Source of the DNA: Cymodocea nodosa
Taxonomy: Eukaryota; Streptophyta; Magnoliopsida; Alismatales; Cymodoceaceae
Assembly (NCBI GenBank): GCA_036874045.1
Contig: CM072339.1
Coordinates: 10,547,501-10,611,500, forward strand
Direction: 5' to 3'
DNA: 64,000 nucleotides
The translations under genes were made by a program, and so were the position numbers. The first letter of the stretch is position 1, and each line of letters opens with the position of its first letter. The notes beneath the pieces are model-generated. The model was not told where the DNA came from, made no database searches, and was given only the letters and a program-made list of their open reading frames with translations. This document shows positions 1 through 64,000 of the stretch, piece by piece.

Positions 1-47
1 ACTTGTTCTACCTTCCTTGCTTTGGAAAGAATTTTGAATAGAAGGAT

Positions 48-964
48 TTGGTGAGAAAAATTCTTAGATCCCTAAGTTCTAAATGGTCTCAAAAAGTGAC
101 ATCAATTGAGGAATCACGAGACTTAAATGTTTATACTATAAATAAACTTATAGGAAATTTAACTGCTTATGAAGTTCAATTAAATGATTCATTGAGTCAC
201 AACAAATTAAAAATGAAGAAAGAAATAGCCTTCAAAATTAATTTAGATTCTGAAATATCACCTTATTCTGATGAGGATTTGATTTTGCTAGCTAAGAAAT
301 TTAAGAAAGCATGGAAAGTTAGGAGACAACAAAGGAATAAAAATGACAAACTCTCAACGTCAAAGTTACTAAATGAAAAGAATTCTTCATCTAGAAAGTA
401 TGTATGTTACAACTGCAAGAAAGCTGAACATCTTTCTCCAAATTGTCTTGTAAGAAAAATGAAAAGAAAAGTAGGACAAACCAGAAGAAGAAGGCTTAGA
501 AAACTTAAAAAAAGTTTTACAAGAAAAAAACTTTGAAGGTCACTTGGGATGACACGTCAAAAGAGTTTGAATCTAAGGAATCATCATCAAAATCTTCACA
601 TTCAAAAGAAGAACAAGAGTTAGAAGACGTTGCTCATGTGTGCTTCATGGTAGATGAGTTTGAGGTATTATCTGATCCTAAAAGTCATTTAGATTTTAAC
701 TTTGATAAATTATTATGTGCTTATCATGTATTATTACAAAAACTTAAAGTTTGTCAATTAGAAAATAAGAATCTTAGAAACTCTTTGTCCATTATGGAAG
801 AAGAAAATTGTTTCCTATCTACTACTTTAGAAAAGTTTAAATGTGATAATGAAAATCATGCTATAGATTTGCATAAATTTAGATTTAATGAATGTGTCTT
901 GCATGAACAAATACAGAATATAAATGTTGAAAAATTAAAGATAGAATCTGAAAAAAAAAAATGA
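48..964 (+). pseudogene. S1 gag, nucleocapsid part
   Basis: Two successive open stretches (48-536 and 533-964) encode the end of a copia Gag. The first opens with the RKILRSL segment typical of plant copia Gag (UBN2 type). Near residues 120-133 it has a zinc knuckle of the form CX2CX4HX4C (CYNCKKAEHLSPNC), which would bind genomic RNA in the particle. The second stretch follows after a one-base-level frame change. It is acidic and Ser-rich, then rich in Leu, Lys and Glu, so it is probably helical or coiled-coil. The N-terminal part of Gag lies left of the window or is interrupted: a TAG is in frame just before position 48. No true start codon can be assigned. Confidence 0.85.
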
Positions 965-1834
965 AAAACAACATAAATGATCATGAGTTAGAGATTGATA
1001 AATTAAAAATGAGAGACCTAGATTTAATTCCACCATTGAGAAATGGAATTTAAGTCAAACTAAGTTAGACAAGCTAACTAGTATCCCTAGGGTGTCATAT
1101 AAATTTAGCTTAGGATTTGATTATCTTGAATACCTTGAATCTTAAGCCAACAAATGATTTATTAGTAGCATTTCAAGTAAATCTAAGACTAAAATTTCTT
1201 TTATTATGAAACAAGGTAATAAATATGCAAAAGTAGGTACTTTAAGGGATGAATTATGTAGTAATAATATAAATCAGTGTAATTTATCTAAATGTACTTC
1301 TAACATGACTATTAATGTTTCTAAAAATCTTATTTCTTGTTTTGGAAATTCAGTTACTAATGTTTCTAAAATTTCAGACAATTGTAGTAAACTAGAAATT
1401 CAGAAACCTGAGCATAAAATTCAAAACATTAATATTAGACCAATTACTAGTTTTGCATGTTCTTATTTGAAAATTCTTGTATATAAAAAGATTTTGTATA
1501 TACTAAAAATTTAAATACAAATACAAAATCTTGGTACGATATAACTGAAATGTATGAGCATGACTAAAATAAATTAACATATGATAAAAATCGGTTTGAT
1601 CTTGGTTATACTACATCTGAAAATAAAAAGAATATTAATAAGAGCAATAATTCTATATGTGAGTATGAAAATAATGATAAATCAGTAGTACTTAAAACTA
1701 ATAAGAATATAAATGATAATGTTAGACTATTCTTAAACAAAAAGAATAAATATGATTTTAATGAACTTGGTTCTCAAAGACATTGGATACCAAGAAACAT
1801 TTCTTAATTTATTTTGTAAGAGAAAATAACATCA
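965..1834 (+). other. S1 gag-to-protease spacer, degenerate
   Basis: Only broken reading frames are visible here (the longest is 1206-1514, Asn/Ser/Ile-rich). The position between the zinc knuckle and the protease suggests the long low-complexity Gag-protease linker common in Sirevirus polyproteins. The sequence alone shows no domain. Confidence 0.5.
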
Positions 1835-1960
1835 AAATGGATTTTGGATAGTGGAGCATCAAGTCATATGACCGGACAGAAAAGTTTACTAAAATTTTTT
1901 ACAAATATCAAGAAAGAAGGTGTAATATTTAAAACAAAAGCAATGATAAAATCATAGGTA
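1835..1960 (+). pseudogene. S1 aspartic protease fragment
   Basis: The frame at 1835-1870 reads KWILDSGASSHM. This is the catalytic signature of copia aspartic proteases: D-S-G-A/C, followed by a short loop and H-M. The protease would release Gag, protease, integrase and RT from the polyprotein. The frame breaks soon after at about 1920-1960. The same motif occurs in element B (- strand, within 10317-10985). Confidence 0.85.
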
Positions 1961-2060
1961 TGAGCAATGTTCAAATAACTCCTACTTGTGTTATTTTGAA
2001 TGTACTATATGTAGAAAACCTAGGATTTAATTTGCTGAGTGTTATAATGGATACTATGTA

Positions 2061-3110
2061 TTGTTTGAAGATAATATATGCAAAATTATTGATAAAATTA
2101 CAGATAAACTTAAGTTTATTGCTAAAAGAAAAGGTTTTGTATGTATTTTATCTTTACCTTTTAGTGTAGTTGATTTAAATTCATGTTTGCTAGTTGAAAC
2201 TAGTGATGCATATCTTTGGCATAGAAGGATCGAACATATAAATATGAAATTGTTGCATAAATTATCTAGTAAAAATTTAGTGAGAGGTTTATCAAAGATT
2301 AAATACTCAAATGATTTCATGTGTGATGCATGTGAGTTAGGTAAAATTGATAAAAACTCTTTTAAATCCAAAAATGATATATCAAGTAAGAGAGTCTTAG
2401 AACTTATACATATAGATCTATTTGGACCAACAAGAATCATGATTCTTGGTGGTAGATGATATGTATTTGTTTTAGTAGATGACTTCTCTAGATACATTTG
2501 AATATATTTTTTAGCATCTAAGGCAAAAAATTTTGAAAAGTTTAAAATGTTTTGTAATCTTGTTCAAAATGAACAAAGTGTTTCTGTTCAAAAACTTAGG
2601 AGTGATCATGGTATTGAATTTGAAAATGATCAAATGGATAATTACTATATATATCATGGCATTGATCACAGATATTCTTTTCCTATAGCACATTCTCAAA
2701 ATGGTGTTGTTGAGAGAAAGAATCGATCACTTCAGGAAATGGCCAGAACTATGCTAAATGAACATAATTTACCTCAAAATCTTTGAGCTGAAGTAGTGAA
2801 TACAACTTGTTATATTATTAAAAGAAGTCACTTAAGCCTCTTATTAATAAAACTCTTTTTGAAATTATGTATGTTAAAGTTCCAAAAATTTTCTATATGA
2901 AACCATTTGGTTGTAAGTGTTTTATTTTTAACACTAAGGACAAAAAGGATAAATTTTAAGCCAAAGCGGATGAAGGAATTTTTGTAGGTTGCTCTATTAG
3001 AAGTAAAGCCTATAGAGTTTATAATAAGACTTCTAGAACCATTGAAGAAACCCTTCATGTGAACTTCAATGAAAATTATTTTAGAAAATCAAAATTTGAA
3101 GCTGATAATG
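2061..3110 (+). pseudogene. S1 integrase (GAG_pre-integrase, catalytic core, C-terminal part)
   Basis: 2061-2459 encodes the zinc-binding N-terminal region: LWHRR, two histidines spaced as in copia integrases, then CDAC. 2547-2786 encodes the core around a catalytic Asp (RSDHG) and the catalytic Glu in VVERKNRSLQEM, followed by the LPQNL segment. About 2790-3110 continues in other frames with the conserved MKPFGCKCF and DEGIFVG blocks. The enzyme would insert cDNA into the host genome. Stops at 2457, about 2786 and about 2958 break it. At 2784-2786 a Trp codon reads TGA (S2 has TGG at the matching place). Confidence 0.88.
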
Positions 3111-3935
3111 ATGATATGATCAATTTTCCAAAAGAATTAGAGATTAATAGAGAAATTGAAGATTTATTTGAGAAAATAAAAAAATATGAACTTAGATGAT
3201 CAAACTAATGATTAAAGTGATGTACTTTTAGATGTTGATGAGAATATTGAGGAAAATCATAAAAGTTGGCATTATTCTTCATCATATCTCATCACTCAAG
3301 TCATTGGTAATATTAATGAGAGAGTTAAAACCAGAGCTTCAATAAATTTGAATAGTATATGTATGTTTGTTTCTACAGTGGAACCAAAGAATATAGAGGA
3401 AGCATTATCTGATGAAAATTGGATAGTGGCAATGCAAGATGAACTAAATCAATTCATAATGTTTGGGAATTAGTTTTTCCAATACAAAATCAGTCTATAA
3501 TAGGTACAAAATAGATCTTCAGAAACAAAACTAATGAGATTGGTCAAGTTATTAGAAACAAAGCTAGATTAGTTGCATAAGGTTATACATAGGAAGAAAG
3601 ACTTGATTATGATGAAACATTTGCTATTGTGGCTAGGTTAGAAAGTATTAGAATATTATTGGCATATACTTGCTTGCTATATGGATTTTAAACTATATCA
3701 AATAGATGTAAAAAGTGCATTTCTAAATGGTTTAATTAATGAAGAAGTTTATGTAAAACAACCACCTGTATTTGAAGATATTAAAAATGCTGTATTACAT
3801 TCTAGAGCAAAACATATAGAAGTTAGACATCATTTTCTAAGAGATAACATAATTAAAGGAAAAATTAAATTAGGATTTGTGTCTAGTGAAAATCAATTAG
3901 TTGATATATTTACAAAACCTCTAGATGAAATGTAG
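3111..3935 (+). pseudogene. S1 RT/RNase H with in-frame internal deletion
   Basis: 3380-3680 holds the decayed start of copia RT ([13 protein letters not shown], then stop-ridden sequence). 3681-3780 reads into the VKSAFLNG block and VYVKQPP. At 3778-3795 the frame jumps from FEDIKN directly to LHSRAKHIEVRHH near the end of RNase H, then runs to DIFTKPLDE. The YVDD active site and most of RNase H are gone. In S2 the two joined points lie 924 bp apart and each carries the ten bases AAAAATCCTG. S1 keeps one such copy with one change. The loss is a multiple of three, so the fusion frame stays open. Earlier stops are TAA/TAG at positions where S2 has CAA, CAG or TGG. Confidence 0.9.
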
Positions 3936-4345
3936 GATCGAATGACTACACAAGAGGGGGGGTGAATTGTGTTTTTTAACATTTTCAATTATAATTGAAA
4001 CTTCAAAATTAAAAATAAGTTGAGACGCTGTTTTAATTAAATCATTTTATTCAAGGTTTCAATTACAATATACAATTCAATTCTCCTCAGAAATTGTAGA
4101 TGCAATTATATAATGATACCATGTTTCATCTAATCAATTTTATAACTACAAACAAAGAAAACTAATTTGTGGAATTTAAAACAATTCTACTTATTTGAGA
4201 TTTTTCTTCTTCTTCTACAAATCTAACTTCACTGAATCTTCCTTCTTTTGATTCTTCAATTCTTTAGTGACATATATTTGACTTTCTTTTCTTCACTGAA
4301 TTTTTCTTCTATCTGAGAGCTTGTTTAAGGAAGAAGTAAACCTTC
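3931..4345 (-). repeat. Sirevirus LTR fragment, inverted
   Basis: It starts exactly at TGTAGGATCG, the reverse complement of the LTR 3' terminus (...CGATCCTACA), and continues with the CACAAGAGGGGGGTGAA segment. It then follows, inverted, about the last 400 bases of the LTRs at 55294-56838 and 57334-59009. It is opposite in strand to S1 and ends in AT-rich sequence I cannot assign (4346-4424). Confidence 0.82.
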
Positions 4346-4424
4346 TTTTGTTCAATTACTTTTAAATGTATATTTATAAGTTCTGCTAAAAGTAAATTCC
4401 ATTCTAGTTTAGTTAACTGGCCTA

Positions 4425-5849
4425 TTGTAAATTATATTATACTCATTTATCTCTTGATACTTATCATAAGCTTCTTGACTTCACAAATGAATTTCATTCA
4501 GAATATTTGCTTCTGTTGGGTTAGGCATTTGGATTTGTTGCTCCAGAGTAGTCTGTTCTTGACTTTCCTCTTTAATCTACTGAGCTTGTTGTTCTAATTG
4601 TTGCTGAAAACAATCTAGAGATTCCTGCCTTTCAGTTCTGGAATGTAGTGGAGAGCCTGCAGAACTTTCCACACTTTTATCTTGTAATTTCTCTAGTAAT
4701 TGCTGAAGAGTTTCATTTTCTTCAATAAAATCTGTTGAATTCTTCTCTTTTTATTCAACTTCCTACTCAGCCTCTTCTTTTTCTTTTTCCTCCTCACTAC
4801 CAACCTTCATTGTCACCATTCTTTCTGATTCATTCGTAGATTGAGATGGAGTCTTAGGCACAGTATATTCTGCCCTAACTTCTTTTTCCAATTCTTCAGG
4901 TTGTAGACTAATTTCAGCCTATTTTTCTTCTTCTTCTGATAGCAAATCCACAAAAATAGGCTCTTTATGCCCTGCTGTTGGTACCACAAACTTTGATTTA
5001 ATTTCTTCTTGAGCCTTAGGCACTATTTTTTTTCCTTTTCTTCTTCTGAATAGTTATGCCTGATTTTCTTCTTCTAATAATAAGTCAACAAAAATGGGCT
5101 CTTCAAGCCCTCGAGCCACAAGTACTGGCTCTTCCTATTTTACTTCATGCATTTTTGCTGGTCTTGAAGGTCCAGCCTCATATTCTTTTGTAATAGGTAT
5201 GACAATGACTTCTTGATGCTTTTCAACTTTAACTTTGTATTGGGCCTTCAACTTTTCTACAGCCCTTCTTTTGTGAAGTGCATCAAACACCAAATATGCT
5301 TTAGCTACTACCATATCTTCTGATTCTCCTTAGCTTTTCCCAACTCGAACTAGTTTTTCAAACTCTCATAATTCTTCTTCAATAAATGGCCTCATAACTA
5401 CCACCCTTTTTAGTGGTCTAAGTGGTGGAATTGAAGGTCTTCCTTGTTCTATTATTACAACCAGCATTTCAACTTCTTTCAATTGTTGTTGATGTGAGGG
5501 TTTTGGTTGTTGCTCTTGTTCTCGTTGAACAACTACTTTTGCAGCTATCTTTCTTATAAACCACAGTCGAGATTTCCTTCTTATAAGTTCTAGGGCAACT
5601 TCATTGTTTGGCCCGATTTTTCTTTCTCTATTGACGATTGCTTTTGTAGCTACTTATATTCTTGTTTCCATTATATCAGGTATTCTAGCATTCAATTTAT
5701 GAGTCTTCTTGTAAAGAAGAAGAGGTCATCCTCTTCCTTTTCAAGTTACTTTTCTTTGGTGGTATTTCTGATTTTCTACCTTGAATGCCATTCCTCTAAC
5801 TTCTGAGGAATTCTGTACTGTTGATCTGATCCCAAAAGTTTTGCTTCAT
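4425..5849 (-). pseudogene. G1 ORF3, N-terminal two thirds
   Basis: Read on the - strand from an ATG at 5849, this follows the start of ORF3 in G2 (15973) and G5 (59063). The first residues include NFWDQ, where G2 and G5 have a stop in place of the Trp. It continues through the Glu/Gln-rich middle and ends near the SQEAYDKY segment at about 4425, where it is cut off. The C-terminal conserved domain is missing. No open frame longer than about 60 codons remains. The ORF3 product is not identified; see the G2 copy for what can be seen. Confidence 0.75.
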
Positions 5850-6529
5850 CTTTGTCTTCGTTGCGTTACAGAATAGAATAGAATCACTCTGATCTCTGCT
5901 ATTCTAAGTTCTAAATGATTTATGCGGATAATGCCCCTAAATCCTAAGTTTTAGTATAAATAAACCCTAAGTTTTTGGTGGGTAATCTGGTCATTTACCA
6001 CGCAATCTATCACTACTTATATATACTACTTTGCGGAGTTATGATTAACTCCATGGACTATGTCCCTAAACTTACCTTCAATACTTCGTTGAGTTATAGT
6101 TAACTTAAAGGAGTAAGTTCGTTGAGTTAAGCTTAACTCAATGGACTTCTCGTAAAGTTATAACTAATAAAAATAATTATAATAATAATTTATAATTTGG
6201 TTTAGATCGAAGAATCTCTGGTCTGATCGACTCTTAATTTTTCTATTTCCTTAACTTCAGTCAAACCATTGCATTTCCTCGATCGAACCGAAATTTACAC
6301 AATTCTTTTTCTTCTGGTTGAACCGATACCATGCTTTGGTAAAATCGATACTTAATATAATATATATATATATTTTATGTTTCGGTCAAACTGATGGATC
6401 CTTTCGGTGTGACCATAATAATATTTTTCTTTTAATATATGTTTCGGTAAAATTGATAATTTCTTTCAGTTGAACCATTACTATATTTAAAATAAGTTTT
6501 TTTTTATTTAAATATAGATAATTTCTTAC
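5850..6529 (-). promoter_or_regulatory. G1 integrase-ORF3 spacer with hairpin modules
   Basis: No gene. Between integrase (right) and ORF3 (left) lie two kinds of repeat. At 6033-6165 there are three inverted-repeat modules with arms like CGTTGAGTTA and TAACTCAACG. At about 6190-6490 there are copies of a second module built on GGTTGAACCGAT and TTCGGT. Equivalent spacers sit at 15453-15972 (G2) and 25991-26550 (G3). A regulatory role is inferred from this constant position only. Confidence 0.55.
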
Positions 6530-7061
6530 TTAATAAAGCTCGAGTAATCCTCTCGAGTAATCCTCTACTCTTACGTCTTCTATAATTCCAAATAAACTTT
6601 TTGAAAATTTCAGAATAGGTCTAAGTCTTTGTCCATTTACTTTAAATATATTTTGATTTTTAGGATTTTCAATTTCTATAATTCCATAGGAATAAATATT
6701 TCGAACTATGTAGAGTCCTACCCATCTAGATCTTAATTTTCTTAGATGGTTATGAAGTCTAGTCATGTAAAGATATAATTCTTGTCTTATTTCAAAAGTT
6801 TTTGGAATAATTTTCTTATCATGCCAAAACTTCATTTTCTCTTTTTCTTTTATAGTTTTTGAATAAGCTTCATTTCTAAATTCTTCTAATTCAATCAGTT
6901 ACATTTTTTTATTTTTAGTAGCTTGATTTAAATTAGTGTTTAGAGTTTTTAATGACCAATAAGCTTTATGTTCAATTTCAGTTGGTAAATGATAACTTTT
7001 TCCATAAACTATCCTAAAAGGTGACATACCTAAGCTTGTCTTATAAGTAGTTCTATAGGCC
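6530..7061 (-). pseudogene. G1 Ty3/gypsy integrase, C-terminal part
   Basis: The - strand reads [11 protein letters not shown], then YGKSYHLP and EIEHKAYW, the conserved C-terminal half of Athila/Tat-type gypsy integrases. The open stretch 6530-6835 then carries FWHDKKI and the NPKNQNIFKVNGQRLRP tail. It matches the G3 copy at 26551-27303. A stop at about 6901 corresponds to a Gln in G3 (CAA there). A 12-bp local duplication (CTCGAGTAATC repeated) alters the last residues. Upstream it is cut at 7061 by the remnant 3' LTR of copia B. The missing upstream gypsy part resumes as protease at 12851. Confidence 0.88.
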
Positions 7062-7102
7062 CTCAAAATCTAAAGGTCCTTTCAATCTCCCCCTTTTTGA
7101 TA
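7062..7102 (-). repeat. B polypurine tract and 23-bp remnant of 3' LTR
   Basis: On the - strand AAAAAGGGGGAGAT is followed directly by TGAAAGGACCTTTAGATTTT, the same start as the 5' LTR at 12850. After 23 bp the sequence switches to gypsy integrase. The PPT primes plus-strand DNA synthesis in retrotransposons. Confidence 0.85.
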
Positions 7103-7479
7103 ATGGCAAAAACCTTACAATATATTACACGTATTTCTCTCCCTATATATCTATATAGATAATCACACAAAGAAAGGAGTAGGATACAGAATTTGAAATT
7201 GAAAAGCTCCCTCTATTTGTTTGAACAGTCTGAAATTACTCTCCCTATTTTGCTATAGCCTACTAAAAAGGATATAGTTTTTCTCCCCCTTTTTTGCCAT
7301 TTGTCAAAAAGAGTGAGAAGTAAAATACTGACTTTATAGAGCAATTATAACTGGTTAAGTTGAACCTGAAAAGTGGGTAGGTTGTTGCAAGACAGAGATG
7401 TTAGTAGAACAAGCTCCTAATTGTGAGCTTGGAGAGCAGAGAGATATGGAATTATAAGTCATACAAAGAACAAATCCTT
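7103..7479 (-). other. B 3' untranslated region
   Basis: Noncoding sequence between the end of RNase H and the PPT. It includes a second CCCCCTTTTTTG tract (7286-7297), a purine run on the element strand that may be a duplicate PPT. Confidence 0.5.
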
Positions 7480-9116
7480 AAGTTTCATCTAATATGATTA
7501 AATGTAGATTCAGATAAGGGTTTGGTGAAAATATCTGCTAGTTGTTCTTTAGTAGAGACATATTCTAAAGAAATATGGCCTTTTTCAACATGGTCTTTTA
7601 GAAAGTGGTGCCTAATCTCGATATGTTTTGCTCTAGAGTGTAGAACTGTATTTTTGGAGAGATTGATGTCACTGCTATTGTCACATTAAATAATTGTATT
7701 TTGAAATTTAAGTTTATAGTTAGCTAATGTTTGTTGCATCCATAGAATCTGTGTATTACATAAACCTACTACCATGTATTTAGCTTCAGTTGTAGAGAGT
7801 GCTATAGAATTTTGTTTTCTGTTGAACCATGAAACAAGAGAGTGACCAAGTAGTTGGCATGTACCATTGGTGCCTTTTCTGTCTGATTTACATCCTGCAT
7901 AATCTGCTTCATTGTAACTTGCTAATATTAGATGATTCTGTGAAGAATAAAATAAGCCAAAGTCTTTTGTACCTTGTAAATATTTAAAGATATGTTTGAC
8001 TGCTTTTAAATGTGATGCTTTTGGAGAAGTTTGATATCTTGCACAAGCACATACATTGAACATTATGTTTGGTCTACTAGCTATTAAATACAGAAGTGGT
8101 CCAATCATGCTTCTGTATTTCTTTTGATCTACAGAAGAGCGAGAGATATCTTTATCAAGCTTTTTATTTGAGTTCATAGGTGTATTTGCTTCTTTTGATT
8201 TTTCCATACCAAACTTTAAAAGAATCTCTTTGTAGATTTTTTCTTGATTCAGAAAGATGCCATGCTGTAATTGATGAATTTGTAATCCTAGAAAGAATTT
8301 TAATTCTCCTATAAGACTCATTTCAAATTCATTCTTCATTAAGATCTGAAAGTCATGACATAGTTTCTCATTTGTGGCACCAAAAATAATATCATCAACA
8401 TAAATCTGAATGATCAACATATGAGAATTTTCTAACTTGATAAAAAGAGTATTGTCTGCAGTTCCTATGTTAAACTGATTTTCAATAAGGAAACCCTTCA
8501 GTTTATTATACCATGTACATGGTGCTTACTTGAGACTATAAAGAGCTTTATTCAATTTGTATACATGGTCTGGTCTTTCTTCATCTTCAAAACTTGGTGG
8601 CTGTTCTACATATACTTCCTTTTGCAAAATACCTGTTAGAAAGGCACTTTTAACATCCATCTGATAGAGTTTGATTTTCATACTGCTTGTAAAGGCAAGC
8701 AACATTCTAATTGCTTCAAGTTTTGCAACAGGTGCAAAAGTTTCTTCATAATTGATTCCTTCGTGTTGGTTGTATCCTTGAGCAACAAGTCTAGCTTTGT
8801 TCCTGATAATATTGCCATTATTATCAAGTTTATTCTTAAACACCCATCTAGTTCCAATGATTGATTTTTTAATGGGCCTTTCAATTAAGTCCCAAACTTT
8901 ATTTTTCTTGAAATGATTCAATTCTTCTTGCATGGCCATAATCCAGTATTCATCATTGCAAGCTTCTTCAATTGTTTTAGGTTCAATTTTAGATACAAAA
9001 GCATAATAATTGCAGATATTCTGAATTTTGCTTCTCGTTTGAACACCTTGATTAATATTCCCAATAATTTGTGCAATGAGATGTCTAGATTTTGTCTTCC
9101 AAGCTTTTTCTGTCAT
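7480..9116 (-). pseudogene. B reverse transcriptase and RNase H
   Basis: One frame on the - strand, interrupted by single stops. 9116-8526 gives the RT N-terminal half ([25 protein letters not shown]). A TAA at 8526-8528 replaces the Gln expected before AP, and the frame stays open through YVDDIIFGA, the RT active site, near 8415-8390. RNase H follows with DADYAG-like EADYAGCKSDRK and ALSTTEAKYM. A TAA at 7686 interrupts it before LHSRAKHIEIRHH and DIFTKPLSE (to about 7480). Function: copies element RNA into DNA and removes the RNA strand. Few breaks point to fairly recent loss of function. Confidence 0.92.
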
Positions 9117-9149
9117 AGTAGGTGCAGGTAGTGTTATGCTATCCTTTTC

Positions 9150-10152
9150 CTATAGAGTTTTCTGATTTCCTAATTCACTTTCACTTTTTTTGTCTATTTT
9201 TAGCTGCTTCAATTTTCCTACTAGATCTTCATCGAAAGATACATTTATTGACTCTTCTACTCTTCTTTCATATTCAAGATAGACTTTGTAAGCTTTACTT
9301 CTCGAAGAGTATCCAACAAGTAGAGCAGGATCAGACTTTGCATCAAATTCGTCCTTTTGATCACTTGTATTAAGCACAAAACATCTTGTTCCAAAAACTT
9401 TGAAATATCCAACATTTGGTGTTTTACTATACCATAATTCAAATGGTGTTTTATGCAAGATGCCTAAGATGAGTTTTGTTTATTGAGTAATATGCAGTAT
9501 TTATAGCTTCAACCCATAAGAACTTTGGTAGATCAGATGCATTAAGGATTGTTCTTGCCATTTCTTGTACTGATCTATTTTTCCTTTCTACAACTCCATT
9601 ATGTGTAGGAGTTCTTGGACATGAAAACTCATGTAATATACCAAAGGAATTACATAAGTCTTCAAATTTAGAATTTTCAAATTCACCTCCATGATCACTT
9701 CTAATTTTCTTCACAATTAATTCTTTTTCATTTTAAATACTAATACAGAGATGTTTGAATTTATAACAAGCTTTATTCTTGTGTGTTAAGAAAATAACCC
9801 AAGTGAATCTTATATAATCATCAACTACCACTAAGGTATATTTTCTTCCTCCTAAACTAGCTGTTTATGTAGGACCAAACATGTCCATATGTAGTAGATC
9901 TAGTAGCTGACTTGTGGCAATGTCTTTAATACTCTTGTATACTGATTTCTTTTGTTTTCCAATCGTATAGTCACTACAGAGTTTATCCCTTTTGAATTTG
10001 AGTTTAGGCACACCTCTAACAAGATCATGTTTGGTCAATTTTCTTAAGATTCTCATATTCACATGATTTAGTCTCTTATGCCATAACCATTCATATTCAT
10101 TAGAAGCAACTAAACATGCATTACTAGACATATTATCAAATGGAAATTCCAA
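9150..10152 (-). pseudogene. B integrase
   Basis: 10152-9865 carries the zinc-binding region (LWHKRLNHVN, two His) and LCSDY, where a Tyr stands in place of the second Cys. MDMFGPT holds the first core Asp. A TAA/frame break lies at about 9720-9865. 9714-9451 carries RSDHGGEF (second Asp) and VVERKNRSVQEM (catalytic Glu). At about 9455-9460 a one-base frameshift moves into HKTPFELWYSKTP, which runs to a TAG at 9150. Eleven codons beyond that stop, the RT open stretch begins in the same frame. Confidence 0.9.
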
Positions 10153-10316
10153 TGCATAAATTGAATTATCTCTATATCTAGTAAATTTGATTTCATGTGT
10201 ATCTTGCTGTAATATAAAATAGTTTTTAGTAGTAAAGAGAATATTGTAACCTTTGTCACATAACTGACCTACACTTAGCAGATTTTGTTTTAAACCATTT
10301 ACATGTAAGACATTTT

Positions 10317-11480
10317 CTATATTTCATTTTTAGATGCAACATTTCCTATGGCATTAATTTTACATTTTTTATTATTACCAAACTTAATAGATCCTAAATT
10401 TATGGACTTAACAAATTCTAAAAATCTTTTCTTACTTATCATATGCTTTGAGCATCCACTGTCAATAATCCACTTAGACGTTTGTGCTTCCTTGTCCATG
10501 CAGTCCTCTTGTGCAGCAAAGTATACGTTTGTAGAGGCCTCTTTCTCTGAATCTGATAAGCTGCTGGATGAGCTGTTGTCATCCCATGTGGCTTTCAAGG
10601 CCATTTTCTTCTTATTCTTCTTCTTCCATTTTTGTTTGTCCTCCTGTTGAAAATGACAGTAAAGTTGAATGTGTCCCAGTTTTTTCCACTTGTAGCATGT
10701 AGGGACTTTTGATCTTGAGGAGCTAGCTTTGCCTCCTTGTCTCATCATTTTTCTAAAATTTCTGGCCAACAGTAAAACTTCATCTTCATACGAACTTGGT
10801 TGGTCTTCTATTGAAGGAAAGGCTAGTTCTTTCTTTTTCTCAGCCTTTCTCTCAGTAGTTTTTTTCCATTCTTTCATCTGGACTTCATGAACAAGAAGGT
10901 TTCCCAACAGATCTTCAATTGAATAATTGTTCAAATCTTTTGAATCTTGTATGGAAGTAGATTTCTGCTTCCATTCAACTGTCAAGCTTCTTAGAATCTT
11001 CTATACTTATTCACGATTAGAGAAGTCCCTTCCAAGGCCTCTTAGTTCATTTATAATTTCAGTGAATCTAGAAAACATTTCAGTAATACTCTCTTTTTCA
11101 AGCATTTTGAATAATTCATATTTTCTTAACAAAATGCTGATTTTAGTATCTTTAACTTGGCTTGTTCCTTCATATGTAATTTGAAGGGTCTTCCAAGCTT
11201 CATGAGAGGATTTACAAGTGGATATTTTATTATATTGTTCACCAGTTAGTGCATAGTAAATGGAATTAAGCCCATGAGTATCCATCTGGATGATTCTTTC
11301 ATCCTCCTCAGTCCAATCACTTTCATGACTGATTGGAATTGGTGTACCATGTACAACCATTCTCCAAAGTTTCACATCTATGCTCTTGAGAAAACACTCC
11401 ATCCTATTTGTCCAATAGCTATAATTGTTACCATTAAAGAGGAGAGATCGATGGATATTCTGACTCTCTATAGTGTGGAA
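10317..11480 (-). pseudogene. B gag and protease
   Basis: About 11480-11007 is the Gag N-terminal region (NYSYWTNRMECFLKS, then EAWKTLQ, the UBN2-type capsid). A stop at 11007 separates it from 10985-10317. That part starts in the RSL-equivalent segment, has a damaged zinc knuckle (CYKWKKLGHIQLYC: Trp for the second Cys), a basic patch, a Ser/Asp/Glu-rich segment and the protease motif KWIIDSGCSKHM. It ends at a stop soon after the protease core. The loss of the Cys predicts poor RNA binding even if the frame were open. Confidence 0.88.
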
Positions 11481-11524
11481 AGCTATGATCTCAGATGGTT
11501 AAATCTATTAATGAGATCAACCTT

Positions 11525-11536
11525 GCTCTGATACCA
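11525..11536 (-). other. B primer binding site
   Basis: On the - strand TGGTATCAGAGC lies two bases after the LTR end (CA at 11539-11540). This 12-mer is the classic initiator tRNA-Met complement of plant copia elements. Confidence 0.95.
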
Positions 11537-11538
11537 AT

Positions 11539-12850
11539 TGTTAGGACCTGATGGCTTACCAGAGGGTGAATGGTAATAATTTGTTTCTTAACAATAAATG
11601 GCTGATTGATAAAGAAAATTAACAAGCACATAATAAAAGTAATATAGACAAGGTTTTTAGGTGGTTCACCACTAACGACTAGTCCACCCCCAAGGGATAC
11701 TTGGCCTTCACTAAACTTTCACAAATTTACAAACACTTGTTTTGAGGTCAAAGCAAGAACCAATCAATCTGATTGAGCTTTTAGGTCATAGCTCCAACCA
11801 ACCTTTCACTAAAGTTTTTTTATTCGTGTACTTCAGTAACCACTTGCTTGAATGTATCAGAGTTGAGTGTGTGGAGAGCTTCTAAGTTTAAGTTTGTATA
11901 TGCTGATGATGATTTGATCTCGAAGACTTTCTTCTATTGAGCTTGGTGTATAGATTTGTATGAACAAAAGCTATCTGACTTTGTTGTCTAATGCTTGTAT
12001 ATATACCATTATGTGTAACGATCATATTTTCTCCTAACAGATGTATTCTACAGTACTTGCTAAAGTTTCAGACCCAAATTTAGTAAGTTACCATTCAGGG
12101 AGGTATTTTAAGATACCCTTTCGATTTTTTGGGTTTTTCGGAGGTTTAACAATGTAACTCTCCGAAGAATACCTGTAACTTAATGAAGAGTCACTTAAGT
12201 TCTTTTGCCACGTAGGACTTTAAGTCATACACATGTGGTGTTATAAGATCGTATACTTGTAATTATAACTCACCAAAATGTTCTTGACTATCGGATAGTT
12301 AGCTACAATAACCCTCTAATTTCCTTCTTTAAGGTTCCGACTACTTTCTTATTTCGGCATGTGCATAATAGGATAATTTAAGTTTCAGATACTTAAATCT
12401 GTAACCTATTGAAACTTCTTGTTTTTTGGATAGTTAACTTTCTAACTTTCTAAAAAGCCTTTTAAACATCTGTTTTGAATTTCTACACGTGGGAAATTCA
12501 CTAACTTAAGTTTCGGATAATTGGCTTTCCTAACCTTTCAAAATTCTTGACCTTTCGGATAGTTAGCGCCTTAACTCTTTGATCATTCAGTCAACTTCCT
12601 TTAAAATCCTTCCGAAGACCTTTTATTTTCGGATATTACTCTTCTAACTATCCAATAGTGCTTTGGCTACTTTGAACTGATTCTTCAGATACTTAAACCT
12701 ATAACTGTCTGATTTTCCTATGGCTCTATAGTAGTAATTTTTGAACTATTTGCATCGACTTCTATTCTTTTGCTGAACTGATATACCTAAGAAATACAAT
12801 TTGATTCCTCACATTGATTTTTGCATTATCAAAATCTAGAAGTCCTTTCA
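11539..12850 (-). repeat. B 5' LTR (1312 bp)
   Basis: It is bounded by TGAAAGGACC at 12850 and GGTCCTAACA at 11539. The U3-side half (about 12060-12780) is packed with copies of a motif around CGGATAGTTA and its complement TAACTATCCG, with variants such as CGGAGGTTTAAC. The pairs can fold as hairpins. The same motif fills the probable solo LTR at 32131-33100 and parts of the gypsy LTRs. A 49-bp piece of this LTR start recurs at 46924-46972. Confidence 0.9.
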
Positions 12851-13962
12851 ACATCCTCTAAAAAGTCTATAGTATGTAAGGACATTTCTAACTCTTCAAA
12901 CATTTTTGGTTTGAAAATATTTAATTGAGTATCCTCATTACCATATGCTAATTTCATTATTCTAGTTTTACAATTTATAACAACCCCTGACGTTACTAAA
13001 AATGGCATTCTCAAAATTAAAGATGTATCATGATTCTAATGCTTAATTTGTTGAGAATCTAAAATCACAATATCAATAAGATATATGAAGTTTTTGATTT
13101 TAATTAGGACATTTTCTATTTTTCTTCTAGGGTATCTTATACTTCTATCTGTTAATTGAATGACAGTCCTAGTAGGGATTAAGCCTTCTAATTTTAAAGA
13201 TGCAAATATATCACTAGGCATAACATTTATACCTACACCTAGGTCTATTAAGGTTCTTTCTAGAATGGTATTTCTTATAGTGCATGATACAACAAGGATT
13301 CCTGGATCAGATAACTTTTTAGGAATCTAAGGTAGAAATTTAGCACAAGGTGGCATTTTCTGTAATAAGTCTAACAAAGGAATGTTAACTTGTACTTTTT
13401 CAAAAATTTCTCTAATTTTTTCTTATTTTTTAGGAAATGTTTGTTGTAATCTTTCAGGATAGGGTGTTAATAATTGTAACTTACAAGATTCTTTTTCTTT
13501 CTTTTCACTCCTTTGATCATTTTTAGTCTCACTTTTAGATTTAAATTTTTCTTCATTGACTTCTAAGTTTTTAGATATTACTTATTCATTGTCATTTTGA
13601 ATTTTGTTCTTACTTAGCTCCACTTTGCTTTCTTTTTGAATTTTTGGTGGTATATTAGTTCCAAATCTTAATATTATACATACATCTTCTAGATTTTCAT
13701 TATTTTCATAATGTTTTTGTATTTCATTTTCTTGACTTCGATTTTCTATTGTTTCTAGTTTTAAATTACATTCTTTAACTACTATTTCATTGATATTTTC
13801 TTTTATCTGTATGTCTTACAAATTATGTAGATCTTCAACATTAAAGTTTTTATTTGTGTTTTCATTTTGCATAACTTGTAATTTCATTGTTAATTCATCC
13901 AATGCTTTTAATTTTCTTTCTAGATCATTTAGTCCCATTGCATTCAATTTTTGATCAATTTT
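12851..13962 (-). pseudogene. G1 gypsy linker and aspartic protease
   Basis: On the - strand from 13962: a Lys/Glu/Asn-rich segment with likely coiled-coil (LERKLKALDELTMKLQ), an acidic linker, then the conserved block VQVNIPLLDLLQKMPPCAKF, which in Athila/Tat elements precedes protease. It continues with DPGILVVSCTI and the protease core LIDLGVGINVMP, where the canonical D-S/L-G-A reads DLGVG, then QLTDRSIRYPR. Stops lie at 13036 and at several linker sites. It ends at 12851, where copia B begins. No capsid domain is present upstream of the protease. The right edge abuts the + strand LTR of G2. Confidence 0.85.
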
Positions 13963-14778
13963 TTTTTAGAATGAAAAAGTGCATAATATTTAGCTTATCA
14001 TATAAGAATTAAGCCATTATGTTATTATTGCACTGTTATATACTTTAATGAAAGAATTTGCATAATTTTAGGGAATTATTGTTAATTTAGAACATTTTTG
14101 AACTATCGGTGAATTACAGGTTGTGAAATTCTTAAGTATCTGAATTTTCTGTTATTTTAGAGAGTTATATTGCATGTACCGGATAGTTATGTTTAATTGC
14201 TTAAAGAATATCTTATTATTTCTTGGAGTACACGTGTTGAAACATTAATGCATGACTTAAGTGGATTTTTGGTAAGTTATCTATTAACTATCCAAAATGC
14301 ATTTAGGCTTCGAATAGTTAGGTTCGTAAGTATCCGAAATATCGGAACTTGTTAAGTTAGAATTATGCACGTGTTGAATTTAAATGCTTTAGTATATCAT
14401 ATGAGATGCACATGTTTAACTCGTTAAGTTAGTATAACTGTACACGTTGAGTTACATGAATATACACTAAGGTAACACGTTATGTTAGCAGCTTATTTCT
14501 TTATTGCACGTGTTTTATAATTAAATCAACGAAGTAAGTCCGTTGAGTTATCTATAACTCCACGGACCATTTATTTTCTAATATGCCATTGTAGCAGTTA
14601 TAGAAATAGGACAATCGAAGGAAAACCACGATTGCACGTATCACGCAGGAATTCACTCGTGGAAGGAAGAAGAAATCACTATCATTGATATGAATGAAGG
14701 AAATCCAATCGATCATCTAAGCAGAAGTAGTTACTGCTGAAAGAAATATAAAAGAAGAGGAGAAAAACAAAGAAAGTG
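13963..14778 (+). repeat. G2 5' LTR, first part only
   Basis: It begins at TTTTTAGAATGAAAAAGTGC, matching the LTR start TGTTTAGAATG with the TG lost. It then follows the LTR of G3 (29593 backwards) through the CGGATAGTTA-type motifs, the CACGTG-rich stretch and one CGTTGAGTTA hairpin at about 14540-14572. It stops at about the middle of the LTR, where the sequence switches to a Sirevirus ORF fragment at about 14779. Confidence 0.82.
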
Positions 14779-15452
14779 TGGTTTGTATAAGGAAACAAAG
14801 TCTTTTGAACAAGGAAAATCAGATGAAAATTTATTTCCAAAGGACAATGTATGTCTAGACATTGTACTTTATTGTGCATCTGATAAACTCATCAGTTCCG
14901 AACACACTAAAACTAATGAAGATAATGAGACTTTATTTTCCCTTGCTAGAAAGCTTGAGAAGAAATCCAAGTCAAATATGAGCTCAAATTTTTCTATTAG
15001 TACAAGTCCTGATGATGCAGAAATTGACAAATCAGAGCATCAGGCACCTGACATTGAACAAGTTATTGCAGATATAATTGACAATGTTGAGGCAGTAACT
15101 AGTTCAAAGGCTGACTTGTCTAGAGTAGCAGATATTGAAATTGTTAAGACTCCAGAAGAGCTAAAAGTTAACCAGCCTTCTAAGAAATCTATAGAAGCAG
15201 AGTCTGAGAATTCACAGCATGAATCAATGGAATTATCTGTTGAACAAAATGAACAATTACAGACATATACACCGGTTGTAGAATTTGTGGAAAAATTGTA
15301 CTCTGAACATTCTATAGAGACTGAACAGATGAATGCTAAGCATATTGACAATGTTCCTAACACTGTTGAAGCTGAAGAATCAAGCTTACCTGAGCAACTT
15401 CAAGATAATATTTTGGAAGAGGAACAACATGACATTCATTTTGAAGAAGATG
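14779..15452 (+). pseudogene. Sirevirus third-ORF fragment captured inside gypsy G2
   Basis: From YKETKSFEQGKSDE to FEEDV this open frame follows codons about 205-430 of the S2 third ORF (53137 onward) with few differences at DNA and protein level. It has no stop. It is acidic (many Glu, Asp, Ser, Gln), without recognisable domain or membrane segment. Left of it is gypsy LTR, right of it the gypsy integrase-ORF3 spacer, both in + orientation. The open frame then runs on into gypsy spacer sequence up to 15583, which has no coding meaning. The simplest reading is a template switch between copia and gypsy RNAs or a repair insertion. Confidence 0.85.
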
Positions 15453-15972
15453 TATCGAAGTATAGTATCAGTTCAACCGATAGAGAGAAAAAAAAGAAAG
15501 AAATTTTTTTTGGTTCAACCGAGGAATATAACAGTTCGATCGAAATTTTAAAATGTTGGAAAATTAAGAGTCGGTTAGACTAGAAATTCTTCAGTCTTGA
15601 TCGAAGTAAAAATTATTATTGTAAGTATTTTTATTATATATAATTTTCAAAAAGTCCGTTGAGTTACACTTAACTCAACGAACTTACTCCATTGAGTCTA
15701 GGATAAGTTAACGAACTTACCCCGTTGAGTTAACTATAACTCAATGGAGTACTGTAGTTAAGTCTACGAACTAAGTTCGTGGAGTTAACTGTAATTTCAC
15801 GGATGAGAGAGCGAGAGTTTTGCATGGGAAATGACCTAATTACCTGCTTAAACATAGGGCTTATTTATACTAAATTTAGGGTTTGGGGGCATTATCTGCA
15901 GAATCATTTAGAATATATAACAGTAGAGATCAAAGTGATTCTATTCCGTTTCATAACTCCATGATGAGAAAG
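15453..15972 (+). promoter_or_regulatory. G2 spacer with two hairpin module types before ORF3
   Basis: No gene. 15460-15600 carries GGTTCAACCGA-type modules; 15655-15805 carries four to five modules with CGTTGAGTTA/TAACTCAACG arms. 15806-15972 is a leader conserved with G1 (5850-6000) and ends at the ORF3 ATG. The order matches G1 and G3. Confidence 0.6.
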
Positions 15973-18188
15973 ATGACACCAGAATTCTAAGAGGATGTTG
16001 TTGACACGTCAGAATTTCTTAAAGATATAGAAGATTGACACACAAGGCAGAAAATTAGAAATACGACGAGGTAAAAAGAGCTACAAAAGGTAGAATCTGA
16101 CATTTTCTACTGGAGGAAAGTATTATTAGATTTAGGTATACAAATACCTCAGATTATAGAAACAATAATCAAAGTGGCTACGAAAGTTGCTATAAACAGA
16201 GAAAGACGAATTAGGCCAAATAACGAAGTTGCCCTAGAATTGATCCTACGTAAGTCTCGACTCTAGTTCAAAAGATGCATAGGTAGATGGGCTCAGCGGG
16301 CAATCTGAGAGCAACAAATGAAAGAAAATGAAGAACAGGTAACTAAAGACCTATCCTTGAGGAACAGTAGCCCAGACCTTCAGTTCCACCACCAAGGCCA
16401 TTAGAAAGAGCAGCAATTTTGGGGCCTTCTACTAAGGAAGAATTAAGAGAATTTCAAGAACTAGTTCAAATAGAAAAAGACCAAGGAGAACCAGAAGAGT
16501 TGGTAGTAGCTATAGCACATTTGGTGTTTGATGTACGGTGCAAAAAGAGGGCTGGAGAAAAGTTGAAAGCCTAATACAAAATTAAAATTGAACAGCATCA
16601 AGAAGCTATTGCCAAACCTATTGTAAGAGGAGTTGAAGCTGGTCCTTTGAGACCAACAATTTTAGAAAAAGTTAAATAGGAAGAGTGAGTACTTGTGGCT
16701 CAAAGGTCTGTAGAGCCTATTTTTGTAGATTTAATCTCAGAAGAAGAAGAGGAAGACCAGACACAATTAATCAGAAGAAGGAAAGGAAAATAGATAGTAC
16801 TTGAACATCAAGAAGAGATTAAATCTGAGATGTAAATATTAGTAGGGCCTGTAGAGCAAATTTTTGTAAACCTACTATCTAATTCTGAGGAGCAGGAGCA
16901 ACAACAACAAGAGCAAAGAGAAGAAGAAAAATAGGCTGAAACTAATTTGCATCCTGTACAAATAGAAATTAGGGTAGAAGCTAATTTGCTCGTAACTCTA
17001 TCCCAATCTGTCACAAAATCAAAAAGAATAGTGACAATGCAGTTTGGTAGTCAAGAGCAAGAAAAAAGAGAGGAAACTGAACAAGAAGCTGAACAAATAC
17101 AAATGGAACAAAAAAGAAATAACTCGACAGATTCCACTGAAGAGCAAAGAACTCTTCAGCAAATTTTGTAAAGAATTCAAGACAGAGTGGAGAGTTCTAC
17201 CAGCTCACCACTACAGACAAAAGCAGAAGTAAAAATGCAGGAATCTCTAAAGCATTTTCAGTCTATTCAAGTTCAGCACATGGAAGAGGAAGTTCAAGAA
17301 CAAACCCCTTTGGAGCAACAAATTCACATTCCTAACCCAACTGAAGCAACAGTTTTGAATGAAGTACACTTTTGGAGTTAGGAAGCATATAATAAATACC
17401 AAGAGATTAGGGGTTATGATAGTATATATAGTAGACTAGTAAATTGAGACAGTATGTAGGAAATTAATGATTTATTTGAGTTTCAAGGTATACTGTAGTT
17501 TATTTCTCAACAAAGAGGGCATGCAATATATGAGAATCTAGTGCCCTACTTTTATGCAAACTTAAGAGAAGGAGAAAGAGGATTAATTTCCAACGTGGAG
17601 TAACTTGATGTACAAATAACATCAGAGCTTCTCCACAACATTTTAGGATTGAAGAATGAGGGATTAGAAATTCTGGAAAGCACAACTGCAGTCAAGTGGA
17701 TAGAATAGATAATAAAGGATTGTTTAGCTATCAATCTTGGTGTGCTATTATTAAATAGACTGAAGCACTTAAATGATAAAACACACATGATAGATAACAT
17801 TTTGATTAAGATTGTCTACCAACAACAAGGCCATGATATAGAACTGAGTCAATTTGTCAAATGGGCCACATATGTAGTTGTGAACATAATTCAGATAAAT
17901 TGGTTTGCTATTTTTATGTCCAAGTTGAGAATAGTAAATAAGAAACTATTTTATGGAGATTTGATTCTACTACTGATGGTGGATAGTATTGACTTCACGA
18001 AATGGACATCTAAAAAGATAAAATCAAGAGCCATTTCAGTGAAGGAATACAGAAACTACAATTATGCTGCTGTTGAGATTGCTGAACCTTCTAGAGGCAT
18101 TATATGAGCTATAGAGAGGATAAACCAATTAGAGCAACAATTAAAAAAACTCCAGAAGGAAGTAGATGAACTTAGGAAGAAAGATTAA
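15973..18188 (+). pseudogene. G2 ORF3, large unidentified third ORF
   Basis: From ATG at 15973 (MTPEF then a stop) to TAA at 18186-18188, about 740 codons with many TAG/TAA and at least one frameshift. Visible parts are: an N-terminal helical region (VALELILRKSRL), a GPSTKEELREF segment, a long Glu/Gln-rich middle, a conserved globular part (YENLVPYFYANL, LLHNILGLKNEG, KLFYGDLI, DFTKWTSKK) at about 17530-18060, and a C-terminal coiled coil (QLEQQLKKLQKEVDELRKKD). The globular part resembles what is annotated as putative plant transposon protein domains; that is from memory. The third ORF of copia S2 is clearly related. Function unknown; no membrane segment, so an envelope role is unlikely. 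Confidence 0.75.
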
Positions 18189-19170
18189 ATTGTATTGTTT
18201 GTCTACTTGTATTTATTTGTATGAAAAATATCTGATTGATTGTAATGTAAATTATTCATATAAATGAATGTATGTTTTTAAGATGTTTTTGCATTTATGT
18301 TTGAGAATGATGTAATGGATGAACTATCTTGAATATTATATAATTGTTTGAACAAGATGCAAGACTGTTTAAAAGATTTACAAATTTGCTGAATGATAGG
18401 ATTAAATGCAAGATAACTAGTTAATGCTTGAAAATATCTGCATGCTGCAAAGTAAAATATAAATTCTGCATAACATGAAATGAACTGCAAGTTAAATATA
18501 CATATCATGATAAGATTTAAATGAGTTTTAATAAGAACACTGCAGTAATGACATGTATTTAACTTTATTTAAGTTGACAAAACGCAAGAGAGAAAAAAAA
18601 ATATAGAAGTTAATACGAGGAGTAAGTTTTAGAAATTTGCCAAGTGTTAACTCAACGAAATAAGTTCGTTGAGTTAACCTTAACTCCATGAGGTCAATAA
18701 ATAATATGAGGTCACTCTGTTGAGCTATCTGTAACTCAACGAAGTTAGTCTATGGAGTTAGCAATAGTAACCGAAGCTAGTCTATTGAGTTAATTGTAAT
18801 TCAATGAGGTTAATTCATGGATTAAGCTAAATGGTTATTCTTTTAGCCATGAACGAAACTTCATAGGTTTAGCGATTAATGAAATTTGAAATTAGAAGTT
18901 GAACACATATCCATAAAAATAGGAACCATACTGCACGTTACAAGACACGTTCTTGCAACGAGATTCATATGCTTTATAGACGTGCATTATAAATATAGAA
19001 TAGCATGTATTTACGAGTTACCAGCACTTTTGAAAGAAAAGAAAATTCATTGGGGAGTTGAAAGGAGAAGCAGCTGATTCAACTTCATCCGTCAACAACT
19101 ATTTACTGAATATAAACTTTAGACTGGTATGTAATTAATCTTCTACTATTTTACTTTATGTTAAGAGTTT
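18189..19170 (+). promoter_or_regulatory. G2 ORF3-capsid spacer with hairpin modules
   Basis: No gene. AT-rich tail after ORF3, then hairpin modules at about 18650-18830, then a conserved leader (18840-19170) ending at the capsid ATG. The same succession is found in G3, G4 and G5. Confidence 0.6.
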
Positions 19171-20345
19171 ATGAGCACATGGATTCGTTCTCTTAGCACT
19201 AAGCGATTAGTAAGAACACCTACATAGGATTACTCAACACAAAGACGTACTGAAATATTTTTTGAATTGGACTTTTAACGAAATCCTTAGGGGTGTAGCT
19301 AACCTTTCTTTAAAAGAGAATGAAGATATGGCTACTCTAGTAGAGACACCATTAGGGGAGAATCTGTATCCTGAATTAGTTGATGAACCTTCATGTATTC
19401 GATTGTCAAACTTTGAGGGAGATAGGTTTGAATTGAAATCTAATTATATTAGTCAATTGCTACATTTTCATAGATTAGAAAGAGAGGATGCCTATTATTT
19501 CCTTGGAGAATTTAATGAAGTTTGTCAAATAATGAAAATGTTGAACATGAGTATAGATGCTATTAAACTTAGATATATCCCTTTTGCTTTAAAAGACATC
19601 TAAGAGATGGTTATATACTCTGTCACCTGATTCAATTTCTGCATGGACTGAATTTTGCTCTATTTTTCTGGAAAAATATTATCCAACACATCAAATGATT
19701 AAAAAGAAAAAGGAAATATTAATGTGTAACCAAAAATAGGGAGAATCATTCTAGAAATATTTTGAAAGATTTAAAGATTTACTAACTCAATGCCCACATC
19801 ATGCTATGAGTAAAGTACAATTAATAGGTATAATTTATGAAGGCATAGATGTTTCAACAAAATCTTTATTAGAATGTACTTGTCAGAATGAATTTTTAAA
19901 ACTGTGTAGTGAAGAAGCATGAGCATATTTAGAAAACTTTGCAAAAAGAACTACATAGTGGGAAAACTCTGCTGAAGCTATTATAGATAAAAGAATATTA
20001 CCAAGGGGAATGCATGAAATAGATTCAAGCACTACGCTTGAAGTTAAATTAACTGAATTAACAAAGAAAATAGAAGAGTTATCATTAAATCAAAAGTTAG
20101 CAGAAAAGAATGCAAATGTTAATGATTTAGATATAATTTATGCTAGAAACCAGAAAGATAACTTTGGAAATTCTTATAACCTTAATTAGAGAAGTCATCC
20201 GAGGTTATCTTAGAGAAACAACAATTTCTAGGGAGGAGAAAATATAAATGACAAAAATATAAGTTATGAAGCTTTAATTGAACAAGGATCTAGAATAGAG
20301 AAATTAGAAAAGATAATCTAACAATTAAACAATCATCTAGATCTT
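19171..20345 (+). pseudogene. G2 capsid-type gag, 3' truncated
   Basis: ATG at 19171 opens with MSTWIRSLSTKRLVRTP, shared by the other copies. It continues through the gag core (CIRLSNFEGDRFELK, EDAYYFLGEFNE, RYIPFALKD), breaks at about 19600 by a small deletion, then resumes (FCSIFLEKYYPTH, RFKDLLTQCPHH). It is the capsid domain of Athila/Tat gag (retrotransposon gag family), which would assemble the particle shell. Many TAG codons replace Gln or Trp codons of the G3 copy. It ends at 20345, where the - strand 3' LTR of G3 begins. Confidence 0.88.
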
Positions 20346-20580
20346 GTATATGGAGGATACTTAAGAATTTCACAGCCTGCAACTTACCGACAGTTCATAA
20401 ATGTACTAAATTAACATTAATTCCCTAAAATTAAGCAGATTCTTCAATTAAAGCATATAACAGTGCAATTATAACATAATAGCTTAATTCTCATATGATA
20501 AGCTAAATATTATGCAATTAACCATCATTTAACCGTTAATAATATGCACTTTTTCATTCTAAACACTTCCCCCATACCTA
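20346..20580 (-). repeat. G3 PPT and truncated 3' LTR
   Basis: On the - strand AGGTATGGGGGAAG (20580-20566) is followed by TGTTTAGAATGAAAAAGTGC at 20565, the LTR start. Only about 220 bp of LTR remain before the junction with + strand G2 capsid sequence at 20345/20346. Confidence 0.85.
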
Positions 20581-22314
20581 AATTTTACTAGTCCCTTAGC
20601 AAACTAAGATCTAATTAATTGGTCTTTCAAAAAGTGCTAGAATTAATTCTTCCTCTTTTGTTTTTTTTCTTCTGTTCAGCATAAACATATATTCTGTATT
20701 TTTCAGTAATCAACTTGCAAAGATATTTAGAATATATGTAAATTACGTACAAAGTATATCATCTTCATATAGGTGTTAATTATATTATCGTTTGTTCTTC
20801 TTTTCATCATCTGTAATCCTAAATTTTCCAATAAGTTTTCTAGAAGAAATTTCAACAACATACGAATCAAAATACAATCTAATTCAATCTGATTAAGACA
20901 AGTAGAATAAAGAATTGTATTTCCATTAAACAACTTCAAAAGTCAATTCCAGATTCATATTTCAGCAATTCTAGATAACAGAAAATATACTCGATTCATA
21001 AGATATCTATATTTCAGAAAACACTTGTATCTTTTCAGAACAATATATGTTTTTTTTTTTTTTGTACTTTAAAAGTTAATTTGACAATCTTGAATCATAC
21101 AAGAGCTTTCTAATGTACCCATGTAACGACCTTTTAGTCAACAATCCCAGATCTGATCAGGATCTTAGGTTGCCAAATTTTTAGAGTCCTTTTTCAGGTC
21201 AACAATCCTTACATACCTATATGCTCAAGTACAAAAGGCTCGTGATCAAACAAGTCAATAAACTCTCAAAATTTTTTTTTTTTTCATAATAAATGCACAT
21301 ACAAAACAAAGCATTAATCACATACTGTATATGCACGTATTTCATTAATACAGATGCAGTAAAACACCAATCTCATATAATCTTGCTTCTATCATTTATT
21401 AAAAATATGAATCCATAATAATAAGCTCATACTTTATCTGTAGTTTAATAAGATCTACACATAAATCATTCTACAAGTTCAATCAGCCAAAGTAAATGTA
21501 TCTTTCATCATATGTGTTTCATTTAATCTAGAATTCACATCTCAACTCCTTTAGGACTTCAGATAATTTTCTGATTATGCATTAAATATTCTGATTTCAT
21601 TTTAAAATCGTGAAAATGTTAAACTCATGAAATTCAGAAAAATCATAAGATACTATATCTAGACTTGCATAAATAGTAAATTCAATAGCATCTTATATAG
21701 CCTTCTAAATATAGCATTCAAGCAGGTTATAAAAATTTTACAGTCTCCTTTATTGGATAGTTACAGCAAGTTCATAAAAATTTTCAATTCCCTCAAAACT
21801 TTGCAGTACCATTTTAATTCCTTTAATTAACAAACTTACATGGCTGTTACTTTAATTACCTCCCCCCATACCTATATTTTGCATTGTACTCAATGTAAAA
21901 GATTTGACAATAAATACAGTAATTGTAGCAGGCATGAATAAAGTTTTGTTTGATTTAAAATTCATGATAAGTAATTGGTTACATACCTTGTTCCATTTGT
22001 ATCTCTTTCTGCATATTCCGATTTTTGATTCTGAAAAACTTTTCATTCCCACATAAACACAGAATATAAAACAAAATAACATTTAACAGATATTAATAAA
22101 TCAGTGTCTTGTGTGGAACCCAGACTCCTATGCCTTTGGTGGCTCACAAGCAAGCCAGTTGAATTCCCAGAATAGATACCAACAAACTGGATTGATATTT
22201 TGTTTTGTTTGTTTTTTTTTTTATAAAATAAACATGAAAACTTCAAAATTCTTTTTTTTTTTCTTTCTAAAAATAAATGCAGAATACACAACATTAAACA
22301 CACAAAATCACAGC
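20581..22314 (-). other. G3 conserved noncoding tail (block X)
   Basis: No gene. About 1.7 kb between F-box stop and PPT, conserved in G4 (34296-36047) and, for the part at about 20640-21480, in copia S2 (51250-52000). The best conserved core includes GATCACGAGCCTTTTGTACT and CTGATCAGATCTGGGAT on the element strand. A second purine tract (GGTATGGGGGGAGGT, about 21880-21862) lies near the start of this core region, so the block sits between two PPT-like tracts. Small open frames here differ between copies and look accidental. Confidence 0.65.
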
Positions 22315-23454
22315 TTAAGAACATGATTGAAAAGTAGAAACAAATGGAATAAATGTATCAGTCCAAGCAAACTTTTTAGGCATAGTTCTTCTTGCTATTA
22401 ATTCTATTTTAATGCAGTTCTTGTTCCTTTTTAATTTGTAAACATGCAATATATTATAAATTCCAAATACGAGTGTATTACCATTAATGATATGTAATGC
22501 AGAAATGGATCCTTTTTGGTTCCAAGGTAATGTAGTAGTTTCTATTTCTACATCTATTTCAATATACTCCTCTTCCCACTTCCATTCATTCATGTCTTCC
22601 ATAATCCATATTTGAAATTTCATCAGTTCATCCCACCATCTTATCAGACATAAAGTAGGATCATCTTCTTCATTATACCACATTCCTATTTGAATTTCAT
22701 TAAATTCTGCAGATGGTGGTTTAGCTATTTCACTCGGTACATGTAAAATTTCAATATAATCATCATAACTGTCTATGCTCACTATGTATAAATCAGATCC
22801 ATATGCTAATGATATCTTCGTGACTAAATAGATATATCCATCAAGTATGACATGTGTTTGGTTAATTAATGATTTCTGTCCTAGATATATTATAATGTTT
22901 TCATTCCAAGATCTGTTCAGAAAATTATACACACTTAAGCGTAAATCTTCACCCCAATTTCCTGTAGGTCTCCAATAATATAATTTTTCAGGAATTGCAG
23001 AATTTTTATCAGAAAATATTAAAGCTGACCCACAATTTTCAGTTGGTGCTTCAAATATATTAGGTCTTCCTATATTCCATTCTTCTCCTGTTATAGGATT
23101 TCGTATCAAAATATCAGGTAATGATAAACTTGCATACCTTGGTCTCGTCTTGTATATGATTAATCCTTCATCTATCCCCATAATATGACTCATTCCTTCT
23201 AATGCATTGGGTGGAATTCCAGTAGTTTCTTCCATAGCCAGATATTCATGGGTATTTGAACTACGATTAAATGACCTCCATATGAATCCATCTCTAATCT
23301 TAGTCATTTTTGCAGCTTGTAGTCCCTGAAAATATTTTTCTTCAATACAGTCTTTAATTTACTTTGATACACAACACAGCCTGCACATATCTTTAGCTGA
23401 CAAGTTACTTAGTACTTCCCTTAGTGCATCCATTGGTAATTGCATCAATTCCAT
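22315..23454 (-). pseudogene. F-box protein gene captured by G3
   Basis: From ATG at 23454 to TAA at 22315, 379 codons with one in-frame stop at codon 32 (GAA in the other copies). Residues about 5-45 form an F-box (LPMDALREVLSNL, AKDMCRLCCVSK), which binds SKP1 in SCF ubiquitin ligases. The rest resembles plant F-box-associated beta-propeller-like domains: IRNPITGEEWN, VYNFLNRSW, VILDGYIYLV and, at residues about 270-295, FQIWIMEDMNEWKWEEE. Such domains choose the protein to be ubiquitinated. There is no intron, as expected if it was picked up from an mRNA. Homologues lie in the same place in G4 and G5. The ORF is unusually well kept compared with pol. Confidence 0.85.
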
Positions 23455-23642
23455 TTGTCGATTCTATAAAACACAAATAAAAATTTAGCAGAGATAAAAA
23501 TTAACATAACTACTACACACCCTCGTGGAGTTAAGGCATAACTCAACGGACTAAGTTTGTTGAGTTAAAAATTAACTCTATGATACTATTAACTTAAAAT
23601 AAAACATATATACATACAGATAGTTACTTCAGATATGTTGCT
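23455..23642 (-). promoter_or_regulatory. G3 capsid-F-box spacer with hairpin module
   Basis: At about 23525-23585 two inverted-repeat modules with GTGGAGTTA/TAACTCAACG and GTTGAGTTA/TTAACTC arms sit between the capsid stop and the F-box ATG. G4 (37250-37315) and G5 (63735-63800) have modules at the same place. Confidence 0.6.
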
Positions 23643-24986
23643 TCATTCAGCTACCCTCCCAGAAGAGATATCAATTTCATTAACCGTTCTATTGATAGGA
23701 TTAGGTATAGCTTGTATTGGCAATCCTCCAGTAGGTCTAACTTCCATTGGTTCCTTCTGTCTAAGTGATATATTTCTATTCTGATTTTGATTTGCAGCAT
23801 TTCCAAATATAAATTCTAGATGATTGTTTACTTGTTGGATTATCTTTTCTAATTTCTCTATTCTAGCTCCTTGTTCAATTAATACTTCATAACTTATGTT
23901 CTTCTCATTTATATTTTCTCCTCCCTGGAAATTGTTGTTTCTCCAAGATAAATTTGGGTGATTTCTCCAATTAAGATTATAAGAATTTCCCAAGTTATCT
24001 CTCTAGTTTCTAGCATAAATAAGATCTAAGTCATTTATGTTTGTATTCTTTTCTACTAGCTTTTGATTTAATGATAACTCTTCTATTTTCTTCGTTAATT
24101 CATTTAATTTCACCTCAAGCATAGTATTGGAATCTATTTCATGCATTCCTCTTGGCAATATTCTTTTATCTGCAGTAGCTTCAATCGAATTTTCCCACTA
24201 TGTAGTTCTTTTTGCAAAATTTTCTAAATATGCCCATGCTTCTTCACTACATAAATTTAAAAATCCATTTTGACAAGTAGATTCTAATAAAGATTTCGTT
24301 GAAACATCTATGCCTTCATAAATTATGCCTATTAATTGTGCTTTACTCATTGCATGATGTGGACATTGAGTCAGTAAATCTTTAAATCTTTCAAAATATT
24401 TCCAGAATGATTCACCCTGTTTTTGGCTACACATTAATATTTCTTTCTTCTTTTTAATCGTTTGATGTGTTGGATAATATTTTTCCAGAAAAACAGAGCA
24501 AAATTCTGTCCATGTAGAAATTGAATCAGGCGACAAAGTATATAACCATCTCTTAGCTGTATCTTTTAAAGCAAAAGGGATATATCTAAGTTTAATAGCA
24601 TCTATACTCATGTTCAGCATTCTCATCATTTGACAAACTTCGTTAAATTCTCTAAGGAAATAATAGGCATCCTCTCTTTCTAATCCATGAAAATGTGGCA
24701 ATTGACTAATATAATTAGATTTCAGTTCAAACTTATCTCCCTCAAAGTTTGGCAATCGAATACATGAAGGTTCATCAATTAATTCAGGATACAGAATCTC
24801 TCCTAATGGTTTTTCTACTGGAGTAGCCATTTCTACGTTCTCTTTTAAAGAAAGGTTTGCTACACCCCAAAGAATTTCGTTAAAGTTTAGTTCAGAAAAT
24901 TTTTCAGTACTCCTCTACAATGAAAATTCCTGGATAGGTGTTCTTACTAATCGTTTAGTGCTTAGAGAACGAGTCCATGTGCTCAT
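23643..24986 (-). pseudogene. G3 capsid-type gag, full length
   Basis: From ATG at 24986 (MSTWTRSLSTKRLVRTP) to the stop at 23643, 448 codons, interrupted only by three TAG codons where relatives or context indicate Gln. Residues about 95-250 hold the retrotransposon gag core (RYIPFALKDTAKRWLYTLSP, WTEFCSVFLEKYYPTHQ, YFERFKDLLTQCPHH). A helical segment (MLEVKLNELTKKIEELSLNQ) and an Asn-rich tail follow. There is no zinc knuckle; that motif is in a separate ORF next to the PBS. The protein would form the particle shell. It is placed after ORF3, unlike gag in ordinary gypsy elements, where it is first. Confidence 0.9.
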
Positions 24987-25920
24987 AAATAAATAGCAGA
25001 AGATTAATTACATACCAGTCTGAAGCTTTCCATTCTATAAATATTTGTTGTCGGATGAAGGTTGAATCAGCTGCTTCTCCTTCCAGTTCCTCCAACGCTT
25101 TCTCCTTTCTTTTAAAAGTGCTGGTAACTCGTAAATAACATTCTGTTTCATATATATACTACGCATCCATAAAGTGAATAAATCTCGTTGCAAGAACGTG
25201 TCCTACAATGTGCATCGTGGTTCCTATTTTTATGGGTACGTGTACCACTACTAATTTCAAATTTTGGTAACCGCTAAACCGACGAAGTTTCATTTGTGGT
25301 TAAAAGAATAACCGTTCTGCTTAATCCATGAACTAACATCATTGAGTTACAAATTACTCAATAGAACATAGTCAGTTACTGTTGCTAACTCCACGGACTA
25401 ACTTCATTGAGTTACAGATAACTCAACGGAGTGACCTTATACTATATTAATGACCTCGTGGAGTTACGGTTAACTCAACGGACATACTTCTTTGAGTTAA
25501 CACTTGGCAACTTCTAAGTTTCACTCTCGTAAGTTTTCTATTCTTTTTTTCTTTCTTTGTTTTTCATTCTGCTAATTGTAATAAAGTTAAATCTATGTCA
25601 TTAATGCCTCATTTTGATTAAAATATATTTAAATCTGAACATTATATAAAGATTTAACTTGCAGGTCATTTTATGTTATGTAGAATTTACATTTTACCTT
25701 ATAACATGTAGAAATTTTTAAGCAGTTATCCTGTCATTCAGCAAATTGTAAATCTGTTACATATTCATAAAGTTCCACAAATTACATAATATTCAATAAA
25801 TTCCATTCATTCCACATCCAAATATGTATGAAAATTGCATCTCAAAAAATTATATTCATTAATATGAATCAATTACATTACAAGTACATCATACAATTTC
25901 ATACAATTTTACACAAGTAG
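24987..25920 (-). promoter_or_regulatory. G3 ORF3-capsid spacer with hairpin modules
   Basis: No gene. A leader conserved with G2, G4 and G5 (24987-25310), then a cluster of CGTTGAGTTA/TAACTCAACG modules at about 25320-25500, then AT-rich DNA up to the ORF3 remnant. Confidence 0.6.
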
Positions 25921-25990
25921 ACGAACAATACAATTTAATCTTTATGCCTAAGTTCATCTACTTCCTTCTGGAGTTTTTCTAATTTTAGGT
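25921..25990 (-). pseudogene. G3 ORF3 remnant, last codons only
   Basis: The - strand encodes a stretch like KLEKLQKEVDELRHKD followed by a stop, the C-terminal coiled coil of ORF3. All of ORF3 upstream is gone, and the integrase-ORF3 spacer follows directly, so about 2 kb was deleted here. Confidence 0.8.
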
Positions 25991-26550
25991 CTTAGCTACA
26001 GTACTTCGTTGAGTTACAGTTAACTTAATAGAATAAGCTCGTTGACTAACTCAAGACTCAACGGAGGAAGCTCGTTGAGTTAAGCGTAACTCAACGGATT
26101 CCGCGTACAAGCAATTATAATAATAAAAATATTACAGAGAATAGTTTTTCTATTTTTTTACCGGTTTAATCGATATTATGCTTCGGTCAGACCTAAATAT
26201 TTTTTATTTTTCTTTCGGTTGAACCGATACTATGTTTCGGTAAAACCAATATTTTTTTCTGAAAATTAATATACAATTTTTTTTCTGGTTTAACCGATAC
26301 TATGCTTCGGTCAGACCTAAATATTTTTTATTTTTTTATTTTTCTTTTGGTTGAACTGATACTATGTTTCGGTAAAACCAATATTTTTTTCTGAAAATTG
26401 ATATACAATTTTTTTAATGTTCCGGTCATACCGATGGATCTAGTGAGTTGAATCGCAACTATTTTTATGTTTTTTATATATTTTTAATGTTTTATTATTA
26501 TATTATTATATATATATATATATATATAAACATAAAAACTGATTTCTTAC
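25991..26550 (-). repeat. G3 spacer: hairpin modules, two 0.12-kb tandem units, TA repeat
   Basis: 25995-26105 holds CGTTGAGTTA-type modules. 26157-26415 is a tandem duplication of a unit of roughly 120-130 bp, each with a GGTTTAACCGATAC/TATGCTTCGGT half and a GGTTGAACCGATAC/TATGTTTCGGT half. About 26505-26528 is a TA run. The same module families stand between integrase and ORF3 in G1 and G2. Confidence 0.75.
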
Positions 26551-27303
26551 TAAGTAAAGCTCGAGTAGTCCTCTACTTTGACTTCTTCTATAATTCCAAA
26601 GGAGCTTTTTGGTGTTTTTAGAATAGGTTTAAGTCTTTGTTCATTTACTTTAAATATATTCTGATTTTTAGGATTTTCAATTTCAATAGCTCCATAAGGA
26701 TAAACATTTCGAACTATGTAAGGTCCTGCATCTAGATCTTAATTTTCCTAGATGGTTATGGAGTTTAGCCATATAAAGATATACTTCTTGTCCTATTTCA
26801 AAGCTTTTAGGAATAATTTTTCTATCATGCTAGAATTTAATTTTCTCTTTTTCTCTTACAATCTTCGAATAAGCTTCATTTCTAAATTCTTCTAATTCAA
26901 TTAGTTGCATTTTCCTATTTTCAGCAGCTTGATTTAAATTAGTGTTCAGAGTTTTTAATGCCCAATAAGCTTTATGTTCTATTTCAGCAGGTAAATGACA
27001 ACTTTTTCCATATAGTAACCTAAAAGGTGACATACCTAAGCTCGTTTTATAAGCAGTTCTATAAGCCCAAAGTGCATCTATCAATCTATTAGCCCAATCT
27101 GTTCTAGTAGGATTTACTACTTTTTTTAAGATTAATTTAATTTGTTTGTTTGCACTTTCTACTTATCCACTTGTTTGCGGATGATATGATGTTGCAATTT
27201 TGTGGTTTATTCCATATTTCTTCATTAAGGCTTCAAAACTTCTATTACAGAAATGAGTTCCTCTATCACTGATAATAGCTTTAGGTATTCCAAATCTGGC
27301 AAA
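26551..27303 (-). pseudogene. G3 Ty3/gypsy integrase, core end and C-terminal part
   Basis: The - strand reads FARFGIPKAIISDRGTHFCN with the catalytic Asp, then YHPQTSG, a TAA in place of the near-invariant Gln, and VES with the catalytic Glu. [19 protein letters not shown] and [17 protein letters not shown] follow. A second stop replaces Trp before HDRKI (G1 keeps the Trp). A two-base loss at about 26727 shifts the frame before the NPKNQNIFKVN tail. The N-terminal zinc domain and first Asp are deleted. It joins the zinc-knuckle ORF through a 19-bp duplicated filler at 27304-27322. Confidence 0.92.
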
Positions 27304-27322
27304 TATTACAGAAATGAGTTCC

Positions 27323-27579
27323 AGTCTGTCATAGCTATCCCAAACTTCAGTGTCTCTCATCATATTACACATTCTATACTGACCATCAGTTGGGTAAACT
27401 ATAGGATTCTCATACTCGGCTCTATTATATTGAGGATAATTCATTTGTTGTTCATGGGATCTAACAATCTGTAAATGTCTCAATTTCAAACAATCAGAAA
27501 TGTCGTGTCCTTCAGAATTGCAGAATTCACGTATGCTAATTAAAGGTTTCAGAAATCTTTGAGCATAAGCATATGCCAT
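27323..27579 (-). pseudogene. G3 zinc-knuckle ORF right after PBS
   Basis: ATG at 27579 starts MAYAYAQRFLKPLISI, followed by a zinc knuckle of the form CX2CX4HX4C in which the first Cys reads Arg (REFCNSEGHDISDC). The copy at 30640-31154 keeps the Cys (ICEFCN). Only about 115 bp separate PBS and this ATG, and no capsid sequence lies between. The ORF continues (VWDSYDRLE) until the deletion junction at 27322. It would be the nucleocapsid part heading the pol reading frame; the linker and protease seen in G1 (12851-13962) would follow in an intact copy. Confidence 0.78.
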
Positions 27580-27693
27580 ATTCTCAATTACAGAAGAAAA
27601 CACACAACTCTGGCTATTAAAATGAAACAGCTCTAACAGTTACTTATATCTATTCAATTCAATTCAATTCACTTCGACTCAATTCAATTCAAT

Positions 27694-27711
27694 TCCCCGG
27701 CAACGGCGCCA
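27694..27711 (-). other. G3 primer binding site
   Basis: On the - strand TGGCGCCGTTGCCGGGGA lies 7 bp after the LTR end. This 18-mer is the hallmark PBS of plant Athila/Tat gypsy elements (tRNA-Asp type from memory). An AATTC-type short repeat follows at 27652-27693. Confidence 0.93.
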
Positions 27712-27718
27712 TAAAACT

Positions 27719-29593
27719 TGTTTGGCTTTCCCAACACTTCACTAGAAAAACTTGGATTTGTTACTTCTATTTTTACTTAGTTAATTTATCTTTATGCCTA
27801 TTCTTTCTTTTAGAAGTAAACAAACAACCTTTAATACAATTTAGATATTAATTCCAATTTGTACTTTAACTGTAAGTACACAATGTCTATTGTATCAGTG
27901 TGCAAGTACAGGTCGATCCCACAGGGAATTGCTGATGAATTTAAGAAATGTTTGATTGTGAACAATTCAAATTTATATTCAATAAGCACTCCATTGAGTT
28001 ACAGTTAACTCAACGGACTATCCTCGTGGACTTAAGTTAACTCTACGAGCCTGTCTCTTCTTTATAATACTACTATTTACAGAGGAATTCGGCCAACTAT
28101 TGGGCGATTCCATAGATTGTAAATAACATCAATTAAGCTTTTTAATGCTAGTTAATATTGGATTTATCATTAAGCAATACTAACATTCAGATGATTCAAA
28201 CAGTAACCATTAAAATCTTTAAGTTTTTTTGTACGAACCAATTTCAGTAAACTGTAAAATTAAAACTAACATAAAACAATCATAAAACTGATACAGATAA
28301 CATTAATCACGATACAACACAAATAATACAACACTCAAATACAACATACAAACAAAGATAAATTGTTTTTGGTATTTTTGTTTTGATGTGAACATGGAAA
28401 TGGGCGAAAGGTGAAATGTAAAGTAATCTCACTTGATAGTAAATACTTCTGACACTACTTGCAACGCGATTACACCACTAAAAATTAAACTACTTACAAT
28501 TCTGTCTCCTCTCCCTATAGAATCGCGAGTCTAGAATTGCAAGATGATCTCCTCTTCAACATACAGGCATCAACCCAAAACCAAGGCTAAAAGCTTTACG
28601 ATCTCTTGAAATATGAGTCGGCGCTTGGTGAAAATGTCTTCCCTTCTCGCGACGCGATCACTCCTCATAGTGGTTGTCAGGCACTGTGTTTGGCTCGGAA
28701 TCGACTTGACATCAGGCAAGTATCCTCACAGACCTCCGATGATTGGTGATTATGGTGGTGATAACGATGGTTGGTGTGATACTTCGGAGAATCGTCGATA
28801 CTGTCTGCAGAAAGCTCGGTGCTCCTCCTCTGTATACACTGGCCGTCCATCGATCACACACCATTTCTTCTTTTTTTCTTCTTTTCTTTTATATTTCTTC
28901 AGTAGTAACTGCTTCTACTTGAATGATCAGTTGGATTTCCTTCCTTCAGATCAACGGCGATGATTTCTTTCTCCCTATGCGATTGAATTCCTACGTGATA
29001 CGTGCAAACGTGGTTTTTCCTTCCAACTATCTGTTTCTGCAACCGCTATAGTGGCATATTAGAAAATATATAGTCCGTGGAGTTACAGATAACTCAACGG
29101 ACTTTCTTCGTTGATTTAACTATAAAACACGTGCAAAAATAACAACTTAAGTTTATAACGCTAACCTAACGTGTTGCCTTAGTGTTCAATATAGCAACTC
29201 AACGCGTACAGTTATGCTAACTTAACGAGTTATAACTTAAGTAAATCTACCAAATCTCAACACGTGTACATCTGGAAATAATAACATGTTCTCTCTAAAC
29301 ATAATTGTTCGGCAATTTAAACATAACTATCCAATACATATTCAGTCTATTAAACATAATTGTCTGAAATATCAGAAAATTCGGATACTTAAGAATTTCA
29401 CAGCCTACAACTTACCGACAGTTCATAAATGTACTAAATTAACATTAATTCCCCAAAATTAAGCAGATTCTTCAATTAAAGCATATAACAGTGCAATTAT
29501 AACATAATGGCTTAATTCTCATATGATATGCTAAATATTATGCAATTAGCCATCATTTAACCATTAATAATATGCACTTTTTCATTCTAAACA
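27719..29593 (-). repeat. G3 5' LTR (1875 bp)
   Basis: Starts TGTTTAGAATG (29593) and ends GCCAAACA (27719), with short inverted termini TGTTT/AAACA. Inside, in sense order: CGGATAGTTA-type motifs, CACGTG and AACTCGTTAAG-type motifs, a CGTTGAGTTA hairpin (about 29070-29110), a GA/CT-rich middle, a second hairpin pair (27985-28050) and a conserved stretch with GGTCGATCCCACAGGGAA (complement, about 27911-27928). It contains no gene; the frame open at 28613-28963 on the other strand is incidental. Confidence 0.9.
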
Positions 29594-30625
29594 CACACAA
29601 TCACCAAAAATCACCAATGTCACCATAATCATCAACCATTGGAGGTCTATGAGGATACTTTCCTGATGTCGGGTCGATTCCGAGCCAAACACGGTGCTTG
29701 ACAACTACTATGAGGAGTGATCACGTCGCGGGAAGGGAAGCCATTTTCACCAAGCATCGACTCATATCTCAAGAGATCGTAAAGCTTCTAGCATTGGTTT
29801 CAGGTTGATACCAGTATGTTGAAGAGGAGATCATCTTGCAATTTTGGACTCGCGATTCTATAGGGAGAGGAGGCAAAATTGTAAGTGATTAAGTTTTCAG
29901 TGGTGTAATCACGTCGCATGTAGTGACGGAAGTATTTACTATCGATAGAAATTTTTACATTTCACCTTTTGCCCATTTTCATAAACACATCAAAACAAAA
30001 ATACCAAAAACAACAACTTATCTGTGTTTATATTTAGTATTTAAGTGTTGTATTGTTTGTTTTGTATCATGAGTAATGTTATCATTGTTAGTATTGTGAA
30101 TGTTTTATGTTTGTTTGATTCAGAAAATAGAAAATAGTTTTACAGTTTACTGAAATTGATTCGTTACAGATACTTAAAGATTTTAATGGTTACTATTTGA
30201 AATATCTGAATGTTAGTGTTGCTTAATGATAAATCTAATATTCACTAGCATTAAAGAGCTTAATTGATGTTATTTACAATCTATGGAACCACTCATTGGT
30301 TGGCCGAATTCCTCTATAAATAGCAGTATTTAATTGAAAAGATAGGCTCGTGGAGTTAACTTAAGTCCACGAGGTTAGTCTATTGAGTTAGCCATAACTC
30401 CACGAACTTGGTCCATTGTGTTAACTATAACTCAACGGAGTGCTTACTAAACACATAAATTCCATTATTAAAATCAAAACAATACACAATTCTTACTCAA
30501 TCTCTATGAGATCGACTTGTACTTGCACACAAGTACAATATATACTTTGCACTTACAGTTAAAATACAAATTGGAATTAATATCTAATTTGTATGAAAGT
30601 TTGTTAGATTACTTCTAAAGTAATT
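29594..30625 (+). repeat. Gypsy LTR, 3' part, inverted next to G3
   Basis: It begins abruptly at the first base beyond the G3 LTR and follows, in the opposite direction, the LTR from about its middle (CGGGTCGATTCCGAGCC segment) to near its end (30600). Hairpin modules lie at 30345-30440. It may be the 3' LTR of G2 or an older LTR into which G3 jumped. Together with 27780-28800 it forms a long inverted repeat. Confidence 0.82.
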
Positions 30626-30639
30626 ATTGATATAAGCCT

Positions 30640-31154
30640 AAAGACACTAGTTGTCTGATCTAACCTTTTACATAAATACAATTTTCATTATGGTTTTTTT
30701 CGTTTCATATATAATATCAATTTTAGGTTCTAAATATTCTTCCCTATAATTTAATTAGTTGAATTCTTGTTGATGATACATGTATTATTCTAGTTTGTCC
30801 ATGTTTTACTCTAAACTACGCTCAAGTCTGTCATACCTATCCCATACTTCTTTATCTCTTAACATAGTACCTATTCTAAACTAACCATTAGTTGGGTAAA
30901 CTATAGGATTTTCATACTCAGCTCTATTATATTTAATATAATTCATTTATTGTTCATGTGATCTAACTATCTGCAATTGTCTCACTTTCAAATAATCGTA
31001 AATGTCCTTACCTTTCAAATTGCAGAATTCACATATGCTAACTATAGGTTTCAGAAATCTTTGAGCATAACATATGCCATATTCTCAATTATATAATAAA
31101 AACACACAACACTCCCTCTAATATTAAAACAAAACATCCCTCACAGTTGCTTAG
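30640..31154 (-). pseudogene. Second copy of gypsy zinc-knuckle ORF
   Basis: Homologous to 27310-27640, read on the - strand, with the first knuckle Cys kept (ICEFCNLK) but the later positions damaged (KDIYDY). It extends past the point where G3 is deleted (30640-30830), so it shows sequence that normally follows, though full of stops. It lies directly after the LTR that serves as the 3' LTR of G4. The PBS expected between them is not recognisable. Confidence 0.72.
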
Positions 31155-34100
31155 TGTTCGATGTGAAAATCTATTTGATTTGTTTTTATGTTTATATTAA
31201 TAAATTCTTTTAGAAGTAAACAAACAACTTTTCACACAAATTAGATATTAAGTCTAATTTGTACTTTAATTGCAAGTGCACAATATATATTGTATTTGTG
31301 TGCAAGTATAGGTCAATCCCACAGAGATTGAGTAAGAATTGTGTACTATTTTTATTTTTATATTGGAGTTCATATGTATTTAGTTAAGTACTTCGTTGAG
31401 TTATAGTTAACTCAATGGACTTAGTTCGTGGAGTTATAGTTAACTCCATGGATTAACCTCGTAGACTTAAGTTAACTCCACGAGCCTACCTTTTAGTTAA
31501 ATACTATTATTCATAGAGGAATTCGGCCAACCATTGGACGGTTCCACAGAATATAAATAACATCAATTAAGCTCTTTAATGTTAGCTAATCTGAGATTTG
31601 TCATTAAGTAACACTAACATTCAAATATTCCAAACAGTAACCATTAAGATTTTTAGTATTCTGTACGAATCAAGTTTAGTAAACAATAAAACTATTTTCT
31701 TTTTTTTGAATCAAACAAACATATAACATTCACATTACTAATATTGATGGCATTAATCACGATAATAAATAAACAATACAACACTTTAATACTAAATATA
31801 AACATAGATAATTAATTGTTTTTGGTATTTTTGTTTTGATATGTTCCTAAAGATAAACAAAAGGTGAAATGCAAAAATCTCTCTCGATAGTAAAAACCTT
31901 CGATCACTACATGCGACGTGATTACACCACTAGAAACTTAATCACTTATAGTCTTGCCTCCCCTCCCTATAGAATCATAAACCAAGACTTGTAAGTTGAT
32001 CTCCTCTTCAGTATACTAGCATCAACATGAAACCAAGGTTTGAAGCTTTACGATCTCTTGAGATATGAGTCGTTGCTTGGTGAAAATGACTTCCCTTCTT
32101 GCGACGCGATCACTCTTCATAGTAGTTGTCATGTTACGATTAAAACCGATTGTTCAGTCAACTCTCTATGGCACGATTCTGAAACACTCACTTCTTAACT
32201 CATCGAAACTAGAAAGTGAAGAGAAAGAGGAAGAAATAACACTGAAGACAAGGATTTACGTGGTTCAGCAACTGCTTACATCCATGGAGAGTTGAGGGTT
32301 CTACTATGAGCTTCGGCACACTCAACCATAATGTTTTACAACATCATAAAGGTTTATATACTACCCAACTTAGGGTTAATAAACCTTTAATTACATTCAA
32401 GCCATTACAGTAGAGAAATAAAGCTTCGGAGAAGGGACTCTCAATTTTAGAGCCTTATCTTCTTATCTTTCCGAAATCTGCAATATTTCGGATAGTTACA
32501 GACTTAACTATCTGAAGAAATTCTTCTTCCTTCATTCATTGTAACAGGTAGTACTGTAATAGGCTAACTGTCCGGAGAGATTTGGTATTTCAGATAGTTA
32601 CAAACTTAATTGTCCGAAAACTCACTTACTTCTCTCTCTCTATCCTTTCAGAAGGTTCTACCATTAACTCTCTGAAAACTGCATGTCTTTCAAATAGTTA
32701 CTTCTTAACTATCTGAAAACTCACTTAAGTGTCTCTTTAGTCATTTCGGAAGGTTCTACCGTTAACCTTCCGAAAGCTTATGATTTTTGGATAGTTACTG
32801 CTTAACTATCTGAAGATCCACTTAAGTTACTACTTTTCGAATACTTGGCTTCTTAACTGTCTGATCGTACACATAAGTGTCCTTTAAGTCATTCCAGATG
32901 GTTACAACTAGTAACCCTCTGAAATCTTCTAACTTTCAGATAGTTAACTCAAAGCCTCCGACTAAAACTTTATTTTCAGATACTTAGGCCTGGTAACCTA
33001 CCAAAAATATAAATTTGCCAGATACTTACTATTAACAAGCTTCTGAATGAACCTAGACATCTTGTGGCATACTCTACACTTGTACTGTTTGCCCTAATAT
33101 GTTAGTCACCATGTTTGGCTTGGAATCGACTCGACATCTGGAAAATATCCTCATAAACCTCTGATGGTTCGTGATTTAGGTGGTGGTGTGGAGCTTTAAG
33201 GAACTTCCGACGCTTCTTGCTATTAGCATGGTTCTCCACCTCTCTCCCCACACTTTCTTCATCTTTCTCCTCTTCTTTTATATTTCTTTCAGTAGTAACT
33301 ACTTCTGGTTAAATGATAGGTTGGATTTCCTTCATTCATATCAATGATGATGATTTCTTCTTCATTACACGAGTGAATTCGTACGTGATATGTGCAATCG
33401 TGGCTTTCCTTCGTATTGTATCTTCTCGTAACTCTCCTATTCTTGTACTTGCAAAACACATGACTAAACAAGAAAACTTATCTGTTCATTAGTCATTTTA
33501 TAAAACTTGAATAGTTATCTATCCATGCGTATAAAAACTCAAATAGTTATCTAACTCTTTGATTTTTTATTACCGAACGTACTAGAAAAACACGTGAAAA
33601 CTTAAAACATTAAATCACATGTGTAGATAACTTAACTATACAAGCTTTTAACATAACTCTTCTACTAAAATGAAATGTTAACTATTTGAATGTTTACATT
33701 ACCTATTTTTGCATAATACTAACACAACGTGTTACCTTAGTGTAATTTCATGTAGCTCAACACGTATAGCTATATTAACTTAACGAGTTATACATGTGCA
33801 ACTCACGTAATATAGTAAAATATTTAAATTCAACACGTGCATAATTCTTAACTTAACGAGTTTAGATGTTTCGGATGGTTACAACTATAAGTATCCAAAA
33901 CTCAAACACATTTCAGATAGTTACCAAATAACTTACTAAAAATCCACTTAAGTCATGCATTAAGGTTTCAACACGTGTACTCTAGGAAATAATAAAATTT
34001 TCTTTAAGTGTTTAAAACATAACTATCTAGTACATGAAATGTAACTCTCCGAAATAACAAATATTTTGGAGACTTAGGAATTAAAAAGCCTGTAACTCAC

Positions 34101-34278
34101 CGATAGTTCAGAAATGTACTTAATAAACACTAATTCCTTGAAATTATGCAGATTCTTTCATTAAGGCATATAATAGTGCAATCATAACATAATGACTTAA
34201 TTCTCATATGATAAGTTAAATATTATGCAATTAACAATCATTTAACCGTTAATATTATGCACTTTTTCATTCTAAATA
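31155..34278 (-). repeat. G4 3' LTR, interrupted
   Basis: Starts at 34278 (TATTTAGAATG, the TG changed to TA) just after the PPT of G4 and runs to about 31155. A foreign sequence at about 32131-33100 interrupts it. Without this the length is about 2.1 kb. Hairpins lie at 31390-31490. It is followed on the - strand by the 5' coding leader of a gypsy element, so one LTR has internal sequence on both sides. Confidence 0.8.
32131..33100. mobile_element. Probable solo LTR of another retrotransposon
   Basis: About 970 bp absent from the other gypsy LTR copies interrupt the segment between GTTGTCA and TCACCATGTTTGG. It starts TGTTACGATT, has no coding capacity and contains GATTTACGTGGTTCAGCAAC, a segment type common in plant copia LTRs. 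It is filled with CGGATAGTTA-type motifs as in the LTR of B. Exact ends and target duplication are uncertain (GTCA/GTCA is possible). Confidence 0.6.
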
Positions 34279-36047
34279 CTTCCCCCATACTTAACTTTTG
34301 CTAGTCCCTTAGCAAACTACTAAGATCTAACTAATTGGCCTTTCTAAAGTGCTGGAATTAATTCTTTATTTTGTATCTTTAGAATACATAGATTAGATTA
34401 ATGTAAAGATATTCTGTATTAATTTAGTAATCTAATTTAACATTGTTTTCTCCTCTCCAACCTGCAAATATATTTAAAACATATGTAAATTACATACAAA
34501 ATATACTAACGTCACATAGGTGGTAGTTATATTATCAAATTTTTCTTTTCATACATCTATTATCTTGAATTTTCCAATATGATTTGCAGAATAAATTTCA
34601 ACTACATACAAATCAATCAAAACACAATCCAACTCAATATGATTAAAATAAGAAGAATAATGAATTGTATCTTAGATAAACAACTTCAAAAGTCTAATTT
34701 AGATTCATACTTCAGTAATCATAGATAACAGAGAATATACTCGATCTTGAATTGTATCTGTATTTCACAAAACACTTTTATCTTTTCAAAATAGTATATG
34801 CGTATTTTTACTAGTGTACCCATGTATCAAACTTTTAGTCAATAATCCTAGATCTAATCAGGATCTTAGGTTGCCAGATCTAAAGAGTCATTTTTTAGGT
34901 TAACAATTCTTACATACCTATCTACTCAAGTATAAAAGGCTCGTGATCAAACAAATCAATAAATTTTCAAAGCTTGTCTCTTTTTTTCCTCATTTTCCTT
35001 TTCAACATAGTATATATAAGTATTTCATTAATACAGATGTAATAAAACACAAATCTCATATAATCCTACTTCTATAATTTACTAAAAACATGAATCCATA
35101 TAAATAAGCTTATACTTTTTATGTAGTTTAATAAGATTTACACAAATCATTCTACAAGTTTAATCAATCAAATTAAATGTATCCTTAATCATATATATTT
35201 CATTTAATCCAAAAATCAATATTTCAACTCTTTCAGGATTTTAGATCATTTACTAAGTTTCAGTTAAGCATTCTGATTTCTTTTTAAAATTATGAAACTA
35301 CTAAACTCATAAAATTCAACAAAAACATAAGATACTATATCTAGACTTGTATGAATAGTAAAATTTATAGCATCTTATATAAGATTCTAAATATAACATT
35401 CAAATAGTTACAGTTTTCAAAAAAATTTTATAGTTTCAATTATCAGATAGTTATAGAAAATTTTGGTTAGTTACAGCAAATTCATCAAAAATTTTCAATT
35501 TCCATAGAAATTTGTAGTACAATCCTAATTCCTCTAATTAACAAGGTTACTTAGATTTAATCTAATTACCTCCCCCTCATACCTACATTTTGCATTGTCC
35601 TCAATGTAAAAGATTTATAGTAAATATAGAAAATGCTAGTAGACATGAATATTGTTTCATTGACTTAGCACCTAACTTAACGAAATTAATTCGTTGAGTT
35701 AATGAATAACTCCACGAACTGTGTTTGAATGTAAATTCAGGATAAGTAATCAATTATATACCTTGTTCTTTGTATCTCCTTCAATATCTCTCGACTTTTA
35801 ATTCTGAAAAACTTTTCATTCACAAATAAAAATAGAATATATAACAAAAAAACAACAAAACATAAATTGTTAAATTAATGTCTTGTGTAGAACCTAGGCT
35901 CCTATCCTATGCCTTTGGTGGTTCACAAGCAAGCTAGTTGGTTTCTCAGAATAGATACCAACAAACTGGATTGATATTTTGTTTTTCTTTCTTTTTTTCT
36001 AAAAATAAATGCAGAGTACACACAACTTAAAAGAACAAAATCACAAT
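34279..36047 (-). other. G4 PPT and conserved noncoding tail (block X)
   Basis: PPT AGTATGGGGGAAG at 34279-34292, then a tail homologous to 20581-22314. It has the GATCACGAGCCTTTTATACT-like core at about 34927-34946 and a second purine tract (TATGAGGGGGAGG, about 35583-35571). At 35665-35725 hairpin modules (TTCGTTGAGTTA/TAACTCCACGAA) lie between F-box and tail, not visible in G3. No gene. Confidence 0.65.
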
Positions 36048-37177
36048 TTAAGAACATGATTGAAAAGTAGTGACAAATGGAATAAACGTGTCAGTCCAAG
36101 TAAACTTTTTAGGCATAATTCTTCTTGCTATTAATTCCATTTTAATGCAGTCTACTCTCCTTTTTAACTTGTAAACTTGTAGTATGTTATCAATACTAAA
36201 TATAAGTGTATTACCATTAATGAATTGAAATGCAGAAAGGGATTCTTTTCTGTTCCAAGATAATGTAGTTGTTTCTATATTTCAATGTATTCCTCTTCTC
36301 ACTTCCATTCATTTAGGTCTTTCATAATCCATATTTGAAATTTCATCAATTCATCCCACCATCTTACTAAACATAAAGTAGGATCATCATATTCATTATA
36401 CCACACTCCTAATTGAATTTTATCATGTTCTGCAGATGGTGGTTCAACTATATCACTAGGTATAGGCAATATTTCTATAAAGTCATCATCATAACTATCT
36501 ATGCTTATTATGTATAAATTAGATTTAAATGCAACTGATATATTTGTGACTAGATATATATATCCATCAAGTATGACATGTATGTTGTTAACTAATGCTT
36601 TTTGTCCTAGATATATCATAGTATTTTTAGTCCAAGATCTATTCAGAAAATTATACACACTTAAGCATAAATTCTCATCCCAATTTCCAGTTAGTCTTTA
36701 GTAATACAATTTTTTAGGAATGGTCAAATTTTTATCAGAAAATGTTAAAGCTGACCCACAATTTTCAGTTAGTACTTCAAATTTATTAGACCTTCCTATA
36801 TTCTATTCTTCTCTAGTGATAGTATTTCTAATCAAAATATCGGGTAATAGAATTGCATACCTTGGTTTGGTTCTGTAAATAATTAATCCTTCATGTATCC
36901 CCATAATATGATCTATTTCTTCTAATGTATTTGGTTGAATTCCAGTAGTTTCCTCCATATTTAGATATTCATAGCTGATTGAATTACGATTAAATGACTT
37001 CTATAAAAATCCATCTCTAATATTAGTCATCTTTGAAGCTTGTAGTCCATGAAAATATTTTTCTCTAATACATTCTTGAATTTCTTCTGACAGACAACAC
37101 AATCTACATAGATTTTTAGCTGATAAGTTAGTCAATACTTCCCTTAGTGCATCCAGTGGTAATTTCATCAATTCCAT
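36048..37177 (-). pseudogene. F-box protein gene in G4
   Basis: ATG at 37177 opens with MELMKLPLDALREV; the F-box reads AKNLCRLCCLSEEIQECI, without the stop seen in G3. Further down, several frameshifts and stops break it; the longest open part is 36299-36658 (VYNFLNRSW-like MYNFLNRSW, VILDGYIYLV, FQIWIMKDLNEW). The last codons (TFQSCS) and stop match G3. About 50 bp near 36280 (the WEEEYIEID region) are missing. An SCF-type adaptor by family, but not functional here. Confidence 0.85.
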
Positions 37178-37391
37178 CTGTTGTGATTTTGTATAATATA
37201 AACAAAATTTTAAACATAGATAAAATTAACATAGCTACTTACATACCTTCATGGAGTTAGGTCATAACTCAATGGACTAAGTTCGTTGAGTTAAGTAATA
37301 AGTCTACGATACTACTAACTATAATTAAACTTTCATATTTTTTTTCTTTTTACATACTATATTATACATACTTACTAATAATTATGCTACT
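37178..37391 (-). promoter_or_regulatory. G4 capsid-F-box spacer with hairpin modules
   Basis: 37250-37315 carries module arms (CATGGAGTTA, TAACTCAATGG, TCGTTGAGTTA) at the same place as in G3 and G5. The remaining sequence is AT-rich. Confidence 0.6.
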
Positions 37392-38740
37392 TCATTTAGT
37401 TTTCCTCCCATAGGACGTATCAATTTCATTAACAATTCTATTGATAGGGTTAAATATTACTTGCATTGGCAATCCTTTAGTAGGTCTAACTTCTATTGAT
37501 TCCTTCTGTCTAGGGGGTATATTTCTATTCATATTATGATTCTGAATGATAGCATTTCCAAATACATGGTCTAGACAATTGTTTAATTGTTGAATTATCT
37601 TTTCTAACTTCTTTATTCTAGATTCTTGTTCAATTAATGCTTCATAACTTATATTTTTGTTATTTATATTTTCTCCTCCTTGGAAATTGTTATTTCTCCA
37701 AGATAGGTTTTGGTGATTTCTCCAATTAGGATTATAAGAATTTCCAAAGTTATCTTTCTTGTTTCTAGCATAAATAATATCTAAGTCATTAATATTTGCA
37801 TTCTTTTCTGCTAGTTTTTGATTTAATGATAACTCCTCAATTTTTTTTGTTAACTTAGTTAATTTAACTTCAAGCATATTGCTTGAATCTATTTCATGCA
37901 TTACCCTTAGCAATATTCTTTTATCTATAATAGCTTCAGCTAAGTTTTCTCATTGAGTAGTTCTTTTTGCAAAGTTTTCTAAGTATGCCTATGCTTCTTC
38001 ACTACACAGTTTTAAAAATCCATTCTGACAAGTAGATTCTAATAAAGATTTAGTTGAAACATCGATGTCTTCATAAATTATACCTATTAATTGTGCTTTA
38101 CTCATTGCATGATGTGGACATTGAGTTAGTAAATCTTTAAATTGTTCAAAATATTTCCAGAATGATTCTCCTTATTTTTGGCTACACATTAATATTTCCT
38201 TTTTCTTTTTAATCATTTGATGTGTTAGATAATATTTTTCTAGAAAAATAGAGCAAAATTTAGTCCATGCAGAAATTGAATCAGGCGACAAAATATATAA
38301 CAATCTCTTAGCTATATCTTTTAAATCAAAAGGAATATATCTAAGTTTAATAGTATCAATACTCACGTTTGGTATTTTCATCATTTGACAAACTTCGTTA
38401 AATTCTCCAAGGAAATATTAGGCATCTTCTCTTTCTAATCCATAAAAGTATGGCAATTGACTAATATAATTAGATTTCAGTTCAAACCTATCTCCCTCTA
38501 AGTTTAACAATCGAATACATGAAGGTTCATCAACTAATTCAAGATACAGAATTTCCCCTAATGATTTTTCTATTGTACAGCCATATCTTCGTTCTCCTTT
38601 AAAGAAAGGTTAGCTACACCCTTAAGGATTTTGTTATAGTCTAATTTAGAAAATATTTCAGTACGCCTCTATATTAAATAATCTTGTGTAGGTGTTCCTA
38701 CTAATTGTGTAGTGCTAGGAGAATGAGTCCATGTGCTCAT
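37392..38740 (-). pseudogene. G4 capsid-type gag
   Basis: ATG at 38740 with the shared MSTWTHSPS-like start, then the gag core (38384-38172: RYIPFDLKD, WTKFCSIFLEKYYLTHQ, KKKKEILMCSQK). The C-terminal part 37913-37392 is open and holds the helical segment (MLEVKLTKLTKKIEELSLNQ), the Asn-rich region (NWRNHQNLSWRNNNFQGG) and the basic tail. Stops are at Gln or Trp positions of other copies. Role as for the G3 copy. Confidence 0.88.
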
Positions 38741-39497
38741 AAACTCTTAACATAAAGTAAAATTACAGAAGATTAATTACATACCAGTTTGAAGCTTTGT
38801 TCTTAGTAAATAGTTGTTGACAGATGAAGTTGAATCAGTTGCTTCTCCTTCTAGTTCCCCACAAATTTTCTTTTCTTTCCTCAAGTGCTGGTAACTAGTA
38901 AATAATATTCTATTCTATATTTATAATGCATGTCCATAAGGCAAATGAATCTCATTGCAAGAACGTGTCTTGTAACGTATAGTATGGTTCCTATTTTTAT
39001 GGATATGTGTTTCACTTCTAATTTCAAATTTCAATAACCACTAAACCCACGAAGTTTCATTTGTGGCTAAAAGAATAACTGTTACACTAACTCCACGAAC
39101 TAATCTCATTGAGGTATAGATAACTCAACGGGCCAGCCTCGGTTACTATTTCTAACTCAATGAAATAATCTTGTTGAGTTACAGCTAACTCAACAGACTA
39201 GCTTCGTCGCCTATTTGCTAATTCTATGGACTAACTTCGTTGAGTTATTTGTAACTCAACGGAGTGACCTTATATTTTATTATTGACTCCGTGGAGTTAA
39301 AGTTAACTCAATGAACTAACTTCGTTAACACTTAGCAAATTTTTCTAAAAAGTTACTCCTCATCTTAACTTCTATATTTTTTTTCCTCCTGTATTTTATC
39401 AACTTAAATAAAGTTACATTCATTACATTAATGCATTGTTCTAATTTAAACTCATTTAAATTTGAACATTATATGCATATTAACTTATAGTTCTTTT
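38741..39497 (-). promoter_or_regulatory. G4 ORF3-capsid spacer, module cluster
   Basis: A conserved leader (38741-39070), then a dense hairpin cluster (about 39085-39330, at least four arm pairs), then AT-rich sequence up to the LINE insertion point. No gene. Confidence 0.6.
39482..39497 (+). repeat. LINE target site duplication, left copy
   Basis: AACTTATAGTTCTTTT here and again at 44733-44748. The uninterrupted site is visible, inverted, in G5 at about 61536-61552, which proves the insertion. Confidence 0.95.
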
Positions 39498-39513
39498 TTG
39501 TCTCTCTCTTAAA

Positions 39514-41127
39514 ATGGCGGAGCGTCCTCTGCCTGACCTAGAGGTTCACCTAGGCGATCCACCAGCCTTTGTCAACCCCAAAGCTTGGCAAAAGGAGACC
39601 CCACTTCTGTCCTTTGTAGCCATGATTCACGAGACTTACGCTCCTCTGGTCTTTCCTGATCTACTAGTTCGTGAGCCTATCATGGTGGAAGGTCAACTAC
39701 GAGTCACTTTTAGCTCGGAAGAAGTTTCTTCCATGGCTTCTCCATTCCATCACACATTGGTAGGTCGTTTTGCTAGACAACGTCCAGAACTTCTGGCCAT
39801 TCTAGTAGGTATGAAAGCAGCCCTCAATGTTACAGATGATATCTTTCTTGCTATGTTGGACAACAGGTATGTCCTCATCCATTTCCAAAGTCAACAACAT
39901 TTTTTACAAGTTCTAGTTAAGGATAACTGGAGCATTAAAGGGAAGAGGATGTCAGTTTTTTGCTGGTCTCCATCATTCTCACCTGGTATGGAAGCCACAT
40001 GGGCACTGGTCTGGATACATCTACCACTACTTCAAGCGCATTTTCATTCACCAAGTGCTATCAAGTCAATAGCCGAACTCCTTGAGAAATACCTATGTTC
40101 ACATCAGGATGTAAGCAACTTTACACGACCAGGAGTAGTTGCCATATGTGTGGAGATGGACATCTCAGAGCCGCTCCACCATTCAATCTTCATCGATAAT
40201 GGTGGAGAGATCATCAACCAAAAAGTAGTGTACCCTTTTGAACCGAAATTTTGTGAGTACTATTGCAAAATCGGTCATTCAATGTTGCTCTGCAAAAGAA
40301 AAGATGCTAACTTTAAAAAAGACAACACTGACAAAGCTAATATTGACAAAGCTACTCCTTTAGATGGTGTAATCTGTGCACCATAGTGGCAGACTGTCGC
40401 ACGCAATTGAAAGAAAAAATCAGCCCAACTGCAGCATCCTATCATAGCCACATACAAATCGGTCAAAAATAGCGGTCACACCGATGGAAGTTCCAATCAT
40501 CCTGATCCTAACTGTACTATGGCTTAAGCAAATCCTAACGGTACCACCGGTGAATGGCATCCAAACATAAAGCAAATTTAGATCGAAAATATGGGTCAAG
40601 CTGTTACATCTTCTAGTCCAATTCAAAATGCACATGCCAAATTCACTAGACAAGTTGTTTTGTCTACCAGTAGCACTGAAAAAATAGGCAAATTCCCAAC
40701 CGGTCTGATATCGACACTGCAGGCCCCAACTTCCAATGCTAGCATTTCGTTAGGATCATGATCCTTTCCTGCCATTCACGATAACGTTATGATATTGGTG
40801 GTAGATGAACACGCAGCGGAAAAGCCTCACCAAGACCTTGATTTGATCTATAATAATCAAGGTAAGTTATCTACAGCAAATAAATCACTAAACATTATTA
40901 AATGCACGCTTAACTGCAATTTAGATGTACCAAGCTTGGACGACGTCTCTAACTCATCAGATAAAGAAAGTTCAGATTCTGAAATGGAAAATTTAGCAAT
41001 CTTGCAGCAAATAAATCAAGATTGAATCTTCAAAAGACAAAGCGTCAGGCTTAAACAGAAATGCAACAAGGTCAGATTTAACAAAAACACTTTATCTCCA
41101 CAAAGTGTGAATATTTCACCTCAATAA
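39514..41127 (+). pseudogene. LINE ORF1 (DUF4283-type, zinc knuckle)
   Basis: 538 codons from ATG at 39514 to TAA at 41125-41127; open for the first 290 codons (TAG at 40384), then broken by a few more stops in the same frame. Residues about 60-200 match the DUF4283 domain of plant LINE ORF1 proteins (GRFARQRPE, WSIKGKRMSVFCWSP, WVWIHLP-like ALVWIHLPLL). A Cys/His knuckle (CEYYCKIGHSMLLC) follows near residue 249; its spacing CX3CX3HX4C differs from the usual CX2CX4HX4C. The tail is Ser/Asp/Glu-rich. It would coat LINE RNA. Its stop overlaps the ORF2 start in TAATG. Confidence 0.9.
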
Positions 41128-44100
41128 TGGTAGAGATTTTTTGCATTGGTTATTTTTTAATGGATTATATTTTTTGGAATTGTCGTGGGTTGGTCAATCA
41201 TCCAACTCAAAATTTTCTCAAAGTACAATTCGAAAAGAAAAACTTGATGCAATATTTATCTTTGAACATTTTATGTCAATTGAAGACTCTAAAAAGTTTG
41301 ATGATAGTTTAAATTGGAATTTTCATTATGGTAATTCCAAAATTTGTGCTTTTTGGTCAGACAATCTCAGTATAGATATATGGAATTATCACACTCAGGC
41401 CATTACCTACCAAGTTTCAAATTCAAGTTATAACAATCTTTACATCTCTTCTGTGTATGCTTCATGCAACCCTGCTCAACGTCACATTTTGTGGAAGCAC
41501 TTACAAGACTTAAATTATATCATCAGAAATAATCCTTGGATTTTGGGAGGGGATTTCAATGTTGTACAGAAATTGAATGAAACCAAGAACATCTGGAACA
41601 TACATTCCTCTGCTATTCAGGATTTTAACAATTTCATCAACCACACTCAATTGGTGGAACCAATTCATCTTGGAAACCATCTATCCTGGTGTAATAATCG
41701 AGAAGCCGAAGATAGGAGATATGCCAGACTGGACCGTACATTATTAAATGGGGCTCTATACATGCAATTCAAGGAAGACATCATCTATGGAGAACGTGTA
41801 TATTCAGATCATGCTTATATTCTTATGCATCAACCGAACCAAATTATCAGAGGTCCACATCTCTTTATATTCAAAAATATGTGGCTGAATTATATAGATC
41901 TCTCCAAACTGGTAACTGATACGTGGCACAACTGTTATTATCAAAATCCCATCACGAACTTTAGCTCTAAGCTCAAACTTCTTAAAGGTAATTTAAAAGA
42001 TTGGAATAAAAGGATTGTCGGGAACATCTTTACAGAAGAAAAAGTGATTCTGAACAAGATTCATTTGCTAGAACAAGACATGCAGATCAATTCAACCACC
42101 ACCAAGACAACCAACTTAATTTAACAACAGGAAGCTTTGATCAAAAATAACCACTGCCAATTCTTACTTCTATAGCAATCTTCCCAAATCAATTGGTTGA
42201 TGGACATGGATCATAATACTAAATTTTTTCAACAAATTATCAAACGCAGAAGTTCCAAAAATTCTTTTAATCAGTTGATGAATCAAAATTCTATCAAAAA
42301 AGATATGGAGCAACTCAAAATAAAAGGAAGACTACACTTTCAGAATATCCTCATGTCTCAACTAGCTGAAATGGACAAGAGCTTGCTCAACAATATCTCT
42401 TGTGTTCTAACTGCAGAGTAGAACAAGATATTGCTGGAAATTCTTTCAATCTTTGAAATAAAAAACAATATTTTCTCTCTCCCTAGCAACAAAACTCTAG
42501 GTCTCGATGGATTTACAATCGAATTCTATAAGCATTTCTGAGAGATTATAGGTAATGACTTCTACATTGCCATTCAACATTTTTTTGCAAAAGCTCATCT
42601 CAACAACAAATGGAAAGCCACATACATCACCTTAATTCCTAAAATCAAGCAACCTTCCAGTTTTGCAGACTTCAGACCTATCAGCTTATGCAATAATCTT
42701 ATAAGTGTATTGCAAAAATCTTGGTTAATCGGCTATCAGATATGATCCTAAAATTGATTTCCAAGACTCAAAGTGATTTCACAAAAGAAAATAGCATTTT
42801 TGACAACATTGCTCTCACTCAAGAATTAATTTAATATTTAGACCAAGGGCATAGAGGAGGAAATATTATTGTCAAACTTGACATAAAGAAAGCCTTTGAC
42901 AGAATGGAATGGACGGCGATATTCCAAACTCTAAAGGCATTCGGCTTTGATTCAAATACCATTAATCTATTTTCTAGATGTTTATGCAATATCCCCACTA
43001 CAGTCATTTTGCAGGGAAATGTCTCCCAATTATTTTATCCATCATGTGGACTTTGGCAAGGTGATCCTCTCTCACCCTTTTTATTCATTCACACAGAAGA
43101 GCTTTTGTGTAGAGCTCTCACTCGTATGCAAGAAGATTCCACTTTCATCTAGTATAAATGCAACAGCCGACATTAGAGGGTCTCCCATCTATTATATGCA
43201 GATGATACCCTCTTATTCCTCAACGGACGAAAATCGATGTTAGAAAGAGCCAAAACAATATTAAATCAATATGAGAAGTTTACAAGGCAGAAAATAAATC
43301 TCAACAAAAGTAGTTTCTTAATTTCAAAGAAAAGCCTGCCTCACCGAAGTCAGAACATTTCCAATATCTTAGGCTGCACACAAAGTCATTGGCCATTTAT
43401 TCATCTTGGTTGCACTATTTTTAAGGGCCAACCACGTCACAAGTATTTCTTGTATCTTATAGATAAGATTCAAAACAAGATGGCAGGATGGAAAGCAAAA
43501 TTTCTTAGTCAAGGAGGCAAACTCATGTTAATTAAACACATGCTCAACTCCATACCTATACACACTCTTTCAGTCATCCCTCTTCCAAACAGGATAATCA
43601 ACAAAATAAACTCTATTTGTGCTCAATTTTTTTGGTCAGGTACTCACAACAAGAAAAACATTCATTGGCTCTCTTGGAAAAAGTATCTCTACCTATATCT
43701 AAGGGAGGGCTAAATCTTAGATCTCTTCAAGATCAAATGCTTGCCTTTAAATTGAAACAAATCTACAAGATCAAATAAAAGAAAGAAATTTGGGCAGAAG
43801 CTATTCAGGCCATTTTTGGCACTATTGATGAAATAGAAACCAACTTTGCAGATTATAGAATAGGTAAAGATCTAGGTAGAATTTGGTGTTTGCACAAACA
43901 TCTTTTAGAAAATTCTAATCTTTTCAATCCAAACGGTTTCTCCATCAAATCTGCTTGAAAATTTATCAGAAATCAAAGTCCATGAAACAAGCATCTTAAG
44001 AGATTTTGGACTAACCAAATTCTTATCAAAATCTCTATATTCATTTGGAAACTTCTACATCAATTCCTTCTTGTAGATGATATTCGTATGAAGAAAGGTA

Positions 44101-44610
44101 TGCATCTCCCTTCTATATGCAGTTTTTGCAATAACTCGAGTGAAACAATAAGGCACATCTTCTATTATTGCCCATTTATTAGAGGTTTAACCATCTAGCT
44201 AAATCATTTATTGGGAACTGATATTAGCAAAGACTGGGAAGGTTGGAATAACAAGAACATATTCTCTTCTAAAAAGATGTCTCAATCATTATTCCAAAAA
44301 TTCTTGGCAGTTATTTCTCTCTAGTGCATATAGAAGCATAGATGTGACATTATCTTCCTTAATAAAAACCTGATTATCCAGGACATCATATATCGGGTTA
44401 GAAATTTTATCCAAATATTTAATGTCATCCACTAGAGTTGCAGAACAATTCTCGGTTGGTCCTGCGACGTCCTTTGCCAAGGGGGTCTTTTCAAAAAACT
44501 CGAGCCTCTCATATTCCATGTAAAAAAGTATGGCCTTACTACAATTTCAACGGTTAAACCACTCATCAGCTTCACTACCCCCTCCTCAAGCAACCAAGAA
44601 GTCAGAAGCT
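41127..44610 (+). pseudogene. LINE ORF2 (endonuclease, reverse transcriptase, zinc finger)
   Basis: ATG at 41127 overlaps the ORF1 stop by one base. The endonuclease starts with IFWNCRG, is frameshifted in the A-rich run at about 41233-41243, then stays open to 42121 with LGGDFNVV and the SDHAYILM motif. RT follows at about 42470-43720: DFRPISLCN, a frameshift at about 42700, KLDIKKAFDRMEW, GLWQGDPLSPFLF, a frameshift after 43150, the YADDT active site at about 43196, then FLSQGGKLMLI. A zinc-finger reverse-transcriptase domain (SICSFCNNSSETIRHIFYYC) lies at about 44115-44180. The end of the frame is unclear. It would nick DNA and copy LINE RNA at the cut. Confidence 0.92.
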
Positions 44611-44732
44611 GACATTATAAGAACATAATGCAAAATTTTGTATTAATTGAATATTTCAGTTTTCTTGATGTATTTCCTCAAATTCGAAAGGACTATCTCC
44701 TAATGAATTTAAAGAATAGATATTAAAAAAAA

Positions 44733-44748
44733 AACTTATAGTTCTTTT
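44733..44748 (+). repeat. LINE target site duplication, right copy
   Basis: Same 16 bases as 39482-39497, directly after the A run. Confidence 0.95.
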
Positions 44749-45028
44749 CTTATTACGTAGAATTACATTTTACTTTTGAGTATGCAGATATATTCAAACA
44801 TTATCAAATCATCGTGCATTTAATCACATCATTAAATAAAATTGTAAAACTTGTAAAATAGTCCTGCAAAGCTTTAAACAAATATATATAATATTCAATA
44901 CAATTTTAAATCATTCATTCACAAACATTAATTTAGAAACATCTTGCTATTCAAACATTCATATATATAAATAGTTTACAATTACATACAATTAGATATT
45001 TTTCAGTACAAGTAGATGAATAATACAT
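44749..45028 (-). other. G4 sequence between ORF3 and LINE
   Basis: AT-rich noncoding DNA homologous to 18189-18600 (G2) and 61252-61560 (G5). No gene. Confidence 0.6.
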
Positions 45029-46923
45029 TTAGTCTTTTTTCCTTAATTCATCTACTTCCTTTTGGAGCTTTTCTAATTGTTGCTCTAATTGATTTATATG
45101 TTCTACAACTCCTATAAAGTCTTTAGAAGGTCTAACAATAGACACAACAGTAGTATTAGAATTTTTATATTCCTTCACTGAAATAGCTCTAGATCTTATC
45201 CTCTTGAATGTCCATTTCGTAAAGTCAATTCCTTCCACCATTAGTAGTGGAATTATATCTTCATAAAATAACTTTTTCTTTACTGATTTGAGGTTGGAGA
45301 TGAATACTTTGAACCAATTTACTTGTATTCTGTTAACAACTACATATGTAGCCCACTTGACAAATTGACTTAGTTCAATGTCGTAGCCATGCCTCTAATA
45401 AACATTTTTAACTAAAATGTTTGCCACCATGTGTGATTTTCCATTTAAGTACTTTAGTCTATTTAGTAATGGCACACTAGGGTCAATGGTCAAACATTGC
45501 TTGATTTCTTGTTCTCTCCATTCAGTTGCAGTTGTATTTTCCAAAATTTCAATCCCTTCATTTTTCAGTCCAAAAATGTTGTGGAGAAGCTTAGTTGTCA
45601 TCTGAATATTAACTTCCTCCACATTAGAAATTAAATTTCCTTCTTCCTCTATTAAATTTGCATAAAAGCAAGGCACTAAATTTTCATAAATTGCATTCCC
45701 TTTTTCTTTTGGAATAAAGTCTAGTAGGCCCTAGAATTCGAATAATTCTTTAATCTCCTCCATTCTAGTCCAATCTACTGGTCTACTATAAATAATATCA
45801 TACTCTTTTATCTCTTAATACTTGTATGCTTCCTGACTCCAAAAGTGAAATTCATTTAAAATAATTGCTTTAGATAGGTCAGGAATTTGGATATGTTTCT
45901 CCAAAGGAGCTTGTTCTTGAATTTCTTCTTCAAGTTGCTAAGCTTATTACTGTATTTCTTGTTGAAAATAATCTGGACATTCCTATCTTTCAATTCTAAA
46001 ATGTGGTGGAGAGCCTGTAGAACTTTCCACACTCTTATCTTATATTTTCTCCATAAGTTGCTGAAGAGTTCCAATATCTTTAGAGGAATTTGTCGAATTC
46101 TTTTCTTTTTATTTAGCTTCCTACTCAGCTTCTTCTCTTTCTTCTTCCTCTTGACTACTAATCTACATTGTTACTATTCTTTCTAATCCTGTGGCAGATT
46201 GGGATGGAGTTACAAGCATAGTATATTCTACCCTAACTTCAGTTTCTAATTCTATAGGGTGCAGACTAATTTCAGCCTATTTTTCTTCTCCTCTTTCCTC
46301 CTGCAGTTGATCTGCTTCTTCTTCTGATAGCAAATCTACATAAATGGGCTCTTTATGCCCTAATATAAACATTATAGGCTCAAATTTAATTTCTTCTTGA
46401 TCCTCAAGCACTTTTTTTTCCTTTTCTTCTTCTAAATAGTTGTGCCTAATCTTCTTATTCTTCTAACATTAAGTCAACAAAAATGGGCTCTTCAGACCCC
46501 CAAGTCATAGGTACTAGCTCTTCCTGTTTCACTTTTTCTATAATTACTAGTCTTGAATGACCAGCTTGTACTTCTTTTGCAATTGCTATTCTAATTGCTT
46601 CTTGGTACTTTTCCACCTTAATTTTATATTAGGCCCTCAACCTTTCTTTAGCCTTTTTTTCTTTATGGCATCATATAGAATATGTGCCTTGGCCATAGCC
46701 ATTTCATCATTGTCTCCTTGATCTTTTGCTGCTTTGACCAAGCTATTAAACTCCTTGTCTTCTTCTTTAGTTCTTGGCCAAGCAAATGTAATTTGTGATA
46801 ATGGTTCTGTTGGTGGAACTGAAGGTCCTGCTTGTACTCTATTGTAGCCGACATTTCTACTTGCTCTCTTAGCTATTGTTGTGAAGATTCTGGCTATTGC
46901 TCTTGTTCTTCCTGCTCTCTCTA
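45029..46923 (-). pseudogene. G4 ORF3, N-terminally truncated
   Basis: Read on the - strand. The C-terminal part is the best kept of all copies: 45676-45395 (NLIEEEGNLISNVEE, LLHNIFGLKNEGIEILENTT, REQEIKQCL with the Gln that is TAG in G2 and G5) and 45241-45029 (GIDFTKWTFKRIRSRAISVKEYK, QLEQQLEKLQKEVDELRKKD). The middle is Glu/Gln-rich and stop-ridden. The N-terminus is cut at 46923 by the copia LTR scrap. Unidentified protein; see G2. Confidence 0.8.
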
Positions 46924-46972
46924 TTCCTCACATTGATTTTTGCATTATCAAAATCTAGAGGTCTTTTCAAAA
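46924..46972 (-). repeat. 49-bp scrap of copia B LTR start
   Basis: On the - strand it reads TTGAAAAGACCTCTAGATTT and on into TGATAATGCAAAAATCAATG, matching the first bases of the LTR at 12850. It bridges gypsy LTR and ORF3. It could be filler at a deletion junction or the remains of an insertion. Confidence 0.8.
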
Positions 46973-47942
46973 GTATCCTCATAGACCTTTGATGGTTGGT
47001 GATTTTGGTGGTGGTGTAGAGCTTCAGGGAACTTTCGACGTTTCCTGTAATTAGCGCGGTTCTTCACCTCTCTCATCACACTTTTTCTTCGTCTTTCTTC
47101 TCTTCTTTTATATTTCTTTCAATAGTAACTATTTCTGCTTAAATGATCGGTTAGATTTCCTTCATTCATATCAACAATGGTGATTTCTTTTTCATTCCAC
47201 AAGTGAATTCCTGTGTGATACGTGCAATTGTAGTTTTCCTTCAAATTTACTGTTTCTGCAACTGCTACAGTGGCTTGTTAGAAAATAAATGGTCCGTGGA
47301 GTTAGTGTAACTCAACAGACTTACTTTGTTAATTTAACTATAAAACACGTGCAATAAAGAAATAACTTATAAGCTTATAACACTAATATAATGTGTTACC
47401 TTAGTGTATATTCAAGTAACTCAATGCATATAGTTATGCTAACTATTCAAGTTTAACATGTGCAGTTCACGTGACATAATAAAACATTTAAATTCAACAT
47501 GTGCAAAATTTTTAGCTTAACGAGTTCAATTATTTCAGATACTTACAAACCTTAACTATCCGATGCTTAAACACATTTTGGATACTTACTAGATAACTTA
47601 CCGAAAATCCACTTAAGTCATGCATTAAGGTTTCAACATGTGTACTCTAGGAAATAATAAAATATTCTTTAAGCATTCAAAACATAATTGTCAAGTACAT
47701 GAAATATAACTCTCTAAAATAATAGACATTTCAGAGACTTAGGAATTAAAAATCTGTAATTCATCAATAGTTCAGAAATGTACTTAATTATCACTAATTC
47801 CTTGAAATATTGCAAATTCTTTCATTAAAGCATATAATAGTGCAATAATAACATAATAACTTAATTCTCATATGATAAGCTAAATATTATGCAATTAACC
47901 ATCATTTAACCGTTAATATTATGCACTTTTTCATTCTAAACA
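46973..47942 (-). repeat. G4 5' LTR, first half
   Basis: Starts TGTTTAGAATG at 47942 and follows the LTR through the CGGATAGTTA-type and CACGTG motifs, a hairpin at about 47293-47320 and the GA/CT-rich middle. It ends at 46973. Confidence 0.85.
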
Positions 47943-48003
47943 TATCTGCACGTGTGCTTTAATGTTTTAATTTTTCACGTGTTTTCCATGTGCATTTGGT
48001 AAT
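47943..48003 (+). repeat. G5 LTR fragment left of S2
   Basis: Short + oriented gypsy LTR piece (CACGTGTGCTTTAATG to GGTAAT). Together with 56839 onward it reconstitutes LTR sequence seen uninterrupted, inverted, around 33578. Confidence 0.8.
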
Positions 48004-48657
48004 TGTTGAGCATTTTTGTTTTGATGATGTGTGCTGAATGAAAATAATCATATTTGCTCAATTACTATTGCTTGTGAAAAGAAATTAAAATCATCAATTA
48101 ATAGAGAAAAAGCTTACTGATATAAATACTTGTCTGTATTGGATCTGAAGTTAATATCTAGTCGTTTCGTTGTATTAATTTCTCATTTAGCTAAACATTA
48201 AGTTAACGTGTGTTTTTATTGAAAAGCATGATATGTTTTAATGTTATATCTTCTGTATCATGAACAGTGCACGTTTAGACAACTCGTTAAGTTAGAGTTT
48301 TGTTTGTATAGAGGTCACGTGAGAACTCGTTAAGTTAGAGGCTTAAAGGTTAAAATAGGTCACGTGAGAACTCGTTAAGTTAGAAGCTTAAAGGTTAAAA
48401 TAGGTCACATGATAACTCGTTAAGTTAGTGAGTAAAAGAAGAGACGAACTCGTTAAGTTAGTGTTATACACGTGGTGAAATTATAAGTTACGAATGTTGT
48501 ATTGTATCACGTGAGGTGCACATGTTTAACTCGTTAAGTTAACATAACTAAACACGTTGAGTTGCTATATTGAACACTAAGGCAACGCGTTAGGTTAGCG
48601 TTATAAACTTAAGTTGTTATTTTTGCACGTGGTAAAATTCTTATTATAAAAACATTT
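48004..48657 (+). repeat. S2 5' LTR, first 654 bp
   Basis: Starts TGTTGAGCATTTTTG and matches the 3' LTR (55294) up to AAAACATTTGT, where it jumps to integrase. At about 48312-48450 it has two full and one partial copies of a 45-bp unit containing GGTCACGTGA and AACTCGTTAAGTTAG. The 3' LTR has one full and one partial copy. Confidence 0.92.
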
Positions 48658-50939
48658 GTCAGGAGCAAAGTGTCTATATTCAAAAACTTAGGAGTGATCA
48701 TGGAACTGAATTTGATAATGATCAAATGGATAGCTATTGTAATGAGCATGACATTGATCACAGATTTTCTTTTCCAAGAGCACCGTGTCAAAATGGTGTT
48801 GTTGAGAGAAAGAATAAATCACTTCAAGAAATGGCCAGAACTATGTTGAATGAACATAAGTTACCACAAAATCTTTGGGCTGAAGTAGTAAATATAGCTT
48901 GTTATGTTATTAACAGAAGTCATTTAAGACCTCATGTTAATAAAACTCCTTTTGAAATTATGTTTAATAGGGTTCCAAAAATTTCCTATATGAAACCATT
49001 TGGGTGCAAGTGTTTTATTCTTAATACTAAGGATAAAAGGGATAAATTTCAAGCCAAATCGGATGAAGGAATTTTTGTAGGTTACTCTATTAGAAGTAAA
49101 GCCTATAGAGTATATAACAAGACCTCTAGGACTATTGAAGAAACCCCCCATGTAAGCTTCAATGAAAATTCTCTTAGAGAGATTGATGATTTACCTAAGA
49201 AAATCAAAAATATGAACTTAAATGATCAAACTAATGATGAAAGTGATGGACGCTCAGATGTTGATGAGAATATTGAGGAAAATCAGAGAAATTGGCGTTA
49301 TTCTTCATCACATCCCATTACTCAAGTCATTGGTAATATTAATGAGGGAGTTAAAACTAGAGCTTCAGTAAATTTAAATAGTATGTGTATGTTTGTTTCT
49401 ATGGTGGAACCAAGGAATATACAAGAAGCATTATCTGATGAAAATTGGATAGTGGCAATGCAAGAAGAACTAAATCAATTCATTAGAAATGATGTATGGG
49501 AATTAGTCTCTCCACTAGAAAATCAGTCCATAATAGGTACAAAGTGGATCTTTAGAAACAAAACTAACGAAACTGGTCAAATTATAGGGAATAAAGCTAG
49601 ATTAGTTGCACAAGGGTATACACAGAAAGAAGGATTAGATTATGATGAAACATTTACTCCTGTGGCTAGGTTAGAAAGTATTAGAATATTATTGGCCTAT
49701 GCTTGTTATATGGATTTTAAATTATATCAAATGGATGTAAAGAGTGCATTTCTAAATGGTTTAATTAATGAAGAAGTCTATGTAAAACAACCACCTGGAT
49801 TTGAAGATATTAAAAATCCTGACTTTGTGTATAAATTGAAGAAAGCCTTATATGGTTTGAAGCAAGCACCTAGATCATGGTATGAAAGATTGTCTACTTT
49901 TTTAATAGAAAAAGGCTATATCATGGGAAAAGTGGATCATACTCTATTTATTAAGAGAGATGGTAAAGATCAGATTATTGTTCAAATATACGTGGATGAC
50001 ATAATCTTTGGAGCAACCTCTAATAAGTTGATAGAAATATTTTCTGAAGAGATGACTAATCAGTTTGAAATGAATATGATAGGAGAACTTTCATATTTTC
50101 TAGGACTTCAAATTAAGCAAATGGATAAAGGTATATTATTAAATCAAGAAAAATAATCAGTTGAAATGCTTAAGAAATTTAATTTTAATGATACAAGGAT
50201 TCGAGGAACTCCTATGAGTACTACTTTAAAGTTAGATATTGATGACATAGGAAAATCTATAGATCAAAGAAAATACGGAAGTATGATTGGTTCTTTACTT
50301 TATTTGACTGCTAGTAGACCTGATATTATGTTTGCTGTGTGTGTTTGTGCTAGATTTCAATCTAATTCTAAGGAATCACACTTAATTGCTGTTAAAAGAA
50401 TATTTAGATATATACAAGGAACTAAAAATTTCGGACTGTATTATTCTAAGGATAGTTCAATAGATCTTATAGGATATACTGATGCTGATTATGCAGGATC
50501 TAAATTTGATAGAAAGAGTACCAGTGACACATGTCAATTATTGGGAAATAATTTGGTGTCATGGTTTAGTAAAAAGCAAAACTATGTAGCACTTTCTACT
50601 ACAGAACCTGAATATGTTGCTGCTGCACTGTGTTGCACTCAGATTCTGTGGATAAGGCAAACTTTAGAAGATTTTGGATTATCTTATGATACAACTGAGA
50701 TTTATTGTGACATTAGTTCTGCAATAAATCTTTCCAAAAATCCTGTATTACATTCAAGAGCAAAGCATATAGAGGTTAGACATCATTTTCTAAGAGATAA
50801 CGTAATTAAAGAAAAAATTAAATTAGAATTTATGTCTAGTAAAAATCAATTAGCTGATATATTTACAAAACCTCTACACGAAAATACATTATGCAACATT
50901 AGATTAAATTTAGGTATTTGTAGGCTATGTGATGTGTAA
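48658..50939 (+). pseudogene. S2 pol: integrase end, reverse transcriptase, RNase H
   Basis: A single frame with only one stop (TAA at 50154-50156) runs from the integrase core to the end. It shows RSDHG, the catalytic Glu in [21 protein letters not shown] and DEGIFVGYS, then RT with [39 protein letters not shown] and the active site [10 protein letters not shown] at about 49995. RNase H follows with DADYAGSKFDRKSTSD, ALSTTEPEYVAA (Pro where Ala is usual), HSRAKHIEVRHH and DIFTKPL. Gag, protease and the integrase N-terminus are deleted. It is the best kept pol in the window. Confidence 0.95.
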
Positions 50940-52527
50940 AATGCTTAAACTCCACATAAAAAGATAAATATTATTGATGATGTTTTCACCTCATAGATAT
51001 TATATACTTATTATAAATATCTAAAGTAATATCTAAACTGCTACTTAAGATACTATGTATTTATTGTAAAATCATAGTAGTATCTTATTGATTTTAAGTA
51101 GTTTATCAATTTTAATGGTTTTTACGATTTTAAGTGGAGATGTAAATGAAAAACATTAAATACTTCTGACATTCTGAAATTTTGATTAAATGCTTTCTTT
51201 GAATCAAGGAAAATGCATATGATCATGCATAAATTTGACTTAATTGATTAAACTTGTAGAATAAGTTATATGTAACTCATCTTAAACTGTTAATCAAAGG
51301 TATAAGCTTATTGAAACTGATTCATATTCTCAGTACAATCATAGAAGTAAAAATTGTATGAGATTTGTGTTTTATTGCATCTGTATTAATGGAATACATA
51401 TATACTGTGCTTAAAATGAAAAGTGCTTACAAAGTGAAAATCTTTGAGAGTTTATTGATCAGTTTGATCACGAGCCTTTTGTACTTGAGCAGATAGGTAT
51501 GTAAGGATTGTTATCCTAAAAAAGGATTCTTTAAATCTGGCAACCTAAGGTCCTGATCAGATCTGGGATTTTTGACTTAAAGCTCAATACACGGGAACAT
51601 TAGAAAGTTCTTGTATGATTCAAGCTTTTTAAACTAACTTTTAAAGAAAATTATCAATATTTACTGTTTTGAAAAGAAAAAGTTGTTTCATTTATTACAG
51701 ATATCTTTGAATCGCATATAGTTTATACCAATATGACTACTGATTTATTGAATCAACATTAGTACTTTTGAAAACGTTTATTTGAGATACATTCTTTTAT
51801 TCTCCTTGAATTAATCGAATTGAGTTCAAAGTTGTGTTTTGATTCATATACAGTAGGAATTGATTTTGGAAATCATTTTTGATGATGTCAAGATAACGGA
51901 AGTCTCTGAAAAGAAAATGTAAAAGTATAGTTATACTTAACATCTATTGTCACTACAAGTATATTTTGTATTTTGATTGACTATATTTGAAGTATGTTTG
52001 TAGGGGGAGCATTAACAATGTCAAAAACAGATTAATATAATTTAAAATACAAATCTTAGTTAATCTGAATTAATGTCCTCTTAAAATCTTGATGAAATAA
52101 TTTCAAAAGACAAATAAACTATTTTAGATTCAAAGGACAAAATGTTCAAATAGTTTACTATGTTCTCAAGATAATGTTAAGTTTTAGCATGTGTGTTGTT
52201 TTCGGAACGTTTTAGTTGGAAGCATCCGAAAATTGTTTTAAGTGTACTAACTAGACGTTATGTTAGATAATGTAACGTGTAAAACTGCCTCTAGACAGCG
52301 TTTTACACGTTAGGTTAGTTAACTCAACGAGTTATACTTGAATATTTCGGGTACTTTGATTGAATAAGCTTTATTCAATATTTATTTGATTTCTAAACCC
52401 GACTTCTCTTCACGTTGAGTTATACGTCTAAAAACCCTATTTAAACACTTATTACACAGGCACTTAGGTTATTTGTAAACTTTGTCAAGAAAATCTTTCC
52501 CGCTTGTTGCTGTTACAATCTGCGACG
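50940..52527 (+). other. S2 noncoding block between pol and third ORF
   Basis: No gene. 51250-52000 is homologous to the noncoding tail of gypsy G3/G4, including GATCACGAGCCTTTTGTACT (51467-51486) and CTGATCAGATCTGGGA (51554-51569). A PPT-like tract TAGGGGGAGC lies at 52001-52010, where the gypsy copies have their real PPT. 52300-52420 carries GTTAACTCAACGAGTT and CACGTTGAGTTATACG module halves shortly before the ORF start. Confidence 0.7.
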
Positions 52528-54801
52528 ATGGTCTCCAAGTTCTACAAAGGTCGTGGCAGAGGAAAAGGCAAAAGCAGAAGAGATGCAAAAGGGAAAGAAA
52601 TAGAGAATGATGAAGTTCCACGTACTTGGTTCAAGAAAATATTTCGAGTGGACAAAAGGTTAGAAGAACTTTATAGAGATTTCTTCTTTTCTCAAGATAT
52701 ATTAGATGAAGTTAGACAAGAACTTCAACATACTGATGCAAGTATCACATACATGGGTATTCGAAGTAAATATGATAGAGAATACAGAATGAAATGTGCT
52801 GAGATTGCATTTTTGGAACAGTATGCAAAATATTTGGAAAAATGTGTAGGTTCATCAAATAGAACTCCTCAAACACTTATAAACGTTACAAGACTACATG
52901 TATTTGAGGAAGAGCATGAATCAGCTATCCCTACTCTTTTTTATTCAAAACAAGTAGAATTAGATATTACTGTAGACAATACAAAAGTTGACAGTCTTCG
53001 AAAGGCCGTTGCAAAAGAAAGTGCCTTAGAAGAATTAAAGCAAAAAACTTTTATGGAGCAATTTGAAAAGAAAACAGCAATACTTGAAAAGGAGAAACAG
53101 AAATGTTATAGAAGAAGGAAAGTCAGAAAAATTATGTATAAGGAAACAAAGTCTTTTGAACAAGGAAAATCAGATGAATATTTATTTCCAAAGGACAATG
53201 CATGTCTAGACATTGTACCTTATTGTGCATCTGATAAACTCATCAGTTCCGAACACATTGAAACTGATGAAGATAATGAGACTTTATTTTCCCTTGCTAG
53301 AAAACTTGAGAAGAAATCCACGCCAAATATGAGCTCAAGTTTTTCTATTAATACAAGTCCTGATGATGTAGAAATTGACAAATCAGAGCATCAGGCACCT
53401 GACATTGAACAAGTTATTGCAGATATAATTGACAATGTTGAGGCAGTAACTAGTTCAAAGGCTGACTTGTTTGGAGTAGCAGATATTGAAAATGTTAAGA
53501 CTCCAGAAGAGCTAAAAGTTAACCAGCCTTCTACGGAATCTATAGAAGCAGAGTGTGAGAATTCACAGCATGAATTGATGGAAATATCTGTTGAACAAAA
53601 TGAACAATTACAGACAGATACACCGGTTGTAGAATTTGTGGAAAAATTGTACTCTGAACATTCTATAGAGACTGAACAGATGAATGTTGAGTATATTGAC
53701 AATGTTCCTAACACTGTTGAAGCTGAAGAATCAAGCTTACCTGAGCAACTTCAAGATAATATTTTGGAAGAGGAACAACATGACATTTATTTTGAAGAAG
53801 AGGTTCCTGAAGATGAATTAAACTCTGAATCACGGCTTCAGGTATCACCTTCTTTGTGTACAATATTAAAAATTCAAGGTAATGCAATTCATTTTAGATC
53901 TGAAGAAGCATTGCAAAAATACAATAATCTGATTACATGTCAGATTCTGCATGCTCGTCCAATAAAATTCAGAAATTTGATGGAAATAAGAGATTTGTTT
54001 GAATTTCAAGGCCTCATTAAATTCTTGCCAGTAGGAACTAAATGGAAGCAATACACAGAGCTTATTGCAGCTTTTTATAGCAATCTAGACAAGAATGGAA
54101 ATTTTCTAAAAACTCAAATAAATGAATAGGAGTTTATATTGTCTCCTGAGTTAATTTTTGAAGTTTTAGGATTAAAGATTGAAGGTGTTGTTGTTACCAA
54201 TAGATTTGACATAATAAGACAACTGGAATGGAACATTCAGTCTTTATCAAAAATTCCAGATGTATATTCTGAAATGAGATTAATGGAAAATCTGAATGCA
54301 GAGGCAAGGTTTATTGCAAATATATTGCATGCAAATTTATTTTAGAGAGTTGGACACAATATGAAAGTCAGCAGAAGTTGTTTATATGCAACTTATAGCT
54401 TGCTGAATAGAATTCAAATAAATTGGTTTGATGTTTTCACTTCTCAACTACAGCATATGAGTTCAAAGTTATTTTATGGTGATGCTGTATGTAGACTCAT
54501 TGCAAGCCAATTGACTTTATCCGATTGGCCCTCTGAAACTAAAGGCATGAGAGCATTTAGTGTCAAAGATTTGCAAAAATTCTAGGCCATGCATAAACCT
54601 CAACGACAATAACAACAATAACCTGATACAGACCATATACAACAACAACAACAACAACAATGTTATTCAGTTCAAGCAGAACAGCAAACCCAGCTACCTC
54701 CTGACTTAGATGTAGTGCCTAATGACATCAGAAATGATATTAGGCATCTAGGAGATAAAATATGTAATGCTATAAGTGATATACTTAGGAGGGGTCAATA
54801 A
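52528..54801 (+). pseudogene. S2 third ORF, homologue of gypsy ORF3
   Basis: ATG at 52528 to TAA at 54799-54801, 757 codons in one frame with five premature stops (TAG at 54127, 54343, 54583; TAA at 54610, 54619), each explicable as Gln codon plus C-to-T. Layout: basic N-terminus (GRGRGKGKSRRDAKGK), a helical region (residues about 40-200), a long acidic middle, a conserved C-terminal part (LSPELIFEVLGLKIEG, RIQINWFDVFTSQL, KLFYGDAV, RAFSVKDLQKF) colinear with ORF3 of the gypsy copies, a poly-Gln tract near 54640-54660 and a helical end. The position is that of the Sirevirus env-like ORF, but I see no signal peptide or membrane segment. The basic start could bind nucleic acid. Confidence 0.82.
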
Positions 54802-55279
54802 CTGTTTTTGTTTGTTTCTGAATACAAAATGTAATGTTTGTATTACTTGTTTGATTCATTGAACAATACATTTTTCTGTAAATGTGTTCAATTATTATTC
54901 TTGTTTACAGAAATCGTTGTTGTAATTCTCTTATATACATATATATATTCTCTGTAATTATCTTTTTGATTAATGACAAAAAGGGGGAGAAATATTATAA
55001 AAAGATGATTATGATTTTAATTGCATATATTATAAAAGGAGATGCTATTTAAATGGTTATTGTAATCTGACAGATGATAATTAGAAAATTGATACTTATA
55101 TAATTATTGACATATGAGAGTTTTAGTTCTGAGATGTAAAATTTACACAAACAATAGAAATAAGCTTAAATGAACTTAAGTCAACAAACAAGTTTGTTGA
55201 ATTAAAAGTTAACCCAACGAATGTGCTTTGTTGAGTTAAACATATTTCATAATTGATTTAATATGGTTTTGTCATCATC
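54802..55279 (+). promoter_or_regulatory. S2 3' region with hairpin modules and duplicate PPT
   Basis: AAAAAGGGGGAGA at 54978-54990 duplicates the true PPT 300 bp upstream. 55185-55245 holds imperfect modules (TTTGTTGAATTAA, TTAACCCAACGAA, TTTGTTGAGTTAA). No gene. Confidence 0.65.
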
Positions 55280-55293
55280 AAAAAGGGGGAGAT
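55280..55293 (+). other. S2 polypurine tract
   Basis: AAAAAGGGGGAGAT directly precedes the 3' LTR start TGTTGAG, as in other Sireviruses. Confidence 0.93.
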
Positions 55294-56838
55294 TGTTGAG
55301 TATTTTTGTTTTGATGATGTGTGCTGAATGAAAATAATCATATTTGCTCAATTACTATTGCTTGTGAAAAGAAATTAAAATCATCAATTAATACAGAAAA
55401 GGCTTACTGATATAAATACTTGTCTGTATTGGATCTGAAGTTAATATCTAGTCGTTTCGTTGCATTAATTTCTCATTTAGCTAAACGTTAAGTTAACGTG
55501 TGTTTTTATTGAAAAGCATGATATGTTTTAATGTTATATCTTTTGTATCATGAACAGTGCACGTTTAGACAACTCGTTAAGTTAGAGTTTTGTTTGTATA
55601 ATGGTCACGAGAGAACTCGTTAAGTTAGAGGCTTAAAGGTTAAAATAGGTCACGTGATAACTCGTTAAGTTAGTGTTATACACGTGGTGAAATTATAAGT
55701 TACGAATGTTGTATTGTATCACGTGAGGTGCACATGTTTAACTCGTTAAGTTAACGTAACTAAACGCGTTGAGTTGCTATATTGAACACTAAGGCAATGC
55801 GTTAGGTTAGCGTTATAAACTTAAGTTGTTATTTTTGCACGTGGTAAAATTCTTATTATAAAAACATTTGTTTATTACTGGTTCGCTGAGTTATCATAAC
55901 CCAACGGAAATGGTTCGTTGAGTTATCATAACACAACGGAGATGGTTTGTTGAGTTAGCTATAGTACTTGTCACGTGAAATGGCACATGAGGAACTCGTT
56001 AAGTTAGAAACGTTAAGTTATATATATAATTGTGTTACTCATTTACTTAACATTAAAGTAACGACTTCTTATTACACTGATGAAAAACTTTTGGACGAGA
56101 AAGTTTATTTTGGAGGAAATTTTTCAGAGATCCAAGACTGATGATTACAGGAAATTCGAAATATAAACGTGGGTTAGAACGTGTGTGTTTCGATGAAGGA
56201 AAAAGAAAAGACGTGGAGAAGTGGAAAACTAGTAGTGGTTAAACGTGAAGGATATGCATGAAATGAAGATACAGTATAAAAGTCATAGAATTCTCGTTGA
56301 TCAATTTATCCTTGCACACAAAACGAAAAATCTTTTCAAGGATCAAACCATCCTTGCACACCAAAAGAAAAATCTTTTTCAAGGATCAAAAACACCTTCT
56401 CGGGGAAAATCTCTCAAGTGAAAGAAAGTCCAATGAAGCATAAAAAGGTAAGATTTTCGTCACTAAAGATTTGAAGTATCAGAAGAAAGCAAATTCGGTG
56501 AAGCATGAAAAGACAAGATATTCGTCACTAAAGAATTGCTGAAGAAAAAAAAGAAGAAGAAAGATCTCAAATAGGGAGAAAAGTTTTAAATTCCGCAAAT
56601 TAGTTTTCTCTATTTGTAGTTATGAAATTGTTTAGATGATACATGGTATCGAAATATAATTGCATCTACAATTTCTGAGGAGAATTGAATTGTATATTGT
56701 AATTGAAACCTTGAATAAAAATGATTTTATGAAAACAATGTCTTGACTTGTTTTTGAGTTTTAAAGTTTAAATTATATTACAGAAAATATTAAAAATACA
56801 CAATTCACCCTCCTCTTGTGTAGCCATACGATCCTATA
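55294..56838 (+). repeat. S2 3' LTR (1545 bp)
   Basis: Begins TGTTGAGTATTTTTG and ends CGATCCTATA, the final CA changed to TA. Contains CACGTG motifs, 45-bp units (55603-55680), hairpin modules (55880-55960), and the GATACATGGTATCG and TTCACCCTCCTCTTGTG segments near the end. Confidence 0.92.
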
Positions 56839-57333
56839 GAAAAATCGAAGAGTTAGATAACTGTTTGAGTTTTTATACGCATGGATGGATAACTATTCGA
56901 GTTTTATAAAATGACTAACAAACAAATAAGTTTTCTTGTTTAGTCATGTGTTTTGCAGGTGCAAGAATGGAAGAGTTACGAGAAGATACAATACAAAGGA
57001 AAGCCACGATTGCACGTATCATGTAGGAATTCACTTGTAGAATGAAAAAGAAATCACCATCGTTGATATGAATGAAGGAAATTCAACCAATCATTTAAGC
57101 AGAATCAGTTATTATTGAAAGAAATATAAAAGAAGAGAAGAAAGATGAAGAAAGTGTGTGGGGAGAGAGGTGGAGAACCGTGCTAACTATAGAAAGTGTT
57201 GGAAGTTCCCTGAAGCTCCACACCACCACTAAAATCACCAACCATCAAAGGTGTGTGAGGATACTTTCTGGATGTCGGGTCGATTCCGAGCCAAACATGG
57301 TGATTGACAATCACTATGAAGAGTGATCACTAA
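56839..57333 (+). repeat. G5 LTR fragment right of S2
   Basis: + oriented middle part of the gypsy LTR, continuing the piece at 47943-48003. It ends in GATCACTAA where solo LTR S3 is inserted. In other copies the LTR goes on; here, behind S3, the ORF3 leader follows at once, so the LTR end, PBS and pol were already deleted before S3 arrived. Confidence 0.85.
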
Positions 57334-59009
57334 TGTTGAGTATTTTTGTTTTGATGATGTGTGCTGAATGAAAATAATCATATTTGCTAAATTACTATTG
57401 CTTGTGAAAAGAAATTAAAATCATCAATTAATACAGAAAAAGCTTACTGATATAAATACTTGTCTGTATTGGATCTGAAGTTAATAACTAGTCATTTCGG
57501 TGCATTAATTTCTCATTTAGCTAAACGTTAAGTTAACGTGTGTTTTTATTGAAAAGCATGATATGTTTTAATATTATATCTTCTGTATCATGAACAGTGC
57601 ACGTTTAGACAACTCGTTAAGTTAGAGTTTTGTTTGTATAGAGGTCACGTGAGAACTCGTTAAGTTAGAGGCTTAAAGGTTAAAATAGGTCACGTGATAA
57701 CTCGTTAAGTTAGTGAGTAAAAGAAGAGACGAACTCGTTAAGTTAGTGTTATACACGTGGTGAAATTATAAGTTACGAATGTTGTATTGTATCACGTGAG
57801 GTGCACATGTTTAACTCGTTAAGTTAATATAACTAAATGCGTTGAGTTGCTATATTGAACACTAAGGCAATGCGTTAGGTTAGCGTTATAAACTTAAGTT
57901 GTTATTTTTGCACGTGGTAAAATTCTGATTATAAAAACATTTGTTTATTACTGGTTCGTTGAGTTATCATAACACAACGGAGATGGTTCGTTGAGTTATC
58001 ATAACACAACGGAGATGGTTCGTTGAATTAGCATAACACCATAGACTTAGTTCGTTGAGTTAGCTATAGTACTTGTCATGTGAAATGGCACATGAGGAAC
58101 TCGTTAAGTTAGAAACGTTAAGTTATATATATACTTGTGTTACTCGTTTAGTTAACATTAAAGTAATGACTTCTTATTACACTGATGAAAAACTTTTGGA
58201 CGAGAAAGTTTATTTTGCAGGAAATTTTTCAGAGATCCAGGACTGATGATTAAAGAAAATTTGAAATATAAACGTGGGTTAGAATGTGTGTTTCGATGAA
58301 GGAAAAAGAAAAGATGTGGAGAAGTGGAAAACTGGTGGTGGTTAAACGTGAAGGATATGCATGAAATGAAGATACAGTATAAAAAGCATAGAATTCTCGT
58401 TGATCAATTTATCCTTGCACACAAAACAAAAAACCTTTTCAAGGATCAAACCATCCTTGCACACCAAAAGAAAAATCTTTTTCAGGGATCAAAAACACCT
58501 TCTCGGGGAAAATCTCTCAAGTGGAAGAAAGTTCAGTGAAGCATAAAAAGGTAAGATTTTCGTCACTGAAGATTTGAAGTATCAGAAGAAAGCAAATTTA
58601 GTGAAGCATAAAAAGGTAAGATTTTCATCACTGAAGATTTGAATTATCAGAAGAAAGTAAATTCGGTGAAGCATGAAAAGACAAGATATTCGTCACTGAA
58701 GAATTGGTGAAGAAGAAAAAGAAGAAGAAGAAAGATCTCAAACAGGGAGAAAAGTTTTAAAGTTCGCAAATTAGTTTTCTCTGTTTGTAGTTATGAAATT
58801 ATTTAGATGATACATGGTATCGAAATATAATTGCATCTACAATTTCTGAGGAGAATTGAATTCTATATTGTAATTGAAACCTTTAATAAAAATGATTTTA
58901 TGAAAACAATGTCTCGACTTGTTTTTGAGTTTTAAAGTTTCAATTATATTTCAGAAAATATTAAAAATACCCAATTCACCCCCCTCTTGTGTAGCCATAC
59001 AATCCTACA
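57334..59009 (+). mobile_element. S3: Sirevirus solo LTR (1676 bp)
   Basis: Complete LTR from TGTTGAG to CCTACA, flanked by a perfect 5-bp duplication ACTAA (57329-57333 and 59010-59014). No internal sequence: LTR-LTR recombination removed it. It differs from the S2 3' LTR in tandem-unit number and has an additional segment near 58595-58660 that repeats a neighbouring GAAGCATAAAAAGG stretch. Confidence 0.95.
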
Positions 59010-59062
59010 ACTAAGATACAAAAATTATTCCATTCTGTTTCATAACACCACAAAGATATAAG

Positions 59063-61251
59063 ATGACGCCAGAATTCTAGGAAGTGGTTGACACTACAAG
59101 ATTTCTCAGGGAGTTAGAGGAATGACATACATGATAGAAGATCAAGAACACGACACGAGAAAAAGAATTAGAAAAGGTAGAATCTAATATTTTCTACTAG
59201 ACAAGAGTTTTGATTGATTTAAATATTAGAATACCTCAAATAGTAGAAACTAGAATCAAAGTAGCAACAGAGATGGCTGTGAATAGAGAAAGGAGAATAA
59301 TACCAAATAATGAGGTTGCCCTAGAGTTGATCTGGTGTAAGTCATGATTGTGGTTTGTAAGATATATTACTGGACACGCTTGGTGGGACATCTAGGAGCA
59401 ACAAAAGAAAGCAGCTATAGAGCCTACTGTTGAAAAACCTACTATAGAGGAATAGCAGGTAGGGCCATTAATTCCACCGCCTAGGCTGTTAGGAAGAGAA
59501 GCATTTTTGGGTCCATCGACGCTAGAGGAATGGAGAGAATTTGTAGAGCTCGTGAAAGTTGTCAAGAGCCAAGGAAATTCTGAAGATATGACTATGGCAA
59601 AGACTCATTTACTTTGTGATGCACTATGCAAGAAGATGGTCAAAGATAAGTTAAAGGCCCAATATAAAATTAAATTAGAACAATGTTCTGAAGTAGCTAG
59701 ATCACTAGCTACGAGAGAAATTGAAGCTGGTCCTTCCAGACCAGTAAATGTTAAGTAGGATGAGCCAGTACCTATGGCTTGAGGGCTTGGAGAGCCTAGT
59801 TTTGTTGACTTAGTCTCAAAGGAAGAAGAGGAAGAACAGACACAACTAATAAGAAGAAGAAAAGAAAAAGAAAAAGTGTCTGAAGTTGAGGAAATAGTTA
59901 ATCCGAGCCTATATTATTAGTAGGGCCTAAAGAGCCCATTTTTGTTAATCTATTATCCAAATCTAAGGAGGAGTAGGAGCAACAGCAGCAAAAGCAAAGA
60001 AGAGAAGAAAAATAGGCTGAAATTAACTTGTAGTTTGCACAAATAGAAGAAATAATTAGGGTAGAAGCTGATGTGCCTAGGACTCCATCCTAATCTACTA
60101 ATGATTAAGAAAAAATAGTGACATTAGAGATTGGTTTTGAGGAGGAAGAAAAAATAGAAAAAGCTAAATAAAGAGGACATGACTTGGTAGATGCCACTAA
60201 AGAGGGAGAGACACTTCAGCAATTTATTGAGAAAGTACAAGGAAAAAGAGTGGAGAGTTTTGTTGGCTCTCCAACATAGACAAAAGTAGGAATTGAATTG
60301 TAGGAATCTTCGGATCATTTCCAACAAACACCAATTCAGCACCTTAAGGAAGTAGTAGAAAAACAAACCCCAATAGAGGAACAATTTCAAATTCTTGACC
60401 CTTCCCAATAGCAAGTTCTAAATGATGTATGTTTTTGGAGTCAGGAAGCAATGAATAAATATGAAGATAAAGGGGTTTGATATTATATATAGTAGACCAA
60501 TAAACTAGGACGATATGGAGGACATTAAAGAATTATTTGAGTTCTAGGGTCTACTACAATTTATTTCTCAACAGAAAGGGCATGTAGTGTATGAAAATCT
60601 AGTGCCTTATTTTTATACAAATTTAAGAGATGAGGAAAGAGGATTAATTTCCAATGTGAAGCAAGCTGATGTACTAATAACACCAGAGTTTCTCCACAAT
60701 ATTTTTGGACTTAGAAATGAAGGAAAAGAAATTCTTGAGAGCACGACTACAGTTGAGTGGATAGAATAGGAAATAAAAGACTATTTAGCTATCAATCCTA
60801 GTGTAGCATTATTAAATAGATTGAAGTACTTAAATGGTAAAACACACATGGAAGCTAACATTTTGATTAAAAATGTCTACTAACGATAAGGCCATGATAT
60901 AGAATTAAGTTTGTTAAATGAGCCACATATGCAGTTGTGAACAAAATTCAAGTAAACTGGCTTGTAGTTTTTATCTCCAAGTTGAGGGTAGCATAGAAAA
61001 AATTATTCTATGGAGATCTAATTCCACTACTGATGGTGGACAGTATTGACTTCACTAGATGGACATCCAAAAAGATGAAATCCAGGGCCATCTCGGTGAA
61101 GGAATACAAGAATTATTTGACTGCTACTACTGGAACATTTTTCACAAGATCTCCTAGAGACTTTATAGGAGCTATAGAACGTATAGATCAGTTAGAGCAA
61201 CAATTGAAAAAACTCCAAAAAGAAGTAGATGAATTAAGAAAAAAAGATTAA
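59063..61251 (+). pseudogene. G5 ORF3
   Basis: ATG at 59063 (MTPEF then TAG) to TAA at 61249-61251. The longest open parts are 59507-59758 (GPSTLEEWREFVELVKVVKSQ, the stretch before the Glu-rich middle), 60587-60769 (YENLVPYFYTNLRDEERGLI, FLHNIFGLRNEGKEIL) and 61033-61251 (DSIDFTRWTSKKMKSRAIS, C-terminal coiled coil). A stop after VEWIE is at the same Gln as in G2. Frameshifts lie at about 59890-59920 and 60910. Acidic, Gln-rich middle; unidentified function as in G2. Confidence 0.78.
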
Positions 61252-62295
61252 ATGTATCAACCATCTACTTATACTATAACAATTGTTTGTTGTAATATAA
61301 AACATTTCACTATTTATATATATGAATGTTTGAACATCAAGATGTTTCTTAATTAATGTTTGTGAATGAATGATTTAAAGCTGTAATGAATATTATATAT
61401 ATTTGTTTAAAGCTTTACAAAACTATTTTACAAGTTTTACAATTTTATTAATGATATGGTTAAATGCACGATGATTTGATAATGTTTGAATATATCTGCA
61501 TACTAAAAAGTAAAATGTAAATTCTACGTAACAAGAAATGAACTATAAGTTAAATATGCGTATAATGTTTAGATTTAAAGGAGTTTAAATTAGAAAACTA
61601 CATTAATGTAATGTATTTAACTTTATTTAAGTTGATAAAATGTAGGAGAAAAAAATATAGAAGTTAAGATGAGAAGTAAGTATTTAGAAAATATTTGCTA
61701 AGTGTTAACTCAACGAAGTTAGTTCGTTGAGTTAACCTTAACTTCACGAGGCCAATAATAAAATATAAGGTCACTCCGTTGAGTTATTGTAACTCAACAA
61801 AATTAGTCTGTGGAGTTAGCAAATGGGCAATGAAAAGTCCGTTGAGTTAGCTATAACTCAACGAGATTAGTTCGCTGAGTTAGAAACTATAACCAAGGCT
61901 AGTTCATTGGGTTATCTGTAACTCAACGAGGTTAGTTTGTGGAGTTAGTATAACAGTTATGCTTTTAGCCACGAACAAAACTTCATGGGTTTAGTAGTTA
62001 CTGAAATTTGAAATTAGAAGTGGAACACGTATCCATAAAAATAGGAACCATATTGCACGTTACAAGACACATTTTTGCAACGAGATTCATTTGCCTTATG
62101 GACGTGCATTACAAATATAGAATAGAATGTTATTTACTAGTTACCAGCACTTGAGGAAAGAAAAGAAAATTCGTTGGGGAATTGGAAGGAGAAGCAGCTG
62201 ATTCAACTTGATCCGTCAACAACTATTTACTGAGAACAAAGCATCAAACTAGTATGTAATTAATCTTCTGTTATTTTACTTTATATTAAGAGTTT
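61252..62295 (+). promoter_or_regulatory. G5 ORF3-capsid spacer with hairpin modules
   Basis: AT-rich tail (contains the empty LINE target at about 61536-61552), a strong module cluster at about 61705-61950 with at least five arm pairs, then the conserved leader with GCACGTTACAAGACAC, ending at the capsid ATG. No gene. Confidence 0.6.
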
Positions 62296-63644
62296 ATGAG
62301 CACATGGACTCGTTCTCTTAGCACTAAATGATTAGTAAGAACACCTACATAAGATTATTCAACATAGATGCATACTGAAATATTTTCTGAATTGGACTTT
62401 AACAAAATCCTTAGGGGTGTAGCTAACCTTTCTTTAAAGGAGAATGAAGATATGGTTGCTCCAATAAAAAAACCATTAGGAGAAATTATGTATATTGAAT
62501 TAGTTGATGAACTTTCATGTATTCGATTGCCAAACTTTAAGGGAGATAGGTTTGAACTGAAATCTAATTATATTAGTCAATTGCCAAACTTTCATGGATT
62601 AGAAAGAGAAGATGCCTATTATTTCCTTAGAGAATTTAATGAAGTTTGTTAAATGATGAAAATGCCAAAATGAGTATTGATGCTATTAAACTTAGATATA
62701 TCCCTTTTGCTTTAAAAGACACAGCTAAGAGATGATTATATACTCTATTGCCTGATTCAATTTCTGCATGGATTGAATTTTGCTCTGTTTTTCTAGAAAA
62801 ATATTATCCAATACATCAAATGATTAAAAAGAAAAAGGAAATATTAATGTATAGCCAAAAATAGGGAGAATCATTTTGGAGATATTTTGAATGATTTAAA
62901 GATTTACTAACTTAATGTCCACATCATGTAATGAGTAAAGTACAATTAATAGGTATAATTTATGAAGATATCGATGCTTCAACTAAATCTTTATTAGAAT
63001 CTACTTGTCAAAATGGATTTTTAAAATTGTGTTGTGAAGAAGCTTGAGCATACTTAGAAAACTTTGCAAAAAGAACTGCTTAGTGGGAAAACTCGGTTGA
63101 AGCTATTACAGATAAAAGAATATTGTCGAGGGGAATGCATGAAATAGATTCAAGAACTATGCTTGAAGTCAAATTAACTGAGTTAACAAAGAAAATAGAA
63201 GAGTTATCATTAAATCAAAAACTAACATAAAAGAATGCAAACATTAATGACTTAGATATTATTTATGCTAGAAACCAGAAAGATAACTTTGAAAATTCTT
63301 ATAACCCTAATTGGAGAAATCACTCGAACCTATCTTGGAGAAATAACAATTTCTAGGGAGGAGAAAATATAATTGACAAAAATATAAGTTATGATGCATT
63401 AATTGAATAAGGATCTAGAATAGAGAAGTTAGAAAAGATAATTCAACAATTAAACAATCGTCTAGACCATGTATTTTGAAATGTTGCCATTTAGAATCAT
63501 AATATGAATAGAAATATACCCCCTAGATAGAAGGAATCAATAGAAGTTAAACTTACTAGAGGATTTCCAATGCAAGTAGTGTATAACCCTATCAATAGAA
63601 TTGTTAATGAAATTGATACCTCCTTTGGGAGGAAAGCTGAATGA
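62296..63644 (+). pseudogene. G5 capsid-type gag
   Basis: ATG at 62296 (MSTWTRSLSTK) to TGA at 63642-63644. Same domains as G3: N-terminal leader peptide, gag core, helical segment, Asn-rich tail ending VNEIDTSFGRKAE. About ten stops, mostly TAG/TAA at Gln and TGA/TAG at Trp positions, plus a small deletion at about 62670. The longest open part is 62368-62652. Confidence 0.87.
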
Positions 63645-63864
63645 AGTAATATAACTAAAGTAATTATGTATAATATAGTAAGTAGAAAAATATAAAAAGA
63701 AAAGAAAATGTAAGTTTAATTATAGTTAGTAATATCGTAGAGTTATTACTTAACTCAACGAACTTAGTCCGTTGAGTTATGACCTAACACCATGAGTGTA
63801 GTTAAGTAGCTATATTAATTTTATCTCTGCTAAAAGTTGCTTATGTTATATAGAATCACAACAG
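63645..63864 (+). promoter_or_regulatory. G5 capsid-F-box spacer with hairpin modules
   Basis: 63735-63800 carries CGTAGAGTTA/TTAACTCAACGAA and CCGTTGAGTTA/CTAACACCATG arms. Position as in G3 and G4. Confidence 0.6.
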
Positions 63865-64000
63865 ATGAAATTGGTGAAATTACCACTAGATGCACTAAGG
63901 GAAGTATTAAGTAACTTATTAGCTAAAGATCTGTGCAGATTGTATTGTGTGTCAAAAGAAATTAAAGAATGTATCAAAGAAAAATATTTTCATGGACTAC
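63865..64000 (+). CDS. F-box protein gene in G5, 5' end only
   Basis: ATG at 63865; 45 codons open to the window edge: MKLVKLPLDALREVLSNLL, then AKDLCRLYCVSKEIKECI and YFHGL. This is the F-box itself with its SKP1-contact residues (LP, L, V, L pattern) and no stop, including an intact Glu where G3 has TAA. Whether the rest is open lies beyond the window. Confidence 0.82.
   Translation, partial: MKLVKLPLDALREVLSNLLAKDLCRLYCVSKEIKECIKEKYFHGL

What the first reader, a model, noticed from the sequence alone, without database searches (positions are those of the whole stretch)
20346..29593. Gypsy family with capsid gene split from the zinc knuckle and placed after pol
In G3 the ORF next to the PBS starts with about 19 residues and then a zinc knuckle; no capsid lies before it. 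Capsid gag is a separate 448-codon ORF downstream of integrase and ORF3. G1 gives protease, integrase, ORF3 in that order; G2, G4 and G5 each give ORF3, then capsid. In ordinary gypsy elements capsid and knuckle are one gag at the 5' end, and in Ogre-type elements the extra ORF precedes gag near the 5' LTR. A permuted, multi-cistron layout would need a separate way to express capsid.
Basis: partly seen in the sequence, partly recalled or inferred. Interest (0 to 1): 0.88.

Follow-up and report, generated by a model that had tools for sequence, protein, structure and literature searches.

The report
Retrotransposons with capsid gene after pol
In this plant genome, complete copies of three related groups of mobile elements carry the enzyme gene first and the capsid gene behind it, the reverse of the usual order, and one copy looks recently inserted, so the reversed order appears to be a working arrangement.

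Summary
G3 is decayed, but one LTR pair (97% identical over the 211 bp left) encloses PBS, zinc-knuckle ORF, integrase remnant, capsid, F-box ORF and PPT in that order. Of 10 capsid loci fetched elsewhere in the 375-Mb assembly (chosen for long frames), 8 read knuckle-PR-RT-INT-(ORF3)-capsid-F-box-PPT-LTR; four of five flank-checked copies have perfect 5-bp duplications. Comparing hit positions alone, capsid lies downstream of the knuckle 11 times, upstream never. Two diverged lineages share the layout without detectable ORF3 or F-box; one copy has LTRs 99.74% identical, an intact 1491-codon knuckle-PR-RT-RH-INT ORF, and gag behind it. Public homologs have capsid first (24 of 24 with all four landmarks). 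Pol, capsid, ORF3 and F-box show purifying selection. Most likely Pol is translated alone from full-length RNA and held to it by its own knuckle, somewhat as in foamy viruses, while Gag needs a second mRNA. How that arises (internal promoter or splicing) is untested, and no gag-first control from this genome could be obtained. A new variant of Athila/Tat-type Ty3/gypsy elements; searches of open papers found no description.

The parts
27719..29593 (-). G3 5' LTR, TGTTTAG...AACA, about 1.87 kb
   Evidence: start and end read; PBS follows; pairs with the 3' LTR fragment at 97.2% over 211 bp
27695..27711 (-). G3 primer binding site TGGCGCCGTTGCCGGGG
   Evidence: (13-mer without mismatch), sequence
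27320..27579 (-). G3 start of the Pol ORF: 19 residues, zinc knuckle (one Cys replaced), then a deletion
   Evidence: knuckle ORFs 91-96% identical at 8 other loci
26553..27318 (-). G3 integrase remnant (end of the catalytic domain and C-terminal part)
   Evidence: PF00665 E 3e-8; 78% DNA identity to G1
25938..25992 (-). G3 last ~18 codons of ORF3 (rest missing)
   Evidence: alignment to G4 45086 and G2 18131
23643..24986 (-). G3 capsid/gag gene, 448-codon span with three in-frame stops, no zinc knuckle
   Evidence: PF03732 E 8e-21
22315..23454 (-). G3 F-box ORF (F-box plus F-box-associated region), with an in-frame stop
   Evidence: TIGR01640 E 5.5e-6, below its cut-off; F-box PF00646 E 4.5e-10 in the L008 copy
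20566..20577 (-). G3 polypurine tract GTATGGGGGAAG
   Evidence: border GGGGGAAG|TGTTTAG found in 9 of 10 capsid loci at up to 2 mismatches
20355..20565 (-). G3 3' LTR, truncated after 211 bp
12804..13326 (-). G1 protease (DLGVGINVMP motif)
   Evidence: its first part is 68-92% identical at 8 G-family loci
6533..7069 (-). G1 integrase C-terminal part
   Evidence: 78% DNA identity to G3
4413..6336 (-). G1 gap after integrase and ORF3
   Evidence: 68% to G2 15458-17443
15458..18130 (+). G2 integrase-ORF3 gap and ORF3
19214..20354 (+). G2 capsid, truncated at the junction with G3
46923..46970 (-). G4: 48 bp of protease DNA between truncated 5' LTR and ORF3
   Evidence: 96% to G1 12851-12804, E 3e-16
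44733..46909 (-). G4 ORF3
37042..39500 (-). G4 capsid and its upstream gap (a LINE lies between ORF3 and this part)
33100..34278 (-). G4 3' LTR part with PPT before it
59021..61178 (+). G5 ORF3
62290..63670 (+). G5 capsid (approximate ends)
   Evidence: 83% to the G3 capsid side
30822..32131 (-). further LTR-plus-knuckle-ORF fragment of the same family
   Evidence: 75% (LTR) and 83% (knuckle ORF) to G3

Best explanation
G3 is a decayed copy of a high-copy Athila/Tat-type Ty3/gypsy family whose gene order is LTR-PBS-Pol(knuckle-PR-RT-RH-INT)-ORF3-Gag(capsid)-F-box-PPT-LTR. The family belongs to a group in which gag lies behind pol. SHOWN from sequence: the order, in complete copies with target duplications; three lineages with it, one recently inserted; purifying selection on Pol, capsid, ORF3 and F-box. 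INFERRED: Pol is made as its own polyprotein from full-length RNA, since no Gag-Pol fusion can form. Its N-terminal zinc knuckle holds it to that RNA so that it is packaged, which would explain why a knuckle heads Pol in all three lineages. Gag (and ORF3 and F-box) are translated from separate downstream mRNAs; in the window's family most likely from a promoter in the ORF3-capsid gap, which repeats a palindromic motif of the LTR. Origin, inferred: gag was copied behind integrase, the 5' copy then lost capsid, and the downstream copy in the window's family lost its knuckle.
For: Order: 8 of 10 loci fetched for long capsid frames show knuckle, protease, integrase, capsid, F-box, PPT and 3' LTR start on one strand; 7 of the 8 also show 5' LTR parts and 7 show ORF3. 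A PR-RT protein piece covers 1140-1151 of 1155 codons in 7 of them and 703 in L021. TSDs GTATT, AGTAT, TTCTC, ACCAC in 4 of 5 flank-checked loci. LTR K2P 0.037-0.055 over the shared LTR parts of 6 pairs. Hit positions: knuckle to capsid 11 downstream, 0 upstream; knuckle to F-box 17 and 0. Second lineage L019/20: 2.6-kb LTRs 93.6% identical, PBS, Pol with knuckle and LRSGR, then gag with its own knuckle. Third lineage L028/32: TSD CTAAG, LTRs differ at 4 of 1537 sites, intact 1491-codon Pol ORF headed by a knuckle, gag frame starting 306 nt behind it; a second copy has integrase then gag, gag 94% identical. Public homologs: 24 of 24 that show all four landmarks have capsid, WRNHP, RSGK, PR in that order. 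Selection against other family copies, pN/pS: PR-RT piece 0.32, integrase 0.37-0.44, capsid 0.32-0.35, ORF3a 0.20-0.50, ORF3b 0.30-0.34, F-box 0.54-0.61, all with bootstrap intervals below 1. Promoter hint: three motif copies in the ORF3-capsid gap of 8 of 8 copies; in 7 of the 8 TATATAT follows the last one at 204 nt (missing in L011), and in 7 of the 14 LTR-start matches examined TATAAAA follows the motif at 205 nt.
Against: No RNA or protein data, so separate expression and Pol packaging are untested. The integrase-ORF3 gap has the motif but no TATA-like word behind it in 5 of 5 copies scanned, and other LTR copies lack the motif or have another spacing. The capsid-F-box gap has no motif at up to 5 mismatches in the copies scanned. 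Pol-gag gaps of the other two lineages show no strong similarity to their LTRs (best 16-bp hits, E 0.02 and 0.06). TATA-like words are common in AT-rich DNA. Loci were chosen for long capsid frames, and each of the 8 G copies has stops in Pol. Pol copy L029 has no capsid within about 9 kb downstream on its strand. L017/18 shows no pol within 10 kb upstream of ORF3-capsid. Within the young G copies pooled pN/pS is 0.78 for F-box and 1.18 for the gag C-terminal part. One origin of the three lineages is not established: support 50/85 with L019, 93/89 without. No gag-first element of this genome was seen, so the method has no positive control from the same assembly.
Confidence: 0.72

Rival explanations
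1. Gag is expressed by splicing: a donor in the 5' leader joins to an acceptor before gag (and before ORF3 and F-box), as env is in retroviruses. The layout is as described; only the source of the second mRNA differs from the internal-promoter version.
For: The gag frame starts 306 nt behind the pol stop in L028/32, as for an env-type gene. The review of additional ORFs mentions splicing for barley Bagy2 (PMC7264820, first part read). The integrase-ORF3 gap lacks a TATA-like word behind the motif.
Against: No systematic splice-site scan was run; I only read the gap sequences and saw no obvious conserved donor/acceptor pair. In the window's family the gap before capsid holds LTR-type motifs and a TATA-like word.
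Confidence: 0.35
2. The pol-first copies are non-autonomous parasites of a gag-first autonomous relative; the downstream gag is a passenger or decoy.
For: Each of the 8 G copies has stops in Pol. Non-autonomous plant elements are common (passages of PMC11963269).
Against: One young copy has an intact 1491-codon Pol ORF and nearly identical LTRs. Capsid shows pN/pS 0.32-0.35 against other family copies. No gag-first relative turned up in 16 loci, though the planned search for ordinary gag-first families stayed unanswered.
Confidence: 0.12
3. The order is an artefact of nesting, tandem recombination or misassembly.
For: The window is heavily nested, and G3 is truncated and partly deleted. One fetched locus (L012) has a tandem second 3' LTR.
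Against: Unlinked complete copies with the same order and target duplications, and the position comparison.
Confidence: 0.02
4. An Ogre-type element (extra ORF, then gag, near the 5' LTR) that lost pol in G2, G4 and G5, with an unrelated pol fragment upstream in G1 and G3.
For: G2, G4 and G5 taken alone show ORF3 then capsid behind an LTR or LTR fragment.
Against: G4 keeps 48 bp of protease before ORF3; other copies have pol before ORF3.
Confidence: 0.02

Closest known systems
Athila/Tat (OTA) Ty3/gypsy elements of plants
   Same: RT falls among gag-first plant homologs; Asp-type PBS (assignment recalled); long LTRs; gag landmarks WRNHP and PNP; Pol landmarks RSGK, PR, RT, RH, INT; 5-bp TSD
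   Different: gag lies behind pol as its own gene and Pol starts with a zinc knuckle; the usual order is stated as gag then pol after the 5' LTR (PMC7264820, abstract and first part read; survey PMC6317226, passages and section 9 read)
Ogre
   Same: plant non-chromovirus gypsy with an extra ORF
   Different: the Ogre extra ORF lies before gag near the 5' LTR (recalled, and as the finding says); here ORF3 lies between integrase and gag, and pol is first
Athila and other elements with env-like ORF behind pol
   Same: an extra sense ORF behind integrase (PMC7264820)
   Different: no Athila ORF-1 (PF03078) match; one ORF3 piece matches PF20167 weakly (E 1.1e-4, below cut-off); gag then follows
Foamy viruses (separate Pol; Gag without Cys-His knuckle)
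   Same: Pol made without Gag-Pol fusion (abstract of PMC3196705); in the window's family Gag lacks a knuckle, as foamy Gag does (abstract start of PMC4198681 in a listing)
   Different: foamy gag precedes pol and its Pol comes from spliced RNA (recalled); no env was looked for beyond ORF3; here Pol is nearest the 5' end
TR-GAG non-autonomous elements (search listing only)
   Same: G2, G4 and G5 look like gag without pol near an LTR
   Different: other copies carry full pol; G4 keeps protease DNA, so the short forms look like deletion products
Orchid gypsy with AlkB ORF
   Same: plant gypsy lineage with a fixed cell-type extra gene (abstract and passages of PMC9289625)
   Different: gag and pol form a single ORF there; the extra gene is a demethylase; F-box is not mentioned in its text

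Membership tests
Ty3/gypsy LTR retrotransposon | LTR pair, PBS, PPT, 5-bp target duplication | tested here: met
Ty3/gypsy LTR retrotransposon | PR-RT-RH-INT order in pol | tested here: met
   Pfam order in the L028 Pol ORF; PR before INT at 8 G loci
Ty3/gypsy LTR retrotransposon | gag before pol | tested here: not met
   14 of 16 loci show protease; 0 of these have capsid before it
OTA (Athila/Tat) superclade | RT groups with OTA elements | tested here: met
   RT tree of 93 rows; no reference set with lineage names was available, so the label OTA for the homologs is recalled
OTA (Athila/Tat) superclade | PBS not tRNA-Met; Asp among those used | tested here: met
   assignment of TGGCGCCGTTGCC to tRNA-Asp is recalled; survey text
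Tat clade | additional RNase H (aRH) | tested here: inconclusive
   Pfam shows only two overlapping RT_RNaseH models in L028 Pol
Athila clade | Athila ORF-1 (PF03078) as extra ORF; the survey finds it in only 16% of Athila elements, so a weak criterion | tested here: not met
   no PF03078 match at E 0.1 in the ORF3 pieces scanned
Ogre | extra ORF upstream of gag next to the 5' LTR | tested here: not met
   PBS is followed by Pol in 11 of 11 loci that show PBS and protease
TR-GAG | gag but no pol between the LTRs | tested here: not met
Foamy-virus-like strategy | Pol not fused to Gag | tested here: met
   separate frames in the three lineages
Foamy-virus-like strategy | Gag without Cys-His knuckle | tested here: inconclusive
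   absent in the window's family, present in the two sister lineages
Foamy-virus-like strategy | Pol packaged through genomic RNA | not testable with these tools
   needs biochemistry

The most novel reading that the evidence does not exclude
A plant clade of LTR retrotransposons has uncoupled Pol from Gag in a foamy-virus-like manner, but with pol nearest the 5' end: Pol packages itself through an N-terminal zinc knuckle, Gag comes from an internal promoter built from duplicated LTR motifs, and one high-copy family also carries a conserved F-box protein that could direct host silencing factors to degradation.
Probability: 0.3. Interest if true: 0.93.

Novelty: new variant of a known kind. Interest (0 to 1): 0.82.

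Why it matters
Gag before pol is treated as fixed in Ty3/gypsy elements and retroviruses, because a Gag-Pol fusion is the usual way to bring Pol into particles and set the Gag:Pol ratio (established knowledge, recalled). Here is a natural experiment in which that link was cut and the elements still spread, apparently recently. It lets one ask how Pol is packaged without fusion, how a downstream gag is expressed, and how genes can be reordered in a reverse-transcribing element. It also warns annotators: methods that expect gag first may call such copies broken, nested or non-autonomous.

Tried and rejected
Tried and rejected. (1) Treating the ~260-bp repeat as the LTR: rejected once the PBS was found about 1.87 kb from the LTR start. 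(2) Ogre-type layout with lost pol: rejected by the protease remnant in G4 and by fuller copies. (3) Nesting or tandem artefact: rejected by target duplications and unlinked copies. (4) F-box ORF as a one-off transduced fragment: rejected, 117 of 117 scored hits span at least 346 of 347 query residues at 93-100% identity, the 100% one being G3 itself (6723 first-look candidates, the rest not scored). (5) Homologs of the F-box ORF in public proteins: none at E 1e-3; none in PDB sequences at E 0.1 for the L008 copy. (6) A gag-first control in the same genome: the planned PF08284 search stayed unanswered; two RT loci fetched instead (L039, L040) were a pol-first family member and a pol fragment. 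(7) Genome-wide positions of the L028-type gag: unanswered. (8) Naming the plant: not achieved; the contig ends fetched read N. (9) Paper searches for pol-before-gag or reordered elements (no papers; one curation guide, listing only) and for F-box genes in such elements (listings) gave no description; only open PMC papers are held. (10) The Vitis gene model P0095 has capsid after protease in one protein; not followed, may be a fused prediction.

Full report
What was checked. The window lies at C7:10547501-10611500 of a 374.6-Mb assembly in 28 contigs. It is a nest of plant-type retroelements. On the minus strand G3 runs from an LTR start at 29593 to a truncated 3' LTR ending at 20355. The PBS at 27711 shows that the LTR is about 1.87 kb. 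Behind the PBS come, in order, an ORF with 19 residues and a zinc knuckle, an integrase remnant, the last codons of ORF3, a 448-codon capsid gene (PF03732, E 8e-21) with three in-frame stops, an F-box ORF, the PPT and the LTR. The LTR pieces are 97.2% identical over 211 bp, against 76-80% for the matching LTR starts of G2 and G4, so they belong to one insertion. G1, G2, G4 and G5 fit the same order; G4 keeps 48 bp of protease between LTR and ORF3.

Complete copies. The assembly search with PF03732 found 4640 first-look candidates and scored 150. I fetched 10 of these 150, chosen for long capsid frames. Eight read knuckle, protease, integrase, capsid, F-box, PPT and 3' LTR start on one strand. 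Seven of the 8 show parts of the 5' LTR (not L005). ORF3 was found in 7 of the 8 (not L003). The PBS was found at up to three mismatches in 5 of the 8, and at four in one more, L013. L021 has internal deletions in pol. L017/18 shows ORF3-capsid-F-box-PPT-LTR without pol in 10 kb. L019/20 is a diverged lineage. Five 5' flanks were fetched: four copies have perfect 5-bp duplications, and in the fifth (L007) the LTR start was not recognised. LTR divergence (K2P) over the shared LTR parts is 0.037-0.055 in six G pairs.

Test that does not depend on the choice of loci. Positions of the best-scoring knuckle (150), capsid (150) and F-box (117) hits were compared. Within 15 kb on the same strand, capsid lies downstream of the knuckle 11 times and upstream never (one pair is on opposite strands). 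F-box lies downstream of the knuckle 17 times and upstream never. F-box lies within 2 kb downstream of capsid 6 times; three further capsid/F-box pairs (one upstream at 13.5 kb, two on opposite strands) do not fit one unit. By simple arithmetic about 0.45 same-strand downstream pairs would be expected from 150 and 150 random sites. The scored hits are those closest to the queries, and the counts are lower bounds.

Two further lineages. L019/20 has 2.6-kb LTRs (93.6% identical), a PBS, Pol frames with knuckle CLKCSMNDHTIDDC and LRSGR, PR, RT, RH, INT (with stops between pieces), and then gag with capsid, its own knuckle and NPGWRNHPNFSW; its duplication matches at 4 of 5 bases. L028/32 has LTRs differing at 4 of 1537 sites, duplication CTAAG, an intact 1491-codon Pol ORF headed by a knuckle, and a gag frame starting 306 nt behind pol that is open for 371 codons; what looks like its continuation lies in another frame. 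A second copy in the tail of L008 has integrase then gag, gag 94% identical. L029, a third copy, shows the same Pol start but no capsid in about 9 kb downstream on its strand. Neither lineage shows ORF3 or F-box by comparison with the G proteins, which may miss diverged ones. Gag proteins of the three lineages are 36-38% identical, so the layout is old or arose repeatedly. Of the six RT-chosen loci (L028-L031, L039, L040) five show protease and none has capsid before it; L030, L031 and L039 are further members of the window's family.

Ordinary relatives. A search of public proteins with the L028 Pol gave 282 matches, 120 listed. My capsid HMM hits 70 of the 120: 57 have capsid before a protease motif, one (P0095, a Vitis gene model) after it, and in 12 the protease motif was not found. 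Of the 50 without capsid, none has a knuckle in the first 60 residues. Of 24 with capsid, WRNHP, RSGK and protease motif, 24 have them in that order, 19 with a knuckle between capsid and WRNHP. In the L028 and L019 lineages a knuckle and the RSG motif head Pol without WRNHP, while gag keeps capsid, a knuckle and WRNHP; in the window's family Pol has knuckle and RSG and gag has WRNHP but no knuckle (the L031 piece used has a mutated knuckle, the L011 and L039 copies an intact one). This overlap suggests that gag was copied rather than cut: a 5' copy reduced to knuckle plus RSGK, fused to protease, and a fuller downstream copy. The RT tree (93 rows) places the window's family and the L028 lineage together (93/89); with L019 the group is one side of a branch at 50/85, so one origin is possible but not shown.

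Function. Against other family copies pN/pS is 0.32 for the PR-RT piece, 0.37-0.44 for integrase, 0.32-0.35 for capsid, 0.20-0.50 and 0.30-0.34 for two ORF3 pieces, and 0.54-0.61 for F-box, all with bootstrap intervals below 1. The ORF3 N-terminal piece gives 0.47-0.81, with one of five intervals reaching above 1; the gag C-terminal part 0.35-0.74, with one of five above 1; the knuckle piece had too little coverage to compare. Within young copies ratios are higher, as expected after insertion: knuckle 0.53, pol 0.54, capsid 0.45, F-box 0.78, gag C-terminal part 1.18. I infer that the downstream genes were made and used. A capsid model from 13 sequences is of low confidence (mean pLDDT 61.9), but its best PDB matches are Arc, PNMA2 and retroviral capsids, none at E 0.001 or better. 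The F-box ORF has PF00646 (E 4.5e-10).

Mechanism. With gag behind pol no Gag-Pol fusion can be made. Foamy viruses express Pol separately and package it with the help of RNA that both Pol and Gag recognise (abstract of PMC3196705); their Gag lacks Cys-His motifs (abstract start of PMC4198681 in a listing). The knuckle at the head of Pol in all three lineages suggests a similar tether here; this is inference. For expression of gag, the window's family repeats a palindromic motif (GTTGAGTTA...TAACTCAAC) twice in the INT-ORF3 gap (6 of 6 copies) and three times in the ORF3-capsid gap (8 of 8 copies). It also occurs in the LTR and was not found in coding parts; two L021 hits labelled 'pol' lie in its LTR. 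In 7 of 8 ORF3-capsid gaps TATATAT follows the last motif at 204 nt (missing in L011, where that stretch is deleted); in 7 of 14 LTR-start matches examined TATAAAA follows the motif at 205 nt, while others lack the motif or have another spacing. As the copies are related, this is one coincidence of spacing, not many. Against it, no TATA-like word follows the motif in the INT-ORF3 gap (0 of 5), and the motif was not found in the capsid-F-box gap at that threshold. An internal promoter is my first choice for capsid, splicing the second. The F-box protein could act against host silencing factors, as the polerovirus P0 F-box protein does (recalled); this is speculation.

Novelty. The review of additional ORFs (PMC7264820, first part of three read) states gag then pol as the common organisation; the plant survey PMC6317226 (passages and section 9) and the Retand study PMC11963269 (passages) put extra ORFs around gag-pol. 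Searches returned no papers on the reversed order and search 90 one curation guide (listing only); searches showed none on an F-box gene in such elements. The library holds open papers only. I file this as a new variant of Athila/Tat-type gypsy elements that fails one feature taken as defining (gag before pol).

Noticed in passing
window 52468-54126 (+): A 553-codon open ORF whose C-terminal end resembles ORF3; a 670-bp piece of it is 96% identical to G2 14784-15453.
   Followed up: no
window 48002-48659, 55292-56836, 57334-59010 (+), 3931-4216 (-): A 1.6-kb repeat that shares a 105-bp stretch (93-95%) with the G LTR; possibly another LTR type.
   Followed up: partly
G000 contig ends, e.g. C7:10449, C10:21223, C18:15521263-15547302: Many of the strongest RVT_1 matches lie near contig ends, as if LINE-like elements sat at chromosome ends; one open frame of 7668 codons at C10:21223. 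The first 2.5 kb of C7 and C10 read N.
   Followed up: partly
G000:C2:8762456-9723729: Twelve RVT_1 hits with 633- or 637-codon frames on one strand, 48-219 kb apart; the one fetched (L030/L035) is a pol-first family copy, so a large repeated array may exist here.
   Followed up: no
L012 4082 and 7865: A second 3' LTR with its own PPT behind the first: a tandem arrangement of family elements, the second LTR of another subtype.
   Followed up: no
P0095 (Vitis vinifera A5B1Q4): A predicted protein with capsid after protease in one frame; either a fused gene model or a hint of the reversed order elsewhere.
   Followed up: no
window about 39500-44730 (+): A LINE (DUF4283, E 4.6e-16) inserted between ORF3 and capsid of G4.
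   Followed up: no
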